From: Methylophaga nitratireducenticrescens
GTDB lineage: Bacteria; Pseudomonadota; Gammaproteobacteria; Nitrosococcales; Methylophagaceae
Assembly: GCF_000260985.4 (NCBI RefSeq)
Contig: NC_017857.3
Location: 1,674,001-1,738,000, forward strand
Direction: 5' to 3'
Length of the DNA stretch: 64,000 bases
The translations under genes and the position numbers were made by a program. This document shows, one piece after another, positions 1 to 64,000 of this stretch (positions within the stretch are counted from its first letter, which is position 1; the number at the start of each line of letters is the position of its first letter). Under the pieces are notes generated by a model. That model was not told the origin of the DNA, did not search any database, and worked only from the letters and a program-made list of their open reading frames with translations.

Positions 1-510
1 CAAGTCGATGCACTTGGCAATCAGTTAACCGGTCTGGATTACGATCTTGAGAAAGTGCTGGTGAGAGCGCCGGTATCGGGCACCGTGGTGGGCATGAATG
101 TGTTTACCGAAGGCGCAGTGGTCGCACCGGGCTTTACCATGATGGAGATTGTGCCAAGAGACGATAGTCTGGTTGTCGAAGGACAATTGGCCGTTCATTT
201 GATTGATAAAGTCAGCCCCGGATTACCTGTAGAACTAATGTTCACCGCCTTTAATCGAAACCTCACTCCACATATTCCGGGAGAGGTCACTCAGGTGTCA
301 GCTGACCGGTTAATAGACGAGACGGACGGTTCGCCGTATTACCAGTTGATTGCCAAGGTGTCGCCTGAAGGCATCGAGATGATGCCGGATTTAAGATTAC
401 AACCCGGTATGCCGGTTGAGATGTTTGTCAAAACCGGTGAGCGAACCATGCTGAATTATCTACTTAAGCCGATTATTGATCGTCTAAAACTCTCTATGTC
501 AGAAGAGTAG
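1..510 (+). CDS. HlyD-family type I secretion membrane fusion protein, C-terminal part (5' truncated by window edge)
   Basis: The reading frame is open from base 1, so the gene begins before the window. The visible 169 codons carry the end of the lipoyl/barrel-sandwich hybrid (RAPVSGTVVGMNVFTEGAVV) and the beta-barrel and membrane-proximal domain of a periplasmic adaptor. The ending, GERTMLNYLLKPIIDRL, is typical of HlyD/PrtE adaptors of type I secretion. In this family the protein joins an inner-membrane ABC exporter to a TolC-like pore. The next gene, 7 bases downstream, is that pore, so the missing ABC exporter should lie upstream. Substrate unknown. Confidence 0.9.
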   Translation, partial: QVDALGNQLTGLDYDLEKVLVRAPVSGTVVGMNVFTEGAVVAPGFTMMEIVPRDDSLVVEGQLAVHLIDKVSPGLPVELMFTAFNRNLTPHIPGEVTQVSADRLIDETDGSPYYQLIAKVSPEGIEMMPDLRLQPGMPVEMFVKTGERTMLNYLLKPIIDRLKLSMSEE

Positions 511-517
511 GTTACGC

Positions 518-1849
518 ATGCGGCTTTTGACTAAACACCTCAGTTTTCTTGTTTTCTGTCTGTTCAGTATGACTGAAGTACAGGCAATAAATCTGGTAGA
601 GGCTTATACATTAGCCCGGGATAATGATCCGGCGTTTAAAGCAGCTTTTTATGCCCATCAGGCAGGTCAGGAGTTTAAGGCACTGGGCCGCTCCAATCTG
701 TTGCCAGTGATTACGGCAAGTTACTCACGCTATAAAAATCATGCGGATATAGATTTCGAAAATGGCCTGATAAGTCGAACTGAAGAAAGGAAATACGCCA
801 GTCAGACGGCCTCAGTCCAGTTACGTCAACCGTTGATCAATTTTGATGGCTATGCGCGTTATAAACAGGGCGTGGCACAAACTGCTTTGAGTGATCAGGA
901 GTTTGCAATACGTGAGCAGGAGCTTATTTTACGAGTTTTCAATCGCTATGCTGCCGTTTTATATGCTGAGGATATGCTTGGTTTGGCAAAGACAAAAAGA
1001 GCCGCTTATGCTGCACAAAAACAGGCAAATCTGTTTATGTTTGAAAATGGCGAAGGCACCAAAACCGATATTCTGGAATCTCAGGCGAAATATGATTTGG
1101 CTGAGGCAGATATCGTCGAAGCGCAGAATATTCTGAACGATGCCCGAACCACATTGAATAGGGTTTTAGGCCGTAAGGTTGACGAGATACAGCCATTAAT
1201 TGAAGATTTTGCCACACTGCCCGTTGAGCCAATAAACCTGGAGCAATGGGAGTCTCTCGCACTTAAAAGCAACCTTGAGTTGGCGGCTCAACGACACAGC
1301 CTTGAAGTGGCCGAACAAGAGGTCAATCGCAGTAAAGCGGCTTATATGCCCCGATTGGATGCTGTGATGAGTTGGAATAATAATGTTTCTGATACTACTA
1401 ACACGTATAACCAAGACGCCACAGTCAACTCAATAGGTTTGCAATTTACCTTACCAATTTATTCCGGTGGCGCGACGCCTGCTCGGGTTAGTCAATCCAA
1501 AGCAAATCTGCTTAAAGCCAAAGCCGAATTTGATGAAAAAGCCAATACCGTCATCATCGAACTGCAAAAACAATTCAACCTGGTTCTGGATTCTAAACTG
1601 AGGTTAACGGCATTAACCACGGCAGTAAATTCAGCACAGCTGCTGGTGAAAGCCACCCACAAAAGTATAAAAGGTGGCACACGAACCAATATTGACGTGC
1701 TCAATGCCGAAAGTCAGCTTTTTGAAGCTAAAGGCGATTTATTACTCGCGCGATATAACTATCTGCAAAGCTATTTGAATCTAAAAAAAGTCACTGGAAC
1801 ATTGGGTTTTGATGATCTGCAAATAGTCGCCGCCCAATTTAAAAATTGA
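518..1849 (+). CDS. TolC-family outer-membrane channel of a type I secretion system
   Basis: The 443-residue product starts with a signal peptide (about residues 1-23, ending VQA) and has the two-fold repeat of the outer membrane efflux family: long alpha-helical stretches rich in A, Q, E and L, with an N-terminal LVEAYTLARDNDPAFKAA motif and its second-half counterpart around residues 245-290. Family members form the trimeric outer-membrane duct used by type I secretion. It follows the adaptor gene by 7 bases and is probably co-transcribed. The length and the C-terminal TLGFDDL segment fit the type I (PrtF/AggA-like) subgroup better than a multidrug TolC. The true substrate cannot be read from this window. 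Confidence 0.9.
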   Translation: MRLLTKHLSFLVFCLFSMTEVQAINLVEAYTLARDNDPAFKAAFYAHQAGQEFKALGRSNLLPVITASYSRYKNHADIDFENGLISRTEERKYASQTASVQLRQPLINFDGYARYKQGVAQTALSDQEFAIREQELILRVFNRYAAVLYAEDMLGLAKTKRAAYAAQKQANLFMFENGEGTKTDILESQAKYDLAEADIVEAQNILNDARTTLNRVLGRKVDEIQPLIEDFATLPVEPINLEQWESLALKSNLELAAQRHSLEVAEQEVNRSKAAYMPRLDAVMSWNNNVSDTTNTYNQDATVNSIGLQFTLPIYSGGATPARVSQSKANLLKAKAEFDEKANTVIIELQKQFNLVLDSKLRLTALTTAVNSAQLLVKATHKSIKGGTRTNIDVLNAESQLFEAKGDLLLARYNYLQSYLNLKKVTGTLGFDDLQIVAAQFKN

Positions 1850-2237
1850 TAAAACAATCAAAAAAGATATAAGAGTGCAGTTCGAATCATATATAAAACA
1901 ATAGCTTGTTAATCACGGCCATTTGAGTCTTCAACAGCAAATAAAGGATATTTTCCCTTTAACATTTAGTGTTTTTTAGCTAGAAATAGCGATGAGAAAC
2001 GAGATTAATTTATGCATCGTTAATTTTTTTCAAAAAAAGATTAAAAATAATTGTCACTTTTGCATTTTCAATTGGCATATATAGTAAGGGAACACTTTAA
2101 CCGGCTAGTTATGGCGGTTATGCCTGCTGATAAATATTCTAATAGTTTGATGCTCTGCGACGGATTCGTACGTTAAATCATCAACATTTGAGCATTAAGG
2201 CCCTGTTTTTACATTCACAACGAAGGAAAGCGTTTTT
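1850..2237. other. Intergenic region upstream of exbB
   Basis: These 388 AT-rich bases hold no credible gene. A possible -35 (TTGTCA, 2051-2056) is followed by several AT-rich candidates for a -10 (TATAGT at 2080-2085), but the spacing is poor, so the promoter is uncertain. A short inverted repeat TAACCG/CGGTTA lies at 2098-2103 and 2115-2120. I looked for a Fur box, expected for an exbB-exbD-tonB operon, and saw none I would defend. No T-tailed terminator is obvious behind the TolC gene. Confidence 0.4.
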
Positions 2238-2921
2238 ATGGATTCAGTACCAGATATAGTTGATGCGGTACTTATTTTTCTCGCATTTTTATCGGTCCTG
2301 ATCTGGACTGTTGCTATCACCAAGTTTTTTGTCTTCTATCGTAATACCGGTCGTGACCGTCATTTTTTAAGGCTGTTTTCTCAGATAAAACATATTGATG
2401 AATTGCCGGCGATTATCTCTTCTACCCAAGGCCGATTATCACGTGTTTGCCAGGCAGGATTCGCCGAAATTTCGTCATTACAAGAAATGAACACTGTTTT
2501 TATGCCAGAAGACAGACAGCAAATATTGCTGCACGCCCTTCGCCAGCAAGCACATATCGAACAAACCCGCATGGAAAATGGCTTATCCATACTGGCCAGT
2601 GTGGGGTCTACTGCACCGTTTATCGGTCTGTTCGGTACCGTCTGGGGGATTATGAATGCGCTTAAAGCGATTTCAGCATCTGGCTCAGCCAGTCTGGATA
2701 TAGTGGCAGGACCAATTGGTGAAGCGTTGATTGCCACTGCTGTCGGTATTGCTACAGCGGTGCCAGCTGTTCTGGCTTATAACTACTTCCTGCGTAAGGT
2801 GCGTCTTTCTGTTGCCACCATGGATAACTTCGCTTCAGCGTTTCAGTTATTAGTGCTGAAATCCGGTGGTCAATTTGAGGAAGTGAATCGAGCCAACAGT
2901 TCGGACAGCGGTATTCATTAA
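2238..2921 (+). CDS. exbB: MotA/TolQ/ExbB proton-channel family protein (ExbB-like)
   Basis: The 227-residue inner-membrane protein has an N-terminal membrane segment (about 10-32) and the paired C-terminal segments of the ExbB/TolQ family, with the signatures GSTAPFIGLFGTVWGIMNAL and GPIGEALIATAVGIATAVPAV. With ExbD it forms the proton-driven motor that energises TonB. An AAGGAAA ribosome site precedes the ATG by about 8 bases. The genes for ExbD (53 bases on) and TonB follow, which favours ExbB over TolQ. The TonB-dependent receptors at 43527 and 60294 are possible clients. Confidence 0.9.
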   Translation: MDSVPDIVDAVLIFLAFLSVLIWTVAITKFFVFYRNTGRDRHFLRLFSQIKHIDELPAIISSTQGRLSRVCQAGFAEISSLQEMNTVFMPEDRQQILLHALRQQAHIEQTRMENGLSILASVGSTAPFIGLFGTVWGIMNALKAISASGSASLDIVAGPIGEALIATAVGIATAVPAVLAYNYFLRKVRLSVATMDNFASAFQLLVLKSGGQFEEVNRANSSDSGIH

Positions 2922-2974
2922 AATCAAACATTGATTGTAAAGGCAACCGTCTTAACTTTGTAAGGAAATCCGAT

Positions 2975-3385
2975 ATGGCAATGAATATGGGTAGTGATGA
3001 CGCTGCAATGAGTGAAATCAATGTAACGCCTTTGGTAGACGTTATGTTGGTATTACTGACCATTTTTATCGTTACCGCACCATTATTAAGTAACGCGGTA
3101 CCGGTCAATCTTCCCAAAGCCACTTCTGATCTTTCACTGACTCAGCCAAATACCATCAGTATTAGTGTGACCGATGATGGTACGGTTTATTTTACCGATG
3201 AGGCTGTTTCTCAGGAGGATCTTGATCTGCGATTAATGCAGACCGCAGAGAATGCAGACAGTACTGTTGAAATTTTTGCTGATGAAAAAGCCGAATATGG
3301 GAAAGTGGCCAAGGTTATGGCATCCATCCAGCGGGCGGGCATTACTAAATTCACCTTTGTGATGCAGCCTGAGGCGATTAATTAA
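2975..3385 (+). CDS. exbD: ExbD/TolR-family biopolymer transport protein
   Basis: The 136-residue protein has a short cytoplasmic start, one membrane helix (about 19-41) and a periplasmic domain. The motif INVTPLVDVMLVLLTIFIVTA places the family's proton-relaying aspartate at residue 22. ExbD pairs with ExbB in the TonB motor. TAAGGAAAT upstream serves as the ribosome site. The gene sits between exbB and tonB in the usual order. Confidence 0.92.
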   Translation: MAMNMGSDDAAMSEINVTPLVDVMLVLLTIFIVTAPLLSNAVPVNLPKATSDLSLTQPNTISISVTDDGTVYFTDEAVSQEDLDLRLMQTAENADSTVEIFADEKAEYGKVAKVMASIQRAGITKFTFVMQPEAIN

Positions 3386-3424
3386 CCATGGTTTATTGGC
3401 AAAATAAATTTGTGAATAACTGAT

Positions 3425-4414
3425 ATGACAACCATGGTCCCGGATTTTTCATCAGCCCAGGCCATTGGCTCTGACCGAATTATCCCTGGGTTTTTGCTGG
3501 CTTTAGCAATTCATATTGGTTTATTAATTTTGTTTCTGCCAGTAATTGAATATTCACCGCCAGCTGCCCCCATGCGAATTGCTGTACAAGTGACTCAGCT
3601 TCAAGAGATCGAACCGGTTGAAGAAGAACCTGAAATAGTCGAACCGGAGCCGATTCCAGAGCCGGTAGAACTGATAAAGCCTCCAGTTATTGATAAACAA
3701 ATTCTTGTCGCCAAAGACGATACGCCACCAGAACCTGAAGAGCTGGTTGTGCTTGAAAAGGTACCGGAAGAGGAAGTTGTTGAAGAAATAAAGCCAGTAG
3801 CGCCACCGCCCAAGCCAGAGCCGGTAAAACCTGAACCCAAAAAAGTCGAAAAGCCTAAACCGAAGGTGGAACCCAACCCGGAAAAACCTAAAGTTATTGA
3901 GAAGCCAAAACAGGAATTACCGATAGCCGAACCGAAAGTGGCTGAAGTGATTGAGCCTGAAACTGATGAACCCATAGATGAGGAGGTAGCAGAAATATCG
4001 CCATTGCCATCATCTACGGTCAGTTCAGAAAATGCTTCCTCAACCAGTAAAGCAGTCAACGCCACTGGTGATAACCCCAACGAAGACAACAGAGGCGGGG
4101 CAGATGAAGTTGATCGTAACGAAGCCTGGAAAGGTTACGGCCAATTGCTTTACGCCATGGTTTCCAAAAATAAAAAATATCCCCAACAAGCTATTCGCCG
4201 TAATTTGGAAGGCATTGTCATGGTAAGCGTAAGGTTTGATAAAGGGGAAATGGTCGAAATAAACATCATAGGACAAGGCAGCGGACATCAAGTCCTGGAT
4301 AGAGCTGCTCGCGAGATGTTAGAAAAAGCCGTAAGAGAATTACCCGTCCGAGGCAACCTGTCGAATAAATCGTTTACTGTCGTCGTTCCGGTGGATTTCA
4401 AATTAACAGGTTAA
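3425..4414 (+). CDS. tonB: TonB energy transducer
   Basis: The 329-residue protein has an N-terminal membrane anchor (about 21-39), a long periplasmic linker rich in Pro, Glu, Lys and Val (about 45-200), and a C-terminal TonB domain (about 235-329: YPQQAIRRNLEGIVMVSVRF, then ELPVRGNLSNKSFTVVVPVDF). It transmits the ExbB-ExbD proton motive force to outer-membrane receptors. It is longer than E. coli TonB (239 residues), and the difference lies in the charged linker. No good ribosome site precedes the ATG at 3425, and the ATG at 3434 is an alternative start. It is the last gene of exbB-exbD-tonB. Confidence 0.93.
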   Translation: MTTMVPDFSSAQAIGSDRIIPGFLLALAIHIGLLILFLPVIEYSPPAAPMRIAVQVTQLQEIEPVEEEPEIVEPEPIPEPVELIKPPVIDKQILVAKDDTPPEPEELVVLEKVPEEEVVEEIKPVAPPPKPEPVKPEPKKVEKPKPKVEPNPEKPKVIEKPKQELPIAEPKVAEVIEPETDEPIDEEVAEISPLPSSTVSSENASSTSKAVNATGDNPNEDNRGGADEVDRNEAWKGYGQLLYAMVSKNKKYPQQAIRRNLEGIVMVSVRFDKGEMVEINIIGQGSGHQVLDRAAREMLEKAVRELPVRGNLSNKSFTVVVPVDFKLTG

Positions 4415-4938
4415 ATTAAATAACTATAGCTTCAGTATCTATTTGTTCCTTCGGCTTTTTTTATGCCTTAGATGCACCATAAAACAGGATCTAGCAGTAT
4501 GGTAATAACAACCAAATTAAAAACTAATAGTGGTAATGAGATTGTTTTTCGAAAAATTCTGTTGCACGCGTTATTTTAATAACAAAAGATTATAAAGAGT
4601 TTTTTAAGAAATTTATGACTGTTACATATGGTTTTATGGCAGAACGGTGGTGCACATTCACTTAATTAGTAAAGACCATTAGTCTCGCTCAAGCTACCAT
4701 AAAAAAGACTAAAATGAATGGATATCTCAAAAGGGAATGGCTGCCGAATAATGGCAAAATAAAATCTATATTTTGGTTGAAAAGGAAAGAAGTCTTGAGA
4801 CCAAAGGTGAAAAAATAGCGAAATGGTCCTGTTTGTAAGAAGATAAATAAGGTAGTAGCTGACCAATTGATAATATAGGTAATGAAACAGCACCAAAAAT
4901 CTCTAAATAGACCAAGCGACAAAATGGAGGTAGAAAAG
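4415..4938. other. AT-rich intergenic region between tonB and the DUF488 gene
   Basis: These 524 bases are clearly more AT-rich than the flanking genes and contain only short overlapping minus-strand frames with hydrophobic, compositionally driven translations. I see no convincing gene, no T-tailed hairpin behind tonB and no strong promoter. Together with the AT-rich DUF488 gene, the region may be a small acquired segment beside the tRNA genes. Confidence 0.4.
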
Positions 4939-5367
4939 ATGACGTCTCATTACAACCCAATTAAGTTAAAAAGAGTCTACGATAAAAAAGAGAAATCAGA
5001 TGGTATAAGACTTTTAGCTGATAGATTATGGCCTAGAGGCATCAAAAAATCAGAGTTGCAATATGATGACTGGATAAAGGAGTTGTCGCCTTCAAACTCG
5101 CTCCGTAAACAATGGCATAATAGCGAATTAAGTTATAAGCAATTTTCAAAACGTTATTCAGATGAGCTGGAAAGTCAACAGAAAGAAATGGAATGCATCG
5201 TTCAGCTTGCAAATAAAGAAACGATAACTCTGATAAGTGCCGTTAAAGAATTAGAGAACTCACATCTTCCAATTCTTAAAGATCACATTCTCGATAAACT
5301 TGAAGAAATAAGCCCCGAGGAGACTCGGGAGCGTTCATCACCGGTTTGTTACGATAATTTTCAATAG
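4939..5367 (+). CDS. DUF488 family protein (YeaO-like)
   Basis: The 142-residue protein matches the DUF488 family: IKLKRVYDKKEKSDGIRLLADRLWPRGIKKSEL near the start, then WIKELSPSNSLRKQW and a region ending in LPILKDHILDKL. The family is widespread and has no settled biochemical role. GGAGG at 4926-4930 sits 8 bases before the ATG at 4939 and decides the start; longer in-frame starts at 4882 and 4924 lack such a site. The gene is AT-rich and lysine-rich compared with its neighbours, and it stands alone beside two tRNA genes, which hints at horizontal transfer. Confidence 0.8.
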   Translation: MTSHYNPIKLKRVYDKKEKSDGIRLLADRLWPRGIKKSELQYDDWIKELSPSNSLRKQWHNSELSYKQFSKRYSDELESQQKEMECIVQLANKETITLISAVKELENSHLPILKDHILDKLEEISPEETRERSSPVCYDNFQ

Positions 5368-5396
5368 CACTAAACTTCCAAAGAGAACAAACAAAA

Positions 5397-5426
5397 AAGC
5401 AGCTATCAAATTAATGATAGCTGCTT
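5397..5426 (-). terminator. Rho-independent terminator, probably bidirectional
   Basis: A perfect 12-bp stem (AAGCAGCTATCA at 5397-5408, TGATAGCTGCTT at 5415-5426) closes a 6-base AATTAA loop. On the minus strand the stem is followed by a run of T, as expected for the end of the tRNA-Arg transcript. On the plus strand it lies 29 bases past the DUF488 stop codon, with a weaker T-rich tail, so it can serve both. Confidence 0.85.
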
Positions 5427-5442
5427 AATTGTATTTCAATTT

Positions 5443-5519
5443 TGGTGCGCCTGGCACGATTCGAACGTGCGACCGCCTGGTTCGTAGCCAGGTACTCTAT
5501 CCAGCTGAGCTACAGGCGC
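5443..5519 (-). tRNA. tRNA-Arg (anticodon ACG)
   Basis: On the minus strand a 77-nt cloverleaf can be folded: acceptor GCGCCTG/CAGGCGC, anticodon stem CCTGG/CCAGG with loop CTACGAA (anticodon ACG) and T-arm with GTTCGAATC. Discriminator A and the CCA end are encoded. ACG is normally read as ICG after deamination and serves CGU/CGC/CGA. The 12-bp terminator lies 16 bases past its 3' end. Confidence 0.96.
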
Positions 5520-5579
5520 TTTAAAGCGTGAAATTGTACTGTTTTTTACTGATTATCACAAGGATAATTTCAGAAAAAA

Positions 5580-5669
5580 TGGCGGAGAGCGAGGGATTCG
5601 AACCCTCGATAGGGATTAACCTATACACCCTTAGCAGGGGCGCGCCTTCAGCCACTCGGCCAGCTCTCC
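5580..5669 (-). tRNA. tRNA-Ser (anticodon GCT)
   Basis: On the minus strand a 90-nt class II tRNA can be folded: acceptor GGAGAGC/GCTCTCC, anticodon loop CTGCTAA (GCT, reading AGU/AGC), a long variable arm and T-loop GTTCGAATC. The discriminator is G and the CCA end is encoded. It lies 60 bases upstream of tRNA-Arg and downstream of csrA, the standard gammaproteobacterial order. Confidence 0.96.
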
Positions 5670-5723
5670 ATCAAGCCGGCCATTATACCAGCTGTGATTC
5701 TTTTGGCTAGTCGATTTGCCTAA

Positions 5724-5909
5724 TTAACCTGCGTTTGATTGATCTTTTTCAGCTTGAATACGATCATAGATTTCTTCACGGTGAACTGTGACATCTTTTG
5801 GTGCATCTACACCGATTCTTACTTGATTACCTTTGACACCCAGTACATTTACAACAACATCATCACCGATGATTAGAGATTCTCCAACGCGACGTGTAAG
5901 TATTAACAT
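5724..5909 (-). CDS. csrA: Carbon storage regulator CsrA
   Basis: The 61-residue protein is full length and collinear with CsrA/Rsm[21 protein letters not shown], then [27 protein letters not shown]. The RNA-binding residues known in the family (R6 near the start and R44-equivalent in VHREEI) are present. CsrA dimers bind GGA motifs in mRNA leaders and control translation of carbon-storage, motility and biofilm genes. The ribosome site is AAGGGGAA, 6 bases before the ATG. The gene lies between lysC and tRNA-Ser, and its leader contains a strong hairpin (5937-5989). Confidence 0.97.
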
Positions 5910-5936
5910 GATTATTCCCCTTGCAGTATAAATTCT

Positions 5937-5989
5937 GGCACCGAGGGGAGGAGGTTGATGACTCCTTTCGTTGATCTAGGCCTCGTGCC
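5937..5989 (-). promoter_or_regulatory. Structured csrA leader hairpin with a GGA motif
   Basis: On the minus strand GGCACGAGG (5981-5989) pairs with CCTCGGTGCC (5937-5946) with one bulged base. Inside, AGGAG can pair with CTCCT. An AAAGGAG segment therefore lies within the upstream hairpin, and a second GGGGA overlaps the csrA ribosome site 30 bases on. CsrA is known to bind GGA motifs in its own leader in E. coli. Autoregulation here is inferred from the layout only. Confidence 0.5.
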
Positions 5990-6136
5990 AGTTCCGTTTT
6001 ATTTCCTTTGAGAGATCTTTGTCTCTCTTTCTCTAGGACAGCGTTGGACAACAAATTATCCGCTTATCTAGTGTGTGCAAAGTATATCAGGATAGATGCA
6101 CCTAATCGATAGGAAAAACTTCCTGATATCAATGAT

Positions 6137-7357
6137 TTAGTTACAATGTTCAAGTTCAAAGGCCTTGTGTAACGCCCTCACACTCAGTTCTAAATATTTT
6201 TCATTCACCACGACCGAAATTTTAATTTCAGAGGTTGAGATCATACTGATATTAATATTTTCTTCGGCCAGTGTCTCAAACATTGTGCTGGCAATACCTG
6301 CATGTGAACGCATGCCCACACCAACCAGAGATATTTTGGCAATATGCTCATCGCCAGTGACTTCACGAGCACCCAGTGATACCGAGGTTTCTTTAAGCAG
6401 ATTCAAGGCTGTTTGATAATCGTTACGATGCACTGTAAAAGTAAAATCGGTAGTAGCATCATGACCCGTGTTTTGGATGATCATATCGACTTCGATATTT
6501 TGTTTGGCAATTGGCCCCAGAATTTTATGAGCTACACCTGGTTGATCAGGAACGCCCAGAATGGTTAATTTTGCCTCATCGCGATTAAAGGCAATACCTG
6601 AAATAAGCGCTTGTTCCATTGACGATTCCTCAGACGTAATTAATGTGCCGCCACCTTCTGTAAATGATGAAAGTACGCGTAATGGCACGTTGTATTTTCC
6701 AGCAAATTCGACCGAGCGAATCTGCAAAACTTTTGCTCCCAGGCTGGCCATCTCGAGCATTTCTTCAAAGGTAATGTGATCAAGCCGACGTGCTTCCGGG
6801 ACAACGCGTGGATCAGTGGTGTAGACACCATCCACGTCAGTATAAATCTGACATTCATCGGCTTTTAACGCCGCAGCCAACGCCACTGCAGTGGTATCGG
6901 AACCGCCACGACCCAGAGTAGTAATATTGCCTTGCTCGTCACACCCCTGGAATCCTGCAACGACGACAACTTTGCCATCACTGAGATCCTGACGCATTTT
7001 TTCATCGTCGATCTGCATGATGCGGGCTTTGTTATGTGCATCGTCCGTGAGGATTTTCACTTGGGATCCGGTATAGGATTGTGCGGGCATACCCATTTGT
7101 TCAAGTGTCATGCTAAGCAGTGCGATAGTGACCTGTTCACCGGTTGACAATAAAACATCCAGTTCACGACCACGTGGGTCGGGATTAATTTCCTTAGCCA
7201 AAGCCAGTAAACGATTGGTTTCACCGCTCATAGCGGAAACGACCACCACGATGTCGTGACCGTCTTTACGATATTGAATAACTTTTTTAGCGACTTCCTG
7301 GATACGTTCTACAGAACCGACTGAAGTACCGCCGTATTTTTGTACGATAAGTGCCAT
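6137..7357 (-). CDS. lysC: Aspartate kinase (aspartokinase)
   Basis: The 406-residue enzyme phosphorylates aspartate at the start of the lysine, threonine and methionine pathway. The kinase domain opens with [18 protein letters not shown] and contains the [22 protein letters not shown] motif. Two C-terminal ACT domains follow (about 265-335, [18 protein letters not shown]; and 340-406, [16 protein letters not shown]) that in this family sense lysine and threonine. The length fits monofunctional LysC of the alpha/beta type; such genes often also encode an internal beta subunit. The alaS stop lies 3 bases upstream. Confidence 0.95.
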
Positions 7358-7360
7358 GAC

Positions 7361-9964
7361 TTAATTTTCCAGCTTAGATGCCACCCAGTTGGTGACGGAG
7401 TCGAGTGCAGCAGTTAATTTTTGTGGTTCGCTACCACCGCCTTGTGCCATATCTGGTCGGCCACCACCTTTACCACCAACTTGTGCGGCGACATGCGATA
7501 CCAGATCACCGGCACGAATTTTATCAGTCGCATCTTTAGTGACACCGGCGATCAAGGTGATTTTTTCACCTTCTACAGTTGCCAGAATAATGGCGGCAGT
7601 GCCCAGTTTATTTTTAAGTTGATCAACCGTATCACGCAGGCTTTTTACATCAGCCCCTTCAAGATTGGCGGCCAGCACTTTTATCGATCCGATTTCGGTA
7701 GCAGATGCTGCCAGATCTGATCCGGCACTGCTGGCGAGTTTGGATTTAAGTGATTCCAGTTCTTTTTCCAGCTGACGGGTGCGTTGCACCAGTTGTTGAG
7801 TTTTTTCTTCAATATTTTCCGGCTTGGCTTTGACCAGTTCAGAAATGCTATTGAGGCGGTTTTCTGATTGTTCAATGTAATTCAGCGCTGCTTCACCGGT
7901 GACCGCTTCAATGCGGCGAACACCTGAAGCAATGCCGGTTTCATTAATGATCTTCATTAAACCGATATCACCAGTGCGGCCAACGTGTGTACCACCGCAG
8001 AGTTCAATCGAAAACTCACCCATGCTCAGCACGCGAACTTCGTCATCATACTTCTCACCAAACAGCGCCATAGCACCGCTTTGACGCGCTTTTTCAATTG
8101 GCATCAGGCGGGTTTCAACAGCATGGTTTACACGAATGTGTTGATTAACCATCCGTTCAATTTCGCGAAGCTGATCTGCTGTAACGGGTTCAAAATGCGA
8201 AAAGTCGAACCGCAAACGTTGTGAATCGACCAGTGAGCCTTTTTGTGTCACATGTTCACCAAGCACATTTCGCAATGCCGCATGCAACAGATGGGTTGCA
8301 GAATGATTCAGTGCCGTAGCCTGGCGGTTATATTCGTCAACATGGGCAATCACCGGTTGGCCGACTTCAAAAGTACCGTCTTTACATTCACCGATGTGGG
8401 TAAAGGCTTTACCCTGTTTGCGAGTGTCTTTGACAATGAAGTGGGCGCCCGCCGTGTTGATTTCACCCTGATCACCGACCTGACCGCCGGATTCAGCATA
8501 AAACGGTGTGTGATCCAGAACGATAATGCCTTGCTGACCCGCATGCAGTTTATCGACATTTTCGCCATCAACCAGCAGGGCAGTGATCACGCCTTCATTA
8601 CGCATATGATCGTAACCACAGAAAACGGTCTCACCATCAATAATCAGCGTTTCAGACAAACCGCCACCAAATTGGCTGGCACTACGGGCACGATTACGTT
8701 GTGCTTCCATATGACGTTCAAAGCCAGCAACATCTATCGTTAAGCCACGTTCGCGGGCAATATCAGCCGTTAAGTCAATTGGGAAACCATAGGTGTCGTA
8801 CAACAGAAAAATGGTTTCACCGGGAATCTCTTTATCCCCCATTTCTTCAATTGCATGATCCAGAATTTTCAGACCGTTATCGAGCGTATCGGCAAAACGT
8901 TCTTCTTCAATTTGTAAAGCCTGTTCGACAACTGGTTGTGCCTTGGTCAATTCCGGAAAAGCTTCGCCCATTTCATCGACTAACGGCTGAACCAGTTTGT
9001 AGAAAAAGGCTTCTTTTAAACCCAGCTTATGTCCATGGCGAATGGCGCGGCGGATAATACGACGCAGTACGTAGCCACGACCTTCGTTTGAAGGCTGAAC
9101 GCCATCGGTGATCATAAAGGCACATGAGCGAATATGGTCAGCAATAACACGCAGGGAGGTATTGCTGGAATCTGTAGTGCCCGACAGTTTTTGAATCGCT
9201 TTAATCAGATTCTGAAACAGATCGATATCGTAATTATTATGCTTGTGCTGCAATACGGCTGCCAGACGCTCCAGACCCATGCCAGTATCTACTGATGGTT
9301 TAGGCAGCGGTGTCAGTGTGCCGTCTGCAGAGCGGTCAAACTGCATGAACACCAGATTCCAGATCTCGATATAACGATCGCCATCTTCTTCCGGTGTGCC
9401 GGGAGGGCCGCCGGCGACTTCCGGGCCGTGGTCATAAAATATTTCAGAGCAGGGGCCACATGGGCCGGTATCGCCCATTGACCAGAAATTGTCTTTGGCA
9501 CCAATGCGAGAGAAGCGGGAAGCATCGACACCAATTTCTTTTAACCAGATATCCGCCGCTTCGTCATCTTCTTCGAATACGGTGATCCATAACTTCTCGG
9601 CGGGCAATTGCAGCGTTTCGGTTAGAAATTCCCAGGCGTATTGAATTGCTTCACGTTTGAAATAGTCACCAAAGCTGAAGTTACCGAGCATTTCAAAGAA
9701 GGTATGGTGGCGGGCGGTATAGCCAACGTTTTCCAAATCGTTATGTTTTCCACCAGCACGAACACAACGTTGTGTAGTGGTGGCTCGCGTGTATTTTCGG
9801 GTTTCCTGACCGAGAAAGACTTCTTTAAACTGAACCATGCCGGCATTGGTAAACAACAATGTCGGATCATTGGCTGGAATTAATGGACTGCTGGAAACAA
9901 CTTCGTGACCTTTGTCAGCAAAGAAGTCCAGAAACAATTTGCGTAAATCAGCGCTAGTTTTCAT
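7361..9964 (-). CDS. alaS: Alanine-tRNA ligase
   Basis: The 867-residue product is full-length AlaRS. The class II catalytic core opens with [20 protein letters not shown] and contains [14 protein letters not shown]. The editing domain carries [12 protein letters not shown] and [15 protein letters not shown], whose His and Cys residues bind zinc and clear mischarged Ser/Gly-tRNA. The C-terminal DHHA1 domain ends with [15 protein letters not shown]. It overlaps recX by 11 bases and precedes lysC by 3, so recA-recX-alaS-lysC is probably one transcript. Confidence 0.98.
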
Positions 9965-10403
9965 TAGTCAGTTTAAAACTTTCCGTTATTTGTTCATGAG
10001 TAAAGCCCCGATATTGTAAAAACCGCATCTGTTTGGCACGGTCTTTAAAATCATCGGGGCTCTGCTCGCCAAAACGCTTGCATCGTACTTTGATGGCAAG
10101 CGCAAACCAATCAGTTTCTGCCTGTTGCATGGTGGAATTAATCAATTCATCCGCCACGCCTTTCTGTTTCATTTCCTGCCGAATTCGTAGTTCACCATAT
10201 CCGCGAAGAGTACGAGACCGGATAAACGCTTCGGCAAAACGTTGATCATTTTGCAGGCCGCTTTGTTGCAGCTTTTCTAAAGCGGCATGAATTTTATCTG
10301 TTTCATGGCCAGCTTGTTGAAGTTTTTGCTGTAATTCTGCAGCGCTATGTTCTCGTCTGGCTAAATAGCCAATGGCTTGTTCGGTTGCAGAGCGGGATTT
10401 CAC
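9954..10403 (-). CDS. recX: Regulatory protein RecX
   Basis: The 149-residue, all-helical protein has the three repeated helical modules of Rec[52 protein letters not shown] and [12 protein letters not shown]. RecX caps RecA filaments and inhibits recombinase and coprotease activity. The start overlaps the recA stop by 4 bases (ATGA), so translation is probably coupled, and its end overlaps alaS. Confidence 0.95.
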
Positions 10404-11440
10404 GCGTCGATTTCATCATCCACGGGTGTTTCAGCTTTTACCTTGATGTTCTTCGGTAACATCACAGCACGAATTTTGGCTTCAATGTCTTTGGCCATTT
10501 CAGGATGTTCTTTCAGATAAATACGTACGTTATCTTTACCCTGGCCAATGCGGTTGCCATCATAGCTGTACCATGCACCGGATTTTTCGACGATATTTTC
10601 GCTGACACCCAAATCAATTAATTCGCCTTCGCGGGAAATACCTTCGCCGTAAAGAATATCGAATTCGACTTGTTTAAAGGGTGGCGCGACTTTATTTTTA
10701 ACGACTTTCACGCGGGTTTCATTACCGAGGATTTCATCGCCTTTCTTGATGGCACCAATACGACGAATATCCAGACGAACCGAAGCATAAAATTTAAGAG
10801 CGTTACCGCCGGTAGTCGTTTCCGGGTTACCGAACATCACACCGATTTTCATGCGGATCTGGTTAATGAAGATAACCAGCGTGTTGGAACGTTTGATATT
10901 AGCAGTCAGTTTACGCAACGCCTGAGACATCAAGCGAGCTTGCAGACCCATATGGCTGTCGCCCATATCACCTTCGATTTCAGCTTTAGGTGTCAATGCT
11001 GCTACCGAGTCTACAACCACTATATCAACGGCGCCTGAACGCACCAGCATATCGGTGATTTCCAAAGCTTGTTCACCAGTATCAGGTTGTGAGACCAGCA
11101 AATCGTCAATGTTGACGCCCAGCTTTTCAGCATAAAGTGGATCAAGTGCATGTTCGGCATCAACAAACGCGGCGGTGCCACCCAGTTTTTGCATTTCAGC
11201 GATGGCGTGCAAAGTCAGCGTGGTTTTACCGGAAGATTCCGGGCCATAGATTTCAACAACACGTCCACGCGGCAGACCGCCGATGCCCAGTGCAACGTCT
11301 AACCCGATTGAGCCCGTTGAGACCGCATCAATATCACGGTGGGCAGTTCCATCGCCCAAACGCATAACCGCACCTTTGCCAAATTGTTTTTCGATTTGAC
11401 CTAAGGCTGCGCCAAGCGCTTTCTTCTTGTTTTCATCCAT
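10400..11440 (-). CDS. recA: Recombinase RecA
   Basis: The 346-residue product contains Walker [12 protein letters not shown], Walker [10 protein letters not shown], the L1 loop region [21 protein letters not shown] and the L2 loop [18 protein letters not shown]. The acidic C-terminus ([10 protein letters not shown]) is typical. RecA forms filaments on single-stranded DNA, drives strand exchange and triggers LexA self-cleavage. The 120 bases upstream contain no LexA box of the CTGT-N8-ACAG type that I can find, so SOS control through that sequence is not supported here. Confidence 0.98.
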
Positions 11441-11560
11441 TTGGTGTGCCCTTTAGCTGATATCAGAAAACTATGGATTATCACACAGATAGCCATGTCT
11501 CACCAGCGTCGATTACGATTTCAAACACGCCTTTAGTGGATATTAATTTTGAATTTGTGT

Positions 11561-12073
11561 TCAGGCGTAATATTCGGTGGAAGCTAATTTTTTCACCAAG
11601 CCATCCAGTGCGATAAATACTGCCTGGCGGCGAATGAATTCGCGATTGCCGCGCAGATGAAATGTATTGCAAAACACACTTTGTTTATCTGCCCAGGCAA
11701 AGCAGACGGTACCCACTGGTTTTTCAACTGAGCCGCCATCTGGACCCGCAATGCCGCTAATTGCGACGGATATATCTGCATCGAAGTTTTGGATGGCTCC
11801 AGAGGCCATCTCAATAACGGTTTGCTCGCTGACAGCACCATATTTTTCGAGCGTGCTGGGCTGAACATCAAGGTACTGTTGTTTGATTTGGTTACTGTAG
11901 CTGACGATACCACCTTCAAACCAGCCTGAGCTGCCAGCCAAATCTGTACAACATTTCGCCAACCAGCCACCGGTACATGACTCGGCAGTGACCAAACGCA
12001 AGCCTTTCGATTGAAGCGATTGTGCCAGTTGCTGGGTAAGCTGATAAAGTGTTGCGTCAGAATAATCTTGCAT
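11561..12073 (-). CDS. pncC: Nicotinamide-nucleotide amidase (stand-alone CinA C-terminal domain)
   Basis: The 170-residue protein corresponds to the CinA C-terminal domain alone: LVTAESCTGGWLAKCCTDLAGSSGWFEGGIVSYSN near the start, then VAISGIAGPDGGSVEKPVGTVCFAW. PncC deamidates nicotinamide mononucleotide to nicotinate mononucleotide and so recycles NAD formed by ligase. It is transcribed toward recA and away from mutS, whose start is only 16 bases away, so the two promoters must overlap or lie inside the opposite gene. Confidence 0.93.
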   Translation of the reverse strand: MQDYSDATLYQLTQQLAQSLQSKGLRLVTAESCTGGWLAKCCTDLAGSSGWFEGGIVSYSNQIKQQYLDVQPSTLEKYGAVSEQTVIEMASGAIQNFDADISVAISGIAGPDGGSVEKPVGTVCFAWADKQSVFCNTFHLRGNREFIRRQAVFIALDGLVKKLASTEYYA

Positions 12074-12089
12074 ACGCTAAACTATAAAA

Positions 12090-14639
12090 ATGACCGAAAA
12101 AACCAATCATACGCCAATGATGCAGCAATATCTGCGTATCAAGGCCGAGCATCCCGAATTGTTATTGTTTTATCGAATGGGCGACTTTTATGAGTTGTTT
12201 TTTGATGATGCGCATAAAGCTGCCGAGTTATTGGATATTACGCTGACAGCTCGCGGTAATAGTAATGGTGCGCCGATTCCGATGGCGGGTGTTCCTTATC
12301 ATGCGGCTGAAGGGTATCTGGCCAGATTGCTTAAAGGTGGTGTGGCCGTTGCGATTTGTGAGCAAATTGGTGATCCGGCAACCAGTAAAGGGCCGGTGGA
12401 ACGTAAAGTTGTACGGGTGCTGACGCCCGGCACCTTAACCGATGAGGCTTTACTCGATAGTAAACAGGAGAATCTACTGGTTGCGATTGCCCGCCATAAG
12501 GATCAATACGGTTTAGCCGTGGCCGAAATCAGCAGTGGCCGTTTTGATGTGTGTCAGCATCAATCGTTAACTGATTTGTTAGCCGATCTAGCCCGATTAC
12601 AACCTGCAGAAATTCTGATTGATGACAGTCATGGCGACACCTTAAATAGTTATAACAAACAGCTTAAGTATGTGCCGGAGTGGCATTTTGGCCTGGATGC
12701 GGCGAGGCGTCGTTTATGTGAGCATTTTGGGACCACCGATTTAAAAGGCTTTGGCTGTGATGATTTGCCGCTAGCCATTATGGCGGCAGGCTGTTTGTTA
12801 AATTATGCCCAGCAAACCCATCGCACAGCGCTGCCGCAGTTACGCAAAATCAGTGTTGAAACACCGGCCGACAGTATTCGTATTGATCCACAATCAAGAC
12901 GCAATCTGGAGCTGGAGCAAAACCTGTCAGGTGGTTGTGAAAATACCTTATTGTCGGTGCTTGATAATACCGTTACGCCGATGGGCACACGTTTACTGCG
13001 TCGTTGGTTGTTACAACCGAAACGCGATTTAACTACCTTGCAACAGCGTCAGGCGGCGATTGGCAATCTTATTGAACAGGATGTTATTGCTGCCGTTCAA
13101 ACCCTGTTAAAACCGCTAGGCGATATTGAGCGTATTGTTACCCGCGTAGCACTGAGTAGTGCCAGACCGCGTGACTTTGTGCAGTTACGCCGCATGTTGA
13201 CTGCTCTGCCAAATTTGCATCAATCTTTATCGGGTACTCAAGCCAGATTGCTGAAACAGATCGACCGCGAGTTGGGGACTTTCCCGGAATTACTTGAGTT
13301 ATTGAATAGAGCCATTATTGAAGAGCCGCCAGCGTTGATTCGAGATGGCGGGGTGATTGCCGAAGGCTATCATGCGGAACTGGATCGGTTACGCAATCTG
13401 CATCTGAATGCCAATGATTTTTTACGAAATCTGGAACAGCGTGAACGTGAACGCACTGGTGTCAGTACCTTAAAAGTCGGCTATAACAAAGTGCATGGCT
13501 TCTTTATCGAAATCAGCAGAGCCCATAACATTGAGTTACCCGCCGATTATCAGCGCCGGCAAACGCTGAAAAATGCTGAGCGCTATATTACTGCCGAGCT
13601 GAAAACGCATGAGGATCAGGTACTCAGTGCCAGTGAAAAAGCATTGGCATTGGAAAAATCATTATACGAAGAGCTTTTTAAACTGATTCACCCAGAGCTT
13701 GCCGCTTTGACCTATTGTGCTGCGGCACTGGCAGAACTTGATGTTTTGACCAATCTGTCTGAGCGGGCGCAAACGCTTAATTATGTCGCGCCGCAGTTGA
13801 CTGCTGAGCAGAGCTTATCGATTCAGGCGGGCAGACATCCGGTTGTCGAAGCAGTGCAGAAAACGCATTTCTGTCCCAATGATTTGCAGTTAACTGAACA
13901 GTCGATGCTGGTGATTACCGGGCCGAATATGGGCGGTAAATCTACCTATATGCGGCAGACAGCATTAATTGCGATCATGGCGTATATGGGCAGCTATGTT
14001 CCTGCTGATTCGGCAGTTATCGGCCCGATTGATCAGATATTTACCCGCATTGGTGCCAGTGATGATTTGGCGTCAGGACGCTCTACTTTTATGGTGGAGA
14101 TGAATGAAGCAGCAAATATACTGAATAATGCTTCCGCTCAAAGTCTGGTGTTAATGGATGAAGTAGGGCGGGGCACCAGTACCTTTGATGGCTTGGCGCT
14201 GGCCTGGAGCTGCGCCGAAAAACTGGTGCGGGATATTGGTGCGTATACCTTATTTGCTACGCATTATTTTGAAATGACTCAGTTGCCAGGATTATATGAC
14301 AAAGCCTGTAATGTGCATCTTGATGCGATTGAGCATGGCGACAAGATTGTGTTTTTGCATCAATTAAAACCGGGTGCGGCCAATCAGAGTTACGGTTTAC
14401 AGGTGGCGCAGCTGGCAGGGGTGCCAAACGATGTGATTCAGGCGGCGAAACATAAATTAGCTGCTTTGGAAACTCAACGTACCGTTGGTACAAATTTGCA
14501 TGAACAACCGCCGCAACATGATTTATTTGCTCAACCGGATAATTCGGCCTTGATAAACAAAATCGAGCAAATCAATCCTGATGAATTAACGCCCAAAGCG
14601 GCGCTGGAATTACTTTACGAGCTGAAAAAACTTATCTGA
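12090..14639 (+). CDS. mutS: DNA mismatch repair protein MutS
   Basis: The 849-residue protein has all MutS domains: mismatch-recognition N-terminus with [15 protein letters not shown] (the Phe-X-Glu motif), connector, lever/clamp (about 260-560), and the C-terminal ATPase with Walker [14 protein letters not shown] and Walker [20 protein letters not shown]. The C-terminal [17 protein letters not shown] is the tetramerisation tail. It binds mismatches and recruits MutL. It is a single gene, divergent from pncC, and ends 14 bases before the convergent ycgL. Confidence 0.98.
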
Positions 14640-14653
14640 ATGATGTCGCTCAA

Positions 14654-14932
14654 TTAATGTAACTGGCCAGTGCGTTCACGCTGCAGTAACAAATCATTGG
14701 TTGGCGGCATTTGTACATGGAAACCCTGTGTTTCCAGATTATGTATGACTTTATTAACATCTTCACGAGCCAGTTTGCGGTCTGGACTCAGTTCCAGTTC
14801 CATCACAAATATCGGCTCGTTGCCCATTGAGCTATACAGGCTTGGCGGAATGTCTGAAAAGTCATCTTTCTTGCTGAGATAAAGATATAACTCGTCTTTT
14901 TTACGGCTTTTATAAATAAAGGTTTTGATCAT
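14654..14932 (-). CDS. YcgL domain-containing protein
   Basis: The 92-residue protein has the YcgL-domain features: KTFIYKSRKKDELYLYLSKKDDFSDIPPSL, then MELELSPDRKLAREDVNKVIHNLETQGFHVQMPP. The family is restricted mainly to gammaproteobacteria, and its molecular role is not established. It lies head-to-tail with a VOC and an OsmC gene on the minus strand (25 bases from the VOC gene), possibly one transcript. Confidence 0.88.
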   Translation of the reverse strand: MIKTFIYKSRKKDELYLYLSKKDDFSDIPPSLYSSMGNEPIFVMELELSPDRKLAREDVNKVIHNLETQGFHVQMPPTNDLLLQRERTGQLH

Positions 14933-14957
14933 AACAACTCTGTTTTACGAATTTGGT

Positions 14958-15347
14958 TTACGAAATCGGGGGATGATAGATGATCTGTACAACCGTTCCG
15001 GCTGGATCATAACAATAAAAACTGCGGGCTCCATCGCGATGGGTACGTGGTGGCAGACGCATTGGAACCGCATGGTGATCCAGAAATGCATACCACTCAT
15101 CGACTTGTTCCGGTGTCGGAATGATAAAACCAATATGATCTAAAGGCTGAACCGGTGCTTTATTGATATTTTCGCCACGGTGTAAAGCCAGATTGTCATT
15201 GCCAGAGGTCAGATAAACGTTATCCGCATCAGGACGCCATTCGACTTCCATGCCCAGTAAGTCCACATAAAACTGTTCGCAGGCTTCGAGATTTTCGACG
15301 GTTAATGCCACATGACGCAAACCGCCAGTTCGTGTTGGTCGCTGCAT
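14958..15347 (-). CDS. VOC (glyoxalase/dioxygenase superfamily) protein
   Basis: The 129-residue protein is a single VOC module: LRHVALTVENLEACEQFYVDLLGMEVEW, a middle LDHIGFIIPT, and the end SFYCYDPAGTVVQIIYHPP. The two His residues in RHVAL and DHIGF are at positions used as metal ligands in the superfamily. It resembles the small group represented by STM3117 of Salmonella. The substrate cannot be deduced. Confidence 0.85.
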   Translation of the reverse strand: MQRPTRTGGLRHVALTVENLEACEQFYVDLLGMEVEWRPDADNVYLTSGNDNLALHRGENINKAPVQPLDHIGFIIPTPEQVDEWYAFLDHHAVPMRLPPRTHRDGARSFYCYDPAGTVVQIIYHPPIS

Positions 15348-15375
15348 GGTTATGCTCCGGTTTATTGAAATTCGA

Positions 15376-15795
15376 TTAGGCTTGTTCTATCACTTCATAG
15401 TCATGGGTGATTTCGGCGGTTTTTGCCAGCATAATAGATGCCGAGCAATATTTTTCGGTCGATAGTTTTACCGCACGATCGACAAAATTCTGTTTAAGGC
15501 TGCGGCCGATTACGGTGTAGTGCACATGAATTTTGGTAAATACTTTTGGCGCTTCCTCACTTCGTTCTGCGGAAACTTCTACCACACAATCGGTTACATT
15601 CTGACGCGATTTTTTCAGAATATCGATGACATCAAATGAGGTGCAGCCGCCAAGGCCCAGCAAGAGAAGCTCCATCGGTCGCATGCCCGTGCCGTGACCA
15701 CCGGCTTCTTCGGGACCATCCATTACGATGGTATGTCCGGTTCCGGATTCACCGACGAATAAAACATCCTCAACCCACTTTACTCTTGCTTTCAT
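15376..15795 (-). CDS. OsmC family protein
   Basis: The 139-residue protein has the OsmC/Ohr fold signature: GMRPMELLLLGLGGCTSFDVIDILKKSRQ, a central alpha/beta segment, and STEKYCSASIMLAKTAEITHDYEV. The two Cys residues (GGCTS and KYCSA) sit at the positions of the peroxidatic pair. The sequence is closer to the YhfA-like branch than to Ohr. A role in thiol-based detoxification is known for related proteins and only inferred here. Confidence 0.88.
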   Translation of the reverse strand: MKARVKWVEDVLFVGESGTGHTIVMDGPEEAGGHGTGMRPMELLLLGLGGCTSFDVIDILKKSRQNVTDCVVEVSAERSEEAPKVFTKIHVHYTVIGRSLKQNFVDRAVKLSTEKYCSASIMLAKTAEITHDYEVIEQA

Positions 15796-15889
15796 TTAAC
15801 TCATCCTACGTGAAATACGTTTAATTTTGCCATATTCATCGGAATTGGGCAGAATTAATCATTATAAAAATAAAGCTGGGTTTGATGAT

Positions 15890-16579
15890 ATGGATTATTT
15901 AAAACACAAAGAGAGAGAAGAGCAGCTGACAGATTTTTTTAAACACTGCCATAGCAAAATTTATCCTGCTAAAACGATGTTGGCTAGACCAGGAGATATC
16001 CCCGACAGGCTATATTATATTCGAGAAGGCTCTATCAGCATCTGTGTTGAAAATGAAGAAGGTGAGGAATTAATTGTCGCCTATCTGAATCAGGGCGACT
16101 TTATCGGTGAAGTCGGCTATTTTCACGATAATATCAATGACCGCATGTCGGTGGTCAAAGCCAGAACCGATTGCCGCACCGAAGAAATCAGTTATCAAAC
16201 CCTCAAGGCGCTTTCCAAAACAGAATTAAAAGGTTGCTATCCCTATCTGCTGGAAACGTTGGGTGAGCAGATGTCCAAACGTTTGCTGACCACGACTCGT
16301 AAAGCCACCAATATGGCATTTATGGACGTTTCAGGACGGGTAGAAGAAGCCTTGCGTGATTTGGCTGCTCAGCCGGATGCAATGCGCCACGAACAGGGTC
16401 GGCAAATCAAGATCACCCGTCAGGAAGTCAGTCGCATTGTAGGCTGTTCGCGGGAAATGGTCGGCCGGGTTTTAAAAGAATTACAGGAACGCGGCATCTT
16501 GTGGGCGCACGGCAAAACGATGGTATTGTTTGATGAAAACCATCGTGGTGTGAATGCCTCAATTAAAAAGGTTGGCTAA
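15890..16579 (+). CDS. crp: Crp/Vfr-like cAMP-responsive transcription regulator
   Basis: The product is collinear with E. coli [21 protein letters not shown], the cyclic-nucleotide pocket [15 protein letters not shown] with a downstream arginine (about NDRMSVVKA), the dimer helix, and the winged helix [29 protein letters not shown]. The recognition helix [10 protein letters not shown] is almost that of CRP, so similar TGTGA half-sites are expected. I prefer the ATG at 15890 because the 21 residues before it (start at 15827) have no counterpart in the family, though neither start has a good ribosome site. Its last 21 bases overlap the convergent trpC. Confidence 0.88.
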
Positions 16580-17356
16580 CGCCTCACCTGGTTCATCTGC
16601 CCGCATAAAGGCCTCGCCAACCAGGAAACCATTCACACCGTGCTCACGCATGAAAGTGACATCTTCCTTACCAAGGATACCGCTTTCGGTGATCACTATC
16701 ATTTCATCGGGAATAAAATTAAGTAACTTGATAGTGGTTTCCAGCGACGTTTCAAAAGTATGTAAATCGCGGTTATTGATGCCTATCAGAGGCAGATTCA
16801 ATACCAATGCACGATGCAACTCTTCTTCGTTATGCACTTCAACCAGCACATCCATATCCAGCTGAATCGCTAACTGACTTAACTGTTCCAGTTGATCATC
16901 ATCCAACGCGGCAACAATCAGCAGTATGCAATCGGCACCGATCGCTCTGGCTTCAAAAACCTGATAGGGAGCGATAATAAAATCTTTACGAATGACCGGT
17001 AGCTTACAGACCGTACGCGCCTGTTTCAGATAATCTTCATGGCCTTGGAAAAAATCCTGATCGGTCAATACCGATAAACAGGCCGCGCCACCGTTTTCAT
17101 AAGACATGGCAATTTCAGCAGGACGAAAATCCTCTCGCAGCACACCTTTGCTGGGTGAGGCTTTTTTAACTTCAGCAATAACGGCACTTTGCCCGGCAGC
17201 CAATTTACGTTCAAGGGCCTCAACAAAACCGCGTACCGGTTCAGCATTTTCAGCCAATTGTTGTAACAGGTTAATGGGCAAACGTTTACTGCGCTCGGCA
17301 ATTTCCTGTTGTTTACGTTGCAGAATTTTTTTCAGAATATCGGGTGTTTCAGTCAT
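16559..17356 (-). CDS. trpC: Indole-3-glycerol phosphate synthase
   Basis: The 265-residue TIM-barrel enzyme closes the indole ring in tryptophan synthesis. [37 protein letters not shown] and [14 protein letters not shown] contain the catalytic Lys residues, and [16 protein letters not shown] and VITESGI follow. It is monofunctional, with no fused TrpF. It is the last gene of the rpe-gph-trpE-trpG-trpD-trpC run, 9 bases after trpD, and its 3' end overlaps crp by 21 bases tail to tail. Confidence 0.96.
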
Positions 17357-17365
17357 AAACGATCT

Positions 17366-18403
17366 TTAAAGTTGGCTGCAGGTGATGAGTGCATCTAGTT
17401 TTTGTTGAGCAATACCGCTATCAATACAGTGTTTTGCCTGACGAACGCCTTCAGCAAGGTTATCAGCCAAATCTGCTGTATAAATGGCAGCGCCGGCATT
17501 AAGCACAACAATATCGCGGGCAGGGCCAGGTTCACCAGCAAATACACGCTGAATAATATCGAGACTTTGCTGTGTATTGGTGACGGTCAGTTGACTGATA
17601 TCAACACGTTGCATTACAAAGTCTTCGGGTTTGATGGTGTAGGTGGAAATCTCGCCATTTTTAAGCTCAGCGACAAACGTATCGGCACCGATACTGATTT
17701 CATCCATACCGTCTTCGGCATGCACCACCATTACATGTTTACTGCCCAGTTTTTGCAATACCTGAGCAATCACCTCAACCCATTTTTTATCAAATACACC
17801 CATTACCTGATGTTTGGCTTTGGCTGGATTGGTTAACGGGCCGAGCAAATTGAAAATGGTGCGGACACCCATTTCACGTCGCGGTCCAACCGTATATTTC
17901 ATTGCGCCATGATGACGTTGGGCAAACATAAAACCAACGCCGGTGGTTTCAACACAGTGGGCAACTTGCTCAGGTGTTAGTTCCAGATTCACACCGGCTG
18001 TTTCGAGAACATCGGCACTGCCAGATGTGCTGCTAACTGAGCGGTTACCATGTTTTGCGACTTTGGCGCCTGCTGCAGCGACTACAAACGCACTGGCAGT
18101 TGATACATTAAAACTGCTGGCACCATCGCCGCCGGTACCACAGGTATCAATAATATGCTCACCGGTTACCTGTACTGGCGTAGCTAATTCACGCATTACT
18201 GATGCTGCTGCCGCAATTTCGGTAATGGTTTCGCCTTTCATCTGCAAACCAATCAAGAAGCCACCGATCTGAGCGTCTGTCGCTTCACCGGTCATAATCA
18301 TTCGCATCGCTGCAGTCATTTGCTGTTCAGACAGATGCTGATGCTGGGTGATCAGCTTGATGGCTGCCTGCATGGTAAATTCATTATCCGCCATGGTGTT
18401 CAT
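17366..18403 (-). CDS. trpD: Anthranilate phosphoribosyltransferase
   Basis: The 345-residue protein carries the family motifs [48 protein letters not shown], where GTGGDG binds the phosphoribosyl diphosphate, and [37 protein letters not shown]. It transfers phosphoribose to anthranilate. The start lies inside the end of trpG (20-base overlap), so translation is likely coupled. The ATG four codons in (MADNEF) is an alternative start. Confidence 0.96.
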
Positions 18404-18974
18404 CCAGAAAGTTTTTTAATAATTGATGACCTTGCTCAGTCAAAATGGATTCAGGGTGAAACTGCACGCCTTCGATTGGCAGGGTTTTGTGCCGGACACC
18501 CATAATTTCATCAATGCTGCCATCCGGATTTTCTGTCCAGGCAGTCACCTCAAAACAATCGGGCAGCGTTTCTTTTTTAATGACCAGGGAATGGTAACGA
18601 GTTGCCTGCAACGGATTATTCAATCCCTTAAACACACCGATATTGTTGTGATGTACCGGGGAAGTCTTGCCATGCATGATTTGGCGTGCATGTACAACAT
18701 TGCCTCCAAATGCCTGACCAATGGCCTGATGGCCCAGGCAAACACCCAGGATGGGTTTTTTCCCGGCAAATTGATGAATAACGTCTAATGAAATTCCAGC
18801 TTCATTTGGCGTGCAAGGACCAGGTGAGATCACTATAAGCTCAGGGTTAAGGGTCTCTATGTCGCTAATGGTCAGTTTATCGTTACGCTGCACCTCGACC
18901 TCAGCGCCCAGTTCAGCAAAATACTGCACCAGGTTGTAGGTGAACGAATCATAGTTATCAATCATTAACAGCAT
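18384..18974 (-). CDS. trpG: Anthranilate synthase component II (glutamine amidotransferase)
   Basis: The 196-residue class I amidotransferase has the catalytic triad context: [17 protein letters not shown] with the nucleophile Cys, and the His/Glu pair in [14 protein letters not shown]. It supplies ammonia to TrpE; in many bacteria the same subunit also serves PabB, so a dual TrpG/PabA role is possible. It lies 15 bases after trpE and overlaps trpD by 20. Confidence 0.95.
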
Positions 18975-18989
18975 AGGGTGTCCTGTTAT

Positions 18990-20483
18990 TTATTCAGTCG
19001 GTTTTGGCGGCTCAAGACCTGCCTCAGCCATGGCAACAGCTTTAAATATCGCGCGGGCTTTATTCATGGTTTCTTCCCATTCCATTTCCGGAACAGAATC
19101 ATAGACAATACCGGCACCCGCCTGGATATGCAGTTGCTTGTCTTTGATGACGGCTGTGCGGATAGCAATGGCTGTATCCATATTGCCAGCCCAGGACAAA
19201 TACCCAATGGCGCCGGCGTAAACGCCGCGTTTAACCGGCTCTAATTCGTCAATAATTTCCATTGCACGCACTTTTGGAGCACCACTGACGGTGCCTGCTG
19301 GGAAAGTCGCACGAAGTGCATCCATTGCCGTCATGCCGGGGAGAACCTGTCCCGTCACATTGGAAACAATATGCATCACATGTGAATAGCGTTCGATGAC
19401 CATTTTATCGGTCAGATTTACCGTGCCTGTCTGACTGACCCGCCCCACATCATTACGACCCAGATCTATCAGCATTAAATGTTCAGCCAATTCTTTTGGA
19501 TCGTTGAGCAGCTCCTGCTCCAGGGCTTTGTCCTGTTCTTCTGTTTTACCTCGACGACGGGTACCGGCAATGGGACGAACAGTCACTTCATTGTCTTCCA
19601 TACGTACCAGAATTTCCGGAGAAGATCCGACAATGTGGAAGTCTTCCAGGTTCAGGTAATACATGTACGGCGATGGATTTAATGTGCGTAAGGCGCGATA
19701 TAAGTCAATTTCTGCCGCATGAAAAGGCACTGACAAACGCTGTGACAGCACTACCTGCATGATGTCGCCATCGTTAATATATTGTTTTGCCTTACTGACC
19801 GCATCGATAAACCCGTCATGGGTGAAACCGGAGACAAAATCCTGTTCCGAAATCGAGTTCTGTGGACGTTTATCGTTAAATTTAGGGGTGGATTCCCGCA
19901 ACTCACTAATCAGCTGATCCAGACGTTGCTGTGCCTGGTCATAGGCATCGGGCTGTGTTGGATCAGCATGAACAATCAAAAACAATCTTCCACTAAGATT
20001 ATCAAACACCACAAGTTCGTCAGACACCATCAGCAACACATCGGGGCAGCCCAGAGGATCATTTGCAGGGGCTTCGCCTAAACGGGTCTCAACATAACGA
20101 ACTGTGTCATAGCTGAAATAGCCAACCAAGCCACCGTTGAACTTAGGTAAATGTTCCAATGTGGGCACATTGAACTTCGCTTGAAAATCGGCAATCCAGG
20201 TCAACGGGTCGTCATGCTGAATTTCATTTATCAATACATTACGTTGATAAACTTTGATTTGGTCTCCGAATACTTTGATAACGGATTCACAGGGCAGACC
20301 AATAATCGAATAACGCCCCCATTTTTCGCCACCTTGAACCGACTCGAAAAGATATGAATAGGGCGCATCTGCCAGTTTAAGATAGGTACTTAATGGCGTG
20401 TCTAAATCGGCGAGCACTTCGCGATAAAGAGGGATGCGGTTATAGCCTTCACTGGCCAGTTGGTCGAATTGTGCCTGTTTCAT
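18990..20483 (-). CDS. trpE: Anthranilate synthase component I
   Basis: The 497-residue chorismate-using enzyme has the N-terminal regulatory motif [19 protein letters not shown], equivalent to the tryptophan-feedback LLES element, and the C-terminal catalytic core [30 protein letters not shown] and [23 protein letters not shown]. It makes anthranilate with TrpG. Only 9 bases separate it from gph, so I see no room for a leader-peptide attenuator before trpE, and feedback inhibition may be the main control. Confidence 0.96.
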
Positions 20484-20492
20484 TTTCGGCTT

Positions 20493-21161
20493 CTAAAAAA
20501 GAGTGTTTAACTCAGCAAAACTATCAATAACCGCATCCGGGTTAGCAGTGCGGATGTCGTTGCCATGGTTATAACCGTAGCTCATACAGACGATTTGAAA
20601 ACCGGCGGCGCGTGATGCTTTGACATCACTGACCGAGTCGCCAATCATCAACGCTTGTGAAGGCTCGATATTAAAATAATTGGCTGCATAAATCAGCGGT
20701 GCAGGATCCGGTTTTTTCTGCGGCAAGGTGTCACCGCTGACAATCAGTTCAAAATAATCGCGGATCCCCAGATTATTCAGAATGGGCAGCGTAAACTGTT
20801 CATCCTTATTAGTCACACAACCCAGATGAATGCCCTGATCTTTGAGCCATTGTAAGCCCTGTTTTACATCAGGGTATAGCAGACTGCGTTTACTGGTGTT
20901 TTCCGCATATAACGCCATAAATATTGGCGCTGCCTGGGCATAAAGTGCTTCAGCAGGTTCACCATCAAGTTGGTTTATCAAGGCACGTTTTATCAGCCTT
21001 TCAACGCCGTTACCTACCCAGTTTCTGACTTTGGTTTCGCCACGTTCGGGCAGTCCTAGTTGCAACATGGTCTGATCGGTACACCAGGTCAGATCCGGCA
21101 CACTGTCAACCAGTGTGCCGTCCAGATCAATTAACGCAAGGGCTGGTTTAATTAGAGGCAT
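20493..21161 (-). CDS. gph: Phosphoglycolate phosphatase (HAD family)
   Basis: The 222-residue HAD hydrolase has motif I LIDLDGTLVDSVPDL, motif II/III CVTNKDEQFTLPIL and QKKPDPAPLIYA, and motif IV MIGDSVSDVKASRAAG. Gph dephosphorylates 2-phosphoglycolate. The position directly after rpe (3-base gap) and before trpE is the usual gammaproteobacterial rpe-gph arrangement, which supports the assignment over other HAD enzymes. Confidence 0.92.
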   Translation of the reverse strand: MPLIKPALALIDLDGTLVDSVPDLTWCTDQTMLQLGLPERGETKVRNWVGNGVERLIKRALINQLDGEPAEALYAQAAPIFMALYAENTSKRSLLYPDVKQGLQWLKDQGIHLGCVTNKDEQFTLPILNNLGIRDYFELIVSGDTLPQKKPDPAPLIYAANYFNIEPSQALMIGDSVSDVKASRAAGFQIVCMSYGYNHGNDIRTANPDAVIDSFAELNTLF

Positions 21162-21164
21162 TGT

Positions 21165-21857
21165 TTAAATTTTGGTTTGGGCTAATTCTGCACGCAGGGC
21201 GGCAATAACGGTTTCGTATTTATTAGGATCACTGTCCTGTGCTGCACCAAATACGGCAGAACCTGCAACAAAGGTACGTGCTCCGGCTTCAGCAATTTCA
21301 CGGATATTCTGAATGTTGACACCGCCATCAATTTCCAGATCGATCTTATAGCCACTTTCATCAATCATTTTGCGAGCTTGGCGTAATTTTTCCAGTGTGT
21401 GAGGAATAAATTTTTGACCGCCAAAACCCGGGTTCACAGACATCAGCAGAATACGATCTACTTTGTCCAGAACATGTTCAGCCAGCGTTAGTGGTGTCGC
21501 AGGGTTGAATACCAGGCCGGTTTTACAGCCTTCTGCTTTAACCAGTTGCAGGCTGCGATCAATATGCTCGGAAGCTTCAGGGTGAAAAGTGATATAACTG
21601 GCGCCAGCCTTTGCAAAATCAGGAATAATGCGATCAACCGGTTTCACCATTAAATGTACGTCGATTTCAGCGGTAACGCCATGCTTGCGCAAAGCTTCAC
21701 AGACCAACGGTCCGATCGTCAGGTTTGGGACATAATGGTTATCCATAACATCGAAGTGAACGATATCAGCACCTGAGGCCAGTACATTTACCACTTCTTC
21801 GCCAAGACGGGCAAAGTCAGCGGAGAGGATAGATGGGGCAATTTTGAATTCGGCCAT
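21165..21857 (-). CDS. rpe: Ribulose-phosphate 3-epimerase
   Basis: The 230-residue TIM barrel contains [63 protein letters not shown] and [12 protein letters not shown]; the His and Asp residues in these segments bind the catalytic metal. It interconverts ribulose 5-phosphate and xylulose 5-phosphate. In a methylotroph this enzyme also feeds the ribulose monophosphate cycle. It is the first gene of the operon running into trpC. The 143 bases upstream are shared with the divergent DUF3530 gene. Confidence 0.96.
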
Positions 21858-22000
21858 GTCGGATTCTCTCTAAGTTAGTTAAAAATTTGCTATCAAAACC
21901 CGTTACTCTACCCCAAAAGCAGGGTTTTTTCAGCTTTTGAAATTCATTATCGCTCTTTATACTGGCGTCAGTTGTCCAACCGAGCTAAATAGGAAAACGA

Positions 22001-22939
22001 GTGCGAATTCACCCACGATGGTTCATTACATTCTTGATGATTTTTTTACCAAGCATGGCCTTACACGCCGGTGCTTTGGATGAAACATCTGCAGCAAAGC
22101 CACAAATTTTGCGTCAGGACTCAGTAACAAAAGGCTATGAGCCATTAGCTGTAGGTGATCAAAGCATTGCGGCGGCGTATTTACCGCAAACCTTAGGTAT
22201 ATCTCGTGGCGCCATTTTGTTATTGCATGACATTAATGAACATATCGACAGCGCTGCGATTGGTATTTTAAGACGACAGTTACCGGCTTATGGCTGGAAT
22301 ACATTATCAATCAAGATCATTCGGTTTACGGAAGCAAGTGGGCAAGAGCCACTCGACACAGAAGAAAGGGCTGCCGCTGCAGATGAAGCGAATCCGGCTG
22401 AACAGGCTGAAACAGAGGAAACTGCAGCAACAGAAGCTGAGAGTACGCCCGCAGACAATGAAAATACTGAAACAGCCGATACAACTGAAACGGCAGAACC
22501 TGCTGAAGCGGAATTTACAGCGATAAGCACTGCTCAGCGTCTGGATGCGGCGTTATTAAAGTTACAACAGGAAGGGCATGAAAATATTGTGCTGATTGGT
22601 CAGGGGGCAGGGGGAGAACTGGCCTTAAAAACGCTTAACGAAACTGCGGTTCCGGTTGCCGCATTAATCATGATAAATACCGGTGAATTAGCAGAAGGAA
22701 CGAGCATGACTGAAACGGCGATTCCAATATTGGAAATTCTGGGTAGTCGTCAGAAAGACACTATTAAACAGGCTGTTCTGCAACGGCGTATACAAATGAA
22801 AACCGAACAAAAAACCAACTATCAGTTAAGACGGGTCAATGGGGCGTCCCATTATTTCGCCAGCTCGTCTCGGCGATTAACCAATCTGGTTCATGGCTGG
22901 TTATATAAGCAGTTTTTTGAAGAAGAGGATGCGCCTTAA
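22001..22939 (+). CDS. DUF3530 family protein (alpha/beta-hydrolase-like, exported)
   Basis: The 312-residue protein begins with GTG after AGGAAAAC and has a signal peptide (about 1-24). The core looks like an alpha/beta hydrolase: RGAILLLHDINEH, then ENIVLIGQGAGGELALKTL at about 195-213. The nucleophile-elbow position reads GQGAG (200-204) instead of GXSXG, so no catalytic Ser is apparent. Residues 111-172 are a low-complexity insert of Ala, Glu and Thr. The stop overlaps the start of the next gene (TAATG), indicating coupling. Function unknown; a binding rather than hydrolytic role is possible. Confidence 0.8.
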   Translation: MRIHPRWFITFLMIFLPSMALHAGALDETSAAKPQILRQDSVTKGYEPLAVGDQSIAAAYLPQTLGISRGAILLLHDINEHIDSAAIGILRRQLPAYGWNTLSIKIIRFTEASGQEPLDTEERAAAADEANPAEQAETEETAATEAESTPADNENTETADTTETAEPAEAEFTAISTAQRLDAALLKLQQEGHENIVLIGQGAGGELALKTLNETAVPVAALIMINTGELAEGTSMTETAIPILEILGSRQKDTIKQAVLQRRIQMKTEQKTNYQLRRVNGASHYFASSSRRLTNLVHGWLYKQFFEEEDAP

Positions 22940-23745
22940 TGCGCCTTTACTATGGTGGCTCAGTGGTTTACCAAGCTGCTTCTGATGAAGGTATTATTGA
23001 AGTCGTTGATATTGGTGATCAGCGATCGCTACATTTCGGAACCTATCCACGTCAGAGCAGCATGTCCTTGCAATCACCCCATCTGCTTGAACTGAGTTAT
23101 ACCCGCGCCATGATGGCCGGTTTATTGTTTCAACCAAGGCCTAAAACTATCTGTGTTATCGGCCTGGGTGGTGGATCACTGGTCAAGTTTTTACTGCATC
23201 ATTTTGAAGAATGTCAGATTGATGTAATCGAATATCGGCAGGATGTGATTGATGTGGCACATCGCTATTTTGAAGTGCCGCATAATGATCCCAGACTGCG
23301 GATTCATCATGATGATGGTTATCAGTTTGTCAGCAATCAGTTTTTCAGCAATGGCGCGTTTTATGATCTGTTGCTGGTCGATGCTTTCGATCATGTGGGA
23401 ATGTCAGCCAGTGTTGGTGGCCAGGCATTTTTTGATGCCTGTGCCGGCGTGCTTAACGATGATGGACTGATGAGCATCAATTTGTGGGGAACCGATCGGC
23501 CAGGATTCAGTCAATCGATGCAACGTATAAATCAAAGTTTTGATAATCAGACCTTAGTGTTACCGGTGGCAGATAAAGGCAATGTGATTGGTCTGGCTTT
23601 GAAGCAAAAATTCAATGTAAGCCAATTAAAAAGACATCGGGACCTGGCCGAAAATCTTAACCAGCAGTTTGATGTCGGTTTACCCCAATCATTGCATGAT
23701 TTGATAAAACAAAATATTTCATTTTTAAATCGATTATTTCTTTAA
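22939..23745 (+). CDS. Spermidine-synthase-like methyltransferase-fold protein
   Basis: The 268-residue protein has the Rossmann core of spermine/spermidine synthases: SLHFGTYPRQSSMSL, KTICVIGLGGGSLVKFLLHHF (nucleotide-binding glycines), QIDVIEYRQDVIDVAHRYF, and DLLLVDAFDHVGMS in place of the usual polyamine-binding DxxDP loop. The N-terminal tetramerisation domain of true SpeE is very short here. It is coupled to the DUF3530 gene by a 1-base overlap. The activity is not certain: it may be an aminopropyltransferase homologue with another substrate. Confidence 0.78.
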   Translation: MRLYYGGSVVYQAASDEGIIEVVDIGDQRSLHFGTYPRQSSMSLQSPHLLELSYTRAMMAGLLFQPRPKTICVIGLGGGSLVKFLLHHFEECQIDVIEYRQDVIDVAHRYFEVPHNDPRLRIHHDDGYQFVSNQFFSNGAFYDLLLVDAFDHVGMSASVGGQAFFDACAGVLNDDGLMSINLWGTDRPGFSQSMQRINQSFDNQTLVLPVADKGNVIGLALKQKFNVSQLKRHRDLAENLNQQFDVGLPQSLHDLIKQNISFLNRLFL

Positions 23746-23823
23746 AAATATTAATTTACAGGTGATAATTCAGGCATTTTATGATAAAAATCTATTGTCT
23801 TTTCTTAGCGGATTAATTGCCAT

Positions 23824-24435
23824 ATGCTTAGGCTGCTTTTCTTAGTCTTTTTATTTCATTGGCCTGCTGCTGCCACGATGGCAGATTCAGAGGCCATTGA
23901 AGTGGTGATTGTGCGTTCAGAAAATAAATTGCTGGTAAGAAAAAACGACAAAACCTTGCGCACTTTTAAAGTGGCTTTTGGCAGTGGTGGTCGCCAGCCA
24001 AAAATGCAGGAAGGCGATCGCAGAACGCCACAAGGTCATTATCGAATCAAAGATATCCGCAGCAGCGATAAGTTTTATCTGTTTATGCATCTGGATTACC
24101 CCAATATGGATGATGCAAAACAAGCGCTTAAAGATGGCAGAATAACCCGCACGCAATATCGCAAGATTCTTGCAGCGTTTATCTACAATGAAACGCCGCC
24201 GCAAAATACACCGTTAGGTGGACAGATTGGCATCCATGGTATTGGTGAAGAGACACCAGACAAACTGGATATTCATGCAATATCGAACTGGACCAAAGGG
24301 TGCATTGCAATGCGCAACTCTGAAGTGCGTGAGTTAGCCATGTGGGTTGATGAAGGCACACCGGTAATCATTATTGATTCACTTGAGTCATTTAAAGCGG
24401 CAGTAAACCCCTATAAAGCTGCAGTAAACCCTTAG
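23824..24435 (+). CDS. L,D-transpeptidase (YkuD family), exported
   Basis: The 203-residue protein has a signal peptide (about 1-20) and a YkuD domain. The catalytic segment reads GIHGIGEE followed by AISNWTKGCIAMRNSEV, with the active-site His and Cys of the HG...S-GC-R/N signature. Such enzymes cross-link peptidoglycan or attach lipoproteins; the arrangement resembles periplasmic YafK/ErfK-type proteins. The C-terminus ends in a tandem duplication, KAAVNPY followed by KAAVNP, visible as a 21-base direct repeat just before the stop codon. Confidence 0.88.
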   Translation: MLRLLFLVFLFHWPAAATMADSEAIEVVIVRSENKLLVRKNDKTLRTFKVAFGSGGRQPKMQEGDRRTPQGHYRIKDIRSSDKFYLFMHLDYPNMDDAKQALKDGRITRTQYRKILAAFIYNETPPQNTPLGGQIGIHGIGEETPDKLDIHAISNWTKGCIAMRNSEVRELAMWVDEGTPVIIIDSLESFKAAVNPYKAAVNP

Positions 24436-24579
24436 CCGTTTATTGCAGCCACCTGTATCAGAACATAAATGTATTCGTCATATTTGACTGCATCCAAGAT
24501 ACCTAAAACCTAAGAACAAGCCATCTCGTGTTTGCTACAATAAGCCTTTGATTTTTCGCTGTTGTTTATCTGAGGTTGT

Positions 24580-26757
24580 ATGCAAGCCGCTCCCGATATT
24601 TTTTCTTACCGCAAATTCTGGGCTCACCGCTTTGGTGTTGCGCCGCAATTGCCAATGTCACGCAGTGAAATGGAAGCTCTGGGTTGGGACAGTTGTGATG
24701 TGATCATCATAACCGGTGATGCCTATGTGGATCATCCCAGTTTCGGCATGGCATTAATCGGTCGATTACTGGAATCACAGGGGTTTCGGGTCGGCATTAT
24801 TTCGCAGCCCGATTGGAACAGCACCGAAGATTTTCAGCGATTAGGTAAACCGAATCTGTTTTTTGGCGTCACTGGCGGCAATATGGATTCGATGGTCAAT
24901 CGTTACACCTCAGATAAAAAAATTCGTCGTAATGATGCTTACACTGCCGATGGTGAGGGTGGTAAACGCCCGGATCACAGCGTCGTTGTATACAGTCAGC
25001 GTTGTCGGGAAGCCTATAAAGGTGTGCCAATCGTTATTGGTGGTATCGAAGCCAGTTTACGTCGTATTGCTCACTATGATTACTGGTCCGAAAAAGTACG
25101 CCGCAGCGTGATTATGGATTCCAAAGCCGATTTACTGGTTTACGGAAATGGTGAGCGGCAGGTGGTTGAAATAGCCCATCGTCTGGCACAGGGTGAAGCA
25201 GTTAGTGAACTGATCGATGTTCGTGGCACAGTCTATACAAAGCGTCATGGGCGACGTGAAGACTGGTGGGAAAAAGATTCCACCAGTATTGATAGACCGG
25301 GTCAGCTTAATCCGCCTATTGATCCATACCAGATGCAGACTGAAGAGAGCTGCGAGCAATCCAAGGCTGAAACTGCTGTGCCAGTTGAACCTGCTACCAA
25401 TGTAATCAAAATTCATCGCGTTTCACCGCGTAATGCTGAGAAAACCGTTATTCGTCTGCCGCGTTACGAAACAGTTAAAGATGATCCAATCATCTATGCA
25501 CATACTTCACGGATCCTGCATCTAGAGACTAACCCGGGTAATGCGTTGGCATTGGTTCAACAACATGGCGATCAGGATGTTTGGCTCAATCCGCCACCGA
25601 TTCCTTTGACCACCAAAGAGATGGATGCGGTATTTGATCTGCCTTATACCCGTTTGCCGCATAAGGAATATGGCAAGGCCAATATTCCAGCTTATGAGAT
25701 GATTCGTTTTTCGGTGAATATTATGCGTGGCTGCTTTGGTGGCTGTACTTTCTGTTCGATTACCGAACATGAAGGTCGGATTATCCAGAGCCGCAGTGAA
25801 GATTCGATTATTCGTGAGATTGAAGCGATTCGCGATACCACGCCCGGCTTTACCGGCATTATCTCGGATCTGGGTGGCCCGACAGCCAATATGTATCGAT
25901 TGGCCTGTAATAGCGAAGAAATCGAGGCCAGTTGCCGTCGTCTGTCTTGTGTTTTTCCGGGTGTCTGCAAAAACCTGAATACTGACCATACGCCGTTAAT
26001 TAATTTATATCATCGTGCTCGCAGTCTGCCGGGTATCAAAAAGATCCTGATTGCATCAGGGTTGCGTTATGACCTCGCGGTTCTGTCACCGGAGTATGTT
26101 AAAGAACTGGTCACTCATCATGTGGGCGGCTATCTGAAAATTGCGCCGGAACATACCGAAGATGGTCCACTGTCGCAGATGATGAAGCCAGGCATTGGCA
26201 CCTATGACAAGTTCAAAGCCATGTTTGATAAATATTCCAAACAGGCTGGCAAAGAACAGTATTTGATCCCGTATTTTATTGCAGCCCATCCAGGCACCAC
26301 AGATAAAGATATGATGAATCTGGCGTTATGGTTAAAACATAATGGCTTTCGTGCCGATCAAGTTCAGGCATATTTGCCTTCACCGATGTCAGCTGCAGCA
26401 GCAATGTATCATTCGGGCAAGGACACCTTACACAAAGTACGACGTCAGGGTGGCGATATTACCGTTCCAAAAGGCTTGAAAGTAAGGCGTTTGCATAAAG
26501 CGTTTTTACGTTATCACGATCCGGAAAACTGGCCGATGTTACGTGAAGCACTGAAAAGTATGGGCAGATCTGATTTGATCGGTAATGGCAAAAAACATCT
26601 TATACCAAGCTTTCAACCTAAAGGCACTGGCGAAATGGGCGAAGGCAAGCGTATTACCCGTAAGGCTAAAACGCCGTCAACCCAGCCGGCGTTTCGTACA
26701 CAGCATGTGCGATCTAAAAAGGTAAAAAGTGGAACGCAACGTTCCCGTAAACGATAA
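24580..26757 (+). CDS. YgiQ family radical SAM protein
   Basis: The 725-residue protein is full length for YgiQ (UPF0313). It opens with the family's N-terminal domain ([44 protein letters not shown]) and has the radical SAM CX3CX2C motif in [19 protein letters not shown], which binds the 4Fe-4S cluster. The basic C-terminus ([10 protein letters not shown] to RSRKR) is typical. The reaction is not known. It is a single gene between the transpeptidase and cytochrome genes. Confidence 0.92.
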
Positions 26758-26835
26758 GGTGTGAGAGGAACCTCACTTAAATTAAGCTGGTCCGATAAGC
26801 ATTGTGTGAGTTTGTTTTCCTATGGAGAGGAATGT

Positions 26836-27381
26836 ATGCGTTTTAAAAATAGCTCTGATCGTTATGGCATGATAAGTATGCTGCTACATTGGTCGATCGC
26901 TCTGCTCACCATCGGCTTATTTATTCTTGGCCTATGGATGGTCGACCTTGGCTATTATGACGACTGGTATTATCAGGCACCCTGGTGGCATAAAGGGCTT
27001 GGATTTATTGTTTTTTTATTAGTCGTTTTGCGTTGGATTTGGCGTCCATTTGCTGGAAAGCCCGCAGCTATTTCATCCACGCCTATTTGGCAACAATGGG
27101 CAGCTAAAGCGGCTCATCAATTGATGAACCTGGCCATTATCCTGCTGGCCATTACTGGCTATCTGATTGTCACTGCAAAAGATGAATCTTTGGGGATTTT
27201 CGATTGGTTCAGTATTCCGGCAATTTCCAAATTAACAGTTGAAACCAGTGAACTGGTCAGCAAACTGCATTTATGGTCAGGCTATTTCATTATTGCATTG
27301 GCTTCATTTCACGCCCTGGCGGCGTTAAAACATCATTTCATTAATAAAGATGCAACGTTGCGTCGCATGCTTAATCTTTAA
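26836..27381 (+). CDS. Cytochrome b561 family protein
   Basis: The 181-residue protein has four membrane helices. His residues in LLHWSIALLT, WHKGLGFIVF, AHQLMNLAI and LHLWSGYFIIALASFHALAALKHHF are positioned as haem b ligands of the bacterial cytochrome b561/CybB family. GGAGAGG at 26824-26830, 5 bases before the ATG at 26836, sets the start; the longer frame from 26761 has no site. It is followed after 17 bases by a yceI gene, a common pairing, and may move electrons at the inner membrane. Confidence 0.9.
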   Translation: MRFKNSSDRYGMISMLLHWSIALLTIGLFILGLWMVDLGYYDDWYYQAPWWHKGLGFIVFLLVVLRWIWRPFAGKPAAISSTPIWQQWAAKAAHQLMNLAIILLAITGYLIVTAKDESLGIFDWFSIPAISKLTVETSELVSKLHLWSGYFIIALASFHALAALKHHFINKDATLRRMLNL

Positions 27382-27398
27382 AACCAACAGGAGTTACC

Positions 27399-27968
27399 AT
27401 GAAAAAAACCATCTTTGCCCTGGCTATGAGTACAGTGTTTACATTGCCTGCTTACGCGGCTGACTATGTTATTGATACCCAGAAAGCCCATGCATTTATT
27501 GATTTTCGGATTCAGCATTTGGGTTTTAGCTGGATGAGCGGTCGCTTTAATGATTTTGAAGGGACTTTCAGTTATGACCCGGAAAACCCTGAAGCGTCAA
27601 AAATTGATGTGAAAATTGATGTTGCCAGTGTAGATACCAATTTTGCTGAGCGTGATAAACATTTGCGCGAACAATTCCTTGAGACAGCGGAATTTCCCGA
27701 TGCGCGTTTTACCTCTACCAATTTTGAGCAGCAGGCGGATGGTACTTTGTTAATGAAGGGGGATTTCACTCTGCATGGTGTTACCAGGCCGATGATTATT
27801 CCAGTTGAGAAAGTCGGTGAAGGTGATGATCCTTGGGGTGGCTATCGTGTCGGTTTTCAGGGTGAAACCAGTTTTATCATCGAGGATTATGATATTGATG
27901 TCAGCAAGTTGGGACCAAGCTCTCAGGAAGTTTTTCTGATTTTGTCTATTGAAGGCATCAGACAGTAG
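27399..27968 (+). CDS. YceI family periplasmic protein
   Basis: The 189-residue protein has a signal peptide (about 1-21, ending AYA) and the YceI lipocalin-like barrel: YVIDTQKAHAFIDFRIQHLGFSWMSGRFNDFEG, SVDTNFAERDKHLREQFLETAEFPDARFTS and GDFTLHGVTRPMIIPV. Related proteins bind isoprenoid lipids such as polyprenyl quinones. CAGGAG lies 7 bases before the ATG. The cytochrome b561 gene lies immediately upstream, fitting the common cybB-yceI unit. Confidence 0.93.
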   Translation: MKKTIFALAMSTVFTLPAYAADYVIDTQKAHAFIDFRIQHLGFSWMSGRFNDFEGTFSYDPENPEASKIDVKIDVASVDTNFAERDKHLREQFLETAEFPDARFTSTNFEQQADGTLLMKGDFTLHGVTRPMIIPVEKVGEGDDPWGGYRVGFQGETSFIIEDYDIDVSKLGPSSQEVFLILSIEGIRQ

Positions 27969-27977
27969 TTGATTTGA

Positions 27978-28217
27978 TTAATCTTGTCGGGCGAGTTTAA
28001 ACAAACGTTTTAGCTCGTCCTCCAGACTGTTTGCTGGTACAGCCTCCTGCCCACGGTTGTACCAGTAAGCAGCATTAGAAAGATCACCTTCAATTCGGTG
28101 CAGATAACCATGAATTAAACAGGCCAGTGGGTCACTGTACTGCTGGATAAGTTGATGAGCGCCATGCCAATCCTGTTCGCGAATTTTATCCAGTGCTTGC
28201 AGATGTATGACGCTCAT
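27978..28217 (-). CDS. Small conserved TPR-like protein of unknown function
   Basis: The 79-residue protein is predicted to be helical: ALDKIREQDWHGAHQLIQQYSDPLACLIHGYLHRIEGDLSNAAYWYNRGQEAVP. The G-Y-L-H...A-A-Y-W-Y pattern resembles one tetratricopeptide repeat with flanking helices. It converges on yceI with a 9-base gap and lies 15 bases downstream of the 42-residue membrane protein gene, so the two may be co-transcribed. Function unknown. Confidence 0.75.
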   Translation of the reverse strand: MSVIHLQALDKIREQDWHGAHQLIQQYSDPLACLIHGYLHRIEGDLSNAAYWYNRGQEAVPANSLEDELKRLFKLARQD

Positions 28218-28232
28218 TGGTTTCCTCGATAT

Positions 28233-28361
28233 TTATGACTGCCAGGTAGCACTACCCAGCATCAGCAGACTACCCACGACGGCGAAAGGTGATGTTACTA
28301 CCACAAACAGCAACTTCATCAATTCGCGGAAAATATAGATGGTATCAACGATATAACCCAT
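28233..28361 (-). CDS. 42-residue single-pass membrane protein, unknown
   Basis: A short frame on the minus strand encodes MGYIVDTIYIFRELMKLLFV at its start and ends in LGSATWQS. A continuous hydrophobic stretch of about 25 residues fills its middle and second half. AGGAG lies 7 bases before the ATG, a strong ribosome site, and a plausible promoter lies just upstream. The stop is 15 bases before the start of the TPR-like gene. It is too short for automated calls, but the site, frame and hydrophobicity agree. Function unknown. Confidence 0.65.
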   Translation of the reverse strand: MGYIVDTIYIFRELMKLLFVVVTSPFAVVGSLLMLGSATWQS

Positions 28362-28390
28362 AGCAAAACTCCTTTGTAGTTCACGGTTGA

Positions 28391-28418
28391 ATTATAATGC
28401 GCGACTGTGACGGACAAA
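28391..28418 (-). promoter_or_regulatory. Candidate promoter for the 42-residue protein gene; palindromic -10
   Basis: On the minus strand TTTGTC (28413-28418) is followed after 16 bases by a perfect TATAAT (28391-28396), placing transcription start about 25 bases before the AGGAG-ATG. Because ATTATAAT is self-complementary, the plus strand also reads TATAAT (28393-28398), 41 bases before tsaB, so the element may serve both directions. The plus-strand -35 is poor. Confidence 0.45.
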
Positions 28419-28439
28419 TGACATGATGATGACCACCCT

Positions 28440-29126
28440 ATGAATTTGCTTGCCCTTGATACCAGTACTGAAAGTTGTTCTGCTGCAATCACCATTAACG
28501 GTGTGTTGTATCAGCAACAGCAAATGACTCAGCGAGGTCATTCGACCTTAATATTGGGGATGCTCGATCAGCTTTTCAAGCAAGCCGATGCCTCAATTGC
28601 TGATATTGAGGCATTGGCATTCGGTAGGGGCCCTGGTTCGTTTACCGGTGTTCGCATTGGGGTCGGAGCTGCGCAGGGAATTGCATTTGCCCGTGAACTT
28701 CCCGTCATTCCCGTTTCAACACTTGCTGCTGTTGCTCAGGCTGCTTTTGATGCCTTTGGACAACAAAACATAGCGGTGGCCATGGATGCCCGTATGGACG
28801 AAATATATGCAGCCTGTTTTCAGGTGAAAGATGGTTTTGTGACGCTTATCGATGATGAAAAAGTGTGTACTGCTAAACAGTTTTTTCCAGCAAATTCCGA
28901 AAATTGGTTTGGCGCAGGTAATGGGTGGCAGGTTTATGCTGAGATGTTGCAAGCTAACTTTTCTGAACAATTGATTGACCAGCAAGCCGATATTTATCCT
29001 GTTGCAGCAACGATTCTCAAACTTGCTGAGCAGTTTTATCTGCGTGGTGAGTTTGTCAGTGCTGATAAGGCTTTACCAGTGTATCTGCGGAATAATGTTG
29101 CTAAAAAGAAGGCGCAACAGGGATGA
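28440..29126 (+). CDS. tsaB: tRNA N6-threonylcarbamoyladenosine synthesis protein TsaB
   Basis: The 228-residue protein has the ASKHA-fold motifs of Tsa[16 protein letters not shown] at the N-terminus, [14 protein letters not shown] and [24 protein letters not shown]. TsaB with TsaD and TsaE transfers the threonylcarbamoyl group to A37 of ANN-decoding tRNAs. The stop overlaps the cmoA start by 4 bases, so tsaB-cmoA-cmoB is one tRNA-modification operon. Confidence 0.95.
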
Positions 29127-29854
29127 TCAAAAAAGCCGATAACATATTCGCTTCACCGCTGGAGCAGATGGTGGACTTTCGCTTTGATGAACGCGTGGTG
29201 GACGTGTTTCCCGATATGATCCAGCGCTCGGTTCCAGGCTATGGCACCCTGATCTCCAATATCGGCATTCTGGCTGCTCGTTATGCTCAGGAGAACAGCA
29301 GTTGCTATGACCTGGGGAGTTCCTTAGGTGCGATTACCTTATCGATGCGCCAGCGTATTAAGGCTGAAGATTGTCAGATTATTGCTGTAGATAATTCCCC
29401 TGCAATGATTGAACGGGCAGAGAAAATTATCGCTGCGGATAACAATCGAGTAGCGGTTGAGCTGCGCTGTGAAGATATTCACCAGATGCTTATTGAGAAT
29501 GCCTCGGTAGTGGTGATGAATTTCACCTTGCAGTTTATTGCCCCGGCTTTACGTGATGAGTTAATTGATAAAATCTATCAGGGCCTGAAACCGGGCGGCA
29601 TATTTATACTGTCGGAAAAACTGGCTTTTGACAGTGCTGAGCAACAGACTTTTTTTACGGATGCACATCACGATTTCAAACGGGCCAATGGCTATAGTGA
29701 TCTGGAAATCAGTCAGAAACGCAGCGCACTGGAAAACGTATTAATTCCAGAAACTCTGTCAACACATCAACAACGACTTAGCAACGCTGGTTTTTCCCGC
29801 AGCGAATGCTGGTTTCAATGTTTTAACTTTGCTTCTTTGATAGCGTTTAAATGA
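29123..29854 (+). CDS. cmoA: Carboxy-S-adenosyl-L-methionine synthase CmoA
   Basis: The 243-residue protein is collinear with E. coli Cmo[57 protein letters not shown], then [18 protein letters not shown] and [13 protein letters not shown]. It makes carboxy-SAM from SAM and prephenate. It overlaps tsaB and cmoB by 4 bases on each side. Confidence 0.97.
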
Positions 29855-30822
29855 CCGTATATGAACCGTTTTATCGTTGGCTTGACTCCATTGGACAAGC
29901 TGACTGGGCCGAGCAACTGGCCAAATTTACCGAGCAGCGAATGGCGGACGATTTTCATGGCAAGATGCCATTATGGCAAAAAGCGTTGACGGATTTACCT
30001 TCCATAAAGCCTTCTGCTATAGAACTGCAACAACAGGTGGCTATTGGCGCAAAAGAAGATTTGGCGGCTTATGACACGTCTTCGTTTATTGAGCTGATCA
30101 AAACTTTTCATCCCTGGCGCAAAGGCCCGTACCAATTATTTGATATACACATTGATACTGAATGGCGATCGGATTGGAAATGGGATCGCGTATTACCGCA
30201 TCTCAGTTCTTTACATGGCCGAAAAGTTCTGGATGTTGGTGGTGGCAATGGTTATCACGGTTGGCGCATGGTGGGTGAGGGCGCACAGATGGTAATGGGG
30301 ATTGATCCGACATTGGTATTCAGCATGCAATATCAATTTATGCAGCACTTTATTCAAAGTGAAAAGCATTTTGTTTTACCGATTGGTATTGAACATATGC
30401 CTGAAAAACTGCATTTGTTTGATACGGTGTTTTCCATGGGCGTTTTATATCATCGCCGTTCACCGCTAAACCATTTGATGGAATTACGTCAATGTCTTCG
30501 CCCGGGTGGTGAGCTGGTCCTGGAAACGTTAATCATTGATGGGGAAGAAGGCATGAGTCTGATGCCAGAGGAACGTTACGCCAAAATGCGTAATGTCTGG
30601 TTTATTCCATCAATTCCAACGATGCTGTTATGGCTGCGGAAATGCGGTTATAAGAATGTGCGTTGTGTGGATGAAAATCTTACGTCACTGCAAGAGCAGC
30701 GGGCAACAGAGTGGATGACATTTGAATCGTTAGCCGATTTTCTGGACCCTCAGGATATGCATAAAACCATTGAAGGATATCCGGCACCAAAACGAGCCGT
30801 ATTTATTGCTGATGCGCCATGA
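29851..30822 (+). CDS. cmoB: tRNA U34 carboxymethyltransferase CmoB
   Basis: The 323-residue enzyme transfers the carboxymethyl group of carboxy-SAM to 5-hydroxyuridine at position 34. Typical segments are [60 protein letters not shown] (cofactor glycines) and [36 protein letters not shown]. It shares a 4-base overlap with cmoA. Confidence 0.97.
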
Positions 30823-30854
30823 AGAAGATTAAATTTTAAGAATAGGTTTTTAAT

Positions 30855-31238
30855 TTAAAAAGCCATTGAACTGGGTGAAACAGAAATCCACTTGCCACTT
30901 CGATGCTGACAGGCATCCAGCGATTTTTCCTGTACGTCATCACCGTTTTTGATTTTTAATTGATAGGCAAGGCAGGGGTAGTGTCCATAAGAATAACTGC
31001 GCATTAGCTGAATTTGATATTGAGTACTGGTATGTTGATTAATCCAGACATGTTTGGTTTCGAAATCATTTGATGAAAGAATCTCCTGCGTTCGATCCAG
31101 GTCCACGCTACTCATTGCTGTATTTGTGTCGATACCTGCCTCGACACCTGCAAGTAAATCAAGTGACGCATGCACTTGTGGAATCAACAGCATAACGAGC
31201 AAAGATAGATTAACTGCATTAAGCCAAATACGTTTCAA
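30855..31238 (-). CDS. Exported protein with a surface-antigen-like C-terminal domain
   Basis: The 127-residue protein has a signal peptide (about 1-24, ending VHA). The middle contains LDRTQEILSSNDFETKHVWINQHTSTQYQI, and the end HYPCLAYQLKI...SLDACQHRSGKWISV resembles the C-terminal domain of 17-kDa surface antigens, with two Cys residues that could form a disulfide. The glycine-rich membrane segment of that family is absent, so this is a partial resemblance. It stands alone after cmoB on the opposite strand. Confidence 0.65.
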   Translation of the reverse strand: MKRIWLNAVNLSLLVMLLIPQVHASLDLLAGVEAGIDTNTAMSSVDLDRTQEILSSNDFETKHVWINQHTSTQYQIQLMRSYSYGHYPCLAYQLKIKNGDDVQEKSLDACQHRSGKWISVSPSSMAF

Positions 31239-31483
31239 TTATGAATTCCCATCTTTGGTCAAAGTCCAATAGAAACCGAAAATATAACATTCTTCAATAA
31301 GGAAACTCTCCTGGTTTAGGCGGGATATTTTTCCTTTAACTCCGTGCGTTTATATTTTTACGTGATATAAATGACCTGAAAATCAATTAAAAAAAGCGTT
31401 CTTTTGTTTAAAAAGTGGTGGTGTTTTTTTCAGCAAATATGGCACTGCCTTTATGTAATAAGCTCCAGTCAACATTTTTAGTT

Positions 31484-31681
31484 TTAAGCGTTTTCATCAA
31501 CAGCCACGACATGAAATGAACCGTCCGCATTCACATAGACTGAAAATTCTATTGGGCGGCAACAGACAAAGCAATCCTCAATATATTGTTGATATTCCAC
31601 ACTGGCATCCAGTAAAACTTCAATGGTTTCACCGCAATAGGGGCACATTACGGATTGTTCCTGTAAAGCTTGCATCGCCAT
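31484..31681 (-). CDS. CPXCG motif-containing cysteine-rich protein
   Basis: The 65-residue protein has CPYCGE near the N-terminus and DCFVCCRPIEF in the second half, a CxxC...CxxC pair expected to bind one metal ion, with SVYVNADGSFHVVAVDEN after it. It matches the small CPXCG family of proteobacteria, whose role is unknown. The Met-Ala-Met start leaves two possible initiation codons, at 31681 and 31675. Confidence 0.88.
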   Translation of the reverse strand: MAMQALQEQSVMCPYCGETIEVLLDASVEYQQYIEDCFVCCRPIEFSVYVNADGSFHVVAVDENA

Positions 31682-31771
31682 GCTCCAAAATTGTTTATTC
31701 TCGTTAAGAAATGTTTAGGTATGCATTAGTTCAATCTGTCATTCATTAAATATATTTTTGTGTAAGAAGTA
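31682..31771. other. Short intergenic stretch left of the palindromic element
   Basis: These AT-rich bases contain no frame or hairpin I can support. Together with the mobile-element-like sequence that follows, they make up the gene-free stretch up to the GNAT gene at 32271. Confidence 0.4.
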
Positions 31772-32199
31772 GGGCTTGTTGATCTTTCATAGTCGCCTCT
31801 GTTTATGACTGAAAATGTACCAATCAAGGCGCTAGGAGAGCAGTTTGTGAGATGCATCCTTGTATCTCACCCCTTTGGGGCTTGCGCTCAAAAACGCTTA
31901 TCTCCATGGATGGAGTGTATGCAAAAGCAATGTCTGGAACATTGCTTGTCCCGGCGTTTTTGTAGTCATTCTAAATAAACGACGAGCAAAGCTTCTGCAT
32001 CCTGCTCACGCCCCTGACCTACATCCATGTAGGCCACGCAGACCGGCGCGCCTCCCTGGCGCGCCGGCATATGATGGGCAAGGGTGCCCAAATGCCGTGA
32101 TAGCAGGGATAGCGATAGCGGCCTGTCCATCCGTGGACATAAGTAGTACATTTTCAGCCTCAACCCGCAGGGCTGGGGCTCTGAAAGCTCAACAAGCCC
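31772..32199. mobile_element. MITE-like palindrome-rich element with terminal inverted repeats
   Basis: The ends are imperfect inverted repeats. The left begins GGGCTTGTTGATCTTTCA and the right, read inward on the minus strand, begins GGGCTTGTTGAGCTTTCA. A second matching block, CTGAAAATGTAC (31809-31820 and 32146-32157), lies about 37 bases inside each end on the left and 42 on the right. Between them are at least seven hairpins, including a perfect 10-bp GC stem (32043-32067) and an AAAAACGC/GCGTTTTT pair (31890-31897 / 31954-31961) enclosing two smaller hairpins. No transposase is present. The open frames inside have no family resemblance. No clear target duplication was seen. Confidence 0.6.
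32043..32067. repeat. Perfect 10-bp GC-rich inverted repeat
   Basis: CCGGCGCGCC (32043-32052) and GGCGCGCCGG (32058-32067) flank the loop TCCCT. It is the strongest of the stems inside the MITE-like element. There is no T-run after it, so a terminator is unlikely. Neighbouring stems are CCTACAT/ATGTAGG (32018-32033), GGCAT/ATGCC (32066-32070 / 32092-32096) and TGTCCA/TGGACA (32124-32139). Confidence 0.8.
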
Positions 32200-32270
32200 C
32201 AAGCCAACCAATAATAAACTCTGGGAGCAGCACGATGCAACAGGCCATAAAAGAAACCCTGACTACTCTT

Positions 32271-32768
32271 TTATAAGTTGTCGTACTCAAACAGAAAACG
32301 CCGGTCACCCAGACCAATACCCTCGGCTATTTGGCTGAAACCGGCCTTTCGATAAAACGCCAATAGCTCAGGGTAGTGGGCGACAGCATCCAATTGCAGG
32401 GTACGTCCATTGATTAACTTCAGACAATGTTGCAACAGAAGCCGTCCATAACCCGATTGCTGATGCTGTGGATGGACAGCCAGTTGAGTCAGATAAAAGT
32501 CAGCCTTCGGCACATCTGGCCAGCAATCGACATAATAATCGGCAGGTTTAATGCCTAAAGCGACACAACCTGAAACCTGTGAATCCTGTTTAAGAATATA
32601 AACCGTCTTCTGTAACAGATTCTCCCGGACGGATTGTTCATCATAAACACCCAACCAATGTGTCATACCCTGCTGATACATATGATTTGCACATGCCGTT
32701 AACAGTCTGACAAGTGCAGGAATATCCTGCTGGCAAGCGAGTTGAATTTGTGGCTTCATACTTTGCAT
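32271..32768 (-). CDS. GNAT family N-acetyltransferase
   Basis: The 165-residue protein has the GNAT fold: IPALVRLLTACANHMYQQGMTHW, FYLTQLAVHPQHQQSGYGRLLLQHCLKLI (motif A; the acetyl-CoA pyrophosphate loop reads QQSGYG) and LDAVAHYPELLAFYRKAGFSQIAEG. The substrate is unknown. The start at 32768 has an alternative Met three codons in. It lies 4 bases after the SLC13 transporter gene on the same strand and could be co-transcribed with it. Confidence 0.88.
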   Translation of the reverse strand: MQSMKPQIQLACQQDIPALVRLLTACANHMYQQGMTHWLGVYDEQSVRENLLQKTVYILKQDSQVSGCVALGIKPADYYVDCWPDVPKADFYLTQLAVHPQHQQSGYGRLLLQHCLKLINGRTLQLDAVAHYPELLAFYRKAGFSQIAEGIGLGDRRFLFEYDNL

Positions 32769-32772
32769 AAAA

Positions 32773-34545
32773 TTAATTAATTGGCCAGATCAACATGATG
32801 ACGCTAATCGTCACCGCTCCAATAAATAAATTCATCGGAATACCTACTGTTAAAAAGTCACGGAAATGATATCCCCCCGGACCATACACCATTAGATTTG
32901 TCTGATAGCCCAGTGGGGTAGCAAAACTTGCTGATGCCGCCATCATAATCGCAAACACGAATGGTTCATTGTGCAGTTCGGCTTTAGATGTTAATTCCAG
33001 CACAATCGGCAACATTAATACCGCTGCTGCATTATTGGTAATCACTTCGGTCAGTACAGACACAGCGATATAGGTCATCACCAGCATTAACCAGGGTTGA
33101 TTCTGGCTTAATGAAACAATACCGCTCGCCACCACATCAGCAACCCCTGTCTGCTGCAGAGCGACACCTAAGGCAAACGATGCGGCAATGGTTAAAATAA
33201 CAGTCAGATCAAGGCTACGCTCTGCCTGACTTACTGAGCAACAACCGGTCAATATCATCAATGTTGCCCCAATTAATGACGCATGCAGCATATCAATAAT
33301 ACCGAATCCAGCTGCAGCTACCAGAGCGATCAAAATCACCCAGGCAAGCGCTGCTTTATCATGATTGGGAGATTCTTTGCCCAAATCATTAATCAATAAG
33401 AAGTCTTTGTTATAACGTTGTCGACTGACAAAAGCTGGTCTGGCCTCCAACAACAGAGAGTCACCTGCTTTTAAAACAATAGTGCTCAGGTTGCCTACGA
33501 TACGTTCACCATTTCTGGCTACAGCCATTATCACCGCACCATATCGCTGACGGAATTTTGCTTCGCGAATGGTTTCGCCAATGGCTGCACAGTGCGGTGA
33601 AACGACAGCTTCCACCAGGCTTCTTTCCGGACGATCTGCAGAAAGTACAGTGCTTTCTGCATCGGAAGTAGAGGCAACAATACCTCTGATGCGAAGTAAA
33701 TCAGTAATGCCCTGAGTGTCTCCGGCAAACACCAGACGATCACCACCTTGCAGGCGTTGTTCAGGCGTTACTGCCGTTAACAATGTTCCGTTTCGCTCAA
33801 TTTCTACCAGATAAACACTTTTCTGCTCACGCAAACCAGCTTGTTGAATACTTTGTCCAACCAATGGGCCATTTGCCTCGACCATCACTTCCAGGGTGAA
33901 CTCCCGAACATTTTCAAATGCGTGACTTTTCCCGATATCAGGCAGCCATTTAGGAAAAAACAGCCACATAAAAATCAAGCCACAAATGGCGACAGGTAAA
34001 CCAATAATCGTGATGGAAAAAATTGAAAAACCAGCTTCACCGGTTAATGATTGATATTGACCATTTAAAACAAGGTTGGTACTGGTGCCAATTAATGTCA
34101 GTGTCCCGCCCAGAATAGCCGTGTAACTCAGAGGAATCATAAGTTTCGAGGGATTGATGTTAATTCGTTTGCACCAGGCAAGCAGCCCCGGAATCATGGT
34201 GGCTACCACGGGCGTATTGTTTAAAAAAGCACTGAGAAAAAACACCGGTGTAAACATCCGCAGGTAGGAACCTCGGATAGATTTTGGGGAGCCTAGCAAT
34301 GATTTAACAAGAATATCCACACCACCAGAGGCATGTAAGCCGGCTGCAACAATGAACATCGCAGCAACGGTAATCAATCCTTCATTACTAAAACCAGCCA
34401 GGGCCTGTGGGCCACTCAGAACTCCGGTAGCTAATAACACCGTCATCGCCGTAATCATGGCAATGTGCGGGCGTACCCGTGTGAATGTTAAAACCAGCAG
34501 GACCCCACAGGTCACGCAGATGGTAAACCAAGCTTCCCATGACAT
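32773..34545 (-). CDS. SLC13 family permease with two internal TrkA-C (RCK_C) domains
   Basis: The 590-residue transporter has N-terminal and C-terminal blocks of membrane helices separated by a soluble part (about 210-385) holding two TrkA-C domains: VEANGPLVGQSIQQAGLREQKSVYLVEIERNG and VVSPHCAAIGETIREAKFRQRYGAVIMAVARNGERI. The motifs SAFLNNTPVVATMIPGLLAWCKR and TEVITNNAAAVLMLPI are the paired SNT/NNT sodium- and substrate-binding loops. Relatives carry sulfate or dicarboxylates. Cargo unknown here; sulfate is plausible. Confidence 0.92.
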   Translation of the reverse strand: MSWEAWFTICVTCGVLLVLTFTRVRPHIAMITAMTVLLATGVLSGPQALAGFSNEGLITVAAMFIVAAGLHASGGVDILVKSLLGSPKSIRGSYLRMFTPVFFLSAFLNNTPVVATMIPGLLAWCKRININPSKLMIPLSYTAILGGTLTLIGTSTNLVLNGQYQSLTGEAGFSIFSITIIGLPVAICGLIFMWLFFPKWLPDIGKSHAFENVREFTLEVMVEANGPLVGQSIQQAGLREQKSVYLVEIERNGTLLTAVTPEQRLQGGDRLVFAGDTQGITDLLRIRGIVASTSDAESTVLSADRPERSLVEAVVSPHCAAIGETIREAKFRQRYGAVIMAVARNGERIVGNLSTIVLKAGDSLLLEARPAFVSRQRYNKDFLLINDLGKESPNHDKAALAWVILIALVAAAGFGIIDMLHASLIGATLMILTGCCSVSQAERSLDLTVILTIAASFALGVALQQTGVADVVASGIVSLSQNQPWLMLVMTYIAVSVLTEVITNNAAAVLMLPIVLELTSKAELHNEPFVFAIMMAASASFATPLGYQTNLMVYGPGGYHFRDFLTVGIPMNLFIGAVTISVIMLIWPIN

Positions 34546-34650
34546 TTATTTGTATCGCCTGAACAGTTAGAAGGCGACTATCATCGCAATAATTCAATAT
34601 AAAAAGAATTAATTAATACAGATTTATATATACCGTTTTACGATATGGGT

Positions 34651-35181
34651 TTACCAGCGTTGCGGTACTTTCTTAATCTGTGAAATATCATAACCCTGCT
34701 CAGCAAGCAGTTGCAGCATCTTGAGATAATCCTGTTCCGGAATATGCGGTGTTCGCGCCATTATCCACACATAATCGCGTTTTTCGCGACCTACAATTGT
34801 CTGAGTGTAGTCGTCATTCAGATAGACGATTCGATAATCTGCTTTGAAGGGCCAGATAAACTGCATACCCCAAACCGCATTTGACCCGTCATCCATAACG
34901 AAGCCTTTTGGATGGTATTGTTTCTGTTCGCCATCAAAACCGTCTTTGTTAAAGGTAAATGTGGTGGCGATAGCGCCATCGTCATTCAGTTCATAAGTTT
35001 CGACAGCGTTGTGAGCACCTTTTTCAATAAAGGTCGGAATATTGGCAATGACATACCAATCACCCATAAAGCGCTTTATATCTACATTATTTTCGGTACG
35101 AATCGGTTTTGACATTGACTGACATCCTGCTAACAGCGTGATAAACAGCAACAGAGATAATTTACGACCAAACATCGACAT
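34651..35181 (-). CDS. blc: Outer-membrane lipocalin (Blc-like lipoprotein)
   Basis: The 176-residue protein has a lipoprotein signal (LLLFITLLAGCQS, Cys about residue 20) and the lipocalin signature FMGDWYVIANIPTFIEKGAHNAVETYEL, followed by FIWPFKADYRIVYLND and WIMARTPHIPEQDYLKMLQLL. Blc-type lipocalins bind phospholipids and lysophospholipids at the outer membrane. A GGAGGG site precedes the ATG. It is a single gene. Confidence 0.94.
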   Translation of the reverse strand: MSMFGRKLSLLLFITLLAGCQSMSKPIRTENNVDIKRFMGDWYVIANIPTFIEKGAHNAVETYELNDDGAIATTFTFNKDGFDGEQKQYHPKGFVMDDGSNAVWGMQFIWPFKADYRIVYLNDDYTQTIVGREKRDYVWIMARTPHIPEQDYLKMLQLLAEQGYDISQIKKVPQRW

Positions 35182-35270
35182 CCCTCCTGATTAGAGATCT
35201 CAATGATCGAATGCCAACTGTGAATCGGATGTGAAGATGAGTGATTACATTTTGCCAGCCACTGCTGAAA

Positions 35271-36080
35271 TCAGGATTTTGCTTTGATGAGTTGCTTGAG
35301 CTCTTCAAGCTGTGCCGACAAGTGTTCAATGGTCATATCGTTTTTATGCGCTTCTTCATGTTCTTCGGCACGCTCCTGTTCCATTACATTGACGACAATA
35401 CCAATCAGCATATTGAGGAAGGCAAAAGTATTGAGGAAGATAAACATCAGATAATAAATCCAGCTTAGTGGATACACTGCCATGGTCTCGTACATAACAT
35501 CAGTCCAGTCCTCAAATGTCATTACCCGGAACAACGTCAGCATTGAGACAGCAATATCACCCCAAAGAAAATCATTTATCCCTTCGAACAGCGTGGTGCC
35601 AATCGCGGCAAAGATATAGACGATAATAAACATCATCAAGGCAACATAACCAAGCTGAGGTAACGCCTTAAGTAGAGAATTAAGCAAATGACGTAGTTCG
35701 GGAATTACCGAGACCATCCGTAAAACCCGAAAGATACGTATCAACCGGGCCACATAAGCCAGTTCACTATCATTGACCGGTATCAAAGAGACCGTGACGA
35801 TAAGGGTGTCAAACACATTCCAGCCACTTTTGAAAAAATCCCGCTTATTGGGTTCTGCCAGAAAACGAACGCTTATTTCGACAACAAAAAAGAGGGTAAT
35901 CGCATAATCCAGCCAGTCGACTAAGCGCAGAACCTGCAGAGGGATTTCATAGGTTTTGACCCCCGTGACCATGGCAGAAAACAAAATAACGCTGACCACG
36001 ATAATTTCGAACAAACGATTTTGTCGCAGGCGCTCTAATTTGTTTTGAAAAGAGATTTGAGAGGATGTAGGTGTTTGCAT
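35271..36080 (-). CDS. Voltage-gated cation channel (bacterial Nav/Cav type) with an acidic filter
   Basis: The 269-residue protein has one six-helix voltage-gated domain like NaChBac/NavAb. S4 carries Arg at 112, 115, 118 and 121 (ARLIRIFRVLRMVSVIPELR). The pore contains TFEDWTD (188-194), and S6 is followed by a charged coiled-coil tail (EQERAEEHEEAHKND, then a leucine heptad). NavAb has TLESWSM at the filter. Here the Ser is Asp and the Met is Asp, two of the changes that produced the calcium-selective CavAb. Calcium permeability is therefore a reasonable inference. Single gene. Confidence 0.9.
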   Translation of the reverse strand: MQTPTSSQISFQNKLERLRQNRLFEIIVVSVILFSAMVTGVKTYEIPLQVLRLVDWLDYAITLFFVVEISVRFLAEPNKRDFFKSGWNVFDTLIVTVSLIPVNDSELAYVARLIRIFRVLRMVSVIPELRHLLNSLLKALPQLGYVALMMFIIVYIFAAIGTTLFEGINDFLWGDIAVSMLTLFRVMTFEDWTDVMYETMAVYPLSWIYYLMFIFLNTFAFLNMLIGIVVNVMEQERAEEHEEAHKNDMTIEHLSAQLEELKQLIKAKS

Positions 36081-36171
36081 GAATTGCAGCCAAAGAGTCA
36101 GTCAAGACCGCGATCATAGTCGGGATTTTTAATGGAGCAAAGACGTTTCGCCAAATAAAACTGAGAATATC

Positions 36172-36666
36172 TCAGTCGTTGGCAGCGAGATTATTGATTA
36201 AGGTCATAATCACCTTTTTGTTCGTTTCATTGAGTCCACGAAACATACACAGTAGTTGTTCTTCTGAATCTGAAATGACTAATTCACCATTAGCAATGGT
36301 ACGGCAACCGTTCGGTCTTATTTTAACCGCAACAGAATGGCGGCGATGTTTTTCATAAGACTGGGTCAGACGCATAACGATTTCCAGATTCAGGCTGATC
36401 TCATGTTGTTGACTGAAATCGCGCAACAGGCTTTTCAGATCATCAGGTATGCGTAACCCAAACGCTTCGGTGAAGGTAGTGGTAGGGTGTTTTAGCAGAA
36501 ATTCTTGCACAGTCGTTTTGCCGAAGCGATGAGTCAGGCTATTTTGTAATAAAAACAATGCCTCACTGGTCGTGCTCCGATTGTGCTGTGTCGCCTCAGA
36601 ACGTAGCCAAGACATAAGCTCAGCAGGCAGTCTGAGGCCAAAGGGTCCTTTTCTCGCGCTCATCAA
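36172..36666 (-). CDS. Double ribbon-helix-helix (Arc-like) DNA-binding protein
   Basis: The 164-residue protein contains two Arc-type motifs: FGLRLPAELMSWLRSEATQH followed by an NRSTTSEALFLLQNSL helix (residues 8-46), and FGLRIPDDLKSLLRDFSQQHEISLNLEIVMRLTQSY (70-105). In single-domain Arc proteins two copies make one DNA-binding dimer, so this chain may fold as a covalent pair. The C-terminal 55 residues are not recognised. Two palindromes upstream (36722-36747) could be its operators. Not a known toxin-antitoxin pair: no toxin is next to it. Confidence 0.75.
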   Translation of the reverse strand: MMSARKGPFGLRLPAELMSWLRSEATQHNRSTTSEALFLLQNSLTHRFGKTTVQEFLLKHPTTTFTEAFGLRIPDDLKSLLRDFSQQHEISLNLEIVMRLTQSYEKHRRHSVAVKIRPNGCRTIANGELVISDSEEQLLCMFRGLNETNKKVIMTLINNLAAND

Positions 36667-36721
36667 TTAAAGAGTGTAAACAGTTGTTATTGACATAGTT
36701 AGTTACCATCTGTAGTTTCAT

Positions 36722-36747
36722 TACCAATGGTATCTATTACCGTGGTA
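36722..36747. promoter_or_regulatory. Tandem TACC-N-GGTA palindromes between divergent genes
   Basis: TACCAATGGTA (36722-36732) and TACCGTGGTA (36738-36747) are two palindromes with the same TACC/GGTA arms. Their centres are 16 bases apart. They lie 56-81 bases upstream of the double ribbon-helix-helix gene and 109 bases before the GGDEF-EAL gene. A third half-site, TTACC, occurs at 36703. A TTGACA at 36690-36695 on the plus strand could be a -35. Binding by the neighbouring regulator is inferred. Confidence 0.5.
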
Positions 36748-36855
36748 TTTAGATAAGCCAGTGTTGCTCAGTAAGCGTGAAAGCCTTGTGAACTGGGCTT
36801 GCACGGCTGACGGAACGTATGGCAAAAGATCAACATTAAGGACAAGGCACGTAGT

Positions 36856-38916
36856 GTGAGAAACACATTATTAGAGAATGCTTTCAAATTCGCACATGAA
36901 GGCATCGTCATCACGGATGAACAGCAGAACATTGTTGATATTAATGAAGCTATGCAGCATATCACTGGCTACTCCCGTTCTGATCTTATCGGTAGCAAAC
37001 CACAAATCCTTAGTGCTGAAAGCCAAAATAAAATATTTAATCAATCTCTATGGCAGTCATTGCAGCGCAATGGTTTCTGGCAAGGCGAAGTGTCCAATAA
37101 ACGCAAAGATGGATCGCACTATATAGCCCGGTTTAGTGTTAAACGAATCAATGCCCACGGCAAAGTGTTTTACTTGGGTCATTTAAGTGATATCACCACC
37201 GACAGGAAGTATCGTGCTGTTCTTTCTGATCTGGTTCTTAATCGAAATTCACATCAGATCCTCAATAAAAACCGGCTGGAAAATGAATTCCGTCACATGA
37301 GTGCTCTTGCAGACCAGAAGGATGAAAAACTGGTCGTGGCCTTTATGGATCTGGATGAGTTCAAAAGTATTAATGATATTCATGGCAAGGTTACCGCTGA
37401 CCAATTGTTGGAACAGGTTCCGGAACGTGTTCGAACTGCTCTGAAGAAAACCGATAGCATTGTACGCTATGGTGGTGATGAATTTGTGCTGATTATCGGT
37501 GGTATTGCCAGCCATGCTGCTGCCACAGACACCATTAATAAAGTGCTTTCAGCCATATCGCTTCCCTTTATCATCAATGATGTGCCGATGATGATTACAG
37601 CTTCAGTAGGCTATACGCTTTATCCCGAAGATAAAGGCAGTCTGGACACATTAATCCGCCATGCTGATCAATGTATGTATAAAGCCAAGCTGGATGGAAA
37701 ATCTACCGTGTTTGCTTATGATCCCGGTGAGGAAGTTCAGATCACCGAGCGTAACCAGCAACTGCGGGAAATTGCGACTGCAATAAGTGAAGATCAGTTT
37801 GTTCTGTTTTATCAACCCAAGGTAACGCTGAGTACCGGGCATATTTTTGGCTTTGAAGCCTTGATTCGCTGGCAACATCCCAAACGCGGTCTGCTGTCAC
37901 CGGATAAATTTATTGACCAGCTTTATGATACTGAATTGGAAGTCAGTCTTGGCCAGTGGGTTATCCGTCAGGCATTAAAACAGCTCGCAGCCTGGCAACA
38001 GGATGGTCATAACTATCAGCTGAGTATTAATCTCACTGCATATCACTTATCGACAGCGGACTTTTTTGACTGGCTGAAATATCAGATACAGCATTATCAT
38101 GGCCTTGACACCAGTCGCTTCCAGATTGAAATACTGGAAAGTAATCGGTTAAGCGATTTGAGCCTTATCAGTAATGTGGTCGAATTCTGTAAATCAGAGT
38201 TCGGCATTACCACGGCACTGGATGACTTTGGTACCGGCTATTCATCGTTGACCCATATCCGGGTTTTACCAGTAGATGTTGTCAAAGTAGATCAGACCTT
38301 TGTCAGACGAATGTTGAGCGAGCCTGAGGATTGCAAGATTGTAGAAGGTGTTATTGCGTTGGCACAGTCGTTCAATATTCAGGTCATTGCCGAAGGGGTT
38401 GAATCTATTGCCCACGGTGAGGTGCTATTGGCAATGGGCTGTAATCAAGCACAGGGCTATGCGTTAGCCAAGCCTTTGCCTATTGATCAACTGATGAAGT
38501 TTTTAAGCTCATATCAGCCGTTCAGGCAATGGTGTTCGCAATCGGGTCTATTGAAAAACCATAAACAGGCACGACTCAGTCTGTTTTATTTTTATCTTAA
38601 ATACTGGTTGCATCAACTTCAGGAAAGACTGTTTGTTGAGCCTGAGATTAAAACCGAGTGGCCTATAACCCAATTATCCGATACTCATTGCGGAATTTGG
38701 CTTGAAAAAGCCCGATATCATCATTACCTGGACGATGCCACGCTTGACCAGATAAGCCAATTTCATCATTACATCTTTCAATCTGGAAATGACTTACTGG
38801 CCAGTTATCTAGCCGGAGATGTTCATGCCAGCCGGGCAGGATTCAATGCTCAGGAAACCACGTTTCAAACCACACTTTATGAATTACATGTCCTGATTAA
38901 ACGGATGTCTGAATAA
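36856..38916 (+). CDS. PAS-GGDEF-EAL protein with a CZB-like C-terminal domain
   Basis: The 686-residue cytoplasmic protein starts with GTG. Order: PAS (about 5-115), GGDEF (about 160-290, intact RYGGDEF but a degenerate I-site region), EAL (about 305-550) and a C-terminal helical domain. The EAL part keeps FEALIRW, INLTAYHL, EILES, DDFGTGYSSL, VVKVDQTF and AEGVES, so cyclic-di-GMP hydrolysis is expected. The C-terminal HCGIWLEK and the following FHHYIF recall the zinc-binding CZB domain (H...CxGxW...H), although the last His pair is imperfect. The ribosome site is weak. Confidence 0.88.
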   Translation: MRNTLLENAFKFAHEGIVITDEQQNIVDINEAMQHITGYSRSDLIGSKPQILSAESQNKIFNQSLWQSLQRNGFWQGEVSNKRKDGSHYIARFSVKRINAHGKVFYLGHLSDITTDRKYRAVLSDLVLNRNSHQILNKNRLENEFRHMSALADQKDEKLVVAFMDLDEFKSINDIHGKVTADQLLEQVPERVRTALKKTDSIVRYGGDEFVLIIGGIASHAAATDTINKVLSAISLPFIINDVPMMITASVGYTLYPEDKGSLDTLIRHADQCMYKAKLDGKSTVFAYDPGEEVQITERNQQLREIATAISEDQFVLFYQPKVTLSTGHIFGFEALIRWQHPKRGLLSPDKFIDQLYDTELEVSLGQWVIRQALKQLAAWQQDGHNYQLSINLTAYHLSTADFFDWLKYQIQHYHGLDTSRFQIEILESNRLSDLSLISNVVEFCKSEFGITTALDDFGTGYSSLTHIRVLPVDVVKVDQTFVRRMLSEPEDCKIVEGVIALAQSFNIQVIAEGVESIAHGEVLLAMGCNQAQGYALAKPLPIDQLMKFLSSYQPFRQWCSQSGLLKNHKQARLSLFYFYLKYWLHQLQERLFVEPEIKTEWPITQLSDTHCGIWLEKARYHHYLDDATLDQISQFHHYIFQSGNDLLASYLAGDVHASRAGFNAQETTFQTTLYELHVLIKRMSE

Positions 38917-38934
38917 GAATTCTGTTTTAAATGG

Positions 38935-38979
38935 TTGACAGTTGCCGCGCTTACTGAAATGATATGATATATCATAGTT
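38935..38979 (+). promoter_or_regulatory. Promoter with Zur-box-like operator upstream of merC
   Basis: A perfect -35, TTGACA (38935-38940), is followed 17 bases on by AATGAT (38958-38963). The operator ATGATAT-GAT-ATATCAT (38959-38975) has 7-base arms that are perfectly complementary, with GAA just before it. The known gammaproteobacterial Zur box has the same 7-3-7 architecture (ATGTTAT-ANT-ATAACAT). The operator covers the -10, so bound Zur would block RNA polymerase. The operon it drives ends with the zur gene itself. Confidence 0.75.
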
Positions 38980-38995
38980 AATGAGGTGGCTGAAA

Positions 38996-39376
38996 ATGAA
39001 AGATGATTTGGCCGTGGCCTGCTCAGGTGCATGCATGATCCATTGCTTATTAACACCAATAGTCATTGGATTTGGCACAGCTGGACTGTTAGGGGATTGG
39101 TTTACTTCTGAATGGGTGCATAAGGTAATGCTCGTTCCGGTGATCCTGCTGGCGATCCTGAGTTTACCGGGAGCTTATCGCAGACATAAAAATCGTTGGC
39201 CTTTATTACTCGGCGGAATAGGACTTTTCACCATGGTTTCAGCATTAATCGGTCCGGAATCTCTGGAGACATGGATCACTCTGAGTGGTGGACTGCTGGT
39301 GATTACTGCCCATCTCTGGAACCGAAATCTGTCACTGCGACTCATTCCTGCTCCACAAGGAAATGCAAATGGATGA
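38996..39376 (+). CDS. MerC domain-containing membrane protein
   Basis: The 126-residue protein has about four membrane helices and the MerC features ACSGACMIHCLLTPIVIG (Cys pair and His) and WVHKVMLVPVILLAIL. MerC proteins import mercuric ion, but relatives without other mer genes are found in zinc-responsive clusters. GAGGTGG lies about 6-8 bases before the ATG at 38996, so I prefer it to the ATG at 38981. First gene of the Zur-box operon; overlaps dksA2 by 8 bases. A zinc role is inferred from context. Confidence 0.82.
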   Translation: MKDDLAVACSGACMIHCLLTPIVIGFGTAGLLGDWFTSEWVHKVMLVPVILLAILSLPGAYRRHKNRWPLLLGGIGLFTMVSALIGPESLETWITLSGGLLVITAHLWNRNLSLRLIPAPQGNANG

Positions 39377-39779
39377 ACAGGATTTATTAGCGGCTTCCGA
39401 GACCGAGTATATGAATGCTGAACAGTTGGCTTTTTTTGATCGTCGTCTGCAGCAACTCAGAACTGAAACCCTGGATGAGATATCTGCAGTAAAAAATCAA
39501 ATGCTGGGCAACAGCCAGGTCAGTGATGTACTGGATAGGGCGCAGCAGGAAGAGGAGTCACAAATTGCTTTGCGTATTGCTGACCGAAAACGTCAATTGA
39601 TTCCCAAAATTGATGCAGCAAGGCAACGCATTCGCAGTGGGGAATATGGTTATTGCCTGCAAACCGGTGAGCCGATCGGCATTGCTCGTTTGCTGATACG
39701 CCCGACTGCCGAATATTGCACTGACGCCAAAACCATTAATGAACAAAAAGAAGGCCTCTATGAAGTTAAATCCAGATAA
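39369..39779 (+). CDS. DksA2-like TraR/DksA transcription factor with two-Cys zinc finger
   Basis: The 136-residue protein has the DksA coiled coil (about 20-80) ending near [12 protein letters not shown], with the tip residues altered from classic DksA. The four-Cys zinc finger is reduced: Cys96-x-x-Thr99 and Cys117-x-x-Ala120. P. aeruginosa DksA2, which works without zinc and is induced on zinc loss, has the same CxxT/CxxA pattern. AAGG lies 8 bases before the chosen ATG. It overlaps merC by 8 bases and the COG0523 gene by 20. I infer a zinc-sparing substitute for DksA. Confidence 0.85.
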
Positions 39780-40971
39780 ACGTTTACCAGTTACTGTGTT
39801 ATCAGGCTTTCTTGGTGCGGGTAAAACAACCGTTCTCAACCATATTCTGAATAACCGCGAAGGTCGAAAAGTGGCGGTTATTGTCAATGATATGAGTGAA
39901 ATCAATATCGATGCACAGCAAATCCAGCAGGATGTGCAACTGAATCGTGCAGAAGAAAAGCTGGTTGAAATGAGTAATGGCTGTATCTGTTGCACCTTGC
40001 GTGAAGATCTGTTGATTGAGGTTCGTCAACTGGCCGCAGAGCAACGTTTTGATTATCTGGTCATTGAATCAACCGGCATTTCCGAACCGTTACCAGTGGC
40101 AGAGACGTTTACCTTTGCTGATGAAGAGGGAGAAAGCCTGTCACAGATAGCCCGTCTCGACACCATGGTGACGGTGGTGGATGCGGTGAACTTCCTGAGT
40201 GATTTTAATGAAGCCAAACAACTTCAGGAGACTGGTGAAAGTCTAGGTGAAGATGATCAGCGCAGTGTGGCAGATTTGCTGGTGGATCAGGTTGAGTTTT
40301 GCGATGTCATTTTGATAAGCAAAACCGATTTATGTACTGCTGCACAGCTAACCGAGCTGACGGGCATTTTGAAAAGCCTCAATACTGAAGCAGAGATTAT
40401 ATCGATAGAAAATGGCCAGATCCCATTGGATAAAGTATTGGGTACGCAGAAGTTCAGTTTTGAAAAAGCCGAGCAGGCAGCAGGATGGCTGAAAGAAATG
40501 CGCGGCGAACACATTCCCGAGACCGAAGAATATGGCATCAGTAGTTTTACCTATGTTGCCAGACGACCTTTTCACCCACAGAAATTCTATGATTTTGTGC
40601 ATCAGGATTGGCCTTGCGGCAAGTTAATCCGCTCCAAAGGCTATTTCTGGCTAGCCAGTCGGCCGCAGTTTGCCGGTCAATGGAATCAGGCGGGTGGGAT
40701 TGCCCGCTATGGTTTTGCCGGCATGTTCTGGAAAGCCATCCCCGAAAATCGCTGGCCACAGGATGAAGAAAGTCAAAAGACTATCAAAGAAAACTGGCAG
40801 GAACCCTTCGGTGATATGCGTCAGGAACTGGTGTTTATTGGTCAGAACTTAAATGCTGAAATGGTCACAGCAGAACTGGATGCCTGTTTATTGAATGACA
40901 GTGAATTATTGTCCGGGAAGCAGCTATGGGAGACATTGCCCGATCCTTTCCCAGCCTGGGAGACAGCTTGA
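39760..40971 (+). CDS. COG0523 (CobW-family) zinc-responsive GTPase, ZigA-like
   Basis: The 403-residue protein has the P-loop [10 protein letters not shown] (15-24), the metal motif NGCICCTL (Cys75, 77, 78), [16 protein letters not shown] and a GTP-specificity element ISKTDL (SKxD in place of NKxD). The C-terminal CobW domain begins around [19 protein letters not shown]0523 proteins in zinc regulons are metallochaperones or allocate zinc. AAGAAGG 5 bases before the ATG at 39760 decides the start over the ATG at 39739. The next gene is DUF1826, the same neighbour as for P. aeruginosa PA5535. Confidence 0.9.
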
Positions 40972-40972
40972 A

Positions 40973-41610
40973 ATGAATCAGAGTGCTATAGCCTTCAATC
41001 CAGTATTTGAGCATGTGCAGACAGCAGATTCGCCTTTAGTGATGACCTCAATTTATCAACCGCATATCAATCTGGTTATTTGGCAGCGTCAATTGCAAAA
41101 AACACTGCAGGACTCAATGCGTTACAATTACGCACAATAATTGCTCCAGCTGAAGTCAGTGAATGGCTTGGCGGATTATTACCAGAGAATCCGCAACGAC
41201 ATTTATTTATTGATGATGTCAGTGAGTTAGTGGAAATGTATGCAGATCTGTTCGATTTAAATGTTGTAGGCTTGCGCCTCAGCCTGATAAACGAGACGAT
41301 GTGCCCCAGATTTCATACTGATCATTTAGCTTGTCGGTTGGTAATGACCTATCACGGACAGGGTAGTGAATGGTTGCAAGAAGACGATGTCGATCGTTCA
41401 AAACTGGGGGCTGGTGCTAATGGATTACCTGATCATTTGTCAGGAATATATCGACATCATCAGGATATTCAACAACTTCAGCAGGGAGAGGTTGGATTGT
41501 TCAAGGGTGATGGCTGGATTAATAGTCAGGTGAATGGCATTGTGCATCGTTCACCGCATATTAATAAGACCGATAAAAGATTATTACTGACCCTGGATTT
41601 TGCCGAGTGA
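40973..41610 (+). pseudogene. DUF1826 family protein, interrupted by a -1 frameshift
   Basis: The N-terminal part (MNQSAIAFNPVFEHV to WQRQLQK) reads in one frame from the ATG at 40973. The rest (NTAGLNALQLRTIIAP to LLLTLDFAE) is in the next frame. They join at an A-run at about 41096-41101. One more A would fuse them into a 212-residue DUF1826 protein. DUF1826 genes accompany COG0523 genes in zinc regulons; the FHTDHLACRLVMTYHG segment with two His is well conserved. It is either a real mutation, a sequencing error or a site of slippage. It starts 1 base after the GTPase stop. Confidence 0.8.
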
Positions 41611-41627
41611 GTAGGAGACTGTTGGAC

Positions 41628-42173
41628 ATGCGAGTTGCATTATATTTAGTCACCCTGTTTTGTGGCTTGCACCTGAGCTCTATTGTCTATGCTCAGGACG
41701 AACATCATGATCATGATGCAGGTCATCGCCATCATGGTGCCCATGTGCATGGAATGGCCACATTGGATTTAGTGATGGATGATCACCAATTGATGATGCA
41801 TTTAAAATCACCATTAATGAATTTTCTGGGGTTTGAACATCAGCCGGAAACAGAACAGCAAAAAGCCATTTATCAGGATATGCTGCAACAGCTTGAAATG
41901 CTTGCTACCCTTGTGGAAGTTCAGGGTTCGAGCTGTAAGGCTGAATCAATCGAGGTGGAAGAACCGTTTGCGGACGCTGACGAAGCAGGACACGCCGACG
42001 TAGATGTCAGCTATTTTTTACATTGTGAAGAACCTGAAAATATTACCGAATTGAAAATCAATTTATTTGATGTCTATAGTAATCTGGAAAGTTTGCAAGT
42101 GCAGATGGTTTTACCGACCGGCCAGCAGCAATTAAAACTTAATCAACAACGAACCTCTATCCGGATCCAGTGA
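41628..42173 (+). CDS. zrgA: DUF2796 (ZrgA-like) His-rich periplasmic protein
   Basis: The 181-residue protein has a signal peptide (about 1-22, ending VYA) and then a His/Asp cluster (EHHDHDAGHRHHGAHVHG, residues about 25-42) suited to zinc. The body MATLDLVMDDHQLMMHLKSPLMNFLGFEHQP is the DUF2796 core. In V. cholerae ZrgA and in P. aeruginosa PA4063 such proteins belong to zinc-starvation transporters. The ATG at 41628 gives a clean signal peptide; the GTG at 41607 does not. The gene overlaps zur by one base. Its transporter partners are probably at 51953-54547. Confidence 0.85.
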   Translation: MRVALYLVTLFCGLHLSSIVYAQDEHHDHDAGHRHHGAHVHGMATLDLVMDDHQLMMHLKSPLMNFLGFEHQPETEQQKAIYQDMLQQLEMLATLVEVQGSSCKAESIEVEEPFADADEAGHADVDVSYFLHCEEPENITELKINLFDVYSNLESLQVQMVLPTGQQQLKLNQQRTSIRIQ

Positions 42174-42637
42174 TGGCGAAAGTCGATACCAATATAGTAA
42201 TGCAACAAGCTGAACGTAGCTGTGTTGACCATGGTGTGCGGTTAACCAGTAAACGCAAGCATATTCTCGAAGTGTTATTGAACGCACAAGCACCTCGTTC
42301 AGCTTATGAAATTGCTGACTTGTATCGTCAGAAAACCGAGGAAAATATTCCAGTCATGTCGGTCTATCGAATGCTGGACTTTCTAATGCAGAATAGCCTG
42401 GTACATAAACTGGCCTCCAATAATAAATTTATTGCCTGTGCTCATATTGCCTGCTCGCATTCACACCAGACACCACAGTTTTTGATTTGTGATAACTGTC
42501 AGCAGGTAAGAGAAATAGGGGTAGACAAGCAACTGATTCATGCACTCGAAGAGAGCATTGAGCATAATCATTTTCAGCTTAACAGTCCGCAACTTGAACT
42601 ACATGGATTATGTGAAACCTGCCAGCAGGATAGTTAA
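42173..42637 (+). CDS. zur: Zinc uptake regulator Zur (Fur family)
   Basis: The 154-residue protein is collinear with Zur: winged helix VRLTSKRKHILEVLLNAQAPRSAYEIADLY and PVMSVYRMLDFLMQNSLVHKLASNNKFIACAH, then dimerisation and structural zinc site ICDNCQ...LCETC. The VYRMLDFL and HKLASNN segments match Zur better than Fur. Zinc-bound Zur represses uptake genes through the boxes found at 38959, 42657 and 52564. The ATG overlaps the zrgA stop by one base (TGATG). As last gene of a Zur-box operon it is likely autoregulated. Confidence 0.92.
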   Translation: MAKVDTNIVMQQAERSCVDHGVRLTSKRKHILEVLLNAQAPRSAYEIADLYRQKTEENIPVMSVYRMLDFLMQNSLVHKLASNNKFIACAHIACSHSHQTPQFLICDNCQQVREIGVDKQLIHALEESIEHNHFQLNSPQLELHGLCETCQQDS

Positions 42638-42656
42638 CCCTTTTTTTGGCTTAACA

Positions 42657-42673
42657 ATGATGTGATATATCGT
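42657..42673 (+). promoter_or_regulatory. Zur-box-like operator upstream of the ABC-2/TonB receptor/FhcA operon
   Basis: ATGATGT-GAT-ATATCGT differs from the merC operator at only 2 of 17 positions and keeps the 7-3-7 geometry. A possible -35 TTGGCT (42646-42651) and -10 TATCGT (42668-42673), 16 bases apart, would put the operator over the promoter. It lies 20 bases past the zur stop and 52 bases before the next gene, giving that operon its own zinc control. Confidence 0.7.
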
Positions 42674-42724
42674 ATTTTAAGAATCTTTTTCACCCTTTAT
42701 AAATAATTAAATCCAGGAGAAATC

Positions 42725-43426
42725 ATGCTGGAAGTGAACCAGTTAACCAAATCATTTGGTAATCGAATTGCCGTTGATCATCTCGACTTTAAAATCGCTT
42801 CTGGCGAAGTTTTATGTTTATTGGGTGCAAATGGCGCAGGTAAAACCACCACCTTAAATATGTTATTAGGCTTTACCGCACCAACCAGTGGCAGCGCCAC
42901 TTTAGAAGGTCAGGATCTTTATCAACAGTCATCGTCTTGTCGACAAAAAATCATGTATGTGCCAGAAAATGTGAATCTATATCCACGTTTTGATGCCATT
43001 GAAAATATTCACTATCTGGCGGTGCTGGCCAAAATGAAATTAACCGATCAGCAAGTCCATGAAGCGTTAATCAGTGCAGGGCTTAAACAGGCAGACTTTT
43101 CCAAGCACTTAGCTGAATATTCCAAAGGGATGCGCCAGAAAGTGGCCATTGCATTTGCCTTGTTAAAGCATGCCCGTTTGATATTGATGGATGAGCCGAC
43201 CTCTGGGCTGGATCCGGTTGCCACTCAGGATTTTATTCAAGTAGTGAATACGATTAAATCTCGCGGTGCGGCCGTGTTGATCGTCACACATGATCTTTTA
43301 TGCGCTCATCAGCTTGCTGACCGGATTGGCATTATGAAACAAGGTCATTTAACCGATTTAATTACCACGCAAACGTTAACATTGGATCAGCTAACGCAAC
43401 GTTACTTTGATCAGTTTGCAGCTTAA
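42725..43426 (+). CDS. ABC-2-type transporter ATP-binding protein
   Basis: The 233-residue ATPase has Walker A LLGANGAGKTTTLN, the Q-loop region, signature EYSKGMRQKVAIAFALL (SKGMR, as in ABC-2 exporters), Walker B LILMDEPTSGLDP and switch His in VLIVTHDLL. CcmA/NatA-like. AGGAG lies 5-7 bases before the ATG. It precedes a TonB-dependent receptor and two DUF3526-type permeases, which look like its membrane partners. The direction of transport in such zinc-linked units is not known to me. Confidence 0.88.
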   Translation: MLEVNQLTKSFGNRIAVDHLDFKIASGEVLCLLGANGAGKTTTLNMLLGFTAPTSGSATLEGQDLYQQSSSCRQKIMYVPENVNLYPRFDAIENIHYLAVLAKMKLTDQQVHEALISAGLKQADFSKHLAEYSKGMRQKVAIAFALLKHARLILMDEPTSGLDPVATQDFIQVVNTIKSRGAAVLIVTHDLLCAHQLADRIGIMKQGHLTDLITTQTLTLDQLTQRYFDQFAA

Positions 43427-45305
43427 ATTGTTGGGACGATTGTCCCTCTATTACTACTTTGTAGAACAAAAATAGTCTCCAGCGATGGTGGCTATCAAAG
43501 TAAAAAAGAACCTAAAGGACTTTACCGTGAAAAAAACACTTATCAGCAGCCTGATTGTGTCTGCTCTGCCGTTATCTGTGGTTGTTGCCGAGACAGATAA
43601 TGAACCCGCTGCCCGTATAGACCCTTTAGTGGTACTTGGAACTCGTCCGGATTATGCCGATGAAAACCTGGCCGGTTCACAGGATATTATCTCGCGCGAA
43701 GAGTTATCCATCAGTCATGTGAATAACACTATGGAATTGTTTACCAAAATCCGGGTGTTTATTTTGCCCGTTACAATCAGGGCATTATTAATACCGATAT
43801 TGGTATTCGCGGCTTTGCTGCTGAGGGAAGTACTCCCCATGCCAAGCTGTTAATTGATGGCATTCCGTCCAATCTGCATAACGGCTACAGTGAGATGGAT
43901 CAGTTGTTTCCGGGCTTTATCGATACGATTCAGGTCTATAAAGGCAACAGCGATCCACGTTATGGTATTTTCAATGTCGCGGGTAACTACAATATTACTA
44001 CCCGTTCGGATATTGGCCGTGAAGTTGAAGTAACACTCGGCAGTTATAACGCACGTGAGATTCAGGGATATTGGGGAGAACAGACCGGTGGATTGCAGCA
44101 CAGCTATTTCGTCGGTTACCGTGAATCAGAAGGCTATCGGGATAATTACGATATTGATAAATACAGTGTCGGTGGTCGCTGGTTTTATGATTTAACCGAC
44201 GATACTTCAATAGGCTTTATCGCCAGAATGGCAGAATATGATGCCGATGCGCCCGGTTATCTGACCCAAGACGAAGCCCGTAAACACCCGACTCGTTCTG
44301 CAGCTTATGCCAGCCAGGATGGTGGCAATAAAGAAACCCAATCATATAGCGTGCATTTTGATACTGCTTTACGTAATGATCTGACCTGGTCAGCCAAAGC
44401 GTATTACAACTATTACGAACGTGAGCGTTGGGTGCGGTTTAGTGAGGCTGGTTCATTGGGCAATCGTTATGATGAACAGGATCATTACGGCTTTATATCG
44501 ACATTGTCCTGGGATATTAATGAGCAGTGGGCCTTGAACTGGGGATTTGATATTGAACGCCAGGATGTGTTGGAGCAACGTTTTGGCACCATCGACAATT
44601 TACGGCAACGTGATGCCAGTAATGTATCACGTAACTTTGACTATGACTTTGTCAGCAAAGTTACTTATCTGCAGGTATCTCATGCACCAAATGAGTTTAT
44701 CGCCTGGAATGCTGCTATACGTGCTGATCAGATTGATGGAGATTTTAAACAACGTAATGCGGCAGATGAGGTCATCAGTAATCAAGACAGTTATGACTAT
44801 GGAACAATAGTTCAACCCAAATTCAATCTGTTTCTTTACCCAACTGATCAAGTGACTTTATTTGCCAATGCAGGACGCAGTTTCCAGCATCCGGTCAGCA
44901 GTAGTGCCTATACTGATGGCGATCGTTCAGCTCGTGATGTATCCATCAATGATGGCTGGGAATTAGGGGTGAAGTGGATGCCAGTCTATAGCCTCGAATT
45001 CCGTTTATCTTACTGGGAACAGAAGGCTAAAGACGAGTTTGTATTGGTTGATGGCCTCGCTCGCAATGTGGGTGAAACGCTGCGGCAGGGCGCGGATTTT
45101 GGCATGAGCTGGATGGCAACTGACAAACTGACCCTATGGGGTAACTTCAGCACCGTGGATTCAGAAATTCAAAGTCCCGGAGCTGACAAGGGAAATGAAT
45201 TACGCAGTATTCCTTCCTATACCGCTTCGACGGGTGTTAGCTATCTGTTTACTCCGGCACTGACAGGACGTCTTCACTACGATGCCCAGGGATCTTCTTA
45301 CATTA

Positions 45306-45323
45306 ACCTCAGATCTGCATAAG
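45306..45323. repeat. Left terminal inverted repeat of the IS982 element
   Basis: The 18 bases begin ACCTCAG. The transposase stop codon (45309-45311) lies inside this repeat. Its partner occupies 46265-46282. Confidence 0.85.
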
Positions 45324-46193
45324 CGCGCCCTTTTCATTCCTGTTCAACTTGATAGAAGGCTTCTTGGGTTGGAAGGTATAAGCCACCAATCCAGCCATGA
45401 GGTGGACCATAAAGCTGACAGGGCTGCGGTGCCGTGAGTGTTCGATTTGAGAAATATTCTTCAATTGGTCAAATATTGTTTCAATCACATAGCGTTTTCT
45501 CAACATCAACCGGTCCCATAACGTCATCAGTTGCGGTTTCATATTCTTGCGAATGCCGGTGACCAGCTTAATGCCTTGTTCGGCTAATGACTCTTTAAGT
45601 GTTTGAGACAGATAACCTTTATCGCCATACAAGGTGCCCCATAGCTGTTTGACCATGTCCGGTATGGGCTTGCGGTCATCAATATTGGCCGTTGTGATTT
45701 TTACTGAAAGTATTTCACCTTGTTCGTTCACTAACAGGTGTAGCTTGAAGCCATAAAACCAGCCCATGGTGCCCTTGCCTCGCTCTGCAACACCGCTAAA
45801 GACACGGTTTCGAGGAATGCGAATGTTGTGGCATACCGCCAGTTTGGTTGAATCAACAAAGGCGATGCCGGTTGGTTTGCCGTAACGTTGTGTCATAAAG
45901 GCACACAGGGGAACCAGCACACTTTGCAGCAGTTTCAACATGCGGGTATAGCTAACCAGTTGGGGGAAAGCTTGCTTCAAGTGCTTCCGAGCATAGTGTG
46001 TATAAAAGGTCTTGAAGTCTCTGAAGCGGAGCTGGTGAAATAAAATCAGAATAGTGATGACTTCACTTTCCGACAACTTGCCAGGCTTGTTCCGGCATTT
46101 ATCTCCGGCTGCTATCTGCTGGTGTTGCCAGGCCGGGATAAATCTTTGGCAAAAATCATCGACTTCGCAATACATTTTCTCTAAATTGTACAT
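45309..46193 (-). CDS. IS982 family transposase
   Basis: The 294-residue enzyme has an N-terminal KMYCEVDDFCQRFIPAWQ segment typical of IS982 and a DDE catalytic core: GIAFVDSTKLAVCHN (first Asp), WGTLYGDKGYLSQTL (second Asp) and MLRKRYVIETIFDQLKNI (Glu). The preferred ATG at 46193 follows AGGG; an 11-codon longer frame from 46226 exists. The stop lies within the left terminal repeat. It is antisense to the receptor it interrupts and appears intact, so the element may still be mobile. Confidence 0.95.
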   Translation of the reverse strand: MYNLEKMYCEVDDFCQRFIPAWQHQQIAAGDKCRNKPGKLSESEVITILILFHQLRFRDFKTFYTHYARKHLKQAFPQLVSYTRMLKLLQSVLVPLCAFMTQRYGKPTGIAFVDSTKLAVCHNIRIPRNRVFSGVAERGKGTMGWFYGFKLHLLVNEQGEILSVKITTANIDDRKPIPDMVKQLWGTLYGDKGYLSQTLKESLAEQGIKLVTGIRKNMKPQLMTLWDRLMLRKRYVIETIFDQLKNISQIEHSRHRSPVSFMVHLMAGLVAYTFQPKKPSIKLNRNEKGALMQI

Positions 46194-46512
46194 ACTTGAG
46201 CCCTTTCGTTTCTCGTTTTTGGTCAAACGATTCGATCGTGGCTCAGGCTTTTAGTTCCTCTTTTCTTATGCGCAGCTCAGGTTACATTAATGAAGCAAAT
46301 GCCGGCGGCAAGTTTGGTCAATACAATCTGGTGAATGCCAGTCTTGATTACGAGACAAGCTGGGGCAATATCAATTTTCAGATTAATAATCTGATGAATG
46401 AATATTATGAATACGTCTACGACTTTGGGAATGCTGGCGATCCGGTTGACACCATTCATTCACCTGGTGACGGTATCAATGCCAGCGTTTCAGTGGCGTA
46501 CAAGTTCTAATC

Positions 46513-47931
46513 ATGATGCAGACAATTATTGAAATTGCACGTCATGAGCTCATTACGCAATGGCGCAGCCAGACCCTGAAAATCCTGTTGCCATTGTTGC
46601 TGGTGTTAACGGCATTAATTGCGTTTTCACATTGGCAACAGCAGCAGGATTTTATTGAAGCGCAAACCATTTGGCAGCAACAGAATGATGCTGAATGGGA
46701 TGCTCAGCCAGATCGGCATCCGCATCGTGCAGCACATTACGGCACGATGGTGTTTCGTATCATCTCACCGCTGAGCTTTATCGATAGCGGTGTAAATCCG
46801 TTTGTCGGTAATGCTTTATTTCTGGAAGCGCATCGGCAAAACAACAGCAGCTTCAAACAATATGTCAGTAGCACGGCCTATATGAGACTTGGATATCTGT
46901 CAGGCGCGACGATTATTCTGGTGATCTGGCCTTTGGTGTTGATTGCATTGGCATTTAATAGTGTTAGTGGTGAGCGTGGTCAGGGAACATTACGGCAACT
47001 GGTCTCACAAGGCATCAGTGTCAAACAGCTATTAATTGGCAAAACGCTGGCATACAGCCTGATTTCGCTGGTCTTTCTGTTAGTGATTTTTATTATTGCA
47101 ATAGGCTTTATGCTACAAACTCAGGTACATGGAAGTGATGTTTTACGCATGGGATCTATGTTTGTTTTGTTCCTGTTTTATTGTCTGCTTTGGACCATCG
47201 CAGTGATATTGTTCTCCAACTGGTGTCGCACTAATCAGCAAAGCCTGTCTGCATTGCTGTTGTTCTGGCTGCTCACGGTGATTGTGATGCCTAAAATGGC
47301 TTACAGTCTCGCAGAAATGCAATATCCGATGCCGGATCGTGCGGTGTTTGATATTCAGACGGCACAGGAAATTGCCAAAGTAGGTGATTCCCATAACCCT
47401 GACGATCCACATTTCTCCGAGTTTCGTGAAAAAGTATTAGCAGAATATGGCGTCTCACGTGTTGAAGATCTTCCGGTGAATTGGCGTGGTGTCGTGATGC
47501 AAGAAGGCGAGCGCATTACCAGCGAAGTATTTACCCAACAATATGAAAACTTGATGCAAATTGCTGAGCAGCAAAATCAACTGGTCAGTTATGTAGCGTG
47601 GTTTTCACCGTATTTATTAGCCAATAAGTTATCGTCTATTTTTGCGGCGACCAATGCGGGTAGTTTTTTGCATTATGAAAACGCTGCGGAGCAATTTCGC
47701 TTTAATTTCATTAAGCAACTGAATCAGTTGCATGCAGAACAAATCGACCATGCCCATGACCGTGAACAAAAAGTCACGAATGAGCAATTGGTAAATCTGC
47801 AGCAATTTGATTATCAATCACCTACCTTACAGAACGAACTGAATCTGATTTACCGGCCTTTATTAATATTACTGGGATGGTTAATCATCGGTGTGTTGTT
47901 ACTTTCCCGTAGTCGTAATGAGGTTGATTAA
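46513..47931 (+). CDS. ABC-2-type transporter permease (DUF3526-like), first
   Basis: The 472-residue protein has an N-terminal helix (about 24-42), a large extracytoplasmic part and a block of five or six helices (LGYLSGATIILVIWPLVLIALAFNSVSGERGQGTLRQLVSQGISVKQLLIGK, then further hydrophobic segments). SGERGQGTL-R is characteristic of ABC-2 permeases. A second soluble part rich in Gln precedes a last helix near the C-terminus. It starts 2 bases after the receptor and almost abuts the second permease, so with the ATPase at 42725 the pair probably forms one transporter. Confidence 0.85.
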   Translation: MMQTIIEIARHELITQWRSQTLKILLPLLLVLTALIAFSHWQQQQDFIEAQTIWQQQNDAEWDAQPDRHPHRAAHYGTMVFRIISPLSFIDSGVNPFVGNALFLEAHRQNNSSFKQYVSSTAYMRLGYLSGATIILVIWPLVLIALAFNSVSGERGQGTLRQLVSQGISVKQLLIGKTLAYSLISLVFLLVIFIIAIGFMLQTQVHGSDVLRMGSMFVLFLFYCLLWTIAVILFSNWCRTNQQSLSALLLFWLLTVIVMPKMAYSLAEMQYPMPDRAVFDIQTAQEIAKVGDSHNPDDPHFSEFREKVLAEYGVSRVEDLPVNWRGVVMQEGERITSEVFTQQYENLMQIAEQQNQLVSYVAWFSPYLLANKLSSIFAATNAGSFLHYENAAEQFRFNFIKQLNQLHAEQIDHAHDREQKVTNEQLVNLQQFDYQSPTLQNELNLIYRPLLILLGWLIIGVLLLSRSRNEVD

Positions 47932-47932
47932 G

Positions 47933-49297
47933 GTGAAATTTATCCAATTTGAATTACGCTTGTTATGGCAGAACAAGCTTTTTAAATGGTTGATGCTAGC
48001 CTATCTGTTAACTGCTGTATTAGCCATTATCTGGGGTCAGATAGGACTGCAACGGGAATATCAACAGCGGACTATCAGCGAAGTAAATTATCAAGCCGAA
48101 TTGGCCGACTATCAGAAGGATGCTCCTTTAGTTCCATACGACTCTGGTTATATGAGTTATTACCAGTTTCATCCTGTCTGGCAAAAACCGTCTGCCTGGT
48201 CGGCATTGATACATGGTGAACGTAGCGAAGCGGCTACACATACACGGGTTCGTTTATTAGGTTTGCAAAGCCAATTGAGCAATACCGCGACTGGCAATAT
48301 TGCTGCTATGCCCATTGGTAAGCTGGACTTGAGTTTTATCTGGATTTACCTGATGCCGTTATTAATCGCTGCCTTAAGTTTAAATCTGCTTGCAGAAGAG
48401 AAGGCCAGCGGGCGCTGGTCATTATTGGCCTCTCAGGTGGCTAATAGCGGTATGTTATTAACTAAAAAAATGCTCATTGCAGCAGGCTTGCTGGCAGTCG
48501 TAAATATAGTGATATTACTGGCAGCTGTTGTACTGACGGATATCAGACTGAATGGCTTATGGTGGCAGATTGCAGCGGTATTATTAGCCTATCAACTCTG
48601 CTGGTTTTTGATTACCGGCTGGATTATCAGCCTGCAACGCACAGCTATCTTTAACAGTTTGTTATTTATCAGTCTGTGGATTGTATTTGCTTTTGTATTG
48701 CCTGGTTTGGCTTATCTCTACCAGACGCAACAACAGCAACCCGCGGAGCATGTCTCAATGCTGTTTGATCAGCGTGAATATATGCATGACAGCTGGGATA
48801 GGGATAAACAAGCGGATTTTGATGCCTACCTGCAGGATTATCCACAGTGGGCGATTACCGAGGCGACATTGCAACAGTCGTTTGACTGGCGTTGGTATTA
48901 TGCGATGCAGCATATGAGCGATGTGATTGTGGCGGGGGCAGTCGCGCAGTTTCGTGAGAGTCGCCTTAACTCCCACCAAATTGGCAATAAAGTTGCCTGG
49001 TTATCCCCGGTAATGCGTTTGCAATACAGTATGAATCGTTTTGCCGATACCGATATGCTGGCAAGTCAGGCATTTCTGGATCAGATTGGTGATTATCACC
49101 AGCAATTACGCAAATATTTCTTTAATTTCTATTTTTTTGACAAGCCGTTTACGGAGGATGATTTTGCCGATATTCCTCAATTTGACTATCAGCCCATCAA
49201 TCAGAGCAACACTGCTAAAACGCTCATTAATTTAATGCTAATAGGGCTGTTTTTTATTGGCTTAATGACATTACAAACTCGCAGAAACCGTGGCTGA
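47933..49297 (+). CDS. ABC-2-type transporter permease (DUF3526-like), second
   Basis: The protein is of similar size and layout to the first permease: N-terminal helix (WLMLAYLLTAVLAIIWG), extracytoplasmic loop, IYLMPLLIAALSLNLLAEEKASGRWSLLASQ (the permease motif) and several helices, ending with MLIGLFFIGLMTL. GTG at 47933 lies 9 bases after GAGG and is my choice; ATG at 47918 overlapping the first permease is the alternative. It overlaps the second COG0523 gene by 8 bases. Confidence 0.82.
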   Translation: MKFIQFELRLLWQNKLFKWLMLAYLLTAVLAIIWGQIGLQREYQQRTISEVNYQAELADYQKDAPLVPYDSGYMSYYQFHPVWQKPSAWSALIHGERSEAATHTRVRLLGLQSQLSNTATGNIAAMPIGKLDLSFIWIYLMPLLIAALSLNLLAEEKASGRWSLLASQVANSGMLLTKKMLIAAGLLAVVNIVILLAAVVLTDIRLNGLWWQIAAVLLAYQLCWFLITGWIISLQRTAIFNSLLFISLWIVFAFVLPGLAYLYQTQQQQPAEHVSMLFDQREYMHDSWDRDKQADFDAYLQDYPQWAITEATLQQSFDWRWYYAMQHMSDVIVAGAVAQFRESRLNSHQIGNKVAWLSPVMRLQYSMNRFADTDMLASQAFLDQIGDYHQQLRKYFFNFYFFDKPFTEDDFADIPQFDYQPINQSNTAKTLINLMLIGLFFIGLMTLQTRRNRG

Positions 49298-50321
49298 ACA
49301 AACGTTCAAGCTGTTTCAAAAAGCGATACCGACCAATGTAATTACCGGTTTTCTCGGCGTTGGTAAAACCACGGCGATCCAGCAGCTACTAAATACCAAA
49401 CCGGCAGGCGAACGCTGGGCAGTATTAATTAATGAATTTGGCAAAGTGGGCATTGATAGGCAGCTATTGCAAACCGATGACGATTCTCTAGGAAAGGTCA
49501 CGATTCGCGAAGTACCCGGGGGCTGTATGTGCTGTGCCGCAGGTTTGCCGATGAAGGTCGCACTTAATCAACTTATTGGTAAAGCCAAACCCGACAGATT
49601 ATTGATTGAACCCAGTGGGTTGGGACACCCGGAAGAAGTGATCGCCGTGCTGTCAGGAGAATTTTATCAATCGGTCATAGATTTACGCGCCACCCTGACA
49701 TTGGTTGATGCACGTCATATGTCTGATGCGAAATATCGCGAGCATGAGACTTTTCAGCAGCAGTTACAAATCGCCGATCTGATCGTGGCGAACAAGGCCG
49801 ATATGTATGGTCAGAGCGAAATTGCTGCTTTAACAGCTTATTTAAATGAAATGCATCTTCAGGAACTACCTTTACAAATCATTCAGGACGCAAAAATTAA
49901 TCCTGAATGGTTAGATCCAAAAGCTAAATTTAATCAGGCCATCTGGCAGGAGCAACCAGCGGTTTTTAATCTTGATAATGAAGAACAACTTATTCCAGAT
50001 TGCGGCTACCTGGCGGCCACTCAAAAGTTAAGTGGCTGGTATAGCTATGGCTGGCGGTTCAAATCAACATTCTGTTTTGATTACCAACCGCTGATTACAT
50101 GGCTGGAGCAATTTAAACAGATTCGGCTTAAAGCGGTTTTTCGAACAAGTGAGGGGTGTGTCGCTATCAATCAAGCTGATGACAAGTTAACAATTGAAAA
50201 ACTGCCCACTCAGCCAGCAAAAAGTCGTATTGAGTTCATTACCGATAAGCCGCTTGATGCAAAAAAAATGGAAAACCAATTATTACAGATGTGTGGGATA
50301 AACCATGTTAACCCGGCTTAA
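49290..50321 (+). CDS. COG0523 GTPase, second, coupled to an FhcA-like gene
   Basis: The 343-residue protein has P-loop GFLGVGKTTAIQQ (20-28), NEFGKVGIDRQL (switch region), the metal motif GGCMCCAAGLP (Cys79, 81, 82), LIEPSGLGHPEE and the full GTP element VANKADM. The C-terminal CobW-like domain starts near YSYGWRFKSTFCFDY. It differs from the ZigA-like protein in the signature after the CxCC motif, so it is a distinct subfamily. GTG start. Its end overlaps the amidohydrolase gene by 17 bases, implying coupled translation and probably a client relation. Confidence 0.88.
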   Translation: MAEQTFKLFQKAIPTNVITGFLGVGKTTAIQQLLNTKPAGERWAVLINEFGKVGIDRQLLQTDDDSLGKVTIREVPGGCMCCAAGLPMKVALNQLIGKAKPDRLLIEPSGLGHPEEVIAVLSGEFYQSVIDLRATLTLVDARHMSDAKYREHETFQQQLQIADLIVANKADMYGQSEIAALTAYLNEMHLQELPLQIIQDAKINPEWLDPKAKFNQAIWQEQPAVFNLDNEEQLIPDCGYLAATQKLSGWYSYGWRFKSTFCFDYQPLITWLEQFKQIRLKAVFRTSEGCVAINQADDKLTIEKLPTQPAKSRIEFITDKPLDAKKMENQLLQMCGINHVNPA

Positions 50322-51948
50322 AAACGCTCGAGTATACGACCCGGTACAAAAACTGAATGGCGAATTGATGGATTTGTGGATCCGAGATGATCGAATCGTT
50401 GATCCGAAACAGATTAATGACAGAGATTCAGCTATTACCTACGATTTAGACGGGGCTATTACCATGGCAGGCGGCGTGGATATTCATAGCCATATTGCAG
50501 GCGGTAACGTGAATACCGCCCGTTTATTGCTACCAGATCAACACCGTAATCATCTGCAAAGACAGGAAAATCTGCCGTTTTATAACGCTCGTTGGTCAAG
50601 TTTTGAAACTGGTTATCGCTACACTGAAATGGGCTACAGCATGGTGGTTGAACCGGCAATGTTGCCGGTCAATGCGCCGCAGGTGCATCGAGAAATGGCG
50701 GATATCCCCATCATTGATACGGCTGCACTGGCGATTCTTGGCAGTGATGATTTGCTGGTATCCATGTTGCGAAGTGGTGCTTCGCAGGATCAGATTAATG
50801 ACTATGTAAGCTGGACCATTAACACCACCCAGGCATTAGGTTTGAAAGTAATTAATGCCGGTGGTTCGCAGGCGTTTAAAGCCGGGGTTGAACAGTTTGG
50901 TCTGGATGATAAAGTACCGGATTATGGCATCAGCTCTCGGCGCTTATTAACCTCATTGCAGACCGCCGTGCATCAATTGGGTATTCCGCACCCGGTACAT
51001 GTGCATTGTAATAATTTGGGTGTTCCCGGTAATGTACAAACCGCCATTGATACCATGGAGGCTGCCCAGGGCTTACCCATGCATCTGGCGCATGTGCAAT
51101 TTTATGGTTATGGCGCAGAGGGTAATCGCGGTTTCTCTTCGGCTGCAGCTCAATTGATGGAAGCCTTTAATCGACATCCCAATATCACCATGGATGTCGG
51201 ACAGGTGTTATTTGGTCAGACGGTGACAATGTCAGGGGATATCATCGCTCAATTCTCACGTCGTGGTGATGCCAGTCCGCATAAATGGGTGATGTGGCAT
51301 GCCGAAAATGAGGGCAGTGGTGGCATCGTGCCTTATCAATACAAAAAAGCCAGCTTTGTAAATGGTTTGCAATGGGCCATTGGTCTGGAAATTTTTCTAT
51401 TATCCGGCGATCCGTGGCGTTTGTTTTTCACCACCGATCATCCCAATGGTGCACCGTTTACCCGTTATCCGGATTTGCTGCATTTATTGATGGACTATGA
51501 CTTTCGCATGGCCTGTCTGGCAGAGCTGGATCCGGAGATTATGGAGTTGACCCTGCTCAAAGATTTGAAACAGGAGTTCAGCTTATACGATATTGCCATT
51601 ATGACCCGGGCGGCCCCGGCAAAATTATTGGGGTTGAATGATCGTGGACATCTGCAACCCGGCGCTTTGGCCGATATTGCGGTTTATCATGAGCAAGATG
51701 ATAAAGAGGCTATGTTCAGAAAGGCGCAGTGGGTCTTCAAAAACGGTCAGCTGATTATTGAACGCGGCGAGTTTGTGAAGCGTCAATTTGGCCAGACCAT
51801 GACCGTTAAACCGCATTTTGATAGACAGATTGAATCAACCGTTAAAAATTACTTTGATCGTTTTTATTCAATGAAATTATCCAACTATGGGGTTCATGAC
51901 GATTTGTTATTTGATCAGCCCGAGCGCTTTTCTGCGATTAACTTATAA
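50305..51948 (+). CDS. fhcA: Formylmethanofuran dehydrogenase subunit A / FhcA-like amidohydrolase
   Basis: The 547-residue protein is an amidohydrolase of the FmdA/FwdA/FhcA group: RVYDPVQKLNGELMDLWIRDDRIV, AGGVDIHSHIAGGNVNTARLLLPDQHR, LGLKVINAGGSQAFKAG, VHVHCNNLGVPGN, MHLAHVQFYGYG and FFTTDHPNGAPFTRYPDLL. Likely binuclear metal ligands His61, His63, Lys181 (carboxylated in the family), His234, His263 and Asp378 are all kept. In methylotrophs FhcA hydrolyses the formyl carrier as part of an FhcABCD complex. No fhcB, fhcC or fhcD is nearby. It ends a zinc-controlled operon right behind a COG0523 gene. Confidence 0.85.
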   Translation: MLTRLKNARVYDPVQKLNGELMDLWIRDDRIVDPKQINDRDSAITYDLDGAITMAGGVDIHSHIAGGNVNTARLLLPDQHRNHLQRQENLPFYNARWSSFETGYRYTEMGYSMVVEPAMLPVNAPQVHREMADIPIIDTAALAILGSDDLLVSMLRSGASQDQINDYVSWTINTTQALGLKVINAGGSQAFKAGVEQFGLDDKVPDYGISSRRLLTSLQTAVHQLGIPHPVHVHCNNLGVPGNVQTAIDTMEAAQGLPMHLAHVQFYGYGAEGNRGFSSAAAQLMEAFNRHPNITMDVGQVLFGQTVTMSGDIIAQFSRRGDASPHKWVMWHAENEGSGGIVPYQYKKASFVNGLQWAIGLEIFLLSGDPWRLFFTTDHPNGAPFTRYPDLLHLLMDYDFRMACLAELDPEIMELTLLKDLKQEFSLYDIAIMTRAAPAKLLGLNDRGHLQPGALADIAVYHEQDDKEAMFRKAQWVFKNGQLIIERGEFVKRQFGQTMTVKPHFDRQIESTVKNYFDRFYSMKLSNYGVHDDLLFDQPERFSAINL

Positions 51949-51952
51949 AGCA

Positions 51953-52531
51953 CTATTCTTCTTCATACAACTCAATGTTGTCAGCTGCCATCGAATAGGC
52001 TGAAACGGCCACTTCATTTTCGGTGATGGTGGTTGTCAGCGTACCCTCGACCCAATAGGGATCATAAAGGTTCTGTTGAGCGACGCCTTCTTTGGAGGTG
52101 ACATAAATAATCTGATTGGGCGGCGGCGGGGGATAATGGATACAGGCACCGAAAAAAGGTACTAGAAAGAACTCAGTCACCAATTGCTCTTCGTTCATTT
52201 CGACGGGAACGATAAAACCAGGCAGGCGGATGGGGCGTTGATCGTATTCCGGTTTGACCTTGGCAGAGGTTAATGCCTGTTGATAACGGTCATCAGCGGA
52301 GTTTTCCAGTGCCCCGAGTAATTGACTACTGATTTGATCTTCCATCGAACCATCTTCGATTTCATCAAGATATTCGGGTGGATTCATCAATGCTTCGAGA
52401 TCGTCATCGGGCATTAAATCAACCCAATCAATAAGTTCGTAATTTTCGTCAGCTAACAGTGGCTGAGTCATTGTCAGGCAAGTGATTAGTAATAATGGAA
52501 CCCAGAATTTTGCAGATGCCAGTTGTGTCAT
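51953..52531 (-). CDS. DUF3299 domain exported protein (zinc-transport accessory)
   Basis: The 192-residue protein has a signal peptide (about 1-28, ending LLADE) and an acidic N-terminal part (WVDLMPDDDLEALMNPPEYLDEI). The DUF3299 core reads RPIRLPGFIVPVEMNEEQLVTEFFLVPFFGACIHYPPPPPNQIIYV. Such proteins stand next to the LolD/FtsX-type zinc transporters of V. cholerae (Zrg) and P. aeruginosa (PA4066). It is divergent from the ATPase at 52624 with a Zur-like box between and converges on the FhcA gene with a 4-base gap. Confidence 0.85.
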   Translation of the reverse strand: MTQLASAKFWVPLLLITCLTMTQPLLADENYELIDWVDLMPDDDLEALMNPPEYLDEIEDGSMEDQISSQLLGALENSADDRYQQALTSAKVKPEYDQRPIRLPGFIVPVEMNEEQLVTEFFLVPFFGACIHYPPPPPNQIIYVTSKEGVAQQNLYDPYWVEGTLTTTITENEVAVSAYSMAADNIELYEEE

Positions 52532-52563
52532 ATGACTCCAGAGCGTTAAATTTCGAGCGAAAA

Positions 52564-52580
52564 TGTTATGTTATAACAAT
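52564..52580. promoter_or_regulatory. Zur-box-like operator between DUF3299 and the ABC transporter
   Basis: ATGTTAT-GTT-ATAACAA has the 7-3-7 layout and nearly the exact arms of the published Zur consensus (ATGTTAT/ATAACAT). AAA precedes and TTT follows, matching the outer consensus bases in part. It lies 32 bases upstream of DUF3299 and 43 bases upstream of the ATPase, so one site can control both directions. Confidence 0.78.
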
Positions 52581-52623
52581 TTATAAGCTCTCAACATGAT
52601 CCATTTTTCAAGCCGGTAAAAAA

Positions 52624-53319
52624 ATGACTAATCGTTATGCTATTCAGATTGATGACTGTCAGTTCCGTTATCAGCAAAACTCAGACAGTGTTGTATTACA
52701 AATAGCTCACTGGGAAATTAAAAAAGGCGAAACGGTTTTTGTCTACGGACCTTCCGGTTCGGGTAAATCCACTTTATTAAATTTACTGGCCGGGATTCTG
52801 TTGCCACAGCGTGGCACCATCAAGTTGGATGAGGTCATACTAAACCAGCTCAACCATCGCAAAAGAGATGCGTATCGGGCACAACATATTGGTATGGTGT
52901 TTCAACGTTTTAATCTGATTCCGTACTTAACGGTGGCCGACAATATTAAACTGGCCAGTCATTTTTCCAAACAGGGTATACAGAATCTGCAACAACGCAC
53001 TCTGGAATTGATGAATGCTTTGCAACTGGATGCCCAGATATTGAAAAGGCCGGCATCGCAATTGAGCGTCGGTCAGCAGCAACGGGTAGCGATTGTTCGT
53101 GCTTTGATGAATCAACCGGAATTATTAATTGTCGATGAGCCCACTTCAGCATTAGATAGTGACGCACGTGATAGTTTTGTTGATTTGCTGCTGGAGCAGG
53201 TAAAAGCGATGCAAGCCACTCTGATCTTTGTCAGCCATGACAGAAGTCTGGCACAACACTTTTCCAGACAGTTGGATATACAGTCGTTTGTGGTCGCAGG
53301 AGAAAAACATGCTGTTTAA
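52624..53319 (+). CDS. ABC transporter ATP-binding protein (LolD/MacB type), zinc-linked
   Basis: The 231-residue ATPase has Walker A VYGPSGSGKSTLLNLLAG, Q-loop VFQRFNLIPYLTV, signature QLSVGQQQRVAIVRAL, Walker B LLIVDEPTSALDSD and switch His FVSHDRSL. The LolD/MacB subfamily pairs with FtsX-like permeases, and one follows with an 11-base overlap. With DUF2796 and DUF3299 proteins this matches P. aeruginosa PA4063-PA4066 and V. cholerae Zrg, which respond to zinc shortage. Confidence 0.9.
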   Translation: MTNRYAIQIDDCQFRYQQNSDSVVLQIAHWEIKKGETVFVYGPSGSGKSTLLNLLAGILLPQRGTIKLDEVILNQLNHRKRDAYRAQHIGMVFQRFNLIPYLTVADNIKLASHFSKQGIQNLQQRTLELMNALQLDAQILKRPASQLSVGQQQRVAIVRALMNQPELLIVDEPTSALDSDARDSFVDLLLEQVKAMQATLIFVSHDRSLAQHFSRQLDIQSFVVAGEKHAV

Positions 53320-54547
53320 ACTGGCGTGGAAAAGTCTGCTCGCCAGACGCGTTAGCGTGTTACTGACTATATTGATGATGACGGTGAGTATTTTTGTGTT
53401 ACTCAGTGTAGAAACCATCCGTTATCAAGCCAAAGACAGTTTTACCAAAACCGTTTCCGGTGTGGATTTGATTGTCGGTGCCCGTACCGGCCAGGTGAAT
53501 TTATTGCTGTACTCGGTATTTCATATTGGCGTGCCAACCAATAATATTTCCTGGCAGAGTTATCAGGATATTGCTTCCCGTTCTTCAGTTGCCTGGACAA
53601 TTCCTATTTCACTAGGTGATTCCCATCGTGGCTATCGGGTCATTGGCACCAGCACAGACTTTTTCGAGTTTTTTCGCTTTGGTAATAAGCAATCACTCGA
53701 ATTTAAACAAGGTAAAGCGTTTGATGATCATTTCGATGCAGTGATTGGTTCAGAAGTTGCCAGACAACTGGGCTATAAATTTGGTGATGCTATCGTGCTT
53801 TCTCATGGAATTGCCAATACCAGTTTCAGCAAACATGATGATAATCCATTCAAAATTACGGGTATTCTGGCCCCAACAGGAACGCCGGTAGATCAATCTC
53901 TCTACGTCAGTTTGCAAGGTATTGAAGCCATTCATGCCAACTGGCAGGGTGGGGTAAAAATGCCGGGTGCAGCTAAGCCAAAACTTGACGAGTTGCAGCC
54001 ACAAGCCATAACGGCATTTATGCTGGGACTGAATTCGAGGATTCAGACCTTTAATTTGCAGCGGCAAATCAATGAATATCAGCAGGAACCGCTTCAGGCC
54101 ATTTTGCCCGGAGCCACATTGATGTCGCTGTGGTCAATGTTGAGCAGCGTGGAACAGCTGTTATTATTGATTGCTTCACTGGTGCTGTTGGGTGCGCTGA
54201 TCGGGATGGCGAATATGCTATTGGTTTCAATGCGTGAGCGACGACATGAATTGTCGGTATTGCGGGCACTGGGTTATCGACCGGGATTTCTGTTCTGCTT
54301 ATTACAGCTTGAAGCCTTATTGATAAGTCTTGTAGCAGCAGTCGCCGCGTTTATCAGTTTGCAATTAAGCATGTATGTATTGAAAGACTGGTTATTGCAG
54401 GAATACGGTATTTTGCTGACCCGCCTATCAATCATAAATGAATTTCTGTTTATGTTACCGATGGTGATGCTTGCCAGTTTTCTGGTCGCTTTAATTCCGG
54501 CAATCAGTGCTTATCGACAAGGGTTACATCAGCAATTGAATCTGTGA
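53309..54547 (+). CDS. FtsX-like ABC transporter permease, zinc-linked
   Basis: The 412-residue protein has the MacB/FtsX arrangement: an N-terminal helix (VSVLLTILMMTVSIFVLL), a periplasmic domain (about 45-275) and three C-terminal helices beginning near SMLSSVEQLLLLIASLVLLGALIGMANMLLVSMRERRHELSVLRALGYRPGFLF. GGAG lies 7 bases before the ATG at 53309, which fits better than the longer frame from 53228. The 11-base overlap with the ATPase gene implies coupling. Members of this type move substrates out of membranes or act as mechanotransmitters; zinc import by this class is proposed, not proven here. Confidence 0.88.
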   Translation: MLFKLAWKSLLARRVSVLLTILMMTVSIFVLLSVETIRYQAKDSFTKTVSGVDLIVGARTGQVNLLLYSVFHIGVPTNNISWQSYQDIASRSSVAWTIPISLGDSHRGYRVIGTSTDFFEFFRFGNKQSLEFKQGKAFDDHFDAVIGSEVARQLGYKFGDAIVLSHGIANTSFSKHDDNPFKITGILAPTGTPVDQSLYVSLQGIEAIHANWQGGVKMPGAAKPKLDELQPQAITAFMLGLNSRIQTFNLQRQINEYQQEPLQAILPGATLMSLWSMLSSVEQLLLLIASLVLLGALIGMANMLLVSMRERRHELSVLRALGYRPGFLFCLLQLEALLISLVAAVAAFISLQLSMYVLKDWLLQEYGILLTRLSIINEFLFMLPMVMLASFLVALIPAISAYRQGLHQQLNL

Positions 54548-54548
54548 T

Positions 54549-54914
54549 TTAGATGCGTTGTAGCTTTGGAAGATGCTGTTTTAGATGTGATTTAATATCT
54601 TCCACACTAGCTGAAAAAACCAGGGCATAAATCTCACGTTGCATGGTGTCGGTAATAAACGGGTAAATTTCATAACCCTCTGCGTAAAGTTCAGCGCGGG
54701 CGCGGCATATTTTTTGAATGCCTTCGCTAAATGCCTGGTTCTCTACTGCAGGTAAATTGGTTTCACCTAAAGTCCATTGCTGCTGTTTCCAATGATCAAA
54801 ACACCATTGACTCAATTGCATCACCGGATCAATTTTATTCTGTTCTTGTGTGTCAGATTGTTCACTGCAACCCAAAAGACATAGCAGACTGAGCAGCAAA
54901 AAATATTGACGCAT
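54549..54914 (-). CDS. Small lipoprotein of unknown function
   Basis: The 121-residue protein begins with a lipoprotein signal (MRQYFLLLSLLCLLGCSEQ; lipobox LLGC, Cys16). The body holds QWCFDHWKQQQWTLGET, FSEGIQKICRARAELYAEGYEIYPFI and a C-terminal helix. Two Cys residues remain in the mature part. I do not recognise the family. It converges on the permease with a 1-base gap. The ATG at 54914 gives the proper signal; an 18-codon longer frame starts at 54968. Confidence 0.65.
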   Translation of the reverse strand: MRQYFLLLSLLCLLGCSEQSDTQEQNKIDPVMQLSQWCFDHWKQQQWTLGETNLPAVENQAFSEGIQKICRARAELYAEGYEIYPFITDTMQREIYALVFSASVEDIKSHLKQHLPKLQRI

Positions 54915-55050
54915 ATACAAGTTTCCAAAGCGTTGTTTTGTAAACAATAATGCCTGTTTTATTTTCAAATACCAACTATTCCCTAAAAAAATGACAAAAA
55001 ATGCTTATAGCGTCATTATTAAACTGTAGCTATCTGAATTAAGGTTTCAA

Positions 55051-55362
55051 ATGGATAGATTTTCAACGTTTGGCATCATTCTGTTATTGATTCTGGCAAT
55101 TGTCGGTGGATATATGACAGGCCTCTTTGCCGGTTATCTGTTTGACCTAGGAAAACGCCATCTGGGAAAAACGCTAACGGTTATCCTCAATTTAGTGTTT
55201 TATGTGGTGCCGGCCTGGGCATTATTGGGTATAGCCTCTGAAGATGGCCTGCTATTTTTTTATCTATTACTACTGGTTTTTTATTTTCTGGGTATTCGTG
55301 ATTCAAAATATCCAGCTGTAAAAAACGATAAACCCGATAAAAATTATGAACCCTATGATTGA
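55051..55362 (+). CDS. Small membrane protein of unknown function
   Basis: The 103-residue protein has three predicted membrane helices (FGIILLLILAIVGGYMTGLFAGYLF, TLTVILNLVFYVVPAWALLGIA and LLFFYLLLLVFYFLGI) and a short charged tail. Family not recognised. The ATG follows TTAAGGTTTCAA, a usable ribosome site. It stands alone. Confidence 0.6.
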   Translation: MDRFSTFGIILLLILAIVGGYMTGLFAGYLFDLGKRHLGKTLTVILNLVFYVVPAWALLGIASEDGLLFFYLLLLVFYFLGIRDSKYPAVKNDKPDKNYEPYD

Positions 55363-55365
55363 GTC

Positions 55366-55389
55366 GTGTTGATCTTTCAAAGTCAACAC
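55366..55389. repeat. Near-perfect palindrome sharing a 17-base core with the MITE-like left end
   Basis: GTGTTGA (55366-55372) pairs with TCAACAC (55383-55389), and CTTT-C-AAAG pairs inside, with one bulged T. The stretch GTTGATCTTTCAAAGTC (55368-55384) matches 31778-31794 at 16 of 17 bases. It lies 4 bases after the stop of the small membrane protein gene. It may be a remnant of the same repeat family or a terminator; the tail is only moderately T-rich. Confidence 0.5.
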
Positions 55390-55588
55390 TATTGAAGATT
55401 GCTTTTATCTAATAAGGCGAAAACCGAACAAATAGTGTCTGCAAAGCCTGCTACATTTGATTAAAATTATGTTGCTCTAATTTGTTAATTCTTGCTTTTT
55501 TTCCTTGAGACTATAACAATCGATTAGAAGCATTTTTTGTATAGAGATGCTTTCAAGGTAATTATTCTCTTGAAAGGGGGAAGGCAGG

Positions 55589-56992
55589 GTGAAAACTACC
55601 ATTTTTCCCGGCACTATCAATGGTCTGTTGAATTTGCTGTTGACCACCCTGCTGTATTACTTATTTGCAAGACAAGGTTTTTTCTGGTTTTCGTTTCCAC
55701 CAGATCCTATCAGTTTGTTGTCGCTTTCATCCGGTATCGGCCTGGTGATGTGCCTATTGTGGGGAGTGCGTGTGTTTCCGTTTATTGTAACGGCAACATT
55801 CGCGGCACATTTTCCTGTTGTAACAGACACTGCTTTTATCCATAGCGCGCCATATATCGCTGTTACTTCATTGATCATGGGATTTGAAAGTGTTTTTGGA
55901 ATGTTGCTAATGCGTCGATTTCTACCTTACGGCGTGAGCAGACCTCAACATTTATTGAAATTTATTATTTTGCTTTGTGGGGTTGTTCCAGCCTTATCCG
56001 CGTTAATGCTAAGCCTGAATATGATGTTAAGTGGATATATTGAGGCTGCTGAATTTACAGGCATTTATATCACACTTCTAAATGCTCATGGGCTTGGAAT
56101 ACTGCTTATTTACCAAGTGTTTACAGGTTTTTCACACAGCTCAACGTTTCAGTTAAGCGAATTAAAAAAACTGTGGTTAGGCGGGGCGTCAATTGGACTC
56201 ATTGTGATATTGGCTTCTTACGTTTATGGGGTTTTATTATTTTTGCTATTACCGGTCCTGGTGATAATGGCTATTTCATTGAAACTGATTTTTAGCACAT
56301 TGTTCAGCAGTCTGAGTTTTGTGGTTGTTTTTAGCATTATGGCTTCTGATAATAGTGTATTTTTCACAAATAATTATCAATTTACCTCGACAGGCTTGGT
56401 TGCTTACCTCTTTTCCAGTGCATTGGCTGTATTTGCCATCGCCATACAACAAAATCAAATTAATCTGACAATGGCGTCACGCGAGGCTTGGAAAAAAGCG
56501 GCTGAACGTGATCCATTAACATGTCTGGCAAACCGACGTGCATTTTTACCCCGCTTGAAAACAGAGCATGCCAGAGCCGTGAGAACCGGAAGAAGTTATT
56601 GTGTCGTTATCTGGGACATTGATGATTTCAAACAGATTAATGATACCTATGGCCATGATTATGGTGATGTTGTTTTAAAAAAACTGGCTGATATTCTGCG
56701 CGACAACTGTCGTGATATTGATTTCCCCGCTCGGATCGGCGGTGAGGAATTTGCAATAATCCTTCCAGAAAGTAGCAGTGAGGAGGGTGAACTTGCACTG
56801 GAACGTTTTCGCAGCGAGGTGGAATCTACTCGATTTATTGCCCCGGATGGAAAAATATTACAAATAACTATTAGTATTGGCATTGCGAGCTTCAAGCCAA
56901 CTTATAAGACTGAAATGGCTTTAATGTCGGATGCGGATAAGGCCTTGTATAAAGCTAAAGCACAAGGAAAGAATCAAATACATGTATTTTGA
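55589..56992 (+). CDS. Diguanylate cyclase with an N-terminal MASE1-like membrane sensor
   Basis: The 467-residue protein starts with GTG after AAGGCAGG. Eight or so membrane helices (residues about 8-290) resemble MASE1. A GGDEF domain follows (about 305-465): ERDPLTCLANRRAFLPRL, VVIWDIDDFKQINDTYGHDYGDVVLKKLA, the active site RIGGEEF, and ITISIGIASFKP with DADKALYKAKAQGKNQ. The GGEEF site and metal-binding Asp residues are intact, so c-di-GMP synthesis is expected; there is no RxxD inhibition site at the usual spot before the active site. It opposes the EAL protein at 36856. Confidence 0.9.
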   Translation: MKTTIFPGTINGLLNLLLTTLLYYLFARQGFFWFSFPPDPISLLSLSSGIGLVMCLLWGVRVFPFIVTATFAAHFPVVTDTAFIHSAPYIAVTSLIMGFESVFGMLLMRRFLPYGVSRPQHLLKFIILLCGVVPALSALMLSLNMMLSGYIEAAEFTGIYITLLNAHGLGILLIYQVFTGFSHSSTFQLSELKKLWLGGASIGLIVILASYVYGVLLFLLLPVLVIMAISLKLIFSTLFSSLSFVVVFSIMASDNSVFFTNNYQFTSTGLVAYLFSSALAVFAIAIQQNQINLTMASREAWKKAAERDPLTCLANRRAFLPRLKTEHARAVRTGRSYCVVIWDIDDFKQINDTYGHDYGDVVLKKLADILRDNCRDIDFPARIGGEEFAIILPESSSEEGELALERFRSEVESTRFIAPDGKILQITISIGIASFKPTYKTEMALMSDADKALYKAKAQGKNQIHVF

Positions 56993-57022
56993 TATTCGGC
57001 CCGATATACAACGGAGTTATTC

Positions 57023-57814
57023 TTGAAAACTATATTCCATCGAACACAGATTATTGCTGTACTGCTAATGCTTTTGTGTTTGCTCCTGGCGCTGATACCT
57101 TTTGAGTCAAATGCGGGAACTCAATTAAGCCAGATGCTCAGGATCACACTCACTGTCTATGCGATTGCCCGGGGATTAAATGCGGTTATTTCAGCGGCAC
57201 AAGGCACTGAATTATCCATCGAACCGATGGGAGTTGGTCTGACGCTGACTCCTGGTCAGATTTTGGATCCACTGAATGATTTGATTGAGCAGTTTTCAAG
57301 CGTTTTACTAGTGGCTTCTGCATCGCTGGGCATTCAGAAAATCCTGTTAGCACTTGGTGATATTGAAATATTGCGTTGGGCAATAGCTGGTTTTGCTGCC
57401 ATCGTTTTAATCTTGTTGTTATGGCAGAAACTTCCTGACCGATGGTCTTCCATGCTGTTTAAGGTTGTGTTACTCATGACCCTGTTACGTTTAGCGATTC
57501 CGGTCACTATAGTCGCCTCCAATCAGTTACAGCTCTGGCTGGAGCAAGATAGACAGGATGCCATTGCTATTTTGCATAGCACCCAGCAGGAAGTGGCTGC
57601 AATTCAGCCGGAGTCAGATGATTCCGAACGCGGCTGGTATCAGGGATTCAAAGATAACCTGGATATTAAAAACAGATTGCAGAGTATTGAGGCCAAGGCA
57701 GAGCAGGGGATAAATGCGGCCATCTACTTGTTGGCTGAATTTGTATTGATAATGCTGATTTTGCCTATTGGCTTTTTATTTATAGCCTGGCGATTGATAG
57801 GCAGAATAATGTGA
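57023..57814 (+). CDS. Membrane protein of unknown function
   Basis: The 263-residue protein begins with TTG, supported by GGAG 7 bases upstream. It has an N-terminal signal or anchor (about 8-25), a segment with amphipathic and hydrophobic stretches (LNAVISAAQGTELSIEPMGVGLTLTPGQILDPLNDLIEQFSSVLLVASASLGIQKILLAL), three more helices and a coiled region with Gln and Glu before a last helix. I do not recognise a characterised family. It follows the diguanylate cyclase by 30 bases and may be co-transcribed. Confidence 0.75.
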   Translation: MKTIFHRTQIIAVLLMLLCLLLALIPFESNAGTQLSQMLRITLTVYAIARGLNAVISAAQGTELSIEPMGVGLTLTPGQILDPLNDLIEQFSSVLLVASASLGIQKILLALGDIEILRWAIAGFAAIVLILLLWQKLPDRWSSMLFKVVLLMTLLRLAIPVTIVASNQLQLWLEQDRQDAIAILHSTQQEVAAIQPESDDSERGWYQGFKDNLDIKNRLQSIEAKAEQGINAAIYLLAEFVLIMLILPIGFLFIAWRLIGRIM

Positions 57815-57963
57815 TATCACATCTGAGGCCATCATTTTCAGATATCCGAATTCGGTTGTAATAATGCTTGGTGAAGCATTGGCACAAAGTAGTAGCAATG
57901 GGCCAGCAGTTAGTCATTCAGATAAATATCCATGTAGAGCATTTTTTTGATGACGCATCACGA

Positions 57964-57991
57964 CCAACGTTGAATGTTGGATCATTTTTTT
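57964..57991 (+). terminator. Possible weak terminator
   Basis: CCAAC (57964-57968) and GTTGG (57976-57980) form a short stem followed after 4 bases by seven T residues. It lies in the 215 bases between the membrane protein gene and the convergent PepSY gene, which also hold a short ATGCTT/AAGCAT hairpin (57864-57879). The stem is short, so confidence is low. Confidence 0.35.
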
Positions 57992-58029
57992 GCAATAGCG
58001 TTGCCAATGGTCCAACGAACAATGTAGCA

Positions 58030-59655
58030 CTATGCCCCTTTTGGTTGATAGGACCATACGCTGTCGATTGCACCTGATTGATACACCCGTCGTGACGTGG
58101 CCCTTGCTAGAAATACAAAACCAATAGCCATCAATAGTGCAGTAACATCGACCATTATTGTACTTGGTTCCGTATGCGCCCAAAGTCCGCTATCCGGTAA
58201 GATAAAGGCCAGCAGGCTTGTTGCTGGAATAGTTAGGGTGGTGAGCGCCGCAACCCAGAGTAAATCCACTAAACTACGCGCGGCACCGCGAATGAATGCC
58301 CAGAACAAGGCAGCAAAAAACATCAGATAATAAATCCATTGATAACTGGAAAATACGGCTTGTGATTGAAGTGATAACCATTTGCTGCTCGCCAACATGA
58401 GCGAAATACCACAAACACAGCCGAGACATATACCTACTGTCAGTGAAGCCATTACACGTGTATCTTTACGTTGTGAACACAACGCGTCATCGGCTTTTAT
58501 CCGTTTACGACGGTTTTCTACCCAAAGCAGATTACCTGTGTAAAACAACCAGGCACCCGCCAGACCTAATATGAAATAAACCCAACGTATTGGTGATCCA
58601 CCAAAAGTAGCGAAATGTAATGCAAAAAGACTATTCACCACGATCATGTCGTTATTTTCTCCTGGCAGATAATCTGTTGATTGCACTTCACCGGTGTATG
58701 GGTTGATAGCAATAAAGCCACCGGGGGTTCTGGGGGCTAGCGCGTAATCATCATACCCCCATATTCGAACACTGGCTTTTGGGGTTGTGATGCCGACATA
58801 TTCAAGTTGATAGGGCTCAAAACTTGGGGAAGCCGTTTGGGCGATATCTAATAAGGATTCGGGAGAAAGCATTACCGATGGATCTGTACTTTGGAGTGGA
58901 TTAGGTTTTGGGGCGCTGGCGAATAAAGCCTGACGTAACTGACCGTCATGTATAACATTATCTTGAGCGTCATATAGCAAGTCATGATAGGCAAAAACAA
59001 ATGCGGTCAACGCCATGATGATATGAAAGGGCAGGCTACTGACCCCAACAACATTATGAGCATCCAGCCAGACATGTTTTGGTTTACGACCGAGACGAAA
59101 TGCAAAAAATACTTTCACTAAATTGGGTAGCAAAATAACCAATCCTGAAACTAAAGCCAAAGTGTATAACGTAGCAAACACTCCCATAATCCAGCGATTT
59201 GTATCACTGTCTACCGGTAAGCCTACAACACGATGTAACGTATCAATGAATTCTGCAACGGGGACAGGATGGACCTCTTCAGTCAACAGTTGATCTTTTT
59301 TATCCAAACGACCGGTGTAGTAGCGATTAGTTGAGACATCATGATCTCCGGCATTTTCATCCTGATTTATCCACATCAGTTGATGGGTGTGATATTTGTC
59401 TGGATATAAGTTGAGCAGTACAGTGTCAGCTGCTGAAGGTTCCGCCTCAATAATTCGAGCAATCAATCCAGAGACGTCCTGCAGTTGTGAAGCTTCTACT
59501 TCTGAATGTGGTGGTGTTGCCCAATGTGTAATTGACTCTTTAAATATGGTTAACGCTCCAGCATAAAAGGCAATAAATAATGCCATGCCACTAATAATAC
59601 CGACCCATGTATGGAGTATTTTATAGATGCGAATAATGTCAGCTTTCACTTTCAT
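58030..59655 (-). CDS. PepSY-associated membrane protein (iron-uptake associated)
   Basis: The 541-residue protein has four or more membrane helices and PepSY domains: an N-terminal helix (ILHTWVGIISGMALFIAFYAGALTIF), a periplasmic part with MGVFATLYTLALVSGLVILLPNLVKVFFAFR, HVWLDAHNVVGVSSLPFHIIMALTAF, and VNSLFALHFATFGGSPIRWVYFILGLAGAWLFYTGNLLWVE. His residues in helices resemble those of PiuB-type reductases that act with siderophore receptors. Last gene of the receptor-DUF3325-DUF3649-PepSY operon, 13 bases after DUF3649. A ferric-siderophore reductase role is inferred. Confidence 0.85.
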   Translation of the reverse strand: MKVKADIIRIYKILHTWVGIISGMALFIAFYAGALTIFKESITHWATPPHSEVEASQLQDVSGLIARIIEAEPSAADTVLLNLYPDKYHTHQLMWINQDENAGDHDVSTNRYYTGRLDKKDQLLTEEVHPVPVAEFIDTLHRVVGLPVDSDTNRWIMGVFATLYTLALVSGLVILLPNLVKVFFAFRLGRKPKHVWLDAHNVVGVSSLPFHIIMALTAFVFAYHDLLYDAQDNVIHDGQLRQALFASAPKPNPLQSTDPSVMLSPESLLDIAQTASPSFEPYQLEYVGITTPKASVRIWGYDDYALAPRTPGGFIAINPYTGEVQSTDYLPGENNDMIVVNSLFALHFATFGGSPIRWVYFILGLAGAWLFYTGNLLWVENRRKRIKADDALCSQRKDTRVMASLTVGICLGCVCGISLMLASSKWLSLQSQAVFSSYQWIYYLMFFAALFWAFIRGAARSLVDLLWVAALTTLTIPATSLLAFILPDSGLWAHTEPSTIMVDVTALLMAIGFVFLARATSRRVYQSGAIDSVWSYQPKGA

Positions 59656-59668
59656 GTGGACTTAGTTC

Positions 59669-59956
59669 TCAAAAAAATTTGAACAAAAAATACAATGCGT
59701 AAAGTAGGAGGTTCACGCCAGTAAGCCAAAGCCAGGCCTTTATGCCTGTTCTGAACAGATAACAGGTACTAAGTATCGTCAGCCAAACCAAGGCTTGCAG
59801 CCACATTATCAACTGTGCTTCTGCACTTCGATCGATAGTAAGTGGTAGTAAAAAAAACAGACCACTGACTGCCAGCGCAATAAAAAATCCGGCAATCAAA
59901 CCTGCAAATGTTTTCAATATCCAGTCATTTTGTGTTGAAGATGAGTGGCTTTTCAT
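59669..59956 (-). CDS. DUF3649-like small membrane protein
   Basis: The 95-residue protein has three membrane helices: TFAGLIAGFFIALAVSGLFFLLPL, AQLIMWLQALVWLTILSTCYLF and AWLWLTGVNLLLYALYFLF. Small DUF3649 proteins commonly sit beside DUF3325 and PepSY genes in TonB-receptor operons. Function unknown. It overlaps the DUF3325 gene by 4 bases. Confidence 0.78.
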   Translation of the reverse strand: MKSHSSSTQNDWILKTFAGLIAGFFIALAVSGLFFLLPLTIDRSAEAQLIMWLQALVWLTILSTCYLFRTGIKAWLWLTGVNLLLYALYFLFKFF

Positions 59957-60234
59957 GGACGCTTATCCCTGCTTGATTTCAACGCGCCAAGATAAGGGAA
60001 CAACACGAGCCAGAGCATAACCCAGGCCAAAAAAATGAAGACGGCGGTGATGGCTTGCATATTTGTGATAAGAAAAATCAGGCTGATCACAAATAATAGG
60101 AGTCCTGAACGCCTCAACAGCAGTGGGGGAAAATTACGTTTCAGCCAAAGCTGGTGTCTTGATGCTAGGTAAATAAAAATACAACCGAAGAAAGCCAACA
60201 GCAGCGCACTGTAAAAATATATCGACATAATCAC
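59953..60234 (-). CDS. DUF3325-like small membrane protein
   Basis: The 93-residue protein has three helices (SIYFYSALLLAFFGCIFIYLA, LLLFVISLIFLITNMQAI and AVFIFLAWVMLWLVLFPYLGAL). It fits the DUF3325 family found with siderophore receptors. It follows the receptor gene by 59 bases and overlaps DUF3649 by 4. Function unknown. Confidence 0.78.
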   Translation of the reverse strand: MIMSIYFYSALLLAFFGCIFIYLASRHQLWLKRNFPPLLLRRSGLLLFVISLIFLITNMQAITAVFIFLAWVMLWLVLFPYLGALKSSRDKRP

Positions 60235-60293
60235 TTCCTGAAATGATAAAGCAGCCGTGCAAACAGCTGCTTTATTGATTTCTACTCGTCAGG

Positions 60294-62336
60294 TTAAAAG
60301 AAAGAGTAAGTGGCTGAAACCCCAACATGGCGAGGATCAATCACATCCATATAACCTTGTGGATAACGTGCGTCTGCAGGGTAGTCAACGCGTTTGGCAT
60401 ATTTATCTGTCACATTGTTAATGTAGGCTGCCAACGCAAGTTGACCTATTTTGTAGTTGGCGCGTAGATTGATTACAGAATAACCACCGATTTTTTGTTC
60501 TTCGCTATTTTCAATATCGGCATAATAACCCCCGACATATTGCAGGTTACCACCCACATCGAAATTATCCGTCAGGTAGTATCTTGCACCAATATTGGCA
60601 GTTTTTTTCGGTGCTGAGCTGAGTTCATTACCATCTACACCTGGGTAATCGTCACCACCATCAACCACTTCTGTATGTAACAAACCTAACGATACATTGA
60701 TTTCCAGATCATCTTGGACCCACACAATTCCTTCAATTTCAGCACCGTAAGTTTCAGCTTTGTCGATATTAACGATATGTCGATTTGCCAGGCCTTGATA
60801 TCCATCATAGTCATTGAAAAAAACATTGGTATTCAACGAATATCGCCCGTCATCAAATTCATTTCGTGTAAAGAATTCATAAGTGTTCACGCGCTCATCA
60901 TCATAGTAGTAATATTCTCCAGCGATGGCATCAAGCGCACCACCGGAAGAGTTGTAACCTTTGCGTGCACTCGCCCCGACGCGATTCGTTTCTGTCAGGT
61001 CGTAGCTCAGGGCAATTTTGGGTAACCAAATAGTGTTGTTTTCGTCCAGGTTCGAGTCAATAGCACCATATATAAAGTGCCGTTCTTGTGACTCTTTTTG
61101 ATAACGTAATCCGCCAGTGAGCACTAATTTATCTGTTAGGCCAAAATTGACTTCACTGTATACCGCCTTGGAATCAGCAGTGTCATCACCGGTATATTGA
61201 TATGAACCCGTACTTTTGACATCTTGATCCCGTTTGAAATAATCCAAGCCCACAAATCCGTTCAACGCATGGCTACCTTCACCAAAGTTAAATTTCACAT
61301 CAACCGTTTTATTTTCATCGTTATAAAGCAAATTCTGTTTGTCAGCCGGAGCTGGATCGTAACTGTCAAAACCGAGTTGGTAATCCATTTTTGCAATCAG
61401 GAAATCCAGCGATGAGTTATCACTGAGCTGGTAGCGCATTTTAAGACTGGTGATTTCTGTTTCCGTGTCCATATCACGAATTAGTCCCTCAATCTTGTTA
61501 TAGTTTTCGGTGCCATCATTCACAAAGTAACGTCGACCAGCATCACCTTCCTCATTGTAGTTTGAGTAGGTCAATAACGCTTCAAATGCATCAGTGGGTG
61601 TCCATAACAATTTGGCACGACCTTGACGTGTGTCTAATTCATTTAAGTCGATATTGCTTGGATTGGTTTCATATTTGTCATTGGATGTAATGGTTTCACC
61701 ATCAACCAACTGACCTGCGAAGCGAAATGCCAAAACATTATCAATGATTGGACCAGACAACATTAACGCTTTGTCAAAATATTGATCTTTGTTTCGATAA
61801 CCTAGGCGAACCGCACCATCCCAATCAAATGTGGGATCTTTAGTGTTGATGTACATGGCTCCGGCAATGCTGTTACGTCCATGATTTGTCGATTGGGGAC
61901 CACGGTAAACTTCAATTTGCTCAAGATCCCATAAACCGGAGTCACCCGTAAAATCAGCTACAAATGGTTGTGCGACACCATCGATAATCGTGTTGAAGCG
62001 TGCATTAGCCCCACCACTGATCGAGTTGAAACCGCCAGCTGCACCATTTCCTGTTACGCCGCGAACATTCGGGACAACCCCCGTTTGGATGACAACATTG
62101 GGTATAGAAGAAATAGCATCACGCAAGTTTTGATGTTGGGTGCTGTTTAATTCATCTGCACCTATGACGGCAACTGAAGCCGCCGTATCTTTAAGACTTC
62201 TGCTTTGGTTTTCACCTTCCACCACAATATTGTTTAACTGGACTCGATTGTTATCGGTAACGTCCGTCGCGGTTTCAGCGATTGCCTGCGCATTCAGACA
62301 GGAACAAATTGCCACTGCCAAAAAGTGTTTCTTCAT
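60294..62336 (-). CDS. TonB-dependent outer-membrane (siderophore-type) receptor
   Basis: The 680-residue protein has a signal peptide (about 1-20, ending AIA) and a plug domain: LNNIVVEGENQSRSLKDTAASVAVIG, NVRGVTGNG and WDLEQIEVYRGPQSTNHGRNSIAGAMYINTKDP. A 22-strand-type barrel with many aromatic pairs ends in GVSATYSFF. It should import a ferric chelate using TonB. A strong Fur box lies 89 bases upstream, and an AraC regulator of the PchR type is divergent. First gene of a four-gene iron operon; substrate unknown. Confidence 0.93.
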   Translation of the reverse strand: MKKHFLAVAICSCLNAQAIAETATDVTDNNRVQLNNIVVEGENQSRSLKDTAASVAVIGADELNSTQHQNLRDAISSIPNVVIQTGVVPNVRGVTGNGAAGGFNSISGGANARFNTIIDGVAQPFVADFTGDSGLWDLEQIEVYRGPQSTNHGRNSIAGAMYINTKDPTFDWDGAVRLGYRNKDQYFDKALMLSGPIIDNVLAFRFAGQLVDGETITSNDKYETNPSNIDLNELDTRQGRAKLLWTPTDAFEALLTYSNYNEEGDAGRRYFVNDGTENYNKIEGLIRDMDTETEITSLKMRYQLSDNSSLDFLIAKMDYQLGFDSYDPAPADKQNLLYNDENKTVDVKFNFGEGSHALNGFVGLDYFKRDQDVKSTGSYQYTGDDTADSKAVYSEVNFGLTDKLVLTGGLRYQKESQERHFIYGAIDSNLDENNTIWLPKIALSYDLTETNRVGASARKGYNSSGGALDAIAGEYYYYDDERVNTYEFFTRNEFDDGRYSLNTNVFFNDYDGYQGLANRHIVNIDKAETYGAEIEGIVWVQDDLEINVSLGLLHTEVVDGGDDYPGVDGNELSSAPKKTANIGARYYLTDNFDVGGNLQYVGGYYADIENSEEQKIGGYSVINLRANYKIGQLALAAYINNVTDKYAKRVDYPADARYPQGYMDVIDPRHVGVSATYSFF

Positions 62337-62612
62337 GAATTTATCCTTGCTATCTATTAACTTTCCAGTCAGTAAAAAGAGCTTCGTCAGCCGTAAGACT
62401 GGTTCAATGAATTCATATCGTTATGTAAATGAAAATCATTATCATTATATGATAGTCTGTGATCGTAATTCTCTGAGAATGGTTATGAAAAAACAGCAAA
62501 ATAGTATGAAAATTTGGCAATCTTTGGAAACAAGAGACAACTTCTTGGTTAAACCGCAAATGTCAGTAAATAATTTAATTGGAATCAATCAGCTTGGTGT
62601 AAGGAATTCAAT
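62337..62612. promoter_or_regulatory. Divergent iron-responsive control region
   Basis: These 276 bases separate the receptor from the AraC regulator. The Fur box near the middle is the only clear site. AT-rich sequence around it could hold promoters in both directions, but no textbook -35/-10 pair stands out. Confidence 0.5.
62425..62443. promoter_or_regulatory. Fur box
   Basis: GTAAATGAAAATCATTATC matches the classic 19-base Fur consensus (GATAATGATAATCATTATC) at 16 positions. Another ATT-AT repeat follows directly (62444-62450), so more than one Fur dimer may bind. It lies 89 bases before the receptor ATG and 170 before the AraC start. Confidence 0.85.
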
Positions 62613-63635
62613 GTGAATTGGCAGGAACAAATTATCCATTTTTCTGATCTGCAACGTCTGAATACCTGTTACTCGATATTTTCGAAAGAGTTCATCCAGG
62701 ATGATGTGCTTCTAAAGGGTTTATTTCATCACAGCTTTAATCGTCATGGCCTTTCAATTCAAGCGGGAAACTTGATTGAGATGCGTGACCGAACCAGCTT
62801 CGCTGAGCTGCCGCCGGGGATCAGTTTCACTATTATGTTTCAAGGTGCGGTGTCATTTTCATTAGGACCAAATTGCTACCAACTGGGTAAATATCGTCAT
62901 GCTGATGTCGATTGCTCGGCCTTTATCCTGAATCAGCCAGAAATCCTCAGTCGACATTTCAAGAGGGGTATGCGGGTTTGCAAGCTGAACATATTCATTG
63001 AACGATATTGGTTAGAAGAAAAAGCCCGAACGACAAAAGATAAAGATTTGCTGGATCAGATGTTTAGCAAGCATTGTGCCTTTCATTATTGGCTTCCATC
63101 CAAGCAAATAATTGACAGGTCAAAAGCTTTACTGGACTTGTGTGATAACTCATCAATACGTCACCAGCTTTTAAGAGAATCTTTTGCATTGCAAATTGTG
63201 GGCGAATGTCTAGAAGAATTATCATTATGTAGTGGCATTAATGGTTCAGAGAATACTGCTGACATGGCACCTATGAGCTTATCCGATTCACGTCTGATAC
63301 AACGGATTGATACACTATTATTGCGGAGAATGGCTATCCCCGAAATGGCAGAAACGCTAGGGTTGAGTATGAGTACCTTGCAGCGAAGATTTAAATCGGC
63401 TTATGGGATGACAGTCAATAAATATTCCTGCCAAAAACGACTGGAAATGGCTAAAAAAGCCTTGATTGTGGAGAAAAAATCGATTGGCGAGGCGGCGTTT
63501 ATTGCAGGCTATGCTCACCCATCTAATTTCATTTCAGCTTTCAAAAAACGTTTTTCATTTACACCTTCAGAGTTTGTGCAGATGAGTAGTCAAAGGGCCG
63601 AATATAATGATCGAAATCATGCCCACAAGTCGTGA
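62613..63635 (+). CDS. AraC-family transcription regulator (PchR-like)
   Basis: The 340-residue protein has an N-terminal sensor part (LPPGISFTIMFQGAVSFSLGPNCYQLG) and a C-terminal AraC domain (about 240-335): MAIPEMAETLGLSMSTLQRRFKSAYGMTVNKYSCQKRLEMAKKALI and IGEAAFIAGYAHPSNFISAFKKRFSFTPSEF, the two helix-turn-helix units. PchR-type regulators bind ferric siderophores and activate the matching receptor; its divergent position next to a TonB receptor and Fur box fits. GTG start with AAGGA 8 bases upstream. Confidence 0.9.
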   Translation: MNWQEQIIHFSDLQRLNTCYSIFSKEFIQDDVLLKGLFHHSFNRHGLSIQAGNLIEMRDRTSFAELPPGISFTIMFQGAVSFSLGPNCYQLGKYRHADVDCSAFILNQPEILSRHFKRGMRVCKLNIFIERYWLEEKARTTKDKDLLDQMFSKHCAFHYWLPSKQIIDRSKALLDLCDNSSIRHQLLRESFALQIVGECLEELSLCSGINGSENTADMAPMSLSDSRLIQRIDTLLLRRMAIPEMAETLGLSMSTLQRRFKSAYGMTVNKYSCQKRLEMAKKALIVEKKSIGEAAFIAGYAHPSNFISAFKKRFSFTPSEFVQMSSQRAEYNDRNHAHKS

Positions 63636-64000
63636 AGTGTCTACTTGAGAACAACTTGAAGGCCAACTAATGAATAAGGAAGGCTTTTAACTGGGTATTT
63701 TGATCCGCTTCTCGCCTTGGATTGAATGATACCTCTTTGCATTGATCAACAGACCCTAGTCTGAAAGAGTTATTTCAGAAAGCCGATTTTGGATGCAACC
63801 TTTAATTGTCTTTCAAGACAACCTCGAGTCCGCTGGTATATTGAAGTGTTATCAGTAAGCCAACAACAAAAAGTGATCAAATACACCTCGGTTAGCACTG
63901 TTTCATCCACAGCTCGCCATGGCAAGGCTGAGCGCTGATCTGATGCCTCACGCAACCATTGCACAGTACGACTGATTCGTAGCAATGCAGGAATCTGAAT
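63636..64000. other. Terminal region without an identified gene
   Basis: These 365 bases contain a minus-strand frame that is open from the window edge to a stop at 63770-63772. Its translation (for example LREASDQRSALPWRAVDE) matches nothing I recognise, and no ribosome site supports its Met at 63985. It could be the C-terminal end of a gene starting outside the window. Nothing else is evident. Confidence 0.35.

Follow-up and report, generated by a model that had tools for sequence, protein, structure and literature searches.

A zinc-island paralogue of FhcA as a candidate zinc-limitation isoform in methylotrophic bacteria

The Fhc route is one of the main energy and detoxification paths of most methylotrophs. 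It carries their formaldehyde oxidation (PMC8141765), and the question raised here is why Methylophaga nitratireducenticrescens encodes an additional FhcA-type protein, FhcA2, at the far end of a zinc island, next to a COG0523 GTPase (G3E2). In the window, by which we mean the whole stretch of 64,000 nucleotides that was analysed, the open reading frames of G3E2 (49290–50321) and FhcA2 (50305–51948) overlap by 17 bases, confirming the preliminary description of this DNA, which had gone on to propose that the GTPase supplies metal to FhcA2 when zinc is scarce.

The island is headed by a Zur-like box (ATGATATGATATATCAT, 38959..38975, + strand), an exact match to ATGWTAYNWTRTAWCAW, whose position is the same in loci L040–L044 and in other relatives scanned for boxes. 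It lies 5' of a MerC-like gene (38981..39376, +; PF03203, 96 bits), the first of a run that continues on the same strand with a DksA paralogue (39363..39779; PF21157, PF01258), whose translation retains two of the four zinc-finger cysteines, and ZigA, a COG0523 zinc metallochaperone GTPase (39739..40971; NF038288, 710 bits against a cut-off of 600). These are followed by a DUF1826 gene (40901..41610, start approximate; PF08856), split over two frames relative to L044 by a frameshift near 41.1 kb, the zinc uptake protein ZrgA (41607..42173; PF10986), and a Zur-like FUR-family regulator (42170..42637; PF01475) for which the top NCBIfam match is PRK11639 Zur, at a score under the cut-off. A degenerate Zur-like box with two mismatches (42658..42677, +) stands 5' of an ABC ATPase gene, a position at which L052, L053, L055, L063 and L064 have a box with zero or one mismatch; this ATPase, a broken TonB-dependent receptor and two ABC permease genes occupy 42725..49297 (+). 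G3E2 (49290..50321, +; 343 aa; PF02492, 151 bits) and FhcA2 (50305..51948, +; 547 aa) complete the run, the latter scoring 662 bits, over the curated cut-off of 393, for TIGR03121, the model of FhcA/FwdA-type one-carbon amidohydrolases. Beyond fhcA2 lies a DUF3299 gene (51953..52531, −; PF11736), which is conserved among the neighbours in relatives and divergent from a LolD-like gene, with a second exact Zur-like box (ATGTTATGTTATAACAA, 52563..52579, +) between the two. Behind this box are an ABC ATPase (PF00005) and an FtsX/MacB-type permease (PF02687, PF12704) at 52624..54547 (+), labelled LolD/LolE by resemblance. A large protein first read as a D-lactate dehydrogenase is of the YdiJ type.

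FhcA2 is a second copy, because a complete fhcBADC operon is present elsewhere in the same genome (contig C1, about 296–301 kb), its FhcB, FhcD and FhcC passing TIGR03129, TIGR03119 and TIGR03122 respectively. This search, and a phylogenetic comparison with the genome's own FhcA, had been proposed in the preliminary description; the first rules out FhcA2 as the sole FhcA of the genome, and the second rules out a recent duplicate of the operon copy, FhcA1, since the two proteins occupy separate and distant places in the trees. They are ~50% identical, in a comparison that leaves out ORFs below 400 aa and near-duplicates such as G020 FhcA2. The FhcA2 proteins from Methylophaga group with those from Methylococcales in a single clade (support 95/95), apart from canonical FhcA. 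The first tree was built without two short FhcA1 fragments and the larger one without sixteen loci (mostly near-duplicate operon rows) and the named loci below L128; in the larger tree, long branches (L160 and the alphaproteobacterial rows) may join falsely. FhcA2 of genome G032 nests among Methylomonas sequences, which points to likely horizontal transfer.

Zinc islands that contain a member of the FhcA2 clade, in which Zur-like boxes precede it, occur in Methylophaga, in many Methylococcales and in a Methylophilaceae bacterium; one of them is the fhcA2-bearing island of Methylotuvimicrobium buryatense 5G (L100, L183). Among Methylophagaceae it is present in 21 of 57 genomes (19 of 24 within Methylophaga), five other genomes of the family carrying ZigA without FhcA2. 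Other zinc genes occur in 19 of these 21 loci; of the remaining two, L067, a short contig, has G3E2 alone, and L054 has its own exact box. The linkage to zinc genes persists through rearrangement and differing island make-up. Exceptions at its margins are L129, where no zinc gene was recognised near the FhcA2-clade gene, and ten loci from Alphaproteobacteria, whose lone FhcA belongs to the wider clade and has no zinc neighbours.

With three mismatches allowed, a first Zur pattern, TGTTATANTATAACA, did no better than chance, matching 4 times across the window where 3.97 matches were expected. The pattern was then widened to TGWTAYNWTRTAWCA and a 17-mer after inspection of sites in zinc loci, and the resulting count there (59 boxes with at most one mismatch in 505 kb, compared to a single one in the 240 kb covered by 15 fhc-operon loci) is therefore partly circular. 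We recounted in 26 of 34 named FhcA2 loci that were unseen when the pattern was set, the other eight (L123–L128, L160 and L183) being removed since they duplicate DNA under other identifiers. Among the matches listed, these contain 33 sites (25 with overlaps merged) in 389 kb, compared to 1 site in the 517 kb that make up 34 fhc-operon loci, and a box is present in 20 of the 26; the other six, several of them short, have none at up to one mismatch in the DNA covered. In the 3.135 Mb genome of M. nitratireducenticrescens the only exact ATGWTAYNWTRTAWCAW sites are those at 38959–38975 and 52563–52579, both of which lie in the window and were known before the whole-genome count, while one-mismatch matches occur at three places outside the window (one for a backwards control pattern). 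A box stands before the fhcA2 gene or its operon, lying immediately 5' of fhcA2 in four genomes (L048, L049, L051 and L054) and preceding a HisI2-FhcA2 pair in L106.

In this strain of M. nitratireducenticrescens, one insertion and two frameshifts have damaged the part of the island that separates the head box from fhcA2. In addition to the DUF1826 lesion, the TonB-receptor gene contains a frameshift near 43.75 kb and an insertion at ~45.32–46.27 kb, with a DDE transposase ORF (45309–46226) assigned to PF13612 in place of an initial IS5-like identity, and a terminator-like hairpin lies at 47958–47978. The earlier statement that fhcA2 lies behind a Zur-like box is thus literally true, but it does not extend to a single unbroken transcript, as the transposase insertion and the hairpin intervene. 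Continuity of the transcript from box to fhcA2 is uncertain in this strain, and because of the damage the case for zinc control there leans largely on its relatives.

FhcA2 retains His61, His63, Lys181, His234, His263 and Asp378, the presumed metal ligands by analogy with FwdA, and all six are kept in 47 of 47 zinc-clade rows. This agrees with the earlier remark that the protein does not look zinc-free, and rules out a zinc-free enzyme arising via ligand loss, a change that is common but not universal among zinc-regulon paralogues; as the six ligands are unchanged, the sequence gives no sign of a lower zinc need. The zinc clade has Ala315, Arg319 and Ser338, compared to Arg315 and mostly Ala319 in the sister operon FhcA, and its substitutions fall in the stretch 315–344. 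The model of FhcA2 has pLDDT below 50 at residues 67–76, 78–80, 86–97, 305–346 and 379–384, and we draw no ligand geometry from it because it is weak around the active site. With dN/dS of 0.02–0.04 in three comparisons, FhcA2 is under strong purifying selection.

G3E2 has a cobW domain (PF02492) and a CxCC motif (CMCC in the sequence), and like E. coli YeiR, a zinc-binding COG0523 GTPase to which it is 38% identical, it falls in the YeiR clade of the tree; unlike YeiR, it is encoded next to fhcA2 in a zinc island. The proposal that it is a dedicated metallochaperone, loading the binuclear site of FhcA2 under scarce zinc, draws support from how the two occur together. In addition to the 17-base overlap, G3E2 is immediately upstream of fhcA2 in 15 of 21 Methylophagaceae loci and downstream in four (adjacent in L048, two genes away in L046, L049 and L051), is present in 19 of the 21 FhcA2 genomes and none of 36 others in the family, some of them incomplete, and tracks FhcA2 among the 24 ZigA-bearing genomes (Fisher p 1.4e-4, kinship ignored). 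Other COG0523 genes overlap fhcA2 in methanotrophs, and some COG0523 gene adjoins it in 15 of 26 Methylococcales/Methylophilaceae loci among the matches listed, by a strict criterion under which neighbours with an overlap above 60 bases go uncounted. The conserved adjacency anticipated earlier is therefore frequent, but the subfamily of the GTPase is not constant, being YeiR-type in Methylophaga and of the L100a and L100b subfamilies in methanotrophs. (ZigA is not alone among COG0523 proteins in being common to both lineages, as the L100a type also occurs at other loci in two Methylophaga genomes, L116 and L117.) Furthermore, relatives of G3E2 occur in genomes without an FhcA over the cut-off (L110, with cobalamin-like genes; L111; and L112, in a zinc island); other genes separate G3E2 from fhcA2 in L047, G028 has fhcA2 without G3E2, and in L055 G3E2 is broken. 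It also evolves faster than its neighbour (dN/dS against G016 of 0.14 vs 0.03). The different subfamilies and the YeiR-clade relatives in genomes without FhcA speak against the dedication to FhcA originally proposed, and we consider it unlikely.

A little less probable still is that FhcA2 acts outside the Fhc complex, as a free-standing zinc-stress amidohydrolase on another substrate. Its genes for partners are elsewhere in the genome, fhcB, fhcC and fhcD adjoining FhcA2 in none of the zinc-context loci examined (a set without L130, where FhcA2 is split), and both the divergence from FhcA1 and the zinc-clade substitutions would fit such a role. However, the presumed ligands and the fold are preserved, and FhcA2 keeps company with the Fhc system: a canonical-type FhcA was found in 29 of 32 named FhcA2 genomes searched, among the matches listed, with none shown in three. 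These 32 derive from at least 34 named FhcA2 loci (a lower bound, from the best 80 matches), excluding the short contigs L125 and L128. In class samples totalling 369 genomes, all five zinc-clade FhcA2 fall within the 10 genomes in which FhcA occurs alongside the zinc marker DUF1826, and FhcA2 is present in 0 of 19 with DUF1826 but without FhcA. That an extra fhcA merely hitchhikes in the island, by chance or descent and with no zinc-related role, gains something from the inheritance of much of the linkage within one genus; yet the linkage outlasts rearrangement, likely horizontal transfer (G032) and varied island make-up, and together with strong purifying selection and fhcA2's own boxes in four genomes this makes hitchhiking very improbable.

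Comparison shows that FhcA2 is a paralogue linked in the genome to zinc genes and Zur-like boxes, that its ligands are intact and its sequence is under purifying selection, and that with few exceptions it accompanies a canonical FhcA. It is probably an isoform for zinc limitation, under the control of Zur, of the FhcA subunit, the metal-dependent hydrolase of the formyltransferase/hydrolase complex (Fhc) of methylotrophs. When zinc is short, Zur would leave its boxes, and FhcA2 would be made, as would proteins for zinc uptake, COG0523 metallochaperones and further stand-in versions of zinc enzymes. It would then join FhcB, FhcC and FhcD encoded by the canonical operon and keep formyl-group hydrolysis, and hence formaldehyde oxidation, going while FhcA1 is under-metallated; continued formaldehyde oxidation under scarce zinc is probably what the copy serves. 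We infer the zinc response, the assembly with FhcBCD and the manner of coping with low zinc, which might involve another metal, tighter binding, loading by a chaperone, or simply more copies. The more specific proposal that under zinc starvation Fhc swaps FhcA1 for an FhcA2 using iron, manganese or cobalt, or loaded by COG0523 proteins, is possible but doubtful; it would give methanotrophs and methylotrophs a switch for sparing zinc in their central pathway of one-carbon oxidation, one that gene transfer had carried from group to group. Copper and lanthanides steer methane oxidation, and a conserved zinc-shortage copy of FhcA would mean that trace-metal supply reaches it via zinc too. Such a copy would also widen the list of zinc-regulon enzymes to include a core one-carbon pathway.

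Archaeal FwdA and FmdA, the formylmethanofuran dehydrogenase proteins that are parts of CO2-reducing metal complexes, share the TIGR03121 model and the fold with FhcA2, at 32–33% identity in a fold search. The best solved relative is FhcA of Methylorubrum extorquens (PDB 6S6Y; 507 bits, TM 0.85 to the predicted fold), which is alike at the six ligand positions; FhcA2 differs from it in being a second gene in a zinc island, away from fhcB, fhcC and fhcD, and in the substitutions at 315–344. In the titles and abstract openings covered, with few subscription papers among them, we recognised no account of an FhcA in a zinc regulon and no report of FhcA2 induction by zinc limitation; the word "formylmethanofuran" is likewise absent from the main text of PMC2770081. 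That paper describes clusters of Zur sites and COG0523 genes with paralogues of HisI, PyrC, Cam, ThrRS, QueD and DksA, and with FolE2 (Haas et al. 2009, PMC2770081). The full fhc operon retained in the genome, the zinc linkage across several families and fhcA2's own boxes in four genomes agree with the earlier placing of FhcA2 among such zinc-regulon paralogues, to which our best reading is that it is a new addition. It would follow the same logic and has the same neighbours as the paralogues described there, but, unlike them, it is pathway-specific and occurs with the Fhc system.

Comparison of loci and trees indicates that FhcA2, an FhcA-type amidohydrolase encoded at 50305-51948 (TIGR03121, 662 bits against a cut-off of 393), is most likely an isoform of the Fhc hydrolase subunit that Zur controls and that serves under zinc limitation. 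Its gene overlaps by 17 bases that of G3E2, a COG0523 GTPase matching PF02492 (49290-50321), as the preliminary description had stated, and the two end a run of MerC-like, DksA-like, ZigA (another COG0523 GTPase), DUF1826, ZrgA, Zur-like, ABC transporter and TonB-dependent receptor genes. A genome-wide search of the single 3.135 Mb contig (G000) located a full fhcBADC operon (L039), about 1.4 Mb from fhcA2, in which FhcB, the canonical FhcA1, FhcD and FhcC are adjacent and each above its family cut-off; the FhcA in the window is therefore a paralogue and not the sole copy. Among the matches listed, canonical-type FhcA (at least 757 bits) is also present in 29 of 32 searched named FhcA2 genomes, the other three (G434, which has a second, partial FhcA copy, G451 and G453) being 2.6–2.8 Mb assemblies of unstated completeness.

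FhcA2 occurs in 21 of 57 Methylophagaceae genomes, including 19 of 24 within Methylophaga. Other zinc genes lie at 19 of these 21 loci; the remaining two are a short contig with G3E2 (L067) and a locus with its own Zur-like box (L054). Family genomes positive for ZigA carry FhcA2 in 19 of 24 cases and ZigA-negative ones in 2 of 33 (Fisher p 1e-8, kinship ignored). In the class sample of 369 genomes, from which both counts are assumed to come, DUF1826 was found in 29, FhcA at E 1e-60 in 50 and both in 10; the five zinc-clade FhcA2 (G000, G028, G180, G197, G309) all fall within those 10, with none in the 19 DUF1826-only or 40 FhcA-only genomes. The matches listed in a wider scan (one genome per species, best 80) place FhcA2 in Methylomonas, Methylobacter, Methylotuvimicrobium buryatense 5G, Methylicorpusculum, Crenothrix, Methylocaldum and a Methylophilaceae bacterium. 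Zinc-island genes (e.g. ZigA, DUF1826, ZIP, COG0523, FolE2, QueD2, ThrRS2, DksA2) are present at 32 of the 34 named loci among these matches; of the other two, L160 has HisI2 and a box and L129 has neither these nor zinc-island genes. Representatives of FolE2, QueD, HisI and ThrRS exceed curated cut-offs, while ZIP and carbonic-anhydrase-like representatives match related models only, below cut-offs. Zinc genes and fhcB, fhcC or fhcD never occurred together near any full-length FhcA row, save for weak QueD-like matches (L153, L155). The L129 gene (8989-10650) belongs to the FhcA2 clade and comes from a Methylomonas assembly with three FhcA copies.

The motif ATGWTAYNWTRTAWCAW is matched exactly at two places in the genome, both inside the window, at the island head (38959) and between DUF3299 and a LolD-like gene just beyond fhcA2 (52563); one-mismatch sites occur at three further places, and the canonical fhc locus has no box. 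With at most one mismatch, TGWTAYNWTRTAWCA gave 59 sites (53 with overlaps merged) across the window and 29 loci (504,656 bases; L110, L111 and L113 among them are no zinc islands), and one site across 15 fhc-operon loci (240,467 bases). Since the pattern had been widened after some counted loci were viewed, we recounted on 26 previously unseen named FhcA2 loci among the matches listed, where 20 loci had boxes (33 sites over 389,496 bases, or 25 once overlaps are merged; 23 exact), and 34 fhc-operon loci (517,223 bases) had one site. In rearranged islands a box immediately precedes fhcA2, by about 96 bp in L048 and 104 bp in L049 (one mismatch each), and by 68 bp in L051 and 74 bp in L054 (no mismatches). 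L054 is the telling case, because its fhcA2 has no zinc neighbour within the 17 kb examined. A box also lies ahead of a HisI2-FhcA2 pair in L106.

The earlier placement of the pair in a run behind a Zur-like box holds in that a box heads the island, but the island is damaged. The DUF1826 gene (40901-41610) is frameshifted near 41.1 kb, and the TonB-dependent receptor gene (43485-46510) is frameshifted near 43.75 kb and contains a PF13612 transposase gene (45309-46226), unlike in the related locus L044, where both genes are intact. The intermediate box at 42658 is degenerate, and a terminator-like hairpin where two ABC permease genes meet (47958-47978), near-identical in L041, L042, L043 and L044, may cut G3E2 and FhcA2 off from the upstream part. 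For these reasons we infer from its relatives that zinc controls fhcA2 in this strain.

Several other genes deserve mention. A divergent block of DUF3299 and LolDE-like ABC transporter genes, which carries a Zur-like box of its own (51953-54547), follows zinc islands even without FhcA2 (L112, L114, L115). A YdiJ-type D-2-hydroxyglutarate dehydrogenase gene lies in the L048 zinc island (11982-15041; NF049975, 1517 bits), with similar genes, by resemblance, in the L049 island (1454-4393) and directly after fhcA2 in L054 (13728-16697); it is possibly another zinc-regulon paralogue. A second Methylophaga locus (L116, 1537-7677, in G020) contains SufE-like, flavoprotein, carbonic-anhydrase-like, ThrRS-like (labelled by resemblance) and L100a-type COG0523 genes, and no box by the first Zur pattern.

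In a first tree a branch with SH-aLRT 99 set 23 zinc-clade rows from four families apart from the rest. In a careful 80-row tree, Methylophaga and Methylococcales FhcA2 form one clade (95/95), within a wider clade (95/91, with a long-branch warning) that adds the Methylophilaceae member L158, L160 and ten lone alphaproteobacterial FhcA, and adjoins the operon-encoded FhcA of Beijerinckiaceae and M. extorquens. Recent duplication is ruled out as the origin of FhcA2, since the same organisms' canonical FhcA falls in other parts of the tree. FhcA2 of G032, from the Methylophaga family, sits within Methylomonas (100/98), and this suggests horizontal transfer. The alphaproteobacterial proteins (L156, L157, L159 from HIMB59-MED-G10, L161, L165, L167, L168, L184, L187, L193) share 48-51% identity with FhcA2 and have all six presumed ligands; their genes adjoin an RND-like gene and mostly a HisI-like gene, and no fhcB, fhcC, fhcD or zinc genes were recognised nearby.

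The proposed COG0523-FhcA pairing fared less evenly. A COG0523 gene is a common neighbour, with G3E2 immediately preceding fhcA2 at 15 of the 21 family loci (the L055 copy is broken, and that of L066 just 28% identical) and some COG0523 gene adjacent in 15 of 26 methanotroph loci among the matches listed, but the subfamilies vary and a dedicated GTPase is not supported. G3E2, which forms a clade with E. coli YeiR (38% identity), directly follows fhcA2 in L048, comes two genes after it in L046, L049 and L051 and beyond other genes in L047, and is missing from G028; in all, 19 of 21 FhcA2 family genomes have it and none of the other 36, some incomplete. The methanotroph GTPases touching fhcA2 belong to other subfamilies: of the 26 listed loci, 12 have L100a upstream and 10 have L100b downstream; L100a-type genes also occur away from fhcA2 in two Methylophaga genomes (L116, L117), and ZigA occurs in FhcA2 islands of both lineages. 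Outside the family, G3E2 relatives are found in genomes where no FhcA exceeds the cut-off (L110, L111, L112). Of these loci, L112 is a zinc island that contains G3E2, Zur, HisI2 and a carbonic-anhydrase-like gene, and no FhcA2. The L110 GTPase (7846-8853) lies amid genes that by eye resemble cobalamin-biosynthesis genes, which suggests a different metal client there.

All six presumed metal ligands, which the preliminary description had seen kept in this protein, are retained in 47 of 47 zinc-clade rows, and likewise in 101 further rows, one of them with an X, and all 10 alphaproteobacterial rows, so that the residues give no sign of lost zinc dependence. The zinc clade is marked by Ala315 (46/47; Arg in 9/9 sister rows), Arg319 (45/47), Ser338 (42/47) and Tyr344 (47/47, and alphaproteobacterial rows too), positions in or beside a low-confidence stretch of the structure model. 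Against G016, dN/dS is 0.034 for FhcA2 and 0.138 for G3E2. The preliminary description knew of no FhcA in a zinc island, and searches of an open-access library, with passages of two key papers, turned up no description of one. The structure model of FhcA2 best matches the FhcA of 6S6Y (TM 0.85), and FhcA2 most likely adds to the known class of zinc-regulon enzyme paralogues.
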